The translations under genes and the position numbers were made by a program. From positions 1-38,926 of the forward strand of contig WFYJ01000099.1 in assembly GCA_015490175.1 (NCBI GenBank): 38,926 nt of DNA, written 5' to 3'. The DNA comes from Saprospiraceae bacterium. GTDB taxonomy: Bacteria; Bacteroidota; Bacteroidia; Chitinophagales; Saprospiraceae. The stretch's first letter is position 1; every line of letters begins with the position of its first letter. Of this stretch, positions 1-38,926 are shown one piece after another. The notes below the pieces were generated by a model that searched no databases, had not been told where the DNA came from, and saw nothing but the letters and a program-made list of their open reading frames with translations.

Positions 1-17
1 ATTCAAGGACACCACCT
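1..17 (+). repeat. RepD fragment (3' end)
   Basis: The first bases, TTCAAGGACACCACC, match the right-hand end of the RepD units at 36463-36592 and (inverted) 38589-38735. The unit probably begins outside the window. It is followed by the GAGGAACCGAGGATTGAGG linker and then RepA copy 1. Confidence 0.6.
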
Positions 18-46
18 TTGATTGAACAATCGAGGAACCGAGGATT

Positions 47-308
47 GAGGCCCCTGAAAAAAACCCAAATCTCACGCAAAACTTGTTCCGAGTCTTCGGA
101 AACCTGTTCCGACTTGTCGGAAGCAGGCTCCGACCAAAGTCGGGAGCCCGTCCCGACTCAAGTCGCGAACGCAACGATTCGCAATGTATTTTTTTTTAAT
201 CAATGTGTTATCTATAGTGGACACGCGTCACGTTGTCACGTCGTCACGCGTCACGTGTCACGCGTCACGCGTCACGCGTCACGCGTCACGCGTCACGCGT
301 CACGGACT
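47..308 (-). repeat. RepA copy 1, MITE-like hairpin element with expanded heptamer tract
   Basis: Inverted relative to the copies at 4112-4308 and 14710-14932. It keeps the GAGGCCCCTGAAAAAA end (47-62), hairpins such as TTCCGACTTGTCGGAA (about 104-121), and the AT-rich core with CTATAGATAACA and GCGAATCGTTGCG on the minus strand (172-220). The opposite end stops at the equivalent of AGTCCGTGACG, and the terminal CTGAAAAAA is missing. An internal heptamer motif present once or twice in other copies is expanded here (224-304). Confidence 0.75.
224..304. repeat. Heptanucleotide tandem repeat (GTCACGC)n
   Basis: About ten near-perfect 7-bp units of GTCACGC, with one or two variant units such as GTCACGT. 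It lies inside RepA copy 1. RepA copy 2 has one unit and copy 3 has two, so the tract is a local expansion within the element. It is a simple tandem repeat with no spacers, so it is not CRISPR. Confidence 0.9.
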
Positions 309-334
309 GCAAATTTTTGCGGCAAGCCCGACCC

Positions 335-1246
335 TCAGATCTTCAATCTTCGCAGATATGCTGCATTGGCACGAGCACACTCATAAGGCGTGCCCTGCTC
401 GTATTGCTCCTGCTCGACGAGGTAGTACTGCATGCCCTGATCGCGCGCCACCTTCAGGATGCGGGGAAAGTCGATGCTGCCCGTGCCGAGGATGCAGGAG
501 GCCTCGCGTTCGTCGGGCGGCGCGTCTTTTTTGCGGTCTTTGATGTGACACAGGCGCCAGCGGCCCGGATACTTGTTGAGCCATTCGACGGGGTCGGCCC
601 CGGCGGTGACCACCCAGTAGATGTCCATCTCGAAATCGACCAGCTCGGGATCGGTCTCTTGCATCATGACGTCCTGTGGCAGGGCGCCGTCGAGCGGTTG
701 GAAGGAATAGTCGTGGTTGTGGTAGGCAAAGCGCAGGCCGTGCTGTCGGCAAATTTCGCCACAGCGGTTGAACGTCTCGGCGATGCGCCGGAAGTCGTCG
801 ATGCTTTGCTGTGGCCCTACCCAGGGGGCGACGAGGTATTTCATGCCCACCTCGGCGGCCTGGGCTGCTTTCGTTTCGAAGTCCTGCACGAAATTGCAGT
901 GGCTGGCCACGGGGGCCAGGCCCAGCTCGTCGCAGTGTTGCCTGAATGCGGTATGGCTCATGCCCCACCACAGCCCCCTGGGCCCTTCGAAGTTTTCGAT
1001 TTGGCTGTAGCCAAATGCCGCCACTTGGCGCAGCACCTCGACGGGGTCTCCGGCCATTTCGTCGCGCAGCGTCCAGAGCTGGATGCCGAAAGCCTCGAGT
1101 GTGCCCCGGGCGGGGGCATCGGGTGGAGGTGCTTTCTGCTGATCCTGGTTGGCAGGTGCGTCGTCGTTGCAGCTCAGGCCGGCCACGGTGGCGAGTGCTC
1201 CGGCGGTCAGCAGGCCGGAACGGTGCAGAAACTTGCGTCGGTTCAT
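335..1246 (-). CDS. Secreted sugar phosphate isomerase/epimerase-like TIM-barrel protein
   Basis: A 303-residue xylose-isomerase-like TIM barrel (AP endonuclease 2 superfamily). The ATG at 1246 is chosen because it starts a twin-arginine-like leader (MNRRKFLHRSG) with a hydrophobic stretch and a lipobox-like AGLSC (Cys26). The product is therefore probably exported by Tat and may be lipid-anchored. Metal and active-site-like motifs are IENFE near residue 85, YHNHD in the middle, DIYW, CHIKD and YLVEQEQ near the C-terminus, in the order expected for this fold. Bacteroidota carry many such secreted paralogues, thought to act on sugars or inositols. The substrate cannot be told here. The reading frame extends upstream to a non-ATG start, but that would bury the leader. 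The 3' end faces RepA copy 1. Confidence 0.85.
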   Translation of the reverse strand: MNRRKFLHRSGLLTAGALATVAGLSCNDDAPANQDQQKAPPPDAPARGTLEAFGIQLWTLRDEMAGDPVEVLRQVAAFGYSQIENFEGPRGLWWGMSHTAFRQHCDELGLAPVASHCNFVQDFETKAAQAAEVGMKYLVAPWVGPQQSIDDFRRIAETFNRCGEICRQHGLRFAYHNHDYSFQPLDGALPQDVMMQETDPELVDFEMDIYWVVTAGADPVEWLNKYPGRWRLCHIKDRKKDAPPDEREASCILGTGSIDFPRILKVARDQGMQYYLVEQEQYEQGTPYECARANAAYLRRLKI

Positions 1247-1401
1247 GAAGTCGCCTTTTTTGTACACGATGAGAAAGGAGCGACTTGTCGGCGAGCGATT
1301 GCAAGAAAAGAATTTTGCGCAAGCAAAAAAAGGCAGCGACCTTGCGGTCACTGCCCGAAAAACAACTTCTATTGAGATAAAGGCTTTCCGGTAAGGAGTC
1401 G

Positions 1402-2358
1402 TCAGTGGCTGATCACTTTGCCGTCGCGCACCAGGGGGCGCACGCCGTGCACGAGCCGATAGAGCCGGCCGCCCTCTTCGAGGAAGAGCTGCAGCTCGTA
1501 GTTGCGGCTTTCTTTCTGCATGTCGTTGCGGAAGGTGAGTTCCACGGGGTTGTTGCTGAAAGTGAAGCGAATGCCCGTGGTGTTGTTCGGGCTGTCGGGG
1601 AACGAGGGGTTCACCTCGAGATAGGGCATGGGTTTGCCTGTGTCGGCATCCACGATCTGGAGCACGAAGGTCTGGCCAAAGAGCAGCTCCGGATCGGGGT
1701 GCCCCAACGCGAACCTTACTTTCGTGTAGCGCCAGGTGTCGGTGCCGGGGCGTATGTGGCTGAGGGCGCCGCCATCGGCTTTCTTGCTGAGCAACACTTC
1801 ATCCCATTGCACGGCAGTGCGCAATACCACCTGGCGGATGCGTTCCAGCCGGGCCGCTTCTTCTTTCTTCTCTTTGCTTTGGGTGACCTGATCCCGTTCG
1901 GTCTGGACCGTCTCTTCCTGCTGCCGCTGCAGCATGGCCAGGCTGTCGAGCAACTGTCGTTTTTCGATTTCCATCTGCTCGATGCGGGCCTGATACTGAT
2001 CGCGGGCCTGGCTCAGCTTGCCGATTTCGGCTTCGAGGGCGGCAATTTTCGCGTGCATCAGGTCGAGCTCCTGCTTCAGACGCTGCATCCGGGTGCGCGT
2101 GCGATCCAGTTGGCGGGCCAGTTCGGCTTTCTGCTGCTGGAGCAGCGCGATGCTGTCTTCCAGCAAGCGGATTTCCCGTTGCAGCTCTTTGTTGAGCAGG
2201 CGTTCGCCTTCCAGCTCGCCGCTCAGCCGGTGCATCACTTCCTGCTGGTAACTGATGTATTTGTGCTGCCTGACCAGGCGGTCGCTCAGAAGGCCCACGG
2301 TGCCGGTCAGCAGCACGGTTGTGAAGGTGGTGATGAGTAAAAGTTGTTGTTTTCTCAT
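1402..2358 (-). CDS. Membrane-anchored coiled-coil protein, unknown function
   Basis: 318 residues from the ATG at 2358. One transmembrane helix near the N-terminus (LLLITTFTTVLLTGTVGLL) is followed by about 150 residues of charged heptad-like sequence (residues 30-180), a long coiled coil. The roughly 130-residue C-terminal part is probably globular, with LLFGQTFVLQIVDADTGKP and a VELTF strand-like run. It is probably anchored in the inner membrane with the coil in the periplasm. A TTG start at 2451 would add 31 residues before the helix; ATG is preferred. No family was recognised. A second secreted coiled-coil protein is at 33835-34503, without clear sequence similarity. The gene is divergent from ctlX across a 650-bp spacer. 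Confidence 0.8.
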   Translation of the reverse strand: MRKQQLLLITTFTTVLLTGTVGLLSDRLVRQHKYISYQQEVMHRLSGELEGERLLNKELQREIRLLEDSIALLQQQKAELARQLDRTRTRMQRLKQELDLMHAKIAALEAEIGKLSQARDQYQARIEQMEIEKRQLLDSLAMLQRQQEETVQTERDQVTQSKEKKEEAARLERIRQVVLRTAVQWDEVLLSKKADGGALSHIRPGTDTWRYTKVRFALGHPDPELLFGQTFVLQIVDADTGKPMPYLEVNPSFPDSPNNTTGIRFTFSNNPVELTFRNDMQKESRNYELQLFLEEGGRLYRLVHGVRPLVRDGKVISH

Positions 2359-3010
2359 AGCAGGTCTGGTTTTTGGTATCGGTCTGCCTGTCAGGTCAGT
2401 GATTTTCGGTTTGAAAAAGTGACGAATCGCATTCCGTTTGTCATTTGCCAATTGAGTTTTTTATCAAAAAGTTACAGATATGATGTTTTTTATATTTTCA
2501 TAAAAATGATTTGTTTTTTGTAAAAAATGTCATGAATACCTGCTGTCAATGCTTTGAGTACGTATTATGATTTTTCAAACATTGTTCCAAAAAGCCATGT
2601 GACCGCTGTTTGGCAATGGGCTGGGGCGGGTTTTTCTCCTTAAGTGGTTGATTGTCAATTGCTTGATGCCTTGGAAAAAATGTTTGGGCTCGTGCAGGTG
2701 CACCACCGATGCCGAAAGGAGAGGGGGCAGAGGGCACCTGGATTCGAGCCGCTGAGGGGCAGGCGAGGACAGGATCAGTGGATGGTTGGGAGCAAAGGCA
2801 CACTGATCCCTGAAAATTGGCTGGTTGAGATGTGGGGATGATTGGGGAATGGTGCCTACTTTAGCGGCCACGAATCGGGCCGGATGGGCAGGAAGGCGGC
2901 AGCGGCACGCGAGAAAGGGCGTGCAGGCTGGTTGCTTTTGCCAGGCAATGCATTGTCCGGGTACTCCGGCACAGCGACGGGATACAAAAATCTGAACGAG
3001 ACACTTGCGT
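2359..3010. other. Divergent intergenic region with AT-rich island
   Basis: No convincing gene in 652 bp. About 2452-2560 is strongly A+T-rich (runs such as TTTTTTATATTTTCATAAAAATGA) in an otherwise GC-rich window, and probably carries the promoter of the coiled-coil gene. The rest (2560-3010) is GC-rich without a recognised RNA gene. Short frames here, including a GTG-started one at 2644-2841, have no family resemblance. Confidence 0.5.
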
Positions 3011-3973
3011 ATGGAGCGAGGGACGCATCAAACGACGCGGCACATCCTGATGGTACGTCCGGCCCGCTTTGGCTACAACCCCGAGACGGCAGCCAGCAAC
3101 GCCTTTCAGGTGTACGACGACAGCATGACGCCCGAAGAAATTGCTGCGACGGCGCGCGAGGAGTTCGACCAGTTTGTGGCCGTGTTGCGCGAGGCGGGCG
3201 TGCAGGTGTGGGTCGTCGAAGATACGCCCGAGCCCCCCAAGCCCGATGCCGTTTTCCCCAACAACTGGGTGACCTTTCACAACGACGGCACCGTCATCAC
3301 CTATCCGATGTTTGCACCGCAGCGCCGCCTCGAGCGCCGCGAAGACATCATCAAGTACCTTGGTTCGCACTTTCACATCGAGCGGCGCATCAAGCTGGAG
3401 CGCTACGAGGCCAAGGGCCGCTTTCTCGAAGGCACGGGCAGCATGGTGCTCGACCGCCAGCATCGCATTGTGTACGCCTGCAGCAGTCCGCGCACCGATG
3501 AGTTCTTGCTCGACGAGTTCTGCCGGCTGATGGGCTACGAAAAGGAATACTTCAGCGCTACCGACGCCCGCGGCCAGGAGATTTATCACACCAACGTGAT
3601 GATGGCTGTGGGCGAGCGCTTCGTGGTCATCTGCCTGGAGGCGATAGCCGACGATTACGCGGCCAACCGCCTCATCGATCGCTTCTACGCGACCAACAAG
3701 GAGATCGTGGAAATCAGCTATCGCCAGATGATGTCGTTTGCCGGCAACATGCTGCAGGTGCAAAACGACCGGGGGGAGCGGCTGCTCGTCATGTCCGATC
3801 AGGCTTACCATTCGCTTACGGACGCGCAGATCCGCCGGCTCGAAAAACACTGCCGTCTCGTGCACAGCCCCATTGATACCATCGAAACTTACGGCGGCGG
3901 CAGCGCCCGCTGCATGATGGCCGAGATCTTCTTGCCGGAAAAAGAGGAAGGCCAGGATGACTCTGGCAAGTGA
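3011..3973 (+). CDS. ctlX: CtlX-type citrulline/arginine-utilisation hydrolase (amidinotransferase fold)
   Basis: 320 residues of the arginine deiminase/amidinotransferase (pentein) superfamily. The N-terminal TTRHILMVRPARFGYN is typical of CtlX, named for citrulline ureidase in Francisella. Likely catalytic residues are all visible: Asp79 in DAVFPNNW, Glu140 in FLEGTGSM, His193 in IYHTNVMM and nucleophile Cys301 in GGGSARCMM. It should hydrolyse a guanidino or ureido compound in the cytoplasm; the real substrate in Bacteroidota is less certain than the fold. The ATG at 3011 is used; a TTG two codons upstream is in frame. It stands alone. An arginase-fold enzyme lies 34 kb away (37321-38118), so a common arginine/citrulline role is only a thought. 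Confidence 0.88.
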   Translation: MERGTHQTTRHILMVRPARFGYNPETAASNAFQVYDDSMTPEEIAATAREEFDQFVAVLREAGVQVWVVEDTPEPPKPDAVFPNNWVTFHNDGTVITYPMFAPQRRLERREDIIKYLGSHFHIERRIKLERYEAKGRFLEGTGSMVLDRQHRIVYACSSPRTDEFLLDEFCRLMGYEKEYFSATDARGQEIYHTNVMMAVGERFVVICLEAIADDYAANRLIDRFYATNKEIVEISYRQMMSFAGNMLQVQNDRGERLLVMSDQAYHSLTDAQIRRLEKHCRLVHSPIDTIETYGGGSARCMMAEIFLPEKEEGQDDSGK

Positions 3974-4008
3974 ACCAGCTGCAAAAGGGAGAAAGGCTCA
4001 GGGGGAAT

Positions 4009-4054
4009 GTCTCCGGTCAACTGATTTCGGTCGTGTCCCCGATCAACTGATTTC
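4009..4054. repeat. Two direct copies of a 20-bp word
   Basis: GTCTCCGGTCAACTGATTTC (4009-4028) and GTCCCCGATCAACTGATTTC (4035-4054) repeat with a 26-bp period just after ctlX and run into RepC copy 1. Confidence 0.75.
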
Positions 4055-4110
4055 AAACTGCGTTTTCTGCTGCCGAAGGCTGCGGTTTCAATGACTGAGG
4101 AACCGAAGAA
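4055..4110 (+). repeat. RepC copy 1
   Basis: AAACTGCG, then CTGCTGCCGAAGGCTGCGG, then GACTGAGGAACCG. The same order of blocks is at 31835-31890, 36229-36300 and (inverted) 38738-38795. It contains a GCC-GAA-GGC hairpin. It ends directly at the left end of RepA copy 2. Confidence 0.75.
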
Positions 4111-4111
4111 T

Positions 4112-4308
4112 GAGCACACTGAAAAAAGTCCGTAACAATCCCGACAAGTCGGGATGACGCGTGCCCACTATAGATAACATACTGATTTAAGATAAAAAAT
4201 ACATCGCGAATCGTTGCGTCCCCGACTTTGGTCGGGACAAGCTGTTGCGGCCCCGACTTTGGTCGGGGCAGGCTGTTGCGTGAGATTTGGGGTTTTTTCA
4301 GGGGCCTC
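4112..4308 (+). repeat. RepA copy 2, MITE-like hairpin element
   Basis: A complete 197-bp copy. The left end has CTGAAAAAAGTCC and the right end TTTTTTCAGGGGCCTC, an imperfect terminal inverted repeat of about 18 bp. Inside are hairpin CCCGACAAGTCGGG, one GACGCGT unit, the conserved core (CTATAGATAACA to GCGAATCGTTGCG, about 4169-4220), then hairpins GTCCCCGACTTTGGTCGGGA and a second with GGGGC, separated by the linker CTGTTGCG. There is no coding capacity. Confidence 0.85.
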
Positions 4309-4321
4309 AAGAATCGAAGAA

Positions 4322-4458
4322 CCAAGGATTTGACAAAAAACTGATAATCAGCAATAAAAACTCTCAACCCTCAAGCCTCAACCCTCAACCCTACACGCAA
4401 CACCTTTTGCAGCCGGTCCATTTTCGGGATGCGCAATCATCTATTCGCGAACACCACC
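4322..4458 (+). repeat. RepD copy 1 with heptamer array
   Basis: Starts with AAGGATTTGACAAAAAACTG and ends with GCGAACACCACC, like 36463-36592 and the inverted copy at 38589-38735. Between the conserved ends lie five 7-bp units (CTCAACC, CTCAAGC, CTCAACC, CTCAACC, CTACACG; 4363-4397). The other copies carry different heptamers at the same internal place. Confidence 0.8.
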
Positions 4459-4865
4459 GGCTCAGGGTGCCCCAACTGGGGTTTGGGCAAAAAGCTATTG
4501 TGACAAAGCAGAGGTCCGGAACCTGCAGGTAGCCATTCAGGAGCCCGCTTCGTCCGTATGCGCGGCTCTCCCGAATTGTTGCGGCAGGCATCTCCATGAA
4601 TCAGGGCAGAAAGATGTACAAAAAACACTATCTGACGAAACAAAATGCTGCCTTGGGAATTTAATCAGGGATTGTGCATGCAGGGGCCATGGGCCTGTAA
4701 TGTGGGATGCCCGGGTGAAAAGTGGGATGAGATGGATTTCTGGTACTTCCTGTAACAGGTCGGCGGCGGTCGGTGAGCGAGGTGCGGGAAGGTGCCATGC
4801 CCGAATTGCATTGGCTGCAGCCATAACCTTGTGCGGTGCATTCATCAGAATTCGAACTTGAGTGT
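4459..4865. other. Leader region of the exporter operon
   Basis: About 400 bp between RepD and the exporter. No repeat module and no known RNA was recognised. Two short overlapping plus-strand reading frames are visible (22 codons at 4596-4664 and 36 codons at 4645-4755). The second is entered separately. Confidence 0.4.
4645..4755 (+). CDS. Possible small Trp/Cys-rich peptide (speculative)
   Basis: A 36-codon ATG-to-TAA frame 110 bp before the ABC exporter gene. It has four tryptophans (positions 4, 16, 26, 33), three cysteines (11, 18, 22; motif CNVGCPGEKW) and an aromatic end (DFWYFL). Its position before an exporter suggests an exported peptide or a translated leader. There is no ribosome-binding site, no double-glycine leader and no recognised family. 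G-rich DNA readily gives TGG codons by chance, so this may well be a random frame. Confidence 0.2.
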   Translation: MLPWEFNQGLCMQGPWACNVGCPGEKWDEMDFWYFL

Positions 4866-7034
4866 ATGGGGCCAAACAGCATTTTAGTAGAGGCCATACT
4901 GACAAAAATGGCGGGCTTGCTTCAGGTTGATGAAGCAGTATATGAAGCCAACCTTCCTTTGGTGGAGAAAGTGCAGGAATCATGGCCGTTGAGCCGATGG
5001 GCCGAGCAAATGCTGTTGCAATCTCGGCGCAAGGGGCTTGCCGGCGTGGAGCAGCATTTCAGCATACGCGAGGCTGAAGCTTTTCTGGAGAGCCGCAATG
5101 CCGCCCTGGTGCTGTTCCGCACCGATGAGAAAGGGCAGATTTATCCCGTTATCGTCATGCGCCAGAACGGCGCGCTGGTCGAATGGCGTTATGATGTGCA
5201 GGTGCACGAGTGGATGTGCCGCACGCTCGAAGGCATGGAAGGATTCGCAGCGCCACCCACCGCAACCGGAAGCACCGATGTGTTGGCTGTGACTTTTTTC
5301 CCCTTCATTTCTCTGGCACAAACGCCCGACAAAGCGCCTCCGCTGTCGCCCTGGCAACGCCTGTGGCGTTTGCTTTCCGGTGAACGCAAGGTGGTCACCT
5401 ACATCTATGTGTACGCCATCCTGTCGGGGTTGGTGGCCCTGTCGTTGCCGTTGGGCATCCAGGCTTCTTTTCGCTTCATATCGAGCGGTACCATGACTAC
5501 CTCATTGTTTGTCGTGGTACTGCTGTTGCTAGTGGGCCTGGGCATTGCCGGCCTTTTGCAGATCATGCAACTGTGGCTGGTGGAAATCTTGCAGCAACGC
5601 GTGTTTGCCCGCGGCGCTTTCGAGTTCGCTATTCGCATTCCCCGCATTGATATTCGCTCGTTGCGGCAGCACTACCCGCCAGAACTAATGAACCGCTTCA
5701 TGGATGTGGTGGCCCTGCAGAAAGAGCTGCCCAAGTTGTTGGTTGATATTTCTGCAGCCGTGCTGCAAGTGCTGTTCGGGCTTGTCTTGCTGACCATTTA
5801 CCATCCCTATTTTCTGAGCTTCGTGCTGTTCAGTTTTCTTTTTGTGAGCCTGCTGTTCTATTACACTTTTGAGCGCGGGCTCCACACCTCCATAAAGGAA
5901 TCCGGCTTCAAGTACAAGATCCAGTTCTGGCTGGAGGAGCTGGGGCGGGCCGTGCGGCTTTTCCGGCTTTCGCCCAACAGCCGATTGCCGCTGTTGAAGA
6001 TGGATGAGTTGGTCAACAAGTATCTGTATTTCCGCAACCAGCACTTTCGGGTGTTGGTGCGGCAGCACGCGTTCATATTGCTTTTCAAGTTGCTGACCAT
6101 TGGCGGACTGCTGTTGCTGGGCGGAGCGCTTGTACAGGCCCGGCAATTCAGTCTGGGGCAGTTGGTGGCCTCGGAGGTGCTGGTCATTCTCGTGGTAGGC
6201 GCTATCGAGAAGGCCGTCATCGGTTTGCCTACCATTTATCATGTACTTACCTCGCTGGAAAAGATCGGACAGGTGACCGACTTGCCACTGGTGGATCACC
6301 GGCACAAGCTGCCCTTCAATTCTTCCGGGCGGGATCGGGGAGTTGCCATCAGGATGCAAGGGGTCGCTGCCTGGTACATTTCGGGCAAGCCCGCCTTGCG
6401 GGGCATTGACCTGGAAGTGGCCCCGGGCGAAAAGATCTGCCTCAGCGGGCCGGAAAGCTCGGGGAAACACACCCTGATGCGTTTGCTTATCGGATATGCG
6501 CGCTACGAGGGGTTGGTACAGGTAAACGGCGTGGCGCTTCGCGATCTCGATCTGGATTCCTGGCGCATGCACGTGAGCAGTGATTTTCCCGGATTCGAGA
6601 CTTTTTCCGGCACCATTCTCGAAAACATTTCCCTGGGTAAGCCCACCGTATCCATCGAGGATGTATACTGGGCGATGGATGCGGTGTGTCTGGCTGATGC
6701 GGTAGGGCATTTGCCCGACGGCCTGCACACGGTACTGGATGCCACGGGGCGGCCCTTGTCATTGAGCGAGCGAGAGAAACTGGTGTTGGCTCGCTGCATC
6801 GTGTCGCGCCCTCGCCTGATCCTGCTTTTTGGCCGCTATCCGCACATTGCCCCGGCCGAGCGACGCCGGATCATGGACTACCTCATGTCGGCCGACAGGC
6901 CGTGGAACCTGATAGTGTTGTCCAACGAGCCTTGGGTGCAGCGTGCGGCTGATCGGGTGGTGGTGCTGAAGGGCGGGCGGATCGTGGCCTCGGGGCCCTA
7001 CGCGCAAATGCAGGAGCACCTGTCGGATCTGTGA
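4866..7034 (+). CDS. ABC exporter with fused membrane and degenerate ATP-binding domain
   Basis: 722 residues from the ATG at 4866 (a GTG at 4836 is also in frame). About 165 N-terminal residues form an unrecognised cytoplasmic domain that lacks the Cys/His motifs of C39 peptidases. Six transmembrane helices follow at about residues 170-490, then an ABC domain. Walker A is GPESSGKHT (528-536, Lys534), with His where Ser or Thr is usual. The other ATPase motifs are lost: the Q-loop reads VSSDFPGFETF, the signature LSLSE replaces LSGGQ, Walker B is RLILLFGRYP without the Asp-Glu pair, and the H-loop is VLSNEP with Asn for His. The frame is intact. With the HlyD-like (24 bp downstream) and TolC-like genes it forms a one-step, type-I-like export system. 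Similar motif loss may be general in this Bacteroidota family. Confidence 0.85.
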   Translation: MGPNSILVEAILTKMAGLLQVDEAVYEANLPLVEKVQESWPLSRWAEQMLLQSRRKGLAGVEQHFSIREAEAFLESRNAALVLFRTDEKGQIYPVIVMRQNGALVEWRYDVQVHEWMCRTLEGMEGFAAPPTATGSTDVLAVTFFPFISLAQTPDKAPPLSPWQRLWRLLSGERKVVTYIYVYAILSGLVALSLPLGIQASFRFISSGTMTTSLFVVVLLLLVGLGIAGLLQIMQLWLVEILQQRVFARGAFEFAIRIPRIDIRSLRQHYPPELMNRFMDVVALQKELPKLLVDISAAVLQVLFGLVLLTIYHPYFLSFVLFSFLFVSLLFYYTFERGLHTSIKESGFKYKIQFWLEELGRAVRLFRLSPNSRLPLLKMDELVNKYLYFRNQHFRVLVRQHAFILLFKLLTIGGLLLLGGALVQARQFSLGQLVASEVLVILVVGAIEKAVIGLPTIYHVLTSLEKIGQVTDLPLVDHRHKLPFNSSGRDRGVAIRMQGVAAWYISGKPALRGIDLEVAPGEKICLSGPESSGKHTLMRLLIGYARYEGLVQVNGVALRDLDLDSWRMHVSSDFPGFETFSGTILENISLGKPTVSIEDVYWAMDAVCLADAVGHLPDGLHTVLDATGRPLSLSEREKLVLARCIVSRPRLILLFGRYPHIAPAERRRIMDYLMSADRPWNLIVLSNEPWVQRAADRVVVLKGGRIVASGPYAQMQEHLSDL

Positions 7035-7058
7035 GCCGAAAGTGAAAAGCCTCGGATT

Positions 7059-8435
7059 ATGCTGAATATTTCCAGACAATCGGTGCGCGACGAGGAAATC
7101 GAACAGCGCATCTATGCCTTTCGGCTGTTGCAGTTGCCCAGTCTGGGCACTACACTGGCCAGGCTGTTGACAGGGATGGCTGTGCTGGCATTTGCCGCAC
7201 TTTTTCTGCCCTGGACGCAAAACATTCCCGCTACAGGCCGGGTGACGGCCTTTGCACCTACCGACAGGCCCTACTCCGTGCCGGCCGTGATTGGCGGCCG
7301 GATAATGCAGTGGTACGTGCAAGAGGGGCAGTACGTGGAGAAGGGCGATACGATTTTCCGCATCGGCGAGATCAAGCCCGAATACATGGATCCGCAACTG
7401 CCCCAGCGGCTTGCCGAGCAGATCGCGGCCAAGGAAGCGGCTATTCGGGCCACCGAAGCTACCATAGAGGCGCTGCGCCAGCGCTTGCAGGTGCTGCGTC
7501 AGGCTGCCGAACTGAGCCTGCAGAAAGCCCGTAACAAAATGCAGCAGGTGCGCCTGAAGGTGACCAGCGACAGTACGGAGTACGAGGCCCAGAAGATGGC
7601 CGTCGCCGTGGCCGAGAATCAGTATGCCCGTTACGATACACTGTACGACAAAGGGCTCGTATCGCTGACCGACCTGCAGAAGCGGCAGGTGTACTACCAG
7701 CAAGCGCGTGCCAAGCTCACGGCCCTGGAGAGCAAACTGTTGAGCGCCCGCCAGGCACTGCTCACCGCACTGGTGGAACTTGCCGGTACACAGGCCGAGT
7801 ATCGGGAAAAGATCCTGAAAGCCGAATCGGAAATGCGCAATTACGAGGCCTACCTGTCCAATGCACGATTGGAGTTGGCAACCTATCGCAACAAATACGC
7901 ATCTACCTTACTTCGCAACGAATACTACTACGTGCTGGCCCCCACCGATGGCTACATCGTCAAGGTGGCGCGTGGAGGCGTGGGCGAGGTGGTCAAGGCA
8001 GGCGAGCCTGTGGTGGAAATCCAGCCGGCACGTCCCCAAAAAGCGGTGGAGCTCTACATTCACGCCATGGATGTGCCGCTGGTGCAGCCGGGCGCTCGGG
8101 TGCGTATCGAGTTTGCGGGTTGGCCGGCTTTCCAGTTTGCGGGTTGGCCCAGTGTCAGTGTAGGTACTTTTGGCGGGCAGGTGGCCGTGGTCGATTACGT
8201 AAGCCAGCCCGACGGCACCTATCGGCTGCTGGTAGTCGCCGACACGACGCAAGATCCGGACTGGCCCGAGGAGCTGCGCATTGGCTCGGCAGCCAAGGGC
8301 TTCATCCTGTTGCAGGATGTACCCGTGTGGTTCGAGCTGTGGCGGCAGTTGAACGGTTTTCCACCCAGCCTCGATGTGGCTCCGCCCACAGCCAAGTCTT
8401 ACAAGAGTGGCAAATCTCCTTTCGGAAAAAAATGA
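7059..8435 (+). CDS. HlyD-family membrane fusion protein
   Basis: 458 residues. Layout: a short cytoplasmic N-terminus, one transmembrane helix at about 28-48, a first half-lipoyl segment (VIGGRIMQWYVQEGQYVEKGD, about 75-98), a long helical hairpin (about 110-285) with many Gln, Ala, Glu and Arg residues, the second lipoyl half (LAPTDGYIVKVARGGVGEVVKAGE), then a beta-barrel domain with a duplicated FAGWP (about 353-365). It should bridge the inner-membrane ABC protein to the TolC-like channel in the periplasm. It begins 24 bp after the ABC gene and ends 4 bp before the channel gene, so the three are surely co-transcribed. Confidence 0.92.
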   Translation: MLNISRQSVRDEEIEQRIYAFRLLQLPSLGTTLARLLTGMAVLAFAALFLPWTQNIPATGRVTAFAPTDRPYSVPAVIGGRIMQWYVQEGQYVEKGDTIFRIGEIKPEYMDPQLPQRLAEQIAAKEAAIRATEATIEALRQRLQVLRQAAELSLQKARNKMQQVRLKVTSDSTEYEAQKMAVAVAENQYARYDTLYDKGLVSLTDLQKRQVYYQQARAKLTALESKLLSARQALLTALVELAGTQAEYREKILKAESEMRNYEAYLSNARLELATYRNKYASTLLRNEYYYVLAPTDGYIVKVARGGVGEVVKAGEPVVEIQPARPQKAVELYIHAMDVPLVQPGARVRIEFAGWPAFQFAGWPSVSVGTFGGQVAVVDYVSQPDGTYRLLVVADTTQDPDWPEELRIGSAAKGFILLQDVPVWFELWRQLNGFPPSLDVAPPTAKSYKSGKSPFGKK

Positions 8436-8439
8436 GCTT

Positions 8440-9876
8440 ATGCGACATCCCGGCTGTGTGCTCGCCTCCGTATTGTTGTGTGTGCCTACTGCCGGCCATG
8501 CCTGGCAGGCCCACGATACCTCTTCGGTGCTTTCCCTGTCGGATGTAGTGCGGTGGGTCGAGGCTTTTCATCCGGTGGTGCGTCAGGCCGAGCTGGCCCT
8601 TGACGAAGCGCATCGGGAGCTGGGCGTGGCCCGGGGCGCCTTCGACCCGGAGCTCAAGTCGGCCTGGGCGCGCAAGGTGTACGCTGGCAAGGACTATTAC
8701 GACTATTTCGATGCCTATGTGCAGGTGCCGCTGTGGATCGGTGCGTTCAAGGCCGGCTACGAGCAAAACCGGGGCGATTATCTCAACCCCGACCGCACCG
8801 TGCCGCCCTCGGGCCTGTATTATGCAGGCCTGTCGATTCCGCTGGGTTATGGCCTTTTCTTCGATCAGAGACGTGCGGCCCTGCAACAGGCGCGGCTGAC
8901 GGCCCGCATGGCCAAGGCCGAGCAGCGCAAGGTGCTCAACAAGCTGTACCTGCACGTGGTCAAGGACTATTGGAACTGGTATTTTGCCTGGCAGCAAAAG
9001 GCTCAGGTTGCCGCCGCACTCGAACTGGTGCGCCAGCGACTGGAGCTCACCCGCGAAAAAGTGCGGCTTGGCGAACTGGCGGCTATAGACTCGCTCGAGG
9101 CTTTCATCAATCTGCAGGATCGCTATCTTCAGTTGCAGGAAGCTACCGCCGCGCTGACAGAAGCCCGCCTGCGCCTCTCGACTCATCTGTGGAGCCCCGA
9201 AGGGCAGCCTGTCGAGTTGCAGCCTTCGGTGCGGCCGGCTGCATTTGCAGGTAGTGCCCTGAATGAGTTCCAGAGCCATTTTCCCCTCGAGGCGCTCGAA
9301 GCTCGCCTTGTGCAGCAGCACCCCGAGCTGCAAAAACTGCGCGTGAAATACGAGCAACTGGAGGTGGCGCGCCGCCTGGAAATGGAAAAAATGAAGCCCA
9401 AATTCGATTTGAAGTACCACTTCCTCACAACAGGACCTTCCGAACAGCCGTGGAACGGCACCTACTTGCGTAACAACTACAAGCTGGGCGCCGATTTTGG
9501 CTTTCCGCTTTTTATGCGCAGTGCACGTGCCAAGGTGCAAATGATCCGACTGAAGCAGGAGCGCAACCGGCAAGAGGTGGCATTTGCCGAAAGGCAATTG
9601 CTCAATGAGCTGCGCGCGGCTTATCAGCGCCTCTCGGTGCTGGGGCAGAATCTCGATGCCTTGCGCGCCCTGGTCCAATATTACGAGAGCTTGCGCAAGG
9701 GAGAACTCGACAAGTTTGCCGCAGGCGAGAGCTATGTCTTTCTCGTCAACAAGCGAGAGGAAAAGCTGCTCGATGCACGCATCAAACTGGCCAAGGTGGA
9801 GAGCGCCCTGGAAAAAAGCAAGTTCGAAGTGCTCTTCCTCAGCGGCATGCCGCTCGATGTCCCGTTGGCCCAATGA
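8440..9876 (+). CDS. TolC-family outer-membrane efflux channel
   Basis: 478 residues from the ATG at 8440, which starts a clean signal peptide (MRHPGCVLASVLLCVPTAGHA). An in-frame ATG at 8374 lies inside hlyD and would place 22 polar residues before the signal. Long helical coiled-coil regions repeat in the two halves (about 175-265 and 385-470), as in TolC trimers; VKDYWNWYFAWQQKAQ resembles Bacteroidota members. It provides the outer-membrane exit for the exporter. The gene contains one copy of the TTGCCGAAAGGCAA hairpin word (9584-9597), encoding FAERQ. Confidence 0.92.
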   Translation: MRHPGCVLASVLLCVPTAGHAWQAHDTSSVLSLSDVVRWVEAFHPVVRQAELALDEAHRELGVARGAFDPELKSAWARKVYAGKDYYDYFDAYVQVPLWIGAFKAGYEQNRGDYLNPDRTVPPSGLYYAGLSIPLGYGLFFDQRRAALQQARLTARMAKAEQRKVLNKLYLHVVKDYWNWYFAWQQKAQVAAALELVRQRLELTREKVRLGELAAIDSLEAFINLQDRYLQLQEATAALTEARLRLSTHLWSPEGQPVELQPSVRPAAFAGSALNEFQSHFPLEALEARLVQQHPELQKLRVKYEQLEVARRLEMEKMKPKFDLKYHFLTTGPSEQPWNGTYLRNNYKLGADFGFPLFMRSARAKVQMIRLKQERNRQEVAFAERQLLNELRAAYQRLSVLGQNLDALRALVQYYESLRKGELDKFAAGESYVFLVNKREEKLLDARIKLAKVESALEKSKFEVLFLSGMPLDVPLAQ

Positions 9877-9886
9877 TGTGGAAGCC

Positions 9887-9927
9887 GCAGGCATTTGCCG
9901 AAAGGCGAAAACAAGCCCTGCCTTTTT
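9887..9927 (+). terminator. Probable terminator after the exporter operon
   Basis: A two-tier hairpin. Outer stem GCAGG (9887-9891) pairs with CCTGC (9917-9921), enclosing TTTGCC-GAAA-GGCGAA (9894-9909), then TTTTT (9923-9927). It sits in the 49-bp gap between two convergent genes and reuses the recurrent GCCGAAAGGC word. Confidence 0.55.
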
Positions 9928-11347
9928 ACTTCATCATTCGGCGCGCCTTGCGCAGGGCTTTCTGTGCCTTGCGCAAGATGGCCTTGTCGTCGGTTTGCTT
10001 GAGCCGGGGGATGTGCGCCTCCAACACGGCAACGGCGCGTTCGAGGTCTTCTTTTCGGCCCGTGCGCCGGTAGTGGGCCATGAGCAGCTTGGCCAGCTCG
10101 AGGGGCAGGAAGAAGAAATGGTCCTCTTCTTCTTTTTCGATGCTGCGTGTGAGCAATTCGTCGGCTTTTTCAAAGTCGGCTTCCTGGCCGTCGAGCTTGT
10201 AGCGCAGGGCAAGGCCCAGGCCGAGTTCAGCGGGGTACTTGTAGTTTTTTTCTTGCATGTAGCCGATGGCCTCGTCGAGATCGGCGCGCCGGCCCTTCCG
10301 CTGGTGCCGCTCCAGCAGCAGTTTGGGTAGCAGTTCGACCTTCAGCAGCTTTAGTATTTTGGCATACTTGCGCTTGCGCTTGCGCGCAAGCGCAATGCCT
10401 TCTTGCGCAAGCTCGATGGCCTCATCCAGGTCCTGAGGCCGGTTGCGACTCCAGAATCGTTGGGCAAGAGCGGCCACCAGTTGGGCCAAAATGACCAGAC
10501 GCAATCCCTCGTGCGGGTTGTATTCCCGGATCGCCTTGCGGCACCATCGGATGGCTTCGTCGAGGTACTCGTTCCGGGTGTGTCGCCACAGCGCCAGAAG
10601 CCCCAGTGCATACGCGTACACGAAATTTTCGCTTTTCTCCCGGAGAAAGGAGAGGTTATAGAGTCGCTGGAAATATTTCTTCAGCAGCTCCACAGCTTCC
10701 ACGACCAGTTCGATATCCGAATTTCCCATTTTGTGGTATTGCTCGAGCAGCAAGTCGCCCAGCATGGCCCCCATAATGGGGCGCCACACATACGAGTCTC
10801 CCTCGAGGCTGAGGCGCGCGTAATAGATGCTTTTTTCCAGTGACTCGAGGGAGTTCAGCATCTGATGTGCCTCGTACCACATAATAGCCAATCTGTTGAT
10901 CACCCCCATGCGAAAAGTCTCGGGCACCTGCTCGAATTCCGGATCGGCCGCTATTTCTTCCAAAAGGTCAAGCGCCTGAAAGAGCTTGCGCTTCTTTCTC
11001 CGGCTTTTTTCGAATTGCGCGATCAGTTGATTGACCTTGTTCCACCGCTGGTCCAGATGCGGAATGCCGCTGCTGGTCGCCTCATCCAGGAGCTTTTTCC
11101 ACTGTCGAAAGCCCTCTTCCACTCCCAGCTCGCGACAGTGCCGCAAGAGCAGTATCTGAAGCCTGAGGTGCAGGCCGGCTTTGGTCTCTTCTGTCATCAA
11201 AAAGACGGAAATGAGCGACTCTATCAACTGTTCCGCTTCTTCGCTGTAGAGCTCGGGGTGTTTCTCGAGCATCTGTTTCTTGGCTTCCAAATCGGTAGCG
11301 AACAGAAATTCTTGCACAAGACTGCTCAGTGTCAACGACATGGGCAT
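9926..11347 (-). CDS. Helical-repeat (TPR-like) protein, no enzyme domain
   Basis: 473 residues from the ATG at 11347 (another ATG at 11341). Almost wholly alpha-helical. The N-terminal LATDLEAKKQ-like segment (FLFATDLEAKKQMLEKHPEL) and later units such as RTGRKEDLERAVAVLE and RNRPQDLDEAIELAQEG resemble the TPR arrays that precede CHAT protease domains, but the frame ends after the repeats in a basic tail (KALRKARRMMK), so no CHAT domain is present. It is probably a cytoplasmic scaffold. The basic segment ARKRKRK is encoded within a perfect 22-bp palindrome (10374-10395). It is convergent with the exporter and divergent from the polymerase gene. Confidence 0.75.
   Translation of the reverse strand: MPMSLTLSSLVQEFLFATDLEAKKQMLEKHPELYSEEAEQLIESLISVFLMTEETKAGLHLRLQILLLRHCRELGVEEGFRQWKKLLDEATSSGIPHLDQRWNKVNQLIAQFEKSRRKKRKLFQALDLLEEIAADPEFEQVPETFRMGVINRLAIMWYEAHQMLNSLESLEKSIYYARLSLEGDSYVWRPIMGAMLGDLLLEQYHKMGNSDIELVVEAVELLKKYFQRLYNLSFLREKSENFVYAYALGLLALWRHTRNEYLDEAIRWCRKAIREYNPHEGLRLVILAQLVAALAQRFWSRNRPQDLDEAIELAQEGIALARKRKRKYAKILKLLKVELLPKLLLERHQRKGRRADLDEAIGYMQEKNYKYPAELGLGLALRYKLDGQEADFEKADELLTRSIEKEEEDHFFFLPLELAKLLMAHYRRTGRKEDLERAVAVLEAHIPRLKQTDDKAILRKAQKALRKARRMMK
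10374..10395. repeat. Perfect 22-bp palindrome inside a coding region
   Basis: Left half TTGCGCTTGCG with its exact reverse complement and no spacer. Preceded by another TTGCGC and followed 8 bp later by TTGCGCAA (10402-10409). It encodes the Ala-Arg-Lys-Arg-rich part of the helical-repeat protein. Confidence 0.85.
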
Positions 11348-11520
11348 GATTTTGAGTGGTGCAAATCGGGGGGGACGCAAGATAATTGATCACCGGCAGT
11401 CGTCGAAATCCGACGGTGAAATCGAAATCGGGATGATTTTTGAAACAAAAAGTTGCATCTTCGCCTTTGGGCTGCGAACGGGACACGACGGAAAATGCGG
11501 GAAGCAATACGGAGTAGCCG

Positions 11521-14487
11521 ATGTATCTGTCGTGTCATTCGTGGTTCAGCATGCGTTACGGGCTGCATCCGCCCGAGCGGTTGGTGGAGCAGGCGCGCCT
11601 GCTGGGCATCGAGGCCCTGGCATTGACCGACATCAACAACACGTCGGCGGCGTGGACATTTGTGTCGGCCTGCTGCACAGCAGGCGTCAAGCCGGTGTTG
11701 GGCATTGATTTCCGCGACGAGGCGGGCCGCTGTCTGTACGTGGGGTTGGCGCGCAATGGCGAGGGCTGGCGTCAGCTCAACGAGCTGTTGACGCGTTGTT
11801 CGCTGGGGCGTCGGCCGCTTCCGCCCGATCCCCAACAGTTGCATCCCTGCCCTGATGTGTGGTTCATCTACCCGCGGCTGAGCAAGCCCATTGCCCGATT
11901 TGCCGACAACGAGCTGCTGGGCGTGCGGCCCGAACACGTGCATCGCCTGTTCGATTCGGACGTGCGCCGCCATTTGCACAAGCTGGTGGCCTTTGCGCCG
12001 GCCACCTTCCTCTCGCCCGACGACTACGCCCTGCACCGCATGCTGCGCGCCATTGACTGCAATACCGTCATCGGGCGCCTGGAGGGGCGGCAGTGCGCGC
12101 CGCGCAACGAGCTGCTGCACCCTCCCGAAGCCATGGTGCGCTTCTACGAGGCCTGGCCGCGACTGTTGCAGCAGGCCCGCATGGTGATGGACAGTTGCAC
12201 GGTTGAGCTGGCCACCGGCCCGAGCGTCAATCGCCGCACGTTTGGCGGCAGCCGCGCCGACGACTATGCCCTGCTCGAAAAACTGGCCATCGAGGGGTGC
12301 CGCCAGCGCTATGGGGCCGGCCACCGTGAGGCGCTGGCGCGCGTGCGGCGCGAGCTGGAGGTCATCCGCCAACAGGATTTCTGTGCCTGCTTCCTGATTG
12401 CATGGGACGTGGTGCGCTACGCGCGCAGCATGGGCTACCACCACGTGGGCCGGGGCAGTGGCGCCAACTCGATCGTGGCGTTTTGTCTGCACATCACCGA
12501 CGTGGATCCGCTCGAGCTGGATCTGTACTTCGAGCGCTTCATCAACCCGCATCGCGCGGCCCCGCCCGACTTCGACATCGACTTTTCGTGGGACGAGCGC
12601 GACGACGTGCTCGACTACCTCTTCAAGCGCTATGGACGCGACCACACGGCTTTGCTGGCTGCCTGCAACACTTTCAGGCAACGGTCGGCGCTGCGCGAGC
12701 TGGGCAAGGTGCAGGGGCTGCCGCCGGCCGAGCTGGATGCCCTTTCGGAAAATCCGGCCGCCTACGTGGCAGCCGGTGGTCCGTATGCCGAGCTGGGCGG
12801 CCGCATCTGGCGGTGGGCCCGTCGGATGCGGGGCATGCCCAACTACCTGTCGATCCATGCCGGAGGCGTGCTCATCACGCAGCGCCCCATCACGTACCAT
12901 ACGGCACTTCAGCTCATGCCCGGGGGCTTTCCCGTCACTCATTTCGACATGTACGAGGCCGAAGCCATCGGCTTTCACAAGTTCGACGTGCTGAGCCAGC
13001 GCGGTCTGGGCCATATCAAGGACGCCGTGGCGCTCATCCGCACCAACCGGGGGCAGCAGGTGGACGTGCACGACGTGCACACCATCATGCAGGACGAGCG
13101 GGCACGCCAACTGCTGCGCGAAGGGCGCTGTATGGGCTGCTTCTACATCGAGAGTCCGGCCATGCGCGGGCTTTTGCGCAAGCTGCGTTGCGAGACCTGG
13201 CGCCAGCTCGTGGCGGCCTCGTCCATCATTCGGCCGGGGGTGGCCCGTTCGGGCATGATGCGCGCCTATATCGAGCGCTTCCACAACCCCGCGGGCTTTC
13301 GGTATCCGCATCCCGTGTTCGAGGAGCAGCTCGGCGAGACTTTTGGCATCATGGTCTGGCAGGAAGACGTGCTGAAGGTGGTGCATCACTTCGCCGGCCT
13401 GTCGCTTGAAGAGTCCGACGTGCTGCGCCGCATCATGACGGGCAAGAAGTACAAGGGCGACACGCTGGACCGGCTCAAGGCCAGATTTTTCGACAACTGC
13501 CGGCGGCGCGGCCATCCCGATGCGCTGGCGCAGGAGGTGTGGCGCCAGATAGAGAGCTTCAGCGGCTACTCCTTTTGCAAGGCGCACTCGGCCAGCTATG
13601 CCGTGGAGAGCTTTCAGAGCCTGTGGCTCAAGGCGCATTATCCCCTCGAGTTCATGGTGGCGGTCATCAACAACTTCGGAGGCTTCTATCGCACCGAGTA
13701 CTACGTGCACGAAGCCCGCATGTGGGGCGCGCGCATCCATGCGCCTTGTGTCAACCACAGCGAGTGGCTCACCTCCCTGTCGGGGTGCGACATCTGGCTG
13801 GGCTTCGTGCATCTCAAAGGTATGGAGCGCCAGACGGCCACCCGCATCGTGGTGGCGCGGGCGCGCGGAGGTCCCTTTCGCAGTCTGGCCGACTTCGTGC
13901 AGCGCGTGCCCATCAGCGACGAGCAGCTCGAGTTGCTCATCCGCATCGGTGCCTTTCGCTTCACGGGGCGCAGCAAGTACCAGCTCATGTGGGACAAACA
14001 GGCGCTGCTGCGCCCTGCCGAGCCTCGGGCCCCCCTGCTGTTCGACGACGAGCCGGAGGCGGTGGAGGCCGTTTTGCCGCCGCTGCAGGAGTCGCCCCGG
14101 GATCAGGCTTTCGACGAGATGGAGCTGCTGGGCTTCCCGCTCTGCTCGCCTTTCGAGCTGCTTGCGCAAACGCCACCGCCCGACACCGTGCCGGCAGCCG
14201 CGCTGGACCGCTGTCATGGGCGTATGGTGCGCATGACGGGCTACTACGTGTGCCGCAAGCCCGTGCGTACGGTCAAAGGCGAGCTGATGGCTTTCGGCAC
14301 CTGGCTCGATGCCGAAGGCCATTTCTTCGACACTGTCCACTTTCCCGACATGCTGGCGCGGTGCCCCTTTCGGGGAAAAGGCGTGTACCTCATCGAGGGC
14401 AGGGTAGTGGTCGAGTATGGCCATCCCACGATCGAGGTACTGCGCATGGAACGGCTGCCCTGGCACAAGGACGAGCGATTCGGGTGA
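11521..14487 (+). CDS. DNA polymerase III alpha subunit, DnaE-type (second or error-prone class)
   Basis: 988 residues, shorter than replicative DnaE (about 1,160). Domains in order: PHP (1-200), palm/thumb/fingers with catalytic aspartates in PDFDIDF (Asp350, Asp352, Asp354) and HKFDVLSQRGLG, helix-hairpin-helix region (about 760-800), and an OB-fold-like end. The PHP start SCHSWFSMRYG has lost the first His of the usual HxH, so PHP metal binding is probably impaired. It fits the extra DnaE/ImuC-like polymerases used in damage tolerance, although no imuA, imuB or dinB lies beside it. A LexA box was not recognised upstream. Start at the first ATG, which matches the family N-terminus. Confidence 0.88.
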   Translation: MYLSCHSWFSMRYGLHPPERLVEQARLLGIEALALTDINNTSAAWTFVSACCTAGVKPVLGIDFRDEAGRCLYVGLARNGEGWRQLNELLTRCSLGRRPLPPDPQQLHPCPDVWFIYPRLSKPIARFADNELLGVRPEHVHRLFDSDVRRHLHKLVAFAPATFLSPDDYALHRMLRAIDCNTVIGRLEGRQCAPRNELLHPPEAMVRFYEAWPRLLQQARMVMDSCTVELATGPSVNRRTFGGSRADDYALLEKLAIEGCRQRYGAGHREALARVRRELEVIRQQDFCACFLIAWDVVRYARSMGYHHVGRGSGANSIVAFCLHITDVDPLELDLYFERFINPHRAAPPDFDIDFSWDERDDVLDYLFKRYGRDHTALLAACNTFRQRSALRELGKVQGLPPAELDALSENPAAYVAAGGPYAELGGRIWRWARRMRGMPNYLSIHAGGVLITQRPITYHTALQLMPGGFPVTHFDMYEAEAIGFHKFDVLSQRGLGHIKDAVALIRTNRGQQVDVHDVHTIMQDERARQLLREGRCMGCFYIESPAMRGLLRKLRCETWRQLVAASSIIRPGVARSGMMRAYIERFHNPAGFRYPHPVFEEQLGETFGIMVWQEDVLKVVHHFAGLSLEESDVLRRIMTGKKYKGDTLDRLKARFFDNCRRRGHPDALAQEVWRQIESFSGYSFCKAHSASYAVESFQSLWLKAHYPLEFMVAVINNFGGFYRTEYYVHEARMWGARIHAPCVNHSEWLTSLSGCDIWLGFVHLKGMERQTATRIVVARARGGPFRSLADFVQRVPISDEQLELLIRIGAFRFTGRSKYQLMWDKQALLRPAEPRAPLLFDDEPEAVEAVLPPLQESPRDQAFDEMELLGFPLCSPFELLAQTPPPDTVPAAALDRCHGRMVRMTGYYVCRKPVRTVKGELMAFGTWLDAEGHFFDTVHFPDMLARCPFRGKGVYLIEGRVVVEYGHPTIEVLRMERLPWHKDERFG

Positions 14488-14499
14488 TGAGTGATGAGG

Positions 14500-14587
14500 G
14501 TTGAGGGTTTACAACTCTGTGAAAATCGGTGTGTGCTCAGTGGCGCTCTGTGTAACTGAATGATTTTTCGACTTTTTCAGCAGGCTC
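14500..14587 (-). repeat. RepB copy 1
   Basis: Inverted relative to 31902-31993. Shared blocks: GTTTACAACTCTGTGAAAAT, GTGTGTGCTCAGTGG, CTCTGTGTAACTGAATGA and the end GACTTTTTCAGCAGGCTC. The end resembles the RepA end (CTGAAAAAAGTC). It begins 13 bp after the polymerase stop codon. Confidence 0.8.
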
Positions 14588-14645
14588 TTCACTCATTCGC
14601 TCATTCACTCCATCACTCCATCTCTCTTCTCTCCATCTCAAAAAG
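14588..14645. repeat. Octamer-like satellite (TCACTCAT / TCACTCCA)
   Basis: Consecutive 8-bp units TCACTCAT, TCGCTCAT, TCACTCCA, TCACTCCA, followed by CTCTCCATCTC. Related words occur at 23861-23899, 27308-27335 and 36188-36225. Confidence 0.6.
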
Positions 14646-14695
14646 GCTATCGTCAAAAATTCCCGACCGACTTGCAACGAGTATAATCGGCACTC
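14646..14695 (+). repeat. RepE copy 1
   Basis: CTATCGTCAAAAATTCCC followed by GAGTATAATCGG. It matches 14943-15014, the inverted 36131-36180 and a fragment at 27227-27240. Confidence 0.7.
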
Positions 14696-14709
14696 CTCAC
14701 TCCATCTCT

Positions 14710-14932
14710 GAGCCTACTGAAAAAAGTCCGTGACGGCCCCGAAAGTCGGGGTAACGCGTGACGCGTGTTCACTATAGATAACATGTTGATTTAAAATAAA
14801 AAATACATCGCGAATCGTTGCGTCCCCGACTTTGGTCGGGACAAGCTGTTGCGTCCCCGACTGGCGTCGGAGCCTGTCCCGGCCACCGGGAACAAGCTGT
14901 TGCGTGAGATTTTGGGTTTTTTCAGGGGCCTC
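14710..14932 (+). repeat. RepA copy 3, complete MITE-like element
   Basis: 223 bp, the best-preserved copy. Ends GAGCCTACTGAAAAAAGTCC and TTTTTTCAGGGGCCTC form an imperfect terminal inverted repeat. In order: hairpin CCCCGAAAGTCGGGG, two GACGCGT units, core CTATAGATAACATGTTGATT to GCGAATCGTTGCG, then three hairpins based on CCCCGAC/GTCGGGA, CCCCGAC/GTCGGAG and GTCCCGG/CCGGGAAC, two of them joined by AAGCTGTTGCG. It lies between two convergent genes. No flanking target-site duplication was evident by eye. Confidence 0.88.
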
Positions 14933-14942
14933 ATCTCTCCAT

Positions 14943-15014
14943 CTCAGAAAATCGTCCATAGACTATCGTCAAAAATTCCCAAACCGAATTGCGTTGGGTA
15001 TAATCGGGGGACAC
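14943..15014 (+). repeat. RepE copy 2
   Basis: Longest copy: CTCAGAAAATCGTCCATAGA, CTATCGTCAAAAATTCCC, ACCGAATTGCGTTGGGTATA and ATCGGGGGACAC. The inverted copy after the phosphatase gene (36131-36180) starts with the complementary ACTCAACGCAATTCGGTTTG. Confidence 0.75.
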
Positions 15015-15049
15015 TACCCTTGCGACCTTTTTTATTACCAGGCGCATGC

Positions 15050-16105
15050 TCAAAACTTGGGGCACAGCACCACCTCGTTTTCGTATTCGCCGAGGTAGGA
15101 AATGGAGAGTTCGAAGGCGCCGGGGCCGCGGCGGTTGCCCAGAGGTTGTATCCAGGCGTCGTAAGACAGGCCCACCAGCACGTTGTTGTATTCCATGCCT
15201 GCCAGCCAGATGATGGCATTGCCCTGGGCGGTGTTTTCCACGTCTCTGACGGCATGGGCCCAGGCACCCAGATGGAGCGCTACGGGCGTGTAGTCGCTCA
15301 GCCCGAAGCGCAGGCTGCCGCCTGCAGCCGCTTCGTAGTGTGGGCCTTGCCGCGCTACGAGCGCCCGCGGCAACAACTGCAGGCGGTCGGCTACGGGCAG
15401 GCTGATGCTGGCATGCGCGGTGTATTTGCGGTACAGCTTGCTGGAGGGAAACTCGATCTCGGGGTCGCCGCCCAGCACGTAGAAGCTCACTTCGGGCCGG
15501 GTGATGTGGTGCATGGCCAGGCCGGCATACACGGCCAGGCCGCCCGGGCGCGTCATCGAGTAGTTGAGCCCTACGGAGAAGTCGCTGAAGTGGTAGTTGT
15601 TGGCGGGCAGGTTTTCGTTGGTCGCCAGCGTGTAGCCGTCCGTGCCGTTGAACTGGTCCTGGAAGGTGAGGTCTTCGTACGAGATGTTGCGCTGCTGGAT
15701 GCCGCCCTGGATGCCGAGGCTGAGGAACTGCGAGTTGCGCGGGTCGAGCGCTTTGTGAAAGGCACCCGACAGCATGATCTGGGTAGCCACGAAGTCGAGC
15801 GAAGGCACGCGGTCGGTGTAGAAGAACATGCCTACGGCTACGGCATCCTGGCGGGCTTTGCCGCGCAGCCCCAGGTTCCAGCGCAGGTCGAGGCTGGTGG
15901 CGTAGGTCTGGTACGACTTTTCGAGCAGGCCGCGCCACTGGTCGCGGTAGTTGGCTGCCACGCGGAAGTTGCTGTTCATGCTGCCCGTCAGTGCGGGGTT
16001 CAGGAACTGCGGCTGCGTGTAAAATTGCGAAAACGTCTGGTCCTGTGCTTGCAGGGCAAGGGCCCCGAGACTGAAGGCGACAATGAGGAAAAACCGGTTT
16101 TTCAT
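15050..16105 (-). CDS. PorP/SprF-family outer-membrane protein (type IX secretion)
   Basis: 351 residues from the ATG at 16105, which begins a signal peptide (MKNRFFLIVAFSLGALALQA). The mature N-terminus DQTFSQFYTQPQFLNPALTG is the hallmark of the PorP/SprF family; SMNSNFRVAANYRDQWRGL is also typical. The rest is rich in alternating strands ending in aromatics, as in a beta-barrel, and closes with NEVVLCPKF. PorP/SprF proteins work with type IX secretion and gliding machinery, where they anchor secreted adhesins. No partner with large repeats and a C-terminal sorting domain is adjacent. The frame continues about 100 codons upstream, but those residues are not family-like. Confidence 0.93.
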   Translation of the reverse strand: MKNRFFLIVAFSLGALALQAQDQTFSQFYTQPQFLNPALTGSMNSNFRVAANYRDQWRGLLEKSYQTYATSLDLRWNLGLRGKARQDAVAVGMFFYTDRVPSLDFVATQIMLSGAFHKALDPRNSQFLSLGIQGGIQQRNISYEDLTFQDQFNGTDGYTLATNENLPANNYHFSDFSVGLNYSMTRPGGLAVYAGLAMHHITRPEVSFYVLGGDPEIEFPSSKLYRKYTAHASISLPVADRLQLLPRALVARQGPHYEAAAGGSLRFGLSDYTPVALHLGAWAHAVRDVENTAQGNAIIWLAGMEYNNVLVGLSYDAWIQPLGNRRGPGAFELSISYLGEYENEVVLCPKF

Positions 16106-16271
16106 ATGGATCGAATTGGGATGGATGTGTGCTTTGGCTCGACTCGAAGTGGCTTGTGGTGCAATCGGACGAATCTGTTCCTCGCTTCCCGAACAAACAG
16201 CCCGCCAAAAGTACGAAGGCCTGCCTGATTGGTCGGGCTCATGGTTGTCAAAGGCTGGCCATTGGGCGGAA

Positions 16272-16287
16272 TTTGCCGAAAGGCAAA
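16272..16287. repeat. GNRA-loop hairpin word TTTGCC-GAAA-GGCAAA
   Basis: Perfect 6-bp stem with GAAA loop in the PorP/S41 divergent spacer. Same word at 9584-9597, 9894-9909, 18902-18917, 20172-20187 and 34572-34589. Confidence 0.8.
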
Positions 16288-16301
16288 ATGGCCCGCCTGC
16301 C

Positions 16302-16334
16302 TTGAACATTTCCCCTGCGAAAGGCTTTTCTTTG
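16302..16334 (+). promoter_or_regulatory. Possible Bacteroidota-type promoter for the S41 protease gene
   Basis: TTG at 16302-16304, 21-22 bp, then TTTCTTTG at 16327-16334, resembling -33 TTTG and -7 TAnnTTTG. About 70 bp before the chosen ATG. Weak match at the first -7 positions. Confidence 0.3.
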
Positions 16335-16404
16335 CACGGAACATGCGGCAGTGCGCATCTGCGCTGTCGCGAAAAGTAACGACAATCCCACAACCTCATT
16401 GCCC

Positions 16405-18060
16405 ATGCCCCGAAAGGTACAGATCTTGCTGCCGGCCTTGCTCGCCGGCGTCATGGTGCTCGGCATGTTCATCGGCCTGCAAATGCAGCCGGCGGTAGCG
16501 CCCCACACCACCCGCATCAATACCGAACAGCTCATGGACGTCATTCCGCTGGGTCGCGGCAAGGTCGAAGAGATCATCCGCTATATCGACGCAAAATACG
16601 TCGAGGAGGTCGATCGCGAGGAGCTGGTCGAGGAGGCCATCGAGCAACTGCTCTCGGAGCTCGACCCGCACTCCACCTACATCAGCGCCGAGGAGCTGCG
16701 CCTGGTCAACGAGCAGCTCGAAGGCAACTTCGAGGGCATCGGCATCGAGTTCATGATCGTGGACGACACGGTGCGCGTGGTGGCCGCGCTGGCGGGCGGC
16801 CCTTCCGAGGCGGCCGGCATCCTGCCCGGCGACCGCATCGTCAGCATTGCCGACTCGGTCATTGCCGGCATCGGCATCGATTCGGAGGGCGTCATTCAAC
16901 TGTTGCGGGGCGAGGAAGGCACCGAAGTGGACGTGGGCATCTTGCGGGGGCACGAGCGCAGGCTGCGCCGTTTCCACCTCAAGCGTGCCCGCATTCCGGT
17001 CAGGAGCGTGGATGCGGCCTACATGGTCGCACCGCAGACGGGTTACGTCAAGGTCAACCGCTTTTCGGCCAACACCTACCGCGAGTTCATGGAAGGCCTG
17101 GAGCGCCTGGTCGAAAAGGAAGGCATGAAGCACCTCATCATCGACCTGCGCCAGAACCCGGGCGGCTACCTGCAGGAAGCCGTCAAGATGCTGAGCCAGC
17201 TCTTTCCCGACGAGGACAAGCTGCTCGTCTATACCGAAGGCGACCACGTGTCGCGCACCGAATACAAGACGACGGGGCGGCCTTTCTACGACCTGGGCAA
17301 GGTGGTGGTGCTCATCGACGAAGGCTCGGCCTCGGCCAGCGAGATCGTGGCCGGCGCCATCCAGGACTGGGATCGCGGCTGGATCATCGGGCGCCGCTCC
17401 TTTGGCAAGGGGCTGGTGCAGGAGCAGTACATGCTGCGCGACGGCTCGGCCCTGCGGCTCACCGTAGCCCGCTATTACACGCCCAGTGGCCGTTGCATCC
17501 AGCGTCCTTACGACGACCTCGAGGCCTATGACCAGGAAGTGATGCATCGCTACGAGCACGGCGAGATGCTCACGCCCGACAGCATCCACTTCGCCGACAC
17601 GACCCACTTCTTCACCCACGGCGGCCGACTCGTCTATGGCGGCGGCGGCATCATGCCCGACATCTTCATTCCCATCGACACGGTGCAGCTGATGGGCACC
17701 TGGATCGAGCTGCGGCAGTACGTGCCGGAGTTTGCCTTTCGCTACGCTACGGAACATAACGAGCGCTTCGCCGACATGGATTTCGACCGCTTCCGCAAAA
17801 GCTTCCGCGTGGACGAACCCCTGCTGCAGGATTTTCTGGCTTTCGCCAAAAAAGCCGGCGCCGAACCCGATCCGGACGACCTGCCCGCAGTCAGGCCCGT
17901 GCTGCGACGGCTGCTCATGGCACGCATCGCGCGCCAGCTCTTCGGCGAAGAGGCTTTCTACAAAATCTGGAACGAGGATGACCCGGCCATCCGCAAAGCC
18001 ATCGAAGTCATCCGGAGCGCCGATGAGGCACCCGTGAACGGACCGACCGCACGACGGTGA
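16405..18060 (+). CDS. S41-family C-terminal processing peptidase
   Basis: 551 residues from the ATG at 16405. An N-terminal transmembrane or signal-anchor helix (ILLPALLAGVMVLGMFIGL) directs the product to the periplasm. Order: helical N-domain with LLSELDPHSTYIS, PDZ domain (about 105-185, NFEGIGIEF and GILPGDRI), then the catalytic core. The Ser/Lys dyad is visible as Ser310 in EGSASASEI and Lys335 in SFGKGLVQ; the 25-residue spacing fits the family. A C-terminal extension of about 140 residues follows PSGRCIQRPYDD, as in Bacteroidota paralogues. Likely role: processing or degrading envelope proteins. Divergent from PorP/SprF; the 3' end faces a RepF hairpin array. Confidence 0.93.
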   Translation: MPRKVQILLPALLAGVMVLGMFIGLQMQPAVAPHTTRINTEQLMDVIPLGRGKVEEIIRYIDAKYVEEVDREELVEEAIEQLLSELDPHSTYISAEELRLVNEQLEGNFEGIGIEFMIVDDTVRVVAALAGGPSEAAGILPGDRIVSIADSVIAGIGIDSEGVIQLLRGEEGTEVDVGILRGHERRLRRFHLKRARIPVRSVDAAYMVAPQTGYVKVNRFSANTYREFMEGLERLVEKEGMKHLIIDLRQNPGGYLQEAVKMLSQLFPDEDKLLVYTEGDHVSRTEYKTTGRPFYDLGKVVVLIDEGSASASEIVAGAIQDWDRGWIIGRRSFGKGLVQEQYMLRDGSALRLTVARYYTPSGRCIQRPYDDLEAYDQEVMHRYEHGEMLTPDSIHFADTTHFFTHGGRLVYGGGGIMPDIFIPIDTVQLMGTWIELRQYVPEFAFRYATEHNERFADMDFDRFRKSFRVDEPLLQDFLAFAKKAGAEPDPDDLPAVRPVLRRLLMARIARQLFGEEAFYKIWNEDDPAIRKAIEVIRSADEAPVNGPTARR

Positions 18061-18062
18061 AG

Positions 18063-18135
18063 CGTGGCTCGTGGCTCGTTGGTGGTGGTCGTGGCTCGTT
18101 GGTGTTGGCTCGTGGCTCGTTGGTGGTGGCTCATG
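18063..18135. repeat. Heptamer satellite (GTGGCTC / GTTGGTG)
   Basis: Mixed 7-bp units GTGGCTC, GTTGGTG and GTGGTC begin 3 bp after the S41 stop codon and lead into the hairpin array at 18150. Confidence 0.8.
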
Positions 18136-18149
18136 GGCGGCTGAACATT

Positions 18150-18247
18150 CTCGCGCAACGGCATCTCAACATCACCGCGCAGCGGTGTCTCAACATCGCG
18201 GGCGCAGCCCGTGTATCAACCCCCGCGCAACGCGCGGTCTCAACCTT
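18150..18247 (-). repeat. RepF hairpin array 1 (TCAAC-punctuated)
   Basis: Successive hairpins with GCA or AAC loops: ACCGC-GCA-GCGGT, CGGGC-GCA-GCCCG, CCGCGC-AAC-GCGCGG, each separated by a short constant (TC)TCAAC(AT). Stem sequences differ but pairing is kept. Located between convergent genes (S41 and UvrD), where it may end transcription both ways. Confidence 0.75.
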
Positions 18248-18255
18248 CCTCCCTC

Positions 18256-21200
18256 TCAAAGCAACATTTCCAGTTCCGGATCGGAGAGGCTGTCGGTGGT
18301 GCGCATGCGCGCGTGGTGGCACCAGGGGCAGTCGGGTTCGCCGCAGCCGGTGAGGAAGTCGAGGGCGTGGATGCGGGTGTGCACGTGGCGCACGATCTGG
18401 CACATCTGTTCCTTTTCCTCGTCGGTGGTGGTATGTCGCGCCTGCGGGAAGACGCCTTTGTCGTCGGGGGTGAGGAAGTCGAGCATGGCCTTTTCCGAGC
18501 GCAGCCCCAGGCGTCGGTCCTGTTCGAGCAGTAGCTGGTAGAAGACGAGCTGGCGCCACAGCGGCGTGCCGAATTCGTTTTTGCCGGAAGGCGGATGGAT
18601 GTTCGTCCAGGTATTGCGTTGCTTGAGTTTGTAGTCCACAACGCGGGCCTGGCCCCGGCTCAGCAGGTCGATGCGGTCAATGGTGCCGGTGACGGCCACT
18701 TCGCCGATGGCGCCGTGGATGGTGCGCTCGACGAGGAAGCGATGCGGCAAGCTGTCGCGGCGCAGGTCGAGCCAGGTGGTGAGGTAGTGGCTGCCCTGTT
18801 GTGTGTAAAACTGCCATTCGTCGGGGGTGAACCAGCCGCGCAGCCGTTCCATCTCGGATTCGAACCAGGCAGCCAGTTGGGTAGCCGGCGGCCAGGTCTC
18901 ATTTGCCGAAAGGCGGAACTCCTCGAAATAGCGGCGCAGGGCTTCGTGCATGGCCAGGCCCCAGCGCTCTTCGATGCCGGGCACCGAGGGCAGGCCGAGG
19001 ATGTAGCGGTAGTAGAAGCCCAGCGGGCATTTCAGGAACTGGTTGATGGCCGAGATGGACAGCGGGGGCAGCTCCTGCACTCGCGCGCGCAACCAAGCTT
19101 CGTCGGGCACTGCCACCGACGGCTGGTCGGCCGGGGTCATGAGGCGGCGTTGCAGCTCGACCATCTCTTCGGGCGCAAAGGAGGGGTGCTCGACGACGAG
19201 CGGCTCGTCGCCTTCCATCTCGTATACGAAGCGGGTGGGCTGGGCAGGCTTGCCGCGCTCGTCGGTGGCCGACCAGCAGCACACCAGGTGGGTGCGGGCG
19301 CGCGTGAGCGCCACATAGAACAGGCGGCGGCGCGCTTCGAGGTGGTCGGCCTCTCCCGAGCGCGTCAGGCCGGGCGGCAGCTTGAAGGCACCGCGCGCTC
19401 CCCTTTCGTTCTCCCAGGGATCCTGCTGGCAGCCCAACACGATGACGCGCTCGAACTCGAGCCCTTTGGCACTGTGTGCCGTCACCAGCGTCACGGCTTC
19501 GCCCGTGGCGGCGGGCTGCTGTACGGGGATGGCCAGGCGATAGGCGTCCATGTGTCGCAGCATTTGCAGCAGCGCTTCGAGGTGGAGGCGGGGGCGGCGC
19601 GCCGTTTCGTCTTTGATGAACTCGACGAACGACCAGAGGGCGTCGCGTTCGCCCGGGCCGGCCGCGTCGCTGAGCACCCACGCCAGCAGCCCGCTCTGGT
19701 TGAGGAGGCGTTCGACCAGGCGGGGCAAGGCGGTGAGCAAGGCGTGCTGCTCGGCCTCGCGCAGCACCCCCGCGGCATGAGCGAGGCGTTCGGGGGCGCG
19801 GAGCCCTTCGATGGCGGCCAGGCGCTCGGGCGAAAGCAGCTCGTACCACAGGGGCGCCCCCTGCTCGGGGCGCGTGCGCCAGCGCGCCAGCAGGAACAGG
19901 TCTTCGGGGGGGATGTGCCAGCAGGGGGCGTGCAGCAGCTCGAACAGCAGGCGCTCGCCGCTCTCGGGCTGTCGCTGCACGCGCCAGATCCATTCGAGCA
20001 TGGCGCGCAGCAAGTGCACCGAGCGGCTGTCGAGTGCATTGGCCGTGCGGCGCAGCTCGTGGGGGATGTCGCTGTGCTGCAACAGGTCGGCCAGCCGCTG
20101 CACTTGGCTGTGGCGTGCGTAGATGACAGCGATGCGGGATGGGGAGCAGCCTTCGTCGAGCCACTCTTTGATCTGCCTTTCGGCAAAACGCGCCTCGGCC
20201 CAGGGGTCGGGCAGCTCGACCAGGCGCGGCTCGAGCTTGCTGGAAGCAGCAGGCCCGGCCGCCACCAGCTCCTTGCGCACGCCCAAGTGGGCCAGCTCGT
20301 GGATGAGGCGCAGACGGTTGTGGGCAATGAGGTGGTGCGCGGCATCGAGGATGGGCTGGCTCGAGCGGTAGTTTTCCGTGAGCACCACCACTTGCATGTG
20401 ATCGCGCCAGGCCTCGTACAGCTCCACGAGGTTGTGCAGGCGCGCGCCCTGGAATTCGTAGATCGACTGGTCGTCGTCGCCGACGATGAAGAGATTGGGG
20501 GCATCCCAGTAGCTGGCCAGCAGGCGCACCAGCTCGTTCTGCGACGAGTTGGTGTCCTGATACTCATCGACGAGGATGTACTGGTACTGCTCCTGATAGT
20601 CGCGCAACAGCCATTCGTTTTGCCGGAAGGCATCGAGCACCCAGAGGATCATGTCGTGGTAGTCGTATCGGCCGCGTGCGCGCATGGCTTCTTCGTATGC
20701 GGGAAAGAGGAGGGCGGCCTGGCGCAGGGCTTCCATCCGCTGGCGCTCGCGTTCGATCTTGTCTTGCTTGGGGTCGCCGGGCTGGTGTTTGCCGGTACGG
20801 CGCTTGTAGCGAAAATCGGGGTGTTGGGGCAGTGCGGCGAGCCAGGCGTCAATCTGGGCGCAGACCGCTTCCACGGTCCAGTGCTCGGCCTTCATGTCGC
20901 GGAAGAGCTGGCGTATCTGCTCGACGGCGCGCCGCGGATCGCGGCCATGGCGCAAGGGGTTGTCGGGGGGCAGCGTGTCGAGCAGTGCGCGCACGATTTC
21001 GACCTCTTCCAGTTCGCTCACGGGCTCAAGGCGGTGGCCGGGGAAGAGCTCCATGTGCCGGCGGATGACGCTGTTGCAAAAAGAGTGGAAAGTATAAACC
21101 TCGACGCGGTAGCCTTCGGGGCCGATCAGTTCGACGAGGCGCCGGCGCATGGCGCGCACGGCCGCATCGGTGAAGGTGAGACACAGAATCTCGTTGGCGC

Positions 21201-21384
21201 GCGTGTCGGTCTCCATGAGGATGCGGCCGATGCGGGCACTCAGCACGTGTGTCTTGCCGGTGCCCGGACCCGCTATGACGAGCATCGGCCCGTCGAGGTG
21301 CATCACCGCCTGGCGCTGACCGGCGTTCAGGCGGGACAGCTCTTGGCGAAACCGCTGCTCGTAGTATCGTTTTGCGTGCGTCAT
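18256..21384 (-). CDS. UvrD/PcrA-like helicase fused to a PD-(D/E)XK Fe-S nuclease
   Basis: 1,042 residues from the ATG at 21384. SF1A helicase: Walker A AGPGTGKT (38-45), ILCLTFTDAAVRAM, motif II ILVDEYQDTN, GDDDQSIYEFQGA, and C-terminal motifs including LVTAHSAKGLEFERVIVLG and RLFYVALTRARTHL. The last 270 residues form a RecB-type nuclease: Asp903 in GTIDRID, then Asp917 and Lys919 in VVDYKLK. Four cysteines, Cys786 in FLKCPLGFYYRY and Cys1014, Cys1019, Cys1022 in CGEPDCPWC, match the 4Fe-4S staple of AddB-like nucleases. It probably unwinds and resects DNA in repair or recombination. AddB-like and AddA-like parts are not separate genes here. It contains two copies of the GCCGAAAGGC word. 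Confidence 0.92.
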   Translation of the reverse strand: MTHAKRYYEQRFRQELSRLNAGQRQAVMHLDGPMLVIAGPGTGKTHVLSARIGRILMETDTRANEILCLTFTDAAVRAMRRRLVELIGPEGYRVEVYTFHSFCNSVIRRHMELFPGHRLEPVSELEEVEIVRALLDTLPPDNPLRHGRDPRRAVEQIRQLFRDMKAEHWTVEAVCAQIDAWLAALPQHPDFRYKRRTGKHQPGDPKQDKIERERQRMEALRQAALLFPAYEEAMRARGRYDYHDMILWVLDAFRQNEWLLRDYQEQYQYILVDEYQDTNSSQNELVRLLASYWDAPNLFIVGDDDQSIYEFQGARLHNLVELYEAWRDHMQVVVLTENYRSSQPILDAAHHLIAHNRLRLIHELAHLGVRKELVAAGPAASSKLEPRLVELPDPWAEARFAERQIKEWLDEGCSPSRIAVIYARHSQVQRLADLLQHSDIPHELRRTANALDSRSVHLLRAMLEWIWRVQRQPESGERLLFELLHAPCWHIPPEDLFLLARWRTRPEQGAPLWYELLSPERLAAIEGLRAPERLAHAAGVLREAEQHALLTALPRLVERLLNQSGLLAWVLSDAAGPGERDALWSFVEFIKDETARRPRLHLEALLQMLRHMDAYRLAIPVQQPAATGEAVTLVTAHSAKGLEFERVIVLGCQQDPWENERGARGAFKLPPGLTRSGEADHLEARRRLFYVALTRARTHLVCCWSATDERGKPAQPTRFVYEMEGDEPLVVEHPSFAPEEMVELQRRLMTPADQPSVAVPDEAWLRARVQELPPLSISAINQFLKCPLGFYYRYILGLPSVPGIEERWGLAMHEALRRYFEEFRLSANETWPPATQLAAWFESEMERLRGWFTPDEWQFYTQQGSHYLTTWLDLRRDSLPHRFLVERTIHGAIGEVAVTGTIDRIDLLSRGQARVVDYKLKQRNTWTNIHPPSGKNEFGTPLWRQLVFYQLLLEQDRRLGLRSEKAMLDFLTPDDKGVFPQARHTTTDEEKEQMCQIVRHVHTRIHALDFLTGCGEPDCPWCHHARMRTTDSLSDPELEMLL
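18902..18917. repeat. Hairpin word TTTGCC-GAAA-GGCGGA inside the helicase gene
   Basis: Stem with two G:T pairs; encodes FRLSAN on the minus strand, between the helicase and the nuclease part. Confidence 0.65.
20172..20187. repeat. Hairpin word inside the helicase gene
   Basis: TCTGCC-TTTC-GGCAAA on the plus strand (TTTGCC-GAAA-GGCAGA on the coding strand), encoding FAERQ as in the TolC-like gene. Confidence 0.65.
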
Positions 21385-21507
21385 GGCGTCGGGGATGAGG
21401 AAAGATGGCAAATTTTCGGCTTTTGGTTTTACTGCCGGAGACAGGTTGACAGGAAAAAATGCACCATGTCGATGGGCGATTTTCTTGCAGGAACCGGGGA
21501 TTTGAGG

Positions 21508-21600
21508 ATCTGAGCGAGGTTGGGATGCCGCTGCCCCAAAAAGTCGGGACAGGCTGCGGTGATGTTGGGGTCCCGATGCTCGGAGCCCGACCCTCAGCTC
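21508..21600. repeat. Degenerate RepF-like hairpin region
   Basis: GAGGTTGGGATGCCGC to GCGGTGATGTTGGGG, plus TCCCGATGCTCGGAGCCCGA, then CTCTCAACCTC. It has the same punctuation style as RepF but with imperfect stems. It overlaps the last codons of the O-antigen-ligase-like gene. Confidence 0.45.
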
Positions 21601-22916
21601 TCAACCTCTTCCCCCGCACAGGCCCACCGCATGCCGCAGAGCAACACGAGCAGGTAGAGCGAAACGCCGTAGTTGCCTTCGAAGGTGTTTTCCACGAGGA
21701 AGGAAGTGAAGATGGCTGCATGGAATGCCCACCACCATGGGGGCCACCACGGGTGTCGTTTGCCGGGGCGGCAGGCCAGTGCCGGCCACCAGAAAGCCAG
21801 CAGGAAGACGATCAGGCCGATAAGGCCCGTGCCGGCAGCGATGGTGAGCAACTGGTTGTGCGGCAGCTTGGGCGTGAAATGACGATCGGGGTAGAGGCGG
21901 GCGTATTGCTGCGTGGTTTCGCGGCGCACGTCGCCGGCGCCCGTGCCCAGCCAGAAGTGGTCTTGCCATACGGCCCAGCCGACCCTGAGCGACGCCAGTC
22001 GCTCCGAATCGGAATACTGGCTGCCCCTGCCCGCGCGAAATTGCTTCCAGTCCCAACGGGCGTAGTCGAGACGCTGCTTGAAGGTGGGCAGCAGGTGATA
22101 GGCCGCAAGCGGAGCCAGCGCGATAAGGGCGCTGGCCGCCATCAGGGGCCACCAGCGGCGCCGCAGCCACGACCATATCATGGCGCCGGCAAACAGCCCG
22201 GCATACAGCGCCACAATACCGCTGCGCACCGACAACACGTGGATGAAGAAGAAAAGGAAGGTTGTGAGGCTGAAGATCGCGATGCGCTCGCGCCGGTGCC
22301 ACAGGTGGAAGCGCTGCTGCCACAGCACCATGCCGCCCAGGATGGCCAGTGCGACTGTGAGGCTGAAGCGGATATGATTGGAAGGGGTGGGCATGTGCTG
22401 ACCGCGGCTCAGGCCCGTGAGCACGTCTTCGTAGCTGGCCCAGTAATTGGCCAGCACCCACACGGCAGCCACCGTCACCGTAGCCAGCAGCACGTACAGG
22501 ACCGTGAACAGGTCTTCCTTGCGCCAGTCGGGCAGGGCGGCAAAGACGAAAGGCAACACCACGAAGGCCGACTTGATGCGCAGGCGCTCGAGCCAGTAGC
22601 TCCCGTCCGATGACCACAGGCCACTCACCAGCACCAGCAGGAATATCGCGGTGGGGGCCAGCCAGACAGGATGGGCGCCGATGTGCTTTCTCCAGGCGGG
22701 CCATAGCGGGCGCAGACCCATCTGCCATTGCCCTCCCTTTTTGCGAAAGCGGAACACCACTGTGCCGGCCAGAAAGATCATGGCTTGCGACAGCACGAAC
22801 TCCATGGAAGTCACCATCGACACGATCCACATGAAAAGCAGGAAGTGGACCCACAGGACCATCGGGCTGCGGCGCACGATGGGCCAGGCAGGGATCGTAT
22901 GCGGCGAGCCATTCAT
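21594..22916 (-). CDS. O-antigen ligase/polymerase-like membrane protein (Wzy_C)
   Basis: 440 residues from the ATG at 22916, overlapping the upstream glycosyltransferase stop by 4 bp (ATGA). About ten hydrophobic helices with a large extracytoplasmic loop (about 270-350) containing RVGWAVWQDHFWLGTGAGDV and LPHNQLLTIAAGTGLIG, the conserved O-antigen ligase pattern. It should join or polymerise glycans at the periplasmic face of the inner membrane. The paired glycosyltransferase supports a role in a surface polysaccharide or lipopolysaccharide. The long upstream open frame is a shadow in the glycosyltransferase gene. Confidence 0.88.
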   Translation of the reverse strand: MNGSPHTIPAWPIVRRSPMVLWVHFLLFMWIVSMVTSMEFVLSQAMIFLAGTVVFRFRKKGGQWQMGLRPLWPAWRKHIGAHPVWLAPTAIFLLVLVSGLWSSDGSYWLERLRIKSAFVVLPFVFAALPDWRKEDLFTVLYVLLATVTVAAVWVLANYWASYEDVLTGLSRGQHMPTPSNHIRFSLTVALAILGGMVLWQQRFHLWHRRERIAIFSLTTFLFFFIHVLSVRSGIVALYAGLFAGAMIWSWLRRRWWPLMAASALIALAPLAAYHLLPTFKQRLDYARWDWKQFRAGRGSQYSDSERLASLRVGWAVWQDHFWLGTGAGDVRRETTQQYARLYPDRHFTPKLPHNQLLTIAAGTGLIGLIVFLLAFWWPALACRPGKRHPWWPPWWWAFHAAIFTSFLVENTFEGNYGVSLYLLVLLCGMRWACAGEEVES

Positions 22917-23788
22917 TTCAGCAGCACGTAATTGCGGTATTCGCCCGGGCGCCAGCCGGTCAGCTTTTCGATGCCGAGGCGGAGGCGCTCCTTGAGGCTG
23001 AGGTTTTCGCGTGTGGGGTCGAAGTCGAAGGTCCAGTTCTTGCGGCGGATGCGGTCGTGCATGACGGCCGGGTGGGTGCCCTCGAAGCGGCGCAGCGCGT
23101 CGATTTGTGCGTAGTCGAAGGCTTCGCGCGACACGACGTGGCGGGCAACCCACTCGTCGTCGTGCCACAGCTTGTTGAAATCTTCGTGTTTGCGCTGCAT
23201 GGCCACGGGGTCTTTCACCCAGCCGTAGTGGAAGATGCGGGCGTTGGCCGGGCGTACCCGCAGCTTGCGGTTGGGGCGTTTGCGGAAGCCCTGCGCATCG
23301 CGGTAGCTGAAGATGTCGGGGTCGTTGCGCACGATGCGCACCTCGCGCCGATACCAGCGCGTCGAGGCGCCCACGTAGTCGTACGAGCCGTAGAAGTGGA
23401 GATAGTCGAAGAGCAGCCCTTCCACGCTCGGGTCGTCTTTGTGGCGGGTCATGGCCTGGCGGATGGCGTCGTAGTCGTCTTCGTGCACCACTTCATCGGC
23501 CTGCAGGTAAAAGACCCAATCGGTATCGGGGTGCACGGCACGCAAGGCCTTGTTGGTCTCTTCGGCCAATACGCGCCCTCCCTCGCGCAAGCCGTCATCC
23601 CATACGGTGTCGATGATGCGGATCTTGTCGGGCGCAATGGAAGCCACCAGGGCACGCGTGTCGTCCTCACTCCGGCCTACGGCCACCACCACTTCGTCGC
23701 ACAGCGGCAGCAGGCTGCGCAGCGACTCCACGACGGGGTAGTCGTACTTGATGGCGTTGCGCACGAATGAGCATCCCGTTACTTTCAT
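22913..23788 (-). CDS. Family 2-like glycosyltransferase
   Basis: 291 residues from the ATG at 23788. The N-terminal CSFVRNAIKYDYPVVESLRSLLPLCDEVVVAVG has the Rossmann-like donor-binding fold of GT-A enzymes, and QADEVVHEDD supplies the metal-binding acidic cluster in place of DxD. The C-terminal part carries FHYGWVKDPVAMQRKHEDFNKL, seen in Bacteroidota relatives of this family. Cytoplasmic; sugar donor and acceptor unknown. First gene of a two-gene operon; a good -7 box lies 27 bp upstream. Confidence 0.88.
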   Translation of the reverse strand: MKVTGCSFVRNAIKYDYPVVESLRSLLPLCDEVVVAVGRSEDDTRALVASIAPDKIRIIDTVWDDGLREGGRVLAEETNKALRAVHPDTDWVFYLQADEVVHEDDYDAIRQAMTRHKDDPSVEGLLFDYLHFYGSYDYVGASTRWYRREVRIVRNDPDIFSYRDAQGFRKRPNRKLRVRPANARIFHYGWVKDPVAMQRKHEDFNKLWHDDEWVARHVVSREAFDYAQIDALRRFEGTHPAVMHDRIRRKNWTFDFDPTRENLSLKERLRLGIEKLTGWRPGEYRNYVLLK

Positions 23789-23814
23789 GCATCCTTTTTT
23801 TTCCGAAAGGGCAG

Positions 23815-23841
23815 CAAAGGTAAAAGTAATACGCAACGCAA
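23815..23841 (-). promoter_or_regulatory. Bacteroidota-type promoter for the glycan operon
   Basis: On the minus strand, TACCTTTGC (-7 consensus TAnnTTTG; TAnnTTTG part at 23815-23822) with TTG at 23839-23841 about 16 bp upstream (-33-like). The -7 match is full; the spacing is slightly short. Confidence 0.5.
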
Positions 23842-23860
23842 TGCGGGGTGGGAATTTGAG

Positions 23861-23951
23861 ATGGAGTGAAGGAGCGATTGAGCGAAGGAGTGACCGAGTG
23901 CACGGAATTTGCCTGAGGGGTGCCAAACGCTCAACGCTACACGCTCAACCT
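23861..23951. repeat. Octamer and heptamer satellites
   Basis: 8-bp units GGAGTGAA, GGAGCGAT, TGAGCGAA, GGAGTGAC (about 23866-23899), then 7-bp units CAAACGC, TCAACGC, TACACGC, TCAACC (23924-23950). They fill the gap between two minus-strand genes. Confidence 0.7.
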
Positions 23952-23984
23952 CAATCAGCGTGCCATGCGAGGGCAGGGCTTGCC

Positions 23985-24875
23985 TTACGGCAAAATGAGA
24001 TGGGTGGTGTTGTTGGTATTGTCGCACTCGCCGATGCCGAAGGTCTGCAACTGCAGGATGAGCACGTTGAGGTAGCGGGTGCGCGCGCGGATGTCGAAGC
24101 GGAAGCGGCCGCTCAGGGTTTGTCCGGGCTGCAGCACGTGGCCTTCCACCTTGCCGGTGGTGTGCAGCAGTTGATCGCCCAGCAGGATGGCGCCGCGCGT
24201 CAGCTCGGGCACTCCCGACACGTAGGCGGCGATACGGACGCCGTCGGCGCCGTCGTGGCGTTTGCCCTTGAGCGGTACGGGCCCCTTGCCTTTGTTGGTC
24301 ACCTTGAACTCGACCTCCATCCAGCGCTTGCCGGGCTCGGTGATGCGCACCTGTTCGAAAGCCAGGTCGCCACAAGGCAGCTCGTCGCGCTGCAGCGAGT
24401 CGTGGGTCCGATAGCCTTCGCCGCCCTTGGCGGAAAAGAGCACGCGGGGTGTGGCAGGGGCTTTCTGCTCGGCAGGTTGCTGTGCGAGCGGGCGCTCGAA
24501 CAGCCGGATCACCACGGTGCGCCGCCCCGACACTTCGCCGGGCTGCAGCACCAGGCGCTGCCCGAACAGCCCTTCGACGAACTGGCTGCGGTAGCCACCC
24601 AGTCGCGCCTCGAAAAAGCCGGGGTCGTAGTTGATGGTCACCCAGTGCGCCTGGTCGCGCCGCGACAGGTCGACGGGCTTGCTGCCGGTATTGACGATGG
24701 TGCAGCGCACCTTGATGAAGTCGGTAGCACGACGCACCACCTCCACGTCTTTGACGTAGAGCCGGTATCCACTGTAGCCCGATTGCGCCCGGGTGCCGTT
24801 TGGCGAAAGCCAGAAAAGGAAAAACACCCCGCCCCACAAAAGCAAGGAGTGTGTAAGTATGCGCTTGCCGTTCAT
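23985..24875 (-). CDS. Secreted protein with two CARDB-like domains
   Basis: 296 residues with a signal peptide (LLLWGGVFFLFWLSPNGTRAQ; cleavage near Ala30). Two Ig-like modules are suggested: VRCTIVNTGSKPVDL (about 55-70) and VEFKVTNKGKGPVPL (about 190-205), each followed by loops ending in patterns like LLHTTGKVEG and NTNNTTH. The NTG/NKG plus NTNN signature is typical of CARDB-type adhesion modules. No enzyme motif and no type IX sorting domain are visible at the C-terminus. Probably periplasmic or surface-associated. A TTACGGCAAAA variant of the hairpin word overlaps the stop codon. Confidence 0.75.
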   Translation of the reverse strand: MNGKRILTHSLLLWGGVFFLFWLSPNGTRAQSGYSGYRLYVKDVEVVRRATDFIKVRCTIVNTGSKPVDLSRRDQAHWVTINYDPGFFEARLGGYRSQFVEGLFGQRLVLQPGEVSGRRTVVIRLFERPLAQQPAEQKAPATPRVLFSAKGGEGYRTHDSLQRDELPCGDLAFEQVRITEPGKRWMEVEFKVTNKGKGPVPLKGKRHDGADGVRIAAYVSGVPELTRGAILLGDQLLHTTGKVEGHVLQPGQTLSGRFRFDIRARTRYLNVLILQLQTFGIGECDNTNNTTHLILP

Positions 24876-24969
24876 ATTGCAAAATCCGTGTGTCCGTAAT
24901 GGACCTGTCTCGTTCCTTTCAGAAACCTTGCCAAGTGGGTGTTCGGGCGGTGGGGTGCTTTGCTAACGC

Positions 24970-25491
24970 TCAATCTTCGCTTTCGTTGCCCATCTGGTTG
25001 AGAATGTCCACGGGCCGGTCGATGCTTTCGAGCAGTGAGATGAACGTCTCGGTGCGCTGGATGCCCTGGATCTTCTGGATCTTGTCGTGGAGCACTTCGC
25101 GCAGGTGCGTGGTGTCGCGGCACACGATCTTGGCGAAGATGTTGTAGATGCCGGTGGTGTAGTGTGCGGAGACGATTTCCGGAATCTGCTCCAACTGGGC
25201 GGCCACGTCGTCGTACAGGGAGCTCTTGTCGAGGTAGATGCCGAGAAAGGCCATGATGTCGTAGCCCAGCTTTTCGTAGTCGATCACGAGGTGGGCACCC
25301 TTCACCACGCCCATCTCCTCCATCTTGCGCATGCGCACGTGTACGGTGCCACTCGATACGTACAGCTCGCGGGCGATCTCGGTATAGGGTCGGGTGGCAT
25401 CGAGCATGAGCATGGAAAGGATCTTCAGGTCCAGTTCGTCCAGCTCGCGGCTCTTTTCCCTGTCTTTCTTCGTTCGGCCAGAGTGCGGCAT
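24970..25491 (-). CDS. Lrp/AsnC-family transcriptional regulator
   Basis: 173 residues from the ATG at 25491. Helix-turn-helix in LDELDLKILSMLMLDATRPY to VSSGTVHVRMRKMEEMGVV (about 18-65), then the ligand-binding ACT-like domain with YDIMAFLGIYL and HYTTGIYNIFAKIVC. Such regulators bind DNA as dimers or octamers and usually sense amino acids. It is divergent from an M20 amidohydrolase with a secretion signal, which could be a target, but no operator was recognised. The longer open frame upstream is a shadow through a 9-bp satellite. Confidence 0.92.
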   Translation of the reverse strand: MPHSGRTKKDREKSRELDELDLKILSMLMLDATRPYTEIARELYVSSGTVHVRMRKMEEMGVVKGAHLVIDYEKLGYDIMAFLGIYLDKSSLYDDVAAQLEQIPEIVSAHYTTGIYNIFAKIVCRDTTHLREVLHDKIQKIQGIQRTETFISLLESIDRPVDILNQMGNESED

Positions 25492-25556
25492 GTGGCTTGT
25501 CTTTTTTCGGCTTTCGCCAAAAATGAGGAAAAAGGATGAGATGGGGAAAATGGTCG

Positions 25557-25605
25557 AACCGGTGGAATCGGTCAAATCGGTGGAATCGGTGGAATCGGAG
25601 GACCT
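25557..25605. repeat. Nonamer satellite (GGTGGAATC)
   Basis: GGTGGAATC repeated with variants (GGTCAAATC, GGAGGACCT) in the Lrp/M20 divergent spacer. Confidence 0.8.
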
Positions 25606-25694
25606 GTTGGAAACCGGAAAGCAATCTCGACGGCCGTGCAGTGCAAATCCGACATTTTCCCCAAATTCACGGCTCAACCAAACGACTGCGAGCC

Positions 25695-27017
25695 ATGCGT
25701 TTTCTGACCCTGCTGTTGGCTTTGCTTCTGCTGGCACCTGCGCTCTCCGCCCAGACACCTGACTGGCTGGCCCGTGAAGTGGCGACCGATTACGCCGAGC
25801 TGGAAGCCTTTTACAAACACCTCCATCAGCATCCCGAGCTTTCGTTTTACGAATACCAGACCGCCGCCCGCCTGGCGACGGAGCTGCGCAAACTCGGCTT
25901 CGAGGTCACGGAAAAGGTAGGCGGCACGGGCGTGGTGGGCGTCCTGCGCAATGGCGAGGGGCCGGTCGTGCTGGTGCGCACCGACATGGACGCCCTGCCC
26001 GTCGAAGAGGCCACCGGCCTGCCCTATGCCAGCACCGTGCGCACCAGGGACGAGGCCGGCAACGAGGTGGGCGTGATGCACGCCTGCGGTCACGACATCC
26101 ACATGACCGTGTGGTTGGGAGCTGCCCGTGCCCTGGCGCGTCATCGCGACCGCTGGTCGGGCACGCTGGTCTTCATCGGGCAGCCCGCCGAAGAGCGCGG
26201 CGGCGGCGCCAAAGCCATGCTGGCCGACGGCCTTTACGAGCGCTTCCCCTATCCCGATTACGGGTTGGCGCTGCACGTCAGCTCCAACCTGCCGGCGGGC
26301 ACGCTCGGCTACTGCCCGGGCTACGCCATGGCCAACGTAGATATGGTGGATATCACGGTGCACGGCCGCGGCGGCCACGGCGCCTATCCGCACACCACCA
26401 TCGATCCGGTAGTGCTCTCGGCGCGCATCATCATGGCACTGCAGACCATTGTCAGTCGCGAAATATCGCCCATCGATCCGGCCGTGTTGACGGTAGGCGC
26501 CATCCATGGCGGCACCAAGGGCAACGTCATCCCCGACGACGTGCACCTGCAGCTCACCCTGCGCTCGTACAAGGAAGAAGTGCGCCAGGCGCTGATAGAC
26601 AAGATCAAGCGGATCTGCCGCGGCGAAGCCATCTCGGCCGGCCTGCCCGAAGATCTGATGCCCGAGATCGAGCTGCGGCCCGAACATACGCCCGCCCTGT
26701 ACAACGATCCCGAGCTGACGCAAAGGGTGGTGTCGGTGTTTCGGAACACTTTCGGCGACGAGCGCGTGGTGCCGCTCGAACCGGAAATGGTGGGCGAAGA
26801 CTTCGCCCGCTATGGACTGACCGAACCGCGCGTGCCCATCTTCATGTTTCGCCTCGGCGCAGCCGATCCAGAGCTGGTTGAGGCAGCCGCACGCGGCGAG
26901 GCCGTCCTGCCGTCGCTGCACTCGGCGCGCTTTGCGCCCGTGCCCGAGCCTGCCATCAAGACCGGCGTGACGGCTATGACCGAGGCCATCCTCCATTTGC
27001 TGGAAAGCAAAAAGTGA
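25695..27017 (+). CDS. Secreted M20-family metallo-amidohydrolase
   Basis: 440 residues with a signal peptide (MRFLTLLLALLLLAPALSAQ). Zinc-site motifs: RTDMDALP (95-102), HACGHDIH (129-136) and PAEERGGGAK (about 164-173); HSARFAP near the C-terminus supplies the last ligand. The insert GHGAYPHTTIDPV belongs to the dimerisation domain. Closest in style to the amidohydrolase/N-acyl amino acid hydrolase group (AbgB, IAA-amino acid hydrolase). It probably releases amino acids from acylated or dipeptide-like substrates in the periplasm. The start follows the signal peptide; the longer frame upstream is low-complexity. Confidence 0.92.
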   Translation: MRFLTLLLALLLLAPALSAQTPDWLAREVATDYAELEAFYKHLHQHPELSFYEYQTAARLATELRKLGFEVTEKVGGTGVVGVLRNGEGPVVLVRTDMDALPVEEATGLPYASTVRTRDEAGNEVGVMHACGHDIHMTVWLGAARALARHRDRWSGTLVFIGQPAEERGGGAKAMLADGLYERFPYPDYGLALHVSSNLPAGTLGYCPGYAMANVDMVDITVHGRGGHGAYPHTTIDPVVLSARIIMALQTIVSREISPIDPAVLTVGAIHGGTKGNVIPDDVHLQLTLRSYKEEVRQALIDKIKRICRGEAISAGLPEDLMPEIELRPEHTPALYNDPELTQRVVSVFRNTFGDERVVPLEPEMVGEDFARYGLTEPRVPIFMFRLGAADPELVEAAARGEAVLPSLHSARFAPVPEPAIKTGVTAMTEAILHLLESKK

Positions 27018-27026
27018 AGGTCTGGA

Positions 27027-27130
27027 GGGTTGAGATTCCGACTGAGGTCGGAACAGGCTTCACTGCGTTCGATGTTGAGATGCCGGCTTCGCCGGCAATG
27101 TCGGCACCGTTGTGCGGTGGTGTGGATACC
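27027..27130 (+). repeat. RepF hairpin array 2 (GTTGA-punctuated)
   Basis: GGTTGAGA then TTCCGAC-TGAG-GTCGGAA; TGTTGAGA then TGCCGGC-TTC-GCCGGCA; then CACCG-TTGTG-CGGTG. Two stems are 7 bp and perfect. It starts 10 bp after the M20 stop codon. Confidence 0.75.
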
Positions 27131-27321
27131 CTGGCTTCAGGATGGCTCGGGAAACTCAGAGGCCATTATGGTCAAAATCGGTGGAATCGGCACTCTTCCC
27201 TCCTCACTCCTCAATATCCATCGTCAAAAATTCCCGGACAGGCGGACGTGTCAGACGCACGGCCGTGCGTCCCTACACAACCTCCGGACGCACTGCCGTG
27301 CGTCCCTACGCTCTCTATCTC
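27131..27321. repeat. Convergent spacer with palindromes and a RepE fragment
   Basis: ATCGTCAAAAATTCCCGGAC (27227-27240) is a RepE piece. Two inverted repeats follow: palindrome ACGCACGGCCGTGCGT (27255-27270) and GGACGCAC-TGCC-GTGCGTCC (27286-27305), both followed by CCTAC. Ends with ATTCACTCC words. No gene seen. Confidence 0.65.
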
Positions 27322-28278
27322 TCATTCACTCCTTCTCAAAAGACCGAACCCGGCAGGCACCTTGCGGGGGGCGCGCAGCAGGTCTTCGAGGGCGCCTTCA
27401 AGCTCGGGGAACAGCCACCGGAAGTCGGTTTCTTCGAGCCAGCGGCGCGGCCGCACGCGTGTGCTATAGAGGACCGTGTCGGCCATTTCGCCCATGCCCA
27501 GGCGCAACAGCCACGCGGGCACGGGCATGCCAAGTGCCAGACCGCGCCGGGTGCGCGCGATGGTCTTGACGAAGTCTTTGAGCCGGACGGGGCTGGGACT
27601 GACGCCGTTCCATGGCCCGGTCAGGGTGGGGCGGGTGAGCAGGTAGTGGATCATGCGCACCAGGTCGGTCACGTGGATCCAGCTATACCACTGGCGGCCG
27701 TTGCCGAACCAGGGTGCCATGCCGAACAGGCCGGGCAGGGCCAGCGGCTTGAGCGCGCCGCCTTCGCGGGCCAGCACGATGCCGATGCGCAGGCGCGCCG
27801 TGGCGATGCCGAGCGCTTCTATCTGTTGGGCTGCTGCTTCCCACGCTACAGCCAGCTCTGTGAGGAAGCCGTGGGTGCCGCGATGGCTGTCTTCATCCAC
27901 CCATTCGTCGGCCCGATTGCCGTAATAGCCGATAGCCGAAGCGGCAATGTAGCGCCGGGGCTTTACCTTGAGCTCGGCAAGCGCATCGCGCAGCAACAAA
28001 GTGGCATCGACGCGGCTTGTGATCAGCTCCCGCTTGCGCGCGCTGGTCCATGGCCGATCGGCGATGCCGGCCCCGGCGAGGTTGATGACCGCATCCACCC
28101 CTTCGAGGGCCGCGCGATCGATCTGGCGGGTGCCTACGTCCCAGCGATAAGCGGAATAATCGCGCACCTTGTCGGGGTGGCGCGAAAGCAGTCTGACTTC
28201 ATATCCTTGCTTGCGCAAAAAGGGGCACAGGTGGCTGCCCACGAGACCCGTACCGCCGGCAATGAGGATGGTTTTCAT
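27322..28278 (-). CDS. TIGR01777-family NAD(P)-dependent epimerase/oxidoreductase
   Basis: 318 residues from the ATG at 28278, which puts the Rossmann motif IAGGTGLVGSHL at the N-terminus (residues 5-16). SDR-like features: VDAVINLAGAGI, ASAIGYYGNR with the active-site Tyr, and the C-terminal DUF1731-type segment LGMGEMADTVLYSTRVRPRRWLEETDF. Members are called YfcH/SulA-like; the substrate is unknown. Cytoplasmic. The 3' end meets the spacer of RepF array 2. Divergent from the peptide-binding lipoprotein gene. Confidence 0.93.
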   Translation of the reverse strand: MKTILIAGGTGLVGSHLCPFLRKQGYEVRLLSRHPDKVRDYSAYRWDVGTRQIDRAALEGVDAVINLAGAGIADRPWTSARKRELITSRVDATLLLRDALAELKVKPRRYIAASAIGYYGNRADEWVDEDSHRGTHGFLTELAVAWEAAAQQIEALGIATARLRIGIVLAREGGALKPLALPGLFGMAPWFGNGRQWYSWIHVTDLVRMIHYLLTRPTLTGPWNGVSPSPVRLKDFVKTIARTRRGLALGMPVPAWLLRLGMGEMADTVLYSTRVRPRRWLEETDFRWLFPELEGALEDLLRAPRKVPAGFGLLRRSE

Positions 28279-28365
28279 GATATAGCTTGTAATTTGGATG
28301 GCAAGGCAAAAAGAACTTGTCGCTCCATGCAATGCAATACAACGACTGGCACAATGATTTCAAAT

Positions 28366-28393
28366 TTTGTTCATTTGTCATTTGTGATATTTG
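28366..28393 (+). promoter_or_regulatory. Possible promoter of the peptide-transport genes
   Basis: TTTG at 28366-28369 and GATATTTG at 28386-28393, 16 bp apart, 54 bp before the ATG. Partial match to the -33/-7 pattern. Confidence 0.35.
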
Positions 28394-28446
28394 CAAGGCC
28401 TCCCGAGAGAAAACGCTATTTTGCACGATCAACAATTCGAAATTTA

Positions 28447-30249
28447 ATGCGATTCCACAGATTCCTGCCCCTGCCGGGTGCGCTGGCGCTACTGCTTTCG
28501 CTCTCTGCCTGCAAGCGCGATGGTGAAACCACACAGCCGGAAGAAGGTTTCGAAGTCACCGTACGGCTGCCCTCCGAACCCGATCGGCTCAACCCGCTCA
28601 CCTACAGCTCCGCCTATGCGCTGCAAGTGTTCGAATTGACACATCAGCCGCTGATGAACTTCAATCCCGAGACGCTGCAGCTCGATCCTGTACTCATCGA
28701 AGATCGGCCTGCGGCTGCCGACATCACCGAGGGGCCCTGGGCAGGTGGCGTGGCCTATACCTTCAAAATTCTCGATGAGGCCGTGTGGGACAACGGCCGG
28801 CCGGTGACGGGCTACGACGTGGCCTTCTCGCTCAAGGCGCTGTTCAACCCGCACGTGCAGGCCCAGCGCTTGCGGCCCTATCTGGAAATGGTGCGCGAGG
28901 TGCGCATCGATCCGGACGACCCGCGGCGCTTCACGGTACTGACCGACCAGAAGTACATTCTGGGTGAGGCTGCGGTGAGCAACGTGACCGTCTTGCCCGA
29001 GTATGCCTATGACCCCGACACGCTCATGCGCCGCTATGCGCTGGCCGAGCTGACCGACCCGGCCCTGGCCGGCCGCTGGGAAAACGATACTACACTCATC
29101 CGCTTTGCCGAAGCATTCAATGGGGCGCGCTATGCGCGCGAACCCGGCTACGTTATCGGCTCGGGTCCCTATCGGCTGCTGGAGTGGGTGAGTGGCGAGC
29201 GGCTCGTGCTGGAGAAGAAAGAATCCTGGTGGGGCGATGCCCTTGCCGATCGCTATCCGATGTTGCTGGCGCGCCCGACGCGCATTTTCTTCAAGGTGAT
29301 CACAGATGCCTCGGCGGCGGCCCTGGCGCTGCGCAGTGAGGGCTTCGACGTGTCGGCACAGATGGACGTGCAGGACTTCCTCACGCTGCGCGACGACCCG
29401 CAGGTGGCGGCGAAGTACAATTTCTTCACCCCGCCCACCAACATCTATTACTTCATCTACCTCAACATGCGCAATCCCAAGCTGAGCGATCGGCGGGTGC
29501 GCCGGGCGCTGGCCCACCTGGTGGATGTGGATGCCATCATCGAACAGGCCTTCAACGGGCTGGGCATCCGCACCAACGGTCCCATTCACCCCGACAAGGA
29601 ATACTACGATGCCTCTTTGCCGCTCATCGAGTACGACCCCGAGCGGGCGCGCCAGCTTTTGGCGGAAGCCGGCTGGACCGACACCAATGGCAATGGCATC
29701 GTGGACAAAGAGCTGAATGGCCGACGCATCGAGATGCAGTTGCAGTTCACCATCAACACCGGCAGCAAGTTTGCCGAAGAGCTGGCTCTCATGGTGCAGG
29801 AGCAGGCCCGACGCGGCGGGGTGGCTATCGAGGTGACTCCCAAAGAGGTGAGTGCCCTGCGGCAGGCGTTGGTGCAGCGCGACTTCGAGCTGGCCGCCGG
29901 TGCTTTTGCCGCCGATCCCGTGCTGTACGACGACCTCAAGCAACTCTACCACTCTACGAGCGACCGCCCTGACGGCTTCAACCGGTTCGGCATCCACAAC
30001 GCCGAGCTCGATCAGGTGCTCGACGAAATCCAGGTGACGCTGGACAAGGACCGCCTCTTTGCTCTCTACAAGAAGATGCAGCGCATCATTTACGAAGAGC
30101 AGCCCCAGATCTTCCTGTTCATCCCTCAGGAGCGCATCGTCATCCACAAGCGCTTCGAGGCCAGGGCATCGGCGCGCAAACCGGGCTACTACGTGCCACA
30201 CTTCCGGCTGAATCCGGACTGGGATTCGGGTGCCAAAAATGCTGAGTGA
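28447..30249 (+). CDS. Peptide/nickel-type ABC substrate-binding lipoprotein (SBP_bac_5)
   Basis: 600 residues from the ATG at 28447. Lipoprotein signal with lipobox LSAC (Cys22). Family pattern: VRLPSEPDRLNPLTYSSAYAL at the start, DEAVWDNGRPVTGYDVAFSL, IGSGPYRLLEWVSGERLVLEK and RRALAHLVDVDAIIEQAFNG. It binds oligopeptides or similar ligands on the outer face of the inner membrane. The frame is open for another 445 codons upstream, but that stretch is antisense to the TIGR01777 gene and repeats. The next gene overlaps its stop by one base (TGATG). Confidence 0.93.
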   Translation: MRFHRFLPLPGALALLLSLSACKRDGETTQPEEGFEVTVRLPSEPDRLNPLTYSSAYALQVFELTHQPLMNFNPETLQLDPVLIEDRPAAADITEGPWAGGVAYTFKILDEAVWDNGRPVTGYDVAFSLKALFNPHVQAQRLRPYLEMVREVRIDPDDPRRFTVLTDQKYILGEAAVSNVTVLPEYAYDPDTLMRRYALAELTDPALAGRWENDTTLIRFAEAFNGARYAREPGYVIGSGPYRLLEWVSGERLVLEKKESWWGDALADRYPMLLARPTRIFFKVITDASAAALALRSEGFDVSAQMDVQDFLTLRDDPQVAAKYNFFTPPTNIYYFIYLNMRNPKLSDRRVRRALAHLVDVDAIIEQAFNGLGIRTNGPIHPDKEYYDASLPLIEYDPERARQLLAEAGWTDTNGNGIVDKELNGRRIEMQLQFTINTGSKFAEELALMVQEQARRGGVAIEVTPKEVSALRQALVQRDFELAAGAFAADPVLYDDLKQLYHSTSDRPDGFNRFGIHNAELDQVLDEIQVTLDKDRLFALYKKMQRIIYEEQPQIFLFIPQERIVIHKRFEARASARKPGYYVPHFRLNPDWDSGAKNAE

Positions 30250-31655
30250 TGTATCTGCTTCGCCGGCTGGTGCTGTCGCTGTTTACGCTGTGGGTGCTGT
30301 CCATGCTGGTGTATGGACTGAGCACGCTGGTGCCCGGCGATCCGGTATTGCGTTTCCTTCCGGAAAACCCCACCCACGGAGGACTGCAACAGATGGAAAG
30401 GGCCGAGCAGCAGTACCGGCGGCTGGCGGCCTCGCTCGGCCTGGACAAGCCGCCCTTTTACTTCAGCATTCGCCCGGCAGCATGGCCCGACACGCTCTGG
30501 CGCATCCAGCCCCTGACGCGCCGGCGCGCCCTGGACCATCTGACGGGGCGCTACGGCAACTGGCCGCTCGTGCAGGAATGGTATCGCGACCTGCGCGTCC
30601 TCGAACGTGCCCTTGCCGCCATGCCTGCCGACGGACGCAAGCTGCTGCTCGACGAGACCCAGCGCCTCGTGACCTCCCTGACCATTGCCGACAATCCGCT
30701 CATCATCCGTACGACGCTGCGCCAGCTTGGCGAGGTGGTGGCGTCCGACAGCACGCTGTCGCGCACCCTCTCGCCCCTCATCGAAGCGGCAGGCCTGACC
30801 TTTGCGCGCCTCGAAGACCAGGCCACGCCGGCCCGCTGCTATGTGCCCGACTTCAAGTGGTACGGCTTCGACAACCGCTACCAATGGTGGATGGGGCAGT
30901 TGCTCAGCGGTGAAATGGGCATCTCGCTGCTCGACAGCAGGCCCGTGCGCGACAAGCTGAGCGATGCCCTGGTCTGGACGCTGATGCTCAATCTCCTGTC
31001 GCTGGCACTGGTGTGGCTGCTGGGCATCCCGCTGGGTCTGTGGACGGGGCGGAAGGCCCGCCACCCTATAGCCCGGGCGGTGACGGCGGCGCTCGACCTG
31101 CTCTACAGCATGCCGTCGATGTGGGTGGCCATGCTGCTGCTGGTGTTCTTCACCACGCCCATGTTCGGCATGGACTGGTTCGAAGGCATCTGGTTGTCGG
31201 ATGTGCCCGTACATGCCTCGATCGGGGAGCGCCTGGCGGCCATGAGCCACCACATGGTATTGCCGGTCATCTGTCTTACCTATCCGGTGCTGGCTTTCTT
31301 CGTCAGGCAATTGAAGCAGGGAATGGCACATGCCCTGCAGCAGGAATACGTGCGTGCGGCACGCGCGCGAGGGCTGAGCGAGCGCGCCATCGTCTGGCGC
31401 CATGCTTTCCGCAATGCCCTTTTTCCGCTCATCACCATCGCGGGCCAGATGGTGCCCCGCCTCTTTGCCGGCTCGGTCATCATCGAAACCATTTTCAACA
31501 TACCCGGCATCGGTCGGCTCATCTACGACTCCATCCTGCGCCAGGACTGGCCCGTGGCTTTTGCCGGAGTGATGATCACCGCCGTGCTGACCATCCTGGG
31601 CTACCTGCTGACCGACTTCCTGTACCACCGCGCCGACCCACGCGTGCGGTTTTGA
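30249..31655 (+). CDS. DppB/OppB-like ABC permease with long periplasmic insert
   Basis: 468 residues, well above the 310-340 usual for DppB. First helix LLRRLVLSLFTLWVLSMLVYG (3-23), then about 190 residues of soluble, mostly helical sequence (30-220), then the standard permease with GEMGISLLDSRPVRDKL, five helices and the EAA loop AARARGLSERAIVWRHAFRNALFPL. An in-frame GTG lies one codon earlier; ATG overlaps the upstream stop (TGATG). It forms half of a peptide importer pore. The usual DppC partner and both ATPases are absent; after it comes repeat DNA and the convergent dnaB. Confidence 0.9.
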   Translation: MYLLRRLVLSLFTLWVLSMLVYGLSTLVPGDPVLRFLPENPTHGGLQQMERAEQQYRRLAASLGLDKPPFYFSIRPAAWPDTLWRIQPLTRRRALDHLTGRYGNWPLVQEWYRDLRVLERALAAMPADGRKLLLDETQRLVTSLTIADNPLIIRTTLRQLGEVVASDSTLSRTLSPLIEAAGLTFARLEDQATPARCYVPDFKWYGFDNRYQWWMGQLLSGEMGISLLDSRPVRDKLSDALVWTLMLNLLSLALVWLLGIPLGLWTGRKARHPIARAVTAALDLLYSMPSMWVAMLLLVFFTTPMFGMDWFEGIWLSDVPVHASIGERLAAMSHHMVLPVICLTYPVLAFFVRQLKQGMAHALQQEYVRAARARGLSERAIVWRHAFRNALFPLITIAGQMVPRLFAGSVIIETIFNIPGIGRLIYDSILRQDWPVAFAGVMITAVLTILGYLLTDFLYHRADPRVRF

Positions 31656-31680
31656 CGAGGGAGTGAAGAGCGAGGGAGCG

Positions 31681-31775
31681 AGGTTGAGACCGCTACGCGG
31701 ATGTTGAGATTCCGACAGGTCGGATCCTGTCCCGGATACGGGAACAGGCGCCCCCGGGCAGGGCTGGTTGAGTCA
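31681..31775 (+). repeat. RepF hairpin array 3 (GTTGA-punctuated)
   Basis: GGTTGAGA CCGC-TAC-GCGG; TGTTGAGA TTCCGAC-AG-GTCGGAT; CCTGTCCCGGATACGGGAAC; CCCCCGGGCAGGG; then GGTTGAG. Located between convergent dppB-like and dnaB genes. Confidence 0.75.
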
Positions 31776-31834
31776 ATATCCTGACAATCAACTTCAAAAA
31801 AACGCTTACCCCTCAACCTGGCCAAAAGCTGCGC

Positions 31835-31890
31835 GCAAACTGCGTTCATCTGCGACCGAAGGCTGCGGTTTTTGGCTGAGGAATCGTCGA
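31835..31890 (+). repeat. RepC copy 2
   Basis: GCGCGCAAACTGCG, CTGCGACCGAAGGCTGCGG, TTTTTGGCTGAGGAATCG; then a GAGGAACGAG linker into RepB copy 2. Confidence 0.75.
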
Positions 31891-31901
31891 GGAACGAGCC
31901 T

Positions 31902-31993
31902 GCTGAAAAAAGTCGAAAAATCATTTCAGTTACACAGAGATCCACTGAGCACGCACTGATTTTCACAGAGTTGTAAAACCTGAACGCTCAACC
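31902..31993 (+). repeat. RepB copy 2
   Basis: CCTGCTGAAAAAAGTCGAAA, TCATTTCAGTTACACAGAGA, CCACTGAGCACGCACTGATT, TTCACAGAGTTGTAAAACC and heptamers TGAACGC, TCAACCT. Same order as 14500-14587 (inverted). A piece of RepD (CTTTTTGCAG) follows before dnaB. Confidence 0.8.
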
Positions 31994-32030
31994 TTTTTGC
32001 AGGGGGACCCAATCCTCGCATCTTCGAACA

Positions 32031-33566
32031 TCAGAACGGGACCTCCTCGTCGGGATCGGGCCGGAGGGTATCGGTGTTCATCTTCGAAGGCACCTGGATG
32101 AAGCCGGCGCCACTGTCGAATGCTTCGCTGAAGTCGCCGCCACCGAGGAAGGGGTCGGTGGGTTCGTTGAACAGACCGATCTCGTTTTCGAAACGCAGCT
32201 TGATGGTCTCAGTGGGGCCGTTCCGATGCTTGGCGATGATGAGCTCGGTGATGCCCACCAGCGATTCTCCCTCTTCCGACTCGGTCATGCCGTAGTAGTC
32301 GGGGCGGTAGAGAAACGACACGATATCGGCATCCTGTTCGATGGCACCCGACTCGCGCAGGTCGGAGAGCTGGGGCCGCTTTTCGCCACCGCGCGTCTCG
32401 ACGGCCCGGCTGAGCTGCGACAGGGCAATTACCGGCACGTTCAGCTCCTTGGCCAGCCCTTTGAGTGCGCGCGAGATGGAGCTGATTTCCTGCTCGCGGT
32501 TTCCTTTTCGGGTGTCGGGGCCACCCGACATGAGCTGCAGGTAATCGATGATGATGAGCTGGATGTCGTGCTTGCTTTTGAGGCGCCGACATTTGGCGCG
32601 CAGCTCGAAAATGTTGATGCCCGGCGTGTCGTCGATGAAGATGGGCGCCTCGCTCAGCTCTTCGATGGCTTTGACCACCTGCTGCCACTCGGCTTCGTCG
32701 AGCTTGCCATTGCGGATGTTGGTACCCTTGACACGCGACTGCATGGCCAGCAGGCGTTGCATGAGCTGCAGACTTGCCATCTCGAGTGAGAAAACGGCCA
32801 CGGCCTTTTTGTATTCCATGGCCACGTTGCGCGCTACGTTGAGGACGAAAGCCGTCTTGCCCATGGCGGGGCGTGCCGCTACAATGATGAGGTCGGAGGG
32901 CTGGAAACCGGAAGTGACGCGGTCGAGCGACGGATAGCCCGAGGGCACGCCGGTGAGGCCGTCCGTCTTTTTGCGCAGCTCTTCGAGGTGGCTCAGCAGT
33001 TGAGAGGCCAGGCTGCTGGCCGTATCGTATTCGCGTTTGAGGTTGGTGGTCGTCACTTCGTACAGGTGCTGCTCTACCTTGTCGAGCAGGTCGAACACGT
33101 CGGTGGTATCGCTATAGGCGTCCTGCAGCACCTCGGTGGCGATGTGGATCAGCTCGCGCATCATGTGCTTTTGCGCGATAATGCGGGCGTGGTGCTCGAT
33201 GTTGGCCGAAGAGGCTACCCGCAGCGACAGCTCGGACAGGTAGGCGCGACCGCCGGCCGCTTCGAGCTCCCCCTGCCGCGCCAACTGGTCGGCCACGGTC
33301 AGCACGTCGATGGGACGCGACTGAGTGAAGAGGTTGACCATGGCCTTGTAAATCATACCATGCCGCTCGTCGTAGAAGCTGTCGGGGGTGAGGATGTCCA
33401 TCACGTCGTGAAAGGCATCGCGGTCGAGCAGCAGGGCGCCCAACACGGCCTGTTCCACCTCGACGGCCTGTGGAGGCACGCGCGCCATCAGGGCGGCGGC
33501 ATCCGAAGCGCGGTGCAGGCGTGGGTGCTTCCGGGCGGGCTGTCTGCTTTTGTCCTTTTCTGCCAT
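32031..33566 (-). CDS. dnaB: Replicative DNA helicase DnaB
   Basis: 511 residues from the ATG at 33566. N-terminal domain from VPPQAVEVEQAVLGALLLD to about residue 170, then linker, then RecA-like ATPase: Walker A AARPAMGKTAF, Walker B IQLIIIDYLQLM, the DnaB pattern LKGLAKELNVPVIALSQLSR and RPQLSDLRESGAIEQDADIV. Hexameric helicase that unwinds DNA at the replication fork. No intein interrupts the ATPase motifs. The basic N-terminal 25 residues are variable. The longer upstream frame lacks family similarity. Confidence 0.97.
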   Translation of the reverse strand: MAEKDKSRQPARKHPRLHRASDAAALMARVPPQAVEVEQAVLGALLLDRDAFHDVMDILTPDSFYDERHGMIYKAMVNLFTQSRPIDVLTVADQLARQGELEAAGGRAYLSELSLRVASSANIEHHARIIAQKHMMRELIHIATEVLQDAYSDTTDVFDLLDKVEQHLYEVTTTNLKREYDTASSLASQLLSHLEELRKKTDGLTGVPSGYPSLDRVTSGFQPSDLIIVAARPAMGKTAFVLNVARNVAMEYKKAVAVFSLEMASLQLMQRLLAMQSRVKGTNIRNGKLDEAEWQQVVKAIEELSEAPIFIDDTPGINIFELRAKCRRLKSKHDIQLIIIDYLQLMSGGPDTRKGNREQEISSISRALKGLAKELNVPVIALSQLSRAVETRGGEKRPQLSDLRESGAIEQDADIVSFLYRPDYYGMTESEEGESLVGITELIIAKHRNGPTETIKLRFENEIGLFNEPTDPFLGGGDFSEAFDSGAGFIQVPSKMNTDTLRPDPDEEVPF

Positions 33567-33632
33567 GATGCTGAGGTATGATTGAGGGCGCGTTCGACAG
33601 GGACACGCACCGACGATGGGGTTGGTTCGTTG

Positions 33633-33640
33633 CAAAACTA
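33633..33640 (-). promoter_or_regulatory. Possible -7 box of the dnaB promoter
   Basis: TAGTTTTG followed by C on the minus strand, a full TAnnTTTG match, 66 bp before the dnaB ATG. A TTG-containing -33 box lies farther away than usual (about 26 bp). Confidence 0.4.
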
Positions 33641-33834
33641 CGACCTGAAGCGCCTGTGCGAAAGGGCAATTTTTCCACCCCGGTGCCGAAAAGGCGTGCA
33701 AAAATGGAAACTTCCGCTGCGTCGAGGCGAGTTGAGGTGTTTTGAAAGTATTGATATTCAGCGCTTTGCAAACATCCTGTCAATGTGGAAAACCCGAAAG
33801 GGCGGTATTTTGCGAAAGCGCCCCCTGGCTCGGC

Positions 33835-34503
33835 TCACTGGTCGAACGATCCGAGGCGACGGCGCACTTCTTCTACGGCCTTCTTTTGCATTTCGATACG
33901 CAGGCGCGTGTCTTCCTGTGCCTTTTCGTTTTCGGCGATACTGGCTTTCATCTTGCGGATGGTCTCTTCGGCCTTGCGGATGGCTTCCTCATAGTTTTCC
34001 TTGTCGCGTTGCAGGCGCGTCAGCTCGCGTTCCAGTTCCTTGAGTTTGCGTTCCTGCTCTTTCAGTTCCATTTCGGTGAGTCGCTTTTGCACGTAGCGTT
34101 CGAACCGGGTCATGAGCTGCATGGCGCCATCGAAGGCGGCGGGTTCATTTTCGGGCCCTACGAAACTGCCGTCTTTGAGCTGGAACCATACCGTGAGCTC
34201 GCTCTCATTCGATCCGGCCTTTTCCACCAGCGCGTACACATTGACCGGGTCGCTGCCACCCACCGCGATGAGTTCCATGCCGGCAGCCAGCCATTCGCCT
34301 TCGCCTCTCACCTTTTTGGTCTTGCCGTCGTAATCTTTGAGGAAGTCGCGCCAGAAGCGCTCGGCCTGTCGTGCATCGGCAGGCAGGTTCAGCTTGATGC
34401 CCGGATACACACCCAGCGACATGGCTTTTTCCACGGAAACGGGCTGGGCGATGCTGCACGGAATACACAGCAGGAGGAAAAATCCGACGAGTATGGTTCT
34501 CAT
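33835..34503 (-). CDS. Secreted coiled-coil protein, unknown function
   Basis: 222 residues with a signal peptide (MRTILVGFFLLLCIPCSIAQ). Residues 25-130 look globular (YPGIKLNLPADARQAERFWRDFLKDY; GEWLAAGMELIAVGG; TVWFQLKDGSFVGPENEP). Residues 135-215 form an unbroken charged coiled coil. Probably periplasmic. AAAGGAAG just before the ATG resembles a ribosome-binding site, although very close to it. No family recognised. It is upstream of dnaB on the same strand but 268 bp away, and divergent from the phosphatase gene. Confidence 0.75.
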   Translation of the reverse strand: MRTILVGFFLLLCIPCSIAQPVSVEKAMSLGVYPGIKLNLPADARQAERFWRDFLKDYDGKTKKVRGEGEWLAAGMELIAVGGSDPVNVYALVEKAGSNESELTVWFQLKDGSFVGPENEPAAFDGAMQLMTRFERYVQKRLTEMELKEQERKLKELERELTRLQRDKENYEEAIRKAEETIRKMKASIAENEKAQEDTRLRIEMQKKAVEEVRRRLGSFDQ

Positions 34504-34571
34504 ACTTCCTTTGTTTTGATCGGGCAAGATGCAAGATATTGAGAAAAACGTGAGGCTGCCTCGAGGGCCGG

Positions 34572-34589
34572 TTTTGCCTTTCGGCAAAA
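34572..34589. repeat. Hairpin word TTTTGCC-TTTC-GGCAAAA
   Basis: Perfect 7-bp stem, the longest copy of the word (GAAA loop on the minus strand). In the spacer between the secreted coiled-coil gene and the phosphatase gene. Confidence 0.8.
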
Positions 34590-34773
34590 GAAGCCCGGCG
34601 GCATGCCACTCAGAGGAATCGAATGAACGGGTCTTTTGTTGCAAAGGGTGGGCATTATTCTCAAAACGGGCCGGCCTTTTCGCCGAATGGGCGAAATGTA
34701 TTTCGCGCTGATTTGCTGCACTTTTTATGTCACATAGTTGAGGAAACAGGGCCGGTGTTTGGCTGTGCCTTTC

Positions 34774-34781
34774 TATCTTTA
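34774..34781 (+). promoter_or_regulatory. Possible -7 box for the phosphatase gene
   Basis: TATCTTTA, near the TAnnTTTG consensus, 79 bp before the ATG at 34861. A TTTG lies only about 12 bp upstream, so the spacing is poor. Confidence 0.3.
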
Positions 34782-34860
34782 CCACCACACAGGCAGATGG
34801 CAAGCAGATCACGCGAAGTGCTGATCGGGCGTCGTGTGCCTGTTCCACCAAAACCGGAAC

Positions 34861-36126
34861 ATGTCCATGTCCACGTCATTGGAACATACGAGACCATACG
34901 GCACCCTCAGCCAGCTGGAGCGCGAGCTGAACCTCAAACAGCTCCAGATCAACCGCCTGCTCGACATCACTCAGGCCATCAACAACAATGTTTCGGCTCA
35001 GGGCCTGTTCGACATGTACCGTTCGTTCCTGAGCTGGGAGATGGGGGTGCGCAAGATGGCCCTTTTTTCGCGCCAGCAAGAAGTGTGGAAATGTACTTCC
35101 TGGATCGGCATCGATCCGGCCGAGGTGCCCGCAGACATCGGCCAGCGGCTGGCCCGGTTCAAGCGCCTGACCAACCACCTGCCCGAAGATGAACCCTTCT
35201 TTCGCGCATTCGACCTGGTCATTCCCGTATATCACAAGCAGACGCCGCTGGCCTTCGTGTTCATCGGTGGCCTGGACGAGGAAGACCTTTTCAGCAAGGT
35301 GCAGTTCATCACTACGATCACCAACATCATTGCCGTTGCCATCGAAAACAAGCGCCTGTTCAAGCGCCAGCTCGAGCAGGAACGGCTCAAGCAGGAAATG
35401 AAGCTGGCGGCCGAGATGCAGCGCATGCTCGTGCCGGGGCGGCTCCCTGCCACGCCCCATTACCAACTGGCCAGCATCTATCAGCCGCATCTGGGCGTAG
35501 GTGGCGATTACTTCGACTTCATCGAGCTCGACGACGGCCGCATCGTCTTCTGCATTGGCGACATTACGGGCAAGGGACTGGCTGCGGCCCTGCTCATGGC
35601 CAGCTTCCAGGGCACCTTCCACAGCCTGGTAGGCCTGTACGACTCGCTGAGCGAGCTGGTACACGCCCTCAATGCCGCCGTGGTGCGCACTACGGGCGGC
35701 GAGCGCTTCATCACCCTGTTCCTCGCCCGATACGATGTGCGCACGCGCACGCTCGAGTACATCAATGCCGGCCACGCAGCGCCGCTCCTGGCCATGAAGG
35801 GCGAGGTGATGCGCCTGGACAAGGGCGGCACTTTTCTGGGGTCGTTTGCCGAGCTGCCCTTCATCGAAGAGGGCCGTGTCCAACTGGACGGCGAGGCACT
35901 GCTGGTGAGCTTTACCGATGGCTTCTCCGACCTTCGCAACGCCGCCGGCGAGTTTCTCGACGACGTCTTCAAGCCTGATTTCCTGCTGGCACACATGCAC
36001 CTCGATGCCGAAGCCTTCAACCAGGCACTTCTGGGCCACATCCAGCAGTTCGCTACCGGGCAAGCCTGGCCCGACGACTTTACCGTGCTGACCTGCAAAT
36101 TTTTCAAAAAGGAACAGGCTGAGTGA
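34861..36126 (+). CDS. GAF-SpoIIE (PP2C-type) serine/threonine phosphatase
   Basis: 421 residues from the ATG at 34861 (a second ATG is two codons later; a GTG at 34834 is possible). N-terminal GAF-like sensor (about 25-175), coiled linker (FKRQLEQERLKQEMKLAAEM, about 175-195), then the phosphatase domain with metal-binding GGDYFDF (Gly214-Phe220; Asp216), FCIGDITGKGLAAALLMA, INAGHAAPLL and SFTDGFSD. Such proteins reverse phosphorylation of anti-sigma-factor antagonists in partner-switching networks. No RsbW- or RsbV-like gene is adjacent, so the partner must be elsewhere. Cytoplasmic. Confidence 0.93.
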   Translation: MSMSTSLEHTRPYGTLSQLERELNLKQLQINRLLDITQAINNNVSAQGLFDMYRSFLSWEMGVRKMALFSRQQEVWKCTSWIGIDPAEVPADIGQRLARFKRLTNHLPEDEPFFRAFDLVIPVYHKQTPLAFVFIGGLDEEDLFSKVQFITTITNIIAVAIENKRLFKRQLEQERLKQEMKLAAEMQRMLVPGRLPATPHYQLASIYQPHLGVGGDYFDFIELDDGRIVFCIGDITGKGLAAALLMASFQGTFHSLVGLYDSLSELVHALNAAVVRTTGGERFITLFLARYDVRTRTLEYINAGHAAPLLAMKGEVMRLDKGGTFLGSFAELPFIEEGRVQLDGEALLVSFTDGFSDLRNAAGEFLDDVFKPDFLLAHMHLDAEAFNQALLGHIQQFATGQAWPDDFTVLTCKFFKKEQAE

Positions 36127-36130
36127 GCTT

Positions 36131-36180
36131 TATACTCAACGCAATTCGGTTTGGGAATTATTGACGCCAGTCAATAGACG
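36131..36180 (-). repeat. RepE copy 3 (inverted)
   Basis: Begins 5 bp after the phosphatase stop: TATACTCAACGCAATTCGGT, TTGGGAATTATTGACG, AATAGACGATTTTCTGAGA. Followed by GATGGAGTGAGG satellite words. Confidence 0.75.
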
Positions 36181-36228
36181 ATTTTCTGAGATGGAGTGAG
36201 GAGAGAGGAGTGAAAAGGGAGTGACCGA

Positions 36229-36317
36229 CCGCGCAAACTGCGTCAGCGCTGCGTCTATCTGCGGCCGAAGGCTGCGGTTTTTGGCTGAGCAACCGAGGAA
36301 TCGAGGAATCGAGGATT
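36229..36317 (+). repeat. RepC copy 3 and GAGGAATC octamer linker
   Basis: CGCGCAAACTGCG, CTGCGGCCGAAGGCTGCGG, TTTTTGGCTGAG, then GAGGAATC, GAGGAATC, GAGGATTT units leading into RepF array 4. Confidence 0.75.
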
Positions 36318-36425
36318 TGAGTGAGGTTGAGACCGCTGCGCGGATGTTGATTCCGACAGATCGGAACAGGTGCCCGGCTGCGCCGGCTTGTTGATACGCC
36401 GCAAAGCGGCGTGTTGAGAGGGCCT
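36318..36425 (+). repeat. RepF hairpin array 4 (GTTGA-punctuated), best copy
   Basis: GAGGTTGAGA CCGC-TGC-GCGG; ATGTTGA TTCCGA-CAGA-TCGGAA; CAGGTGC CCGGC-TG-CGCCGG; TTGTTGA TACGCCGC-AAA-GCGGCGT; GTTGAGA. Four stems of different sequence, each able to pair, each introduced by GTTGA or a near variant. Confidence 0.8.
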
Positions 36426-36462
36426 TTTGATGAAGGAGGAACTGAGGAACCGAAGAATCGAG

Positions 36463-36592
36463 GATTTGACAAAAAACTGATAGTCAACAAGAAAAACTTT
36501 AAACGCTAAACGCTAAACCCTACACGCAACACCTTTTTGCACCCGGCTCATTTTCCGGATGTGAGATCATCTGTTCAAGGACGCCACCCACT
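36463..36592 (+). repeat. RepD copy 2 with heptamer array
   Basis: GAGGATTTGACAAAAAACTG, TAGTCAACAAGAAAAAC, heptamers TAAACGC, TAAACGC, TAAACCC, TACACGC (36500-36527), then AACACCTTTTTGCACCCGGC, TTTTCCGGATG and TGTTCAAGGACGCCACC. Confidence 0.85.
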
Positions 36593-36617
36593 CAATCACA
36601 TCACCGGATTCCTCTAC

Positions 36618-36692
36618 CCCATGACCCACGACCCATAACCCATGACCCACGACCCACGACCCACGAGCTACGAGCTACGAGCTACGACCCAC
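36618..36692. repeat. Heptamer satellite (ACCCACG / AGCTACG)
   Basis: About ten 7-bp units: mostly ACCCACG or ACCCATA/ACCCATG, then AGCTACG three times, then ACCCAC. Immediately precedes the nicotinamidase promoter region. Confidence 0.9.
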
Positions 36693-36761
36693 AAGCCTGT
36701 TCAACCAAATTGCCCTGCATTTGGTAGTATTGGGGAAATCTTCCAACAAAACCGCGAAACC

Positions 36762-37313
36762 ATGGAAAAGAAAGCCCTCATCATCGTGGACGTGCAGAAC
36801 GACTTTTGCCCGGGCGGCGCGCTGGCCGCACCCGAGGGCGACAAGGTCGTGCCGGTCATCAACAAGCTGGTGGATCAGTTCGACTACGTGCTGGCCAGCA
36901 AGGACTGGCATCCGGCCGACACGGTCCACTTCCAGAAATGGCCTGTGCACTGCGTAGCCGGCACGCCCGGCGCTGAATTCCATCCCGACCTGCGTACCGA
37001 CAAGATCGACCAGGTGCTGCTCAAAGGCACGGGCAACAAGGACGACGGCTACTCGGCTTTCGAAGCCACCAACGTAGATCTGGCCGAGTGGCTGCGCGCG
37101 CACGAAGTGGACGAGGTCTATGTCACGGGCCTGACGACGGAATACTGCGTCAAATCCACGGCACTGGACGCCGTCAAAAACGGCTTCCGCACGTTCGTCA
37201 TCCGCGATGCAGTGCGCCCCGTCAATCCGGCCGACGAGGAAGCCGCCTATCGCGACATGGAAGCGGCCGGCATCCAGGTGGTGACCTCCAGCGACGTGCT
37301 GCAACCTGCCTGA
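36762..37313 (+). CDS. pncA: Nicotinamidase (isochorismatase family)
   Basis: 183 residues from the ATG at 36762. Catalytic triad Asp10 (IIVDVQNDF), Lys88 (VLLKGTG) and Cys129 (LTTEYCVKST); metal ligands Asp48, His50 and His56 in SKDWHPADTVHF; WPVHCVAGTPGAEF is typical of PncA. It deamidates nicotinamide to nicotinate for NAD salvage in the cytoplasm. Length matches bacterial PncA. The long frame upstream runs through the heptamer satellite. Convergent with the arginase-fold gene, 7 bp apart. Confidence 0.94.
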   Translation: MEKKALIIVDVQNDFCPGGALAAPEGDKVVPVINKLVDQFDYVLASKDWHPADTVHFQKWPVHCVAGTPGAEFHPDLRTDKIDQVLLKGTGNKDDGYSAFEATNVDLAEWLRAHEVDEVYVTGLTTEYCVKSTALDAVKNGFRTFVIRDAVRPVNPADEEAAYRDMEAAGIQVVTSSDVLQPA

Positions 37314-37320
37314 ATGGCTT

Positions 37321-38118
37321 TCAGCCCGCATCGGTGAGCGCCTGCAGGATGGCCAGGTTGGCCCGCTCGTTGCGGGCCACGGCTTCCTGCACTTCGCGCC
37401 CGAACCAGCCCTGCTGGGCCGGGGGCAGCTCGCCGCATACATCCGCGCCCACGATCTTTCGGGCGCGGGCCAGCGCACGCAACAAATCGAGCAGCAACGG
37501 CAATGGCATCTGCCCCTGATCCCAGTTGGTGAGGGCCCAGCGCGGGTCGAGCACGTCCTTGTCGATGCTCACGTACACCGCCCGGGTCGGAATGGCGGCC
37601 ACCAGCTCCTCAGCCGTCCATTTTTCCGGCGGCAGCCAGGTGATTTTCTCCGTCAGTGCTTCAGGGATGCCCTCGAGGTAGCGCTCCTGCACACCCACGA
37701 GCACCACGCGCTGCAATTGGGACAGCCGCAGCAGCGCTTCAGCCACCCAACTGCCGCACGACAGCAGGGTGGGCTGCAAGTGCGCGTCGGAATGGTGGTC
37801 GAACAGCACGAGCGTGAAGGGACGCCGGATGCGGCGCATGAGCAAATAGGACGTGTAGTGGTAGTTGCCACTGCCCAGAAACCAGAGACGGGCGTGGTAG
37901 CGCCGCAGCCGCCGGTCGAGGGCGCGCTGGGCCTCGGGCGTGCAGAAAAAGGTGGTGCCTTCCAGGTCGTTCAGGCCGATGATCACCGAGGCCGCCCCCT
38001 TGAGACGCTGCTGCAACTGCAGCGAGCCGTCGAAATCGGCAATGGCCACTTTCAGGTCGCCATCCGCTTCGTTCGCTGCTGCCGCTTCGTGTGCCTTTTT
38101 CGCTGCTTTCTTTTTCAT
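37321..38118 (-). CDS. Arginase-fold (ureohydrolase family) enzyme
   Basis: 265 residues from the ATG at 38118 (others at 38130 and 38148). Binuclear-manganese motifs: His87 in GSGNYHYTS, Asp107, His109 and Asp111 in LFDHHSDAH, Asp186 and Asp188 in VSIDKDVLDP, and GADVCGE near the end. It should hydrolyse a guanidino compound (arginase, agmatinase or formimidoylglutamase type) or an amide. The substrate pocket is not diagnostic, and the protein is short for arginase. The N-terminal Lys/Ala-rich segment (MKKKAAKKAHEAAAA) is odd and may be partly untranslated. Divergent from aroQ. Confidence 0.87.
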   Translation of the reverse strand: MKKKAAKKAHEAAAANEADGDLKVAIADFDGSLQLQQRLKGAASVIIGLNDLEGTTFFCTPEAQRALDRRLRRYHARLWFLGSGNYHYTSYLLMRRIRRPFTLVLFDHHSDAHLQPTLLSCGSWVAEALLRLSQLQRVVLVGVQERYLEGIPEALTEKITWLPPEKWTAEELVAAIPTRAVYVSIDKDVLDPRWALTNWDQGQMPLPLLLDLLRALARARKIVGADVCGELPPAQQGWFGREVQEAVARNERANLAILQALTDAG

Positions 38119-38174
38119 CGGCACGCGCATCTTGCGTGAAAGTTGCATTTTGCGAAAGCAAAATACCACTTCAC

Positions 38175-38588
38175 ATGAAGCTGCACATCATCAACGGTCC
38201 GAACCTCAACTTGTTGGGCAAGCGCGAGCCGCATATCTACGGGCGGCGCAGCTTCGAGGAATACCTGGAGCTGCTGCATCAGGAATTTCCCACCATCACC
38301 ATCCATTACTTCCAGAGCAACCACGAGGGCGAGCTCATCGACAAGTTGCACGAAGTGGGGTTCACCTACAACGGTATCATCCTCAATGCCGGCGGCCTGA
38401 GCCATACCTCCGTGGCGCTGGCCGATGCTGTGGCCGCCATCGAGACGCCCGTCATCGAGGTGCACATCTCCAACGTCTTCGCCCGCGAGCCTTACCGACA
38501 CCACTCCTTCCTCAGCGCCGTGTGCGTGGGCAGCATCGTCGGGCTGGGGCTGAAAGGCTACGAGCTGGCCATTCAGTATTTCCTGTGA
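38175..38588 (+). CDS. aroQ: 3-Dehydroquinate dehydratase, type II
   Basis: 137 residues. Family start MKLHIINGPNLNLLGKREP, catalytic Tyr22 in IYG, Asn71 in LNAGGLSHTS, His97 in VHISN, and VFAREPYRHHSFLS. Forms dodecamers and performs the third step of the shikimate pathway toward aromatic amino acids, in the cytoplasm. Length and motifs are standard. The ATG at 38175 is used; the longer frame is not conserved-looking. RepD copy 3 starts immediately after the stop. Confidence 0.97.
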   Translation: MKLHIINGPNLNLLGKREPHIYGRRSFEEYLELLHQEFPTITIHYFQSNHEGELIDKLHEVGFTYNGIILNAGGLSHTSVALADAVAAIETPVIEVHISNVFAREPYRHHSFLSAVCVGSIVGLGLKGYELAIQYFL

Positions 38589-38735
38589 AGGTGGTGTCCT
38601 TGAACAGAGGATCGTGCATCCCGAGAATGAACCGGCTGCAAAGATGTTCAAGGTTGAGGGTTTAGAGTTTAGAGTTTAAAGTTTTTCTTGTTGAATATCA
38701 GTTTTTTGTCAAATCCTCGGTTCCTCGCTTCCTCA
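38589..38735 (-). repeat. RepD copy 3 (inverted) with heptamer array
   Basis: AAGGTGGTGTCCTTGAACAG, then ATCCCGAGAATGAACCGGC and heptamers GGTTGAG, GGTTTAG, AGTTTAG, AGTTTAA (38652-38679), then TTGAATATCAGTTTTTTGTC and AATCCTCGGTTCCTCG. Inverted with respect to the other two full copies. Confidence 0.85.
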
Positions 38736-38737
38736 CC

Positions 38738-38795
38738 CATTGAAACCGCAGCCTTCGGCCGCAGAGCACCGCAGTTTGCGCGCAGTTTTTACCCG
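38738..38795 (-). repeat. RepC copy 4 (inverted)
   Basis: ATTGAAACCGCAGCCTTCGG, CCGCAG, GCAGTTTGCGCGCAG. The inverse order of RepC at 31835 and 36229. Confidence 0.75.
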
Positions 38796-38796
38796 A

Positions 38797-38884
38797 GGTT
38801 GAGGGTTGAGCGTGTAGCGTTGAGCGTTTACAACGCTTTGAAAATCAGTACATACCCAGTGGCTCTCTGTGTAACTGAACAACT
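38797..38884 (-). repeat. RepB copy 3 (inverted) with heptamers
   Basis: Heptamers GGTTGAG, GGTTGAG, CGTGTAG, CGTTGAG, CGTTTAC (38797-38831), then AACGCTTTGAAAATCAGT, CCCAGTGGCTCTCTGTGTAA and CTGAACAA. The terminal GACTTTTTCAG of copy 1 is replaced by the start of RepA copy 4. Confidence 0.75.
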
Positions 38885-38887
38885 TCT

Positions 38888-38926
38888 GAGCCTACTGAAA
38901 AAAGTCCGTGACGGCCCCGAAAGTCG
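38888..38926 (+). repeat. RepA copy 4, cut by the window edge
   Basis: GAGCCTACTGAAAAAAGTCC followed by GTGACGGCCCCGAAAGTCG, identical to the first 39 bp of copy 3. Confidence 0.85.

Follow-up and report, generated by a model that had tools for sequence, protein, structure and literature searches.

What kind of repeat keeps its linker while its palindromes change? The question is posed by the window, by which we mean the whole stretch of 38,926 nt analysed here, contig C99 (WFYJ01000099.1), one of 291 in a 4.14 Mb Saprospiraceae genome (G000). Four clear arrays of small hairpins and a degenerate one had been described in it by the first-pass annotation, and all five are present where it placed them, as reading their sequences and mapping the hairpins showed. 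The array at 36318..36425, with GTTGA on the + strand, lies between a gene for a SpoIIE-domain protein (+) and an isochorismatase gene (+). It holds, all on the + strand, the hairpins CCGC-TGC-GCGG (36333..36343, preceded by GGTTGAGA), TTCCGA-CAGA-TCGGAA (36351..36366, preceded by ATGTTGA), CCGGC-TGC-GCCGG (36374..36386, with no GTTGA to introduce it) and ACGCCGC-AAA-GCGGCGT (36396..36412, with TTGTTGAT on one side and GTTGA on the other). The array at 31681..31775 (+) begins 28 nt past the stop codon of a permease gene (+) and has a DnaB gene (-) on its far side. At 27027..27130 (+), the stems TTCCGAC/GTCGGAA and TGCCGGC/GCCGGCA follow the stop codon of an M20 peptidase gene (+) by about 12 nt, with an SBP_bac_5 gene (+) beyond. 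At 18150..18247 GTTGA is on the - strand and the stems are CCGCGC, CGGGC and CACCGC; this array starts 11 nt past the stop codon of a UvrD-like helicase gene (-), towards which an S41 peptidase gene (+) converges. The degenerate array (21508..21600, +), flanked by two - strand genes, has GTTGG in place of GTTGA and only 4-bp stems.

Within each clear array of the window the linkers all point one way; linkers of mixed direction occur in a few arrays elsewhere in the genome (C138, C164 and C184). Two details of the original description have to be amended. GTTGA does not precede every hairpin, TCCCG/CGGGA and CCGGC/GCCGG hairpins being preceded by other linkers, and two of the four clear arrays (18150 and 31681), not three, are convergent, those at 27027 and 36318 being co-directional. 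The array observation as first described is partly confirmed. Rfam 15 gave no match at gathering score across the window.

The arrays are genuine and greatly exceed chance expectation. The unit pattern GTTGAGAY-N(9-23)-GTTGA occurs 106 times genome-wide and once in the reversed control; without the pyrimidine requirement the figures are 153 and 9. Requiring a pyrimidine after GTTGAGA excludes most of a heptamer repeat, and heptamer-like units were excluded by pattern or script. From the 100 of 106 units listed, 72 distinct units were obtained, and perfect stems of at least 4, 5 and 6 bp are present in 50, 28 and 13 of them, compared with means of 11.4, 2.2 and 0.3 (maxima 21, 8 and 3) when the cores of the 72 units are letter-shuffled. 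The first-pass annotation had proposed a comparison of GTTGA-adjacent hairpins with shuffled sequence, and they are indeed enriched: intergenic hairpins with a stem of at least 5 bp lie within 10 nt of GTTGA or TCAAC 32 times in 40 stretches (444.7 kb), against 9.65 ± 3.2 in 20 dinucleotide shuffles. Normalised to its own frequency, GTTGA is enriched only 1.19-fold beside hairpins, below words of another hairpin family, because a GGTTGAG heptamer repeat makes it frequent between genes; the unit pattern is the stronger test of chance. Stems of at least 6 bp reach 2.88 per kb in G000 (1.03 shuffled) and 2.74 in the congener G001 (1.14 shuffled), and besides G000 three genomes of the family have intergenic hairpins in excess of shuffles, so that general hairpin richness is not special to G000.

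Part of the family is a single recurring composite. With 36300-36450 as the query, 53 matching pieces were found genome-wide, and composite copies make up 19 of 45 arrays, including those at 31681 and 36318; the other 26 are plain. Comparison of 30 loci shows that the composite starts with GGTTGAGA, CCGC-tgc-GCGG, ATGTTGA, TTCCGAC-GTCGGA, TCCTG, TCCCG-gata-CGGGA and ACAGG, and that CCGGC-tgc-GCCGG, CTTGTTGA and then either CGCTGGC-tct-GCCAGCG or CGCCGC-aaa-GCGGCG follow. At some loci modules are absent or duplicated. Composite copies are flanked by a AGGAACCG-like repeat, which in the window lies at 36287..36320 (+) with a second copy at 36436-36469. Plain arrays, such as 18150-18247, share the linker with the composite and carry other stems. 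The composite copies are amplification, and a special palindrome-making machine is therefore unneeded for them. The first-pass annotation had called for such a mechanism throughout; either gradual compensation or template switching would be a sufficient candidate route to the diverse stems. Its ever-changing palindromes are likewise half of the picture: 24 stems occur among the 50 distinct hairpin-bearing units, with CCGC/GCGG dominating, and yet one composite recurs with its module order constant. Array or composite pieces also lie within about 350 nt of several contig ends (C32, C57, C67, C138, C154 and C220), as if they had broken the assembly. A miniature inverted-repeat transposable element (MITE) with inward terminal inverted repeats was considered and rejected: a scan reaching 700 nt out from each array found TIR-like ends on the two flanks of 1 of 26 plain arrays and of 1 of 19 composite ones, a count that misses short or divergent ends and includes loci cut at contig ends.

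Pairing is kept in part of the family. Covariation was scored by position only, with arms permuted, so that the relatedness of units remains in the permutations. Among the 15-nt cores (n = 9), Watson-Crick pairs number 48 of 54 against 31.6 permuted, and none of 1000 permutations reaches 48. The 11-nt cores (n = 18), the commonest class and mostly CCGC/GCGG, have 66 of 72 pairs against 64.6 and thus no covariation; six have a single arm altered and one has matching alterations in both, and this module looks like recent, loosely constrained copies. The 16-nt cores (n = 5) have 25 of 30 pairs against 20.4 (54 of 1000 permutations), and the 17-nt cores (n = 4) are uninformative. It is from covariation in the 15-nt class and its absence in the 11-nt class that we draw the partial maintenance of pairing, and the claim of a constant linker with varied palindromes is to that extent borne out. 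Wobble asymmetry, which would mark an RNA strand, gives no signal (7 G.T and 5 A.C among 19 mismatches).

A link of the arrays to gene ends, on which the first-pass annotation had staked its reading, was found in G000. Gene calls came from our own codon model, arrays were located by one pattern, and the counts concern one draft genome; its examined loci hold 46 distinct arrays, of which 35 have both neighbours, ten are missing one in their locus and one is internal to a called gene. When the array inside the called gene is excluded, a hairpin is present within 120 nt in 42 of 45, and a few arrays are therefore pattern matches only. Seventeen of the 35 are convergent, 13 co-directional and 5 divergent, as against 22, 105 and 53 of the 180 background gaps of at least 150 nt; the convergent enrichment (17/35 vs 22/180, Fisher p = 4e-6) persists without the window's own arrays (15, 12 and 5 of 32; p = 2e-5). 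On unbiased contigs, 4 of 8 arrays (6 of 11 with the window) are convergent, as against 11 of the 106 places occupied by eight other repeat modules (p = 0.010 if the window is left out, 0.0012 if it is included). Convergent and co-directional settings together account for 30 of 35 arrays, yet also for 127 of 180 long gaps, and the excess is confined to the convergent ones.

Relative to the GTTGA strand the upstream gene is sense in 32 cases and antisense in 10, with plain (18:6) and composite (14:4) arrays concordant; between co-directional genes the preference for one strand is weak (8 to 5). An array starts within 60 nt past a same-strand stop codon in 18 of 42 cases, where random placement gives 8.4%, and an antisense upstream gene lies within 60 nt in 2 of 42 (11% by random placement). 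Eight of the 32 sense arrays begin within 15 nt, three of these overlapping the stop codon, and in two of them (L069 and L034) the TGA of the stop codon doubles as the TGA of the first linker. Promoter avoidance alone would explain part of this placement. REPs lying no more than 15 nt from a stop codon reportedly stall ribosomes (PMC12306157).

How old are the arrays, and how widely are they shared? Proteins encoded next to them were matched in 748 kb of the congener G001 for 21 of 82, and five arrays have both neighbours adjacent there. None of these five gene pairs holds such an array in G001. Gaps between the alignments measure about 246, 223, 82, 22 and 21 nt in G001 and 608, 539, 137, 356 and 106 nt in G000. 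One of the five retains an older hairpin, CCCGCGA/TCGCGGG, in G000 and G001 alike, with the mosaic located after it. Several comparable gaps carry other repeat material in G000 that is absent from G001. Between the gene pair of array 19 (L008/L228), the sequence surrounding GCCCGGCTCCAGGT-GGCGGGAAGAGCCGGGCAGTGGGACGATGGTA is conserved in the two species, unlike the remainder of the gap; it is possibly a small RNA or a motif.

The composite had no match outside G000 among 60 genomes (G000 and 59 relatives). When 248 genomes of the family were scanned with the unit pattern, two species of genus g42 stood out, G225 (146+150 against 0+1 in the control) and G154 (62+66 against 3+2); G050 has a weaker excess (10+11 against 1+1), G044, G221 and some others a moderate one, and in G042 (g42) and G001 (g1) the excess is not clear. 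G084 (162 vs 14) is largely a simple repeat, the 29 of its 162 matches that were listed being almost all GTTGAGAYT repeats and not hairpins. Class-wide, a narrower pattern matched 28 times in G000 (0 in the control) and at most twice in each of the rest of 295 genomes, only three of them within the family. In contigs of named relatives, a search that may omit the window's own genome, a first pattern gave no match, and a second picked out 28 stretches, for the most part simple GTTGAGAT repeats or sequence resembling coding DNA, of which none is array-like by eye; viral contigs gave no pattern match.

The g42 species G154 and G225 have the same linker with other hairpins, which also covary. Their distinct units, 44 and 53, come from the listed part of totals of 128 and 296, with about two listed units omitted in each (GTTGA repeats or no hairpin). 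Covariation in G154 appears at stem pairs 2, 5 and 6 of the 30-nt units (25 distinct; 2, 2 and 26 of 500 permutations) and at pair 3 of the 35-nt units (15 distinct; 14 of 15 paired against 7.5; 0 of 500 permutations). In G225, 1 of 20 arrays begins within 60 nt past a sense gene and the upstream genes are 10 sense and 7 antisense, that is, there is no link to gene ends. Some GTCC/GGAC loops of G225 (L308, L290, L302 and L307) are replaced by a longer stretch with the palindrome CGAT-TACT-ATCG, a hairpin inside a hairpin. Further hairpin arrays with unrelated linkers occur at L171 1-187 (G024) and L180 4364-4588 (G002).

Among known systems, REPs and BIMEs come closest. REPs form mosaics of palindromes, each with a constant tetranucleotide in front (PMC8266576), and they share with the arrays short extragenic palindromes, a constant tag at the foot, mosaic grouping, many copies and a position mainly downstream of genes, in convergent or co-directional gaps (PMC3733652, PMC8266576). 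The differences are equally clear. The tag is GTTGA(GA) here and GTAG or CGTC in REPs; the palindrome is not conserved; the genome has no Y1_Tnp match (PF01797, E <= 0.001); and the alternation of REP and inverted REP in BIMEs is absent from the unidirectional arrays of the window. Since tag, conserved palindrome, RAYT and alternation all fail, we do not file the arrays as REP. CGTC REPs are themselves said to be without a RAYT, which is thus no strict requirement (PMC3733652). The earlier statement that the arrays are unlike REP accordingly stands for tag, palindrome and transposase and falls for the general plan, constant-tagged palindromes in mosaics being what REPs are too.

Other comparisons are more distant. 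The stem-loop repeat families of bacterial genomes are also dispersed, intergenic and foldable (PMC2267715, PMC1590033), and unlike the arrays they are, as far as these sources describe them, defined by sequence similarity; in the arrays the stems differ, and linker and pairing are constant. CRISPR arrays combine identical repeats with foreign spacers beside cas genes, whereas here the variable parts are the palindromes. Mitochondrial double-hairpin elements are tandem small hairpins said to vary with compensation; they are organellar. Literature searches listed no description of elements like the arrays for this bacterial group.

We therefore read the arrays, with a probability of about 0.5, as a REP/BIME-like interspersed mosaic repeat that is recognisable by its constant linker GTTGAGA and a kept small-hairpin shape and not by one palindrome. 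By analogy, there is an even chance that they also work as REPs do, though they are not classed with them. Blocks would spread by DNA copying or recombination and would persist where they are least harmful or somewhat useful, which would be at gene 3' ends. There, hairpins able to fold on either strand may hold up exonucleases or polymerases and shield converging genes from one another, a role already proposed for REPs. New stems may form in two steps, one arm changing first and the other then being brought into match by selection or by template-switch repair. Several results weigh against this reading: RNA folds of whole arrays in the window (n = 8) do not consistently beat shuffles (z from -2.40 to +0.28), the 11-nt class does not covary, the G225 arrays have no gene-end link, the co-directional strand bias is weak, and richness in hairpins is general in the family. 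The interpretation given by the first-pass annotation is partly supported.

A more specific proposal, which we consider unlikely, is a single-stranded-DNA mobile repeat whose TCAAC-strand minihairpins (C-GNA-G triloops; GA-flanked stems in the other genus) are recognised and copied by a strand-specific enzyme. It is similarly doubtful that such an enzyme acts as TnpA-REP or IS200/IS605 transposases do while being a different one. Read on the TCAAC strand, the triloop is GNA in 36 of 41 distinct units of G225 (12 of its 53 having no qualifying triloop hairpin) and in 12 of 35 of G000, the reverse orientation giving 0 and 1; among the remaining intergenic triloop hairpins of G000, 34 of 214 have GNA or TNC. 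GA stands on both sides of 28 of 32 GCC/GGC stems in G225, and in G154 the A.G and G.A columns between two short stems are near-invariant (25/25 and 24/25) amid varying, covarying pairs. Because GA pairs and GNA loops are confined to the TCAAC strand, this strand is suggested to be the one that folds. GNA loops and tandem GA are known as unusually stable motifs. The DNA energy model folds the window units alike on both strands and does not predict the GNA/GA hairpin of G154 and G225, and RNA pair probabilities weakly favour the TCAAC strand, which scores higher in 11 of 18 plain arrays and 14 of 19 composite ones. Recognition of REPs as single-stranded DNA is strand-specific and uses mismatches and loops (PMC8266576). 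Several observations count against a copying enzyme of this kind: Y1_Tnp is unmatched at the above threshold in G000 and G001 (three of eight relatives have it), AAA loops occur in about half of the distinct 30-nt units of G154, and no clean insert bearing repeated target sites was seen at the five sites comparable between G000 and G001. In its widest form, a repeat family conserved by linker and single-strand shape instead of palindrome sequence, read by a strand-specific enzyme other than Y1/RAYT and patchy in two genera of one family with differing stem sets, the proposal would be just as tentative.

Somewhat less probable again is a mutational by-product, in which functionless GTTGA tandem repeats and adjacent inverted repeats are kept perfect by template switching during replication. 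Template switching is able to create and repair perfect hairpins (PMC8794818) and would explain perfect stems that change in both arms; it is a mutation process and not an element, and predicts neither linker nor placement. GTTGA is also found as a simple repeat without hairpins, and some stems occur with reverse-complement loops (CCGC with tac/gta, ata/tat and gcg/cgc; CGCTGGC with tct/aga). Such loop inversion, however, amounts to 3 pairs against 1.14 expected (P = 0.064), with 4 in a complement-only control, and the position past stop codons and the invariant GA columns of G154 are left unexplained.

Bidirectional intrinsic transcription terminators between genes, for which the first-pass annotation had invoked selection, would fit the convergent gaps and nearby stop codons, but are quite improbable: a GC-rich stem followed by a T-tract does not characterise the arrays, T-tracts being rarer at their hairpin ends (13 of 258) than at other intergenic ones (142 of 1326), so that the intrinsic kind is not supported, many stems are of just 4-5 bp, 18000-37000 of the window has 20 terminator-like sites against 15.2 ± 4.2 expected with one (36374-36386) inside arrays, and the G225 arrays are without a gene-end link.

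For the preferred reading, a REP/BIME-like mosaic repeat, the interest lies in what is held constant. Palindromic interspersed repeats are usually recognised by conserved sequence; here the linker is constant, and the palindromes vary yet stay paired. Since this is so in two genera, two questions are testable in one system, namely whether a repeat can propagate by shape alone and whether paired changes of the arms come from selection or template switching. The stop-proximal arrays are candidates for 3'-end control.

Other repeats accompany the arrays. A second family of hairpin arrays (window 61-183, 4213-4280 and 14800-14916; also L082, L083, L094, L097 and L106) has linkers ACAGG and ACAAGCT, the words most enriched beside hairpins, and varied stems such as TTCCGAC/GTCGGAA, TCCCGG/CCGGGA and CCGAC/GTCGG. 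A third kind joins the GTTGAGA linker to larger fixed stems, GGGGCC/GGCCCC, GGTCGTGCG and CAAGCGCCGCCC (L079 5303-5438, L083 10950-11092, L095 6407-6550 and L113 1-125). Repeat ends of the form TATACTCAA..CAA..GGTTCGGGAA lie in the window at 14976 (-) and 36130 (+) and at 35 places in 748 kb of G000, with none in 748 kb of G001; four inward pairs are less than 1.5 kb apart, and these ends are possible TIRs of a mosaic element. Intergenic heptamer (and 21-nt) tandem repeats, for example CACGCGT, AACCCTC and CCCACGA, occupy window positions 222-304, 4359-4392, 18063-18136 and 36618-36692. The window also contains a PorP/SprF gene, which points to Bacteroidota. Finally, the hairpin GCC-GAAA-GGC is frequent, with 149 copies in 748 kb of G000 and 60 in 748 kb of G001, and in the window it occurs at 9576, 9887, 16265, 18895 and elsewhere.
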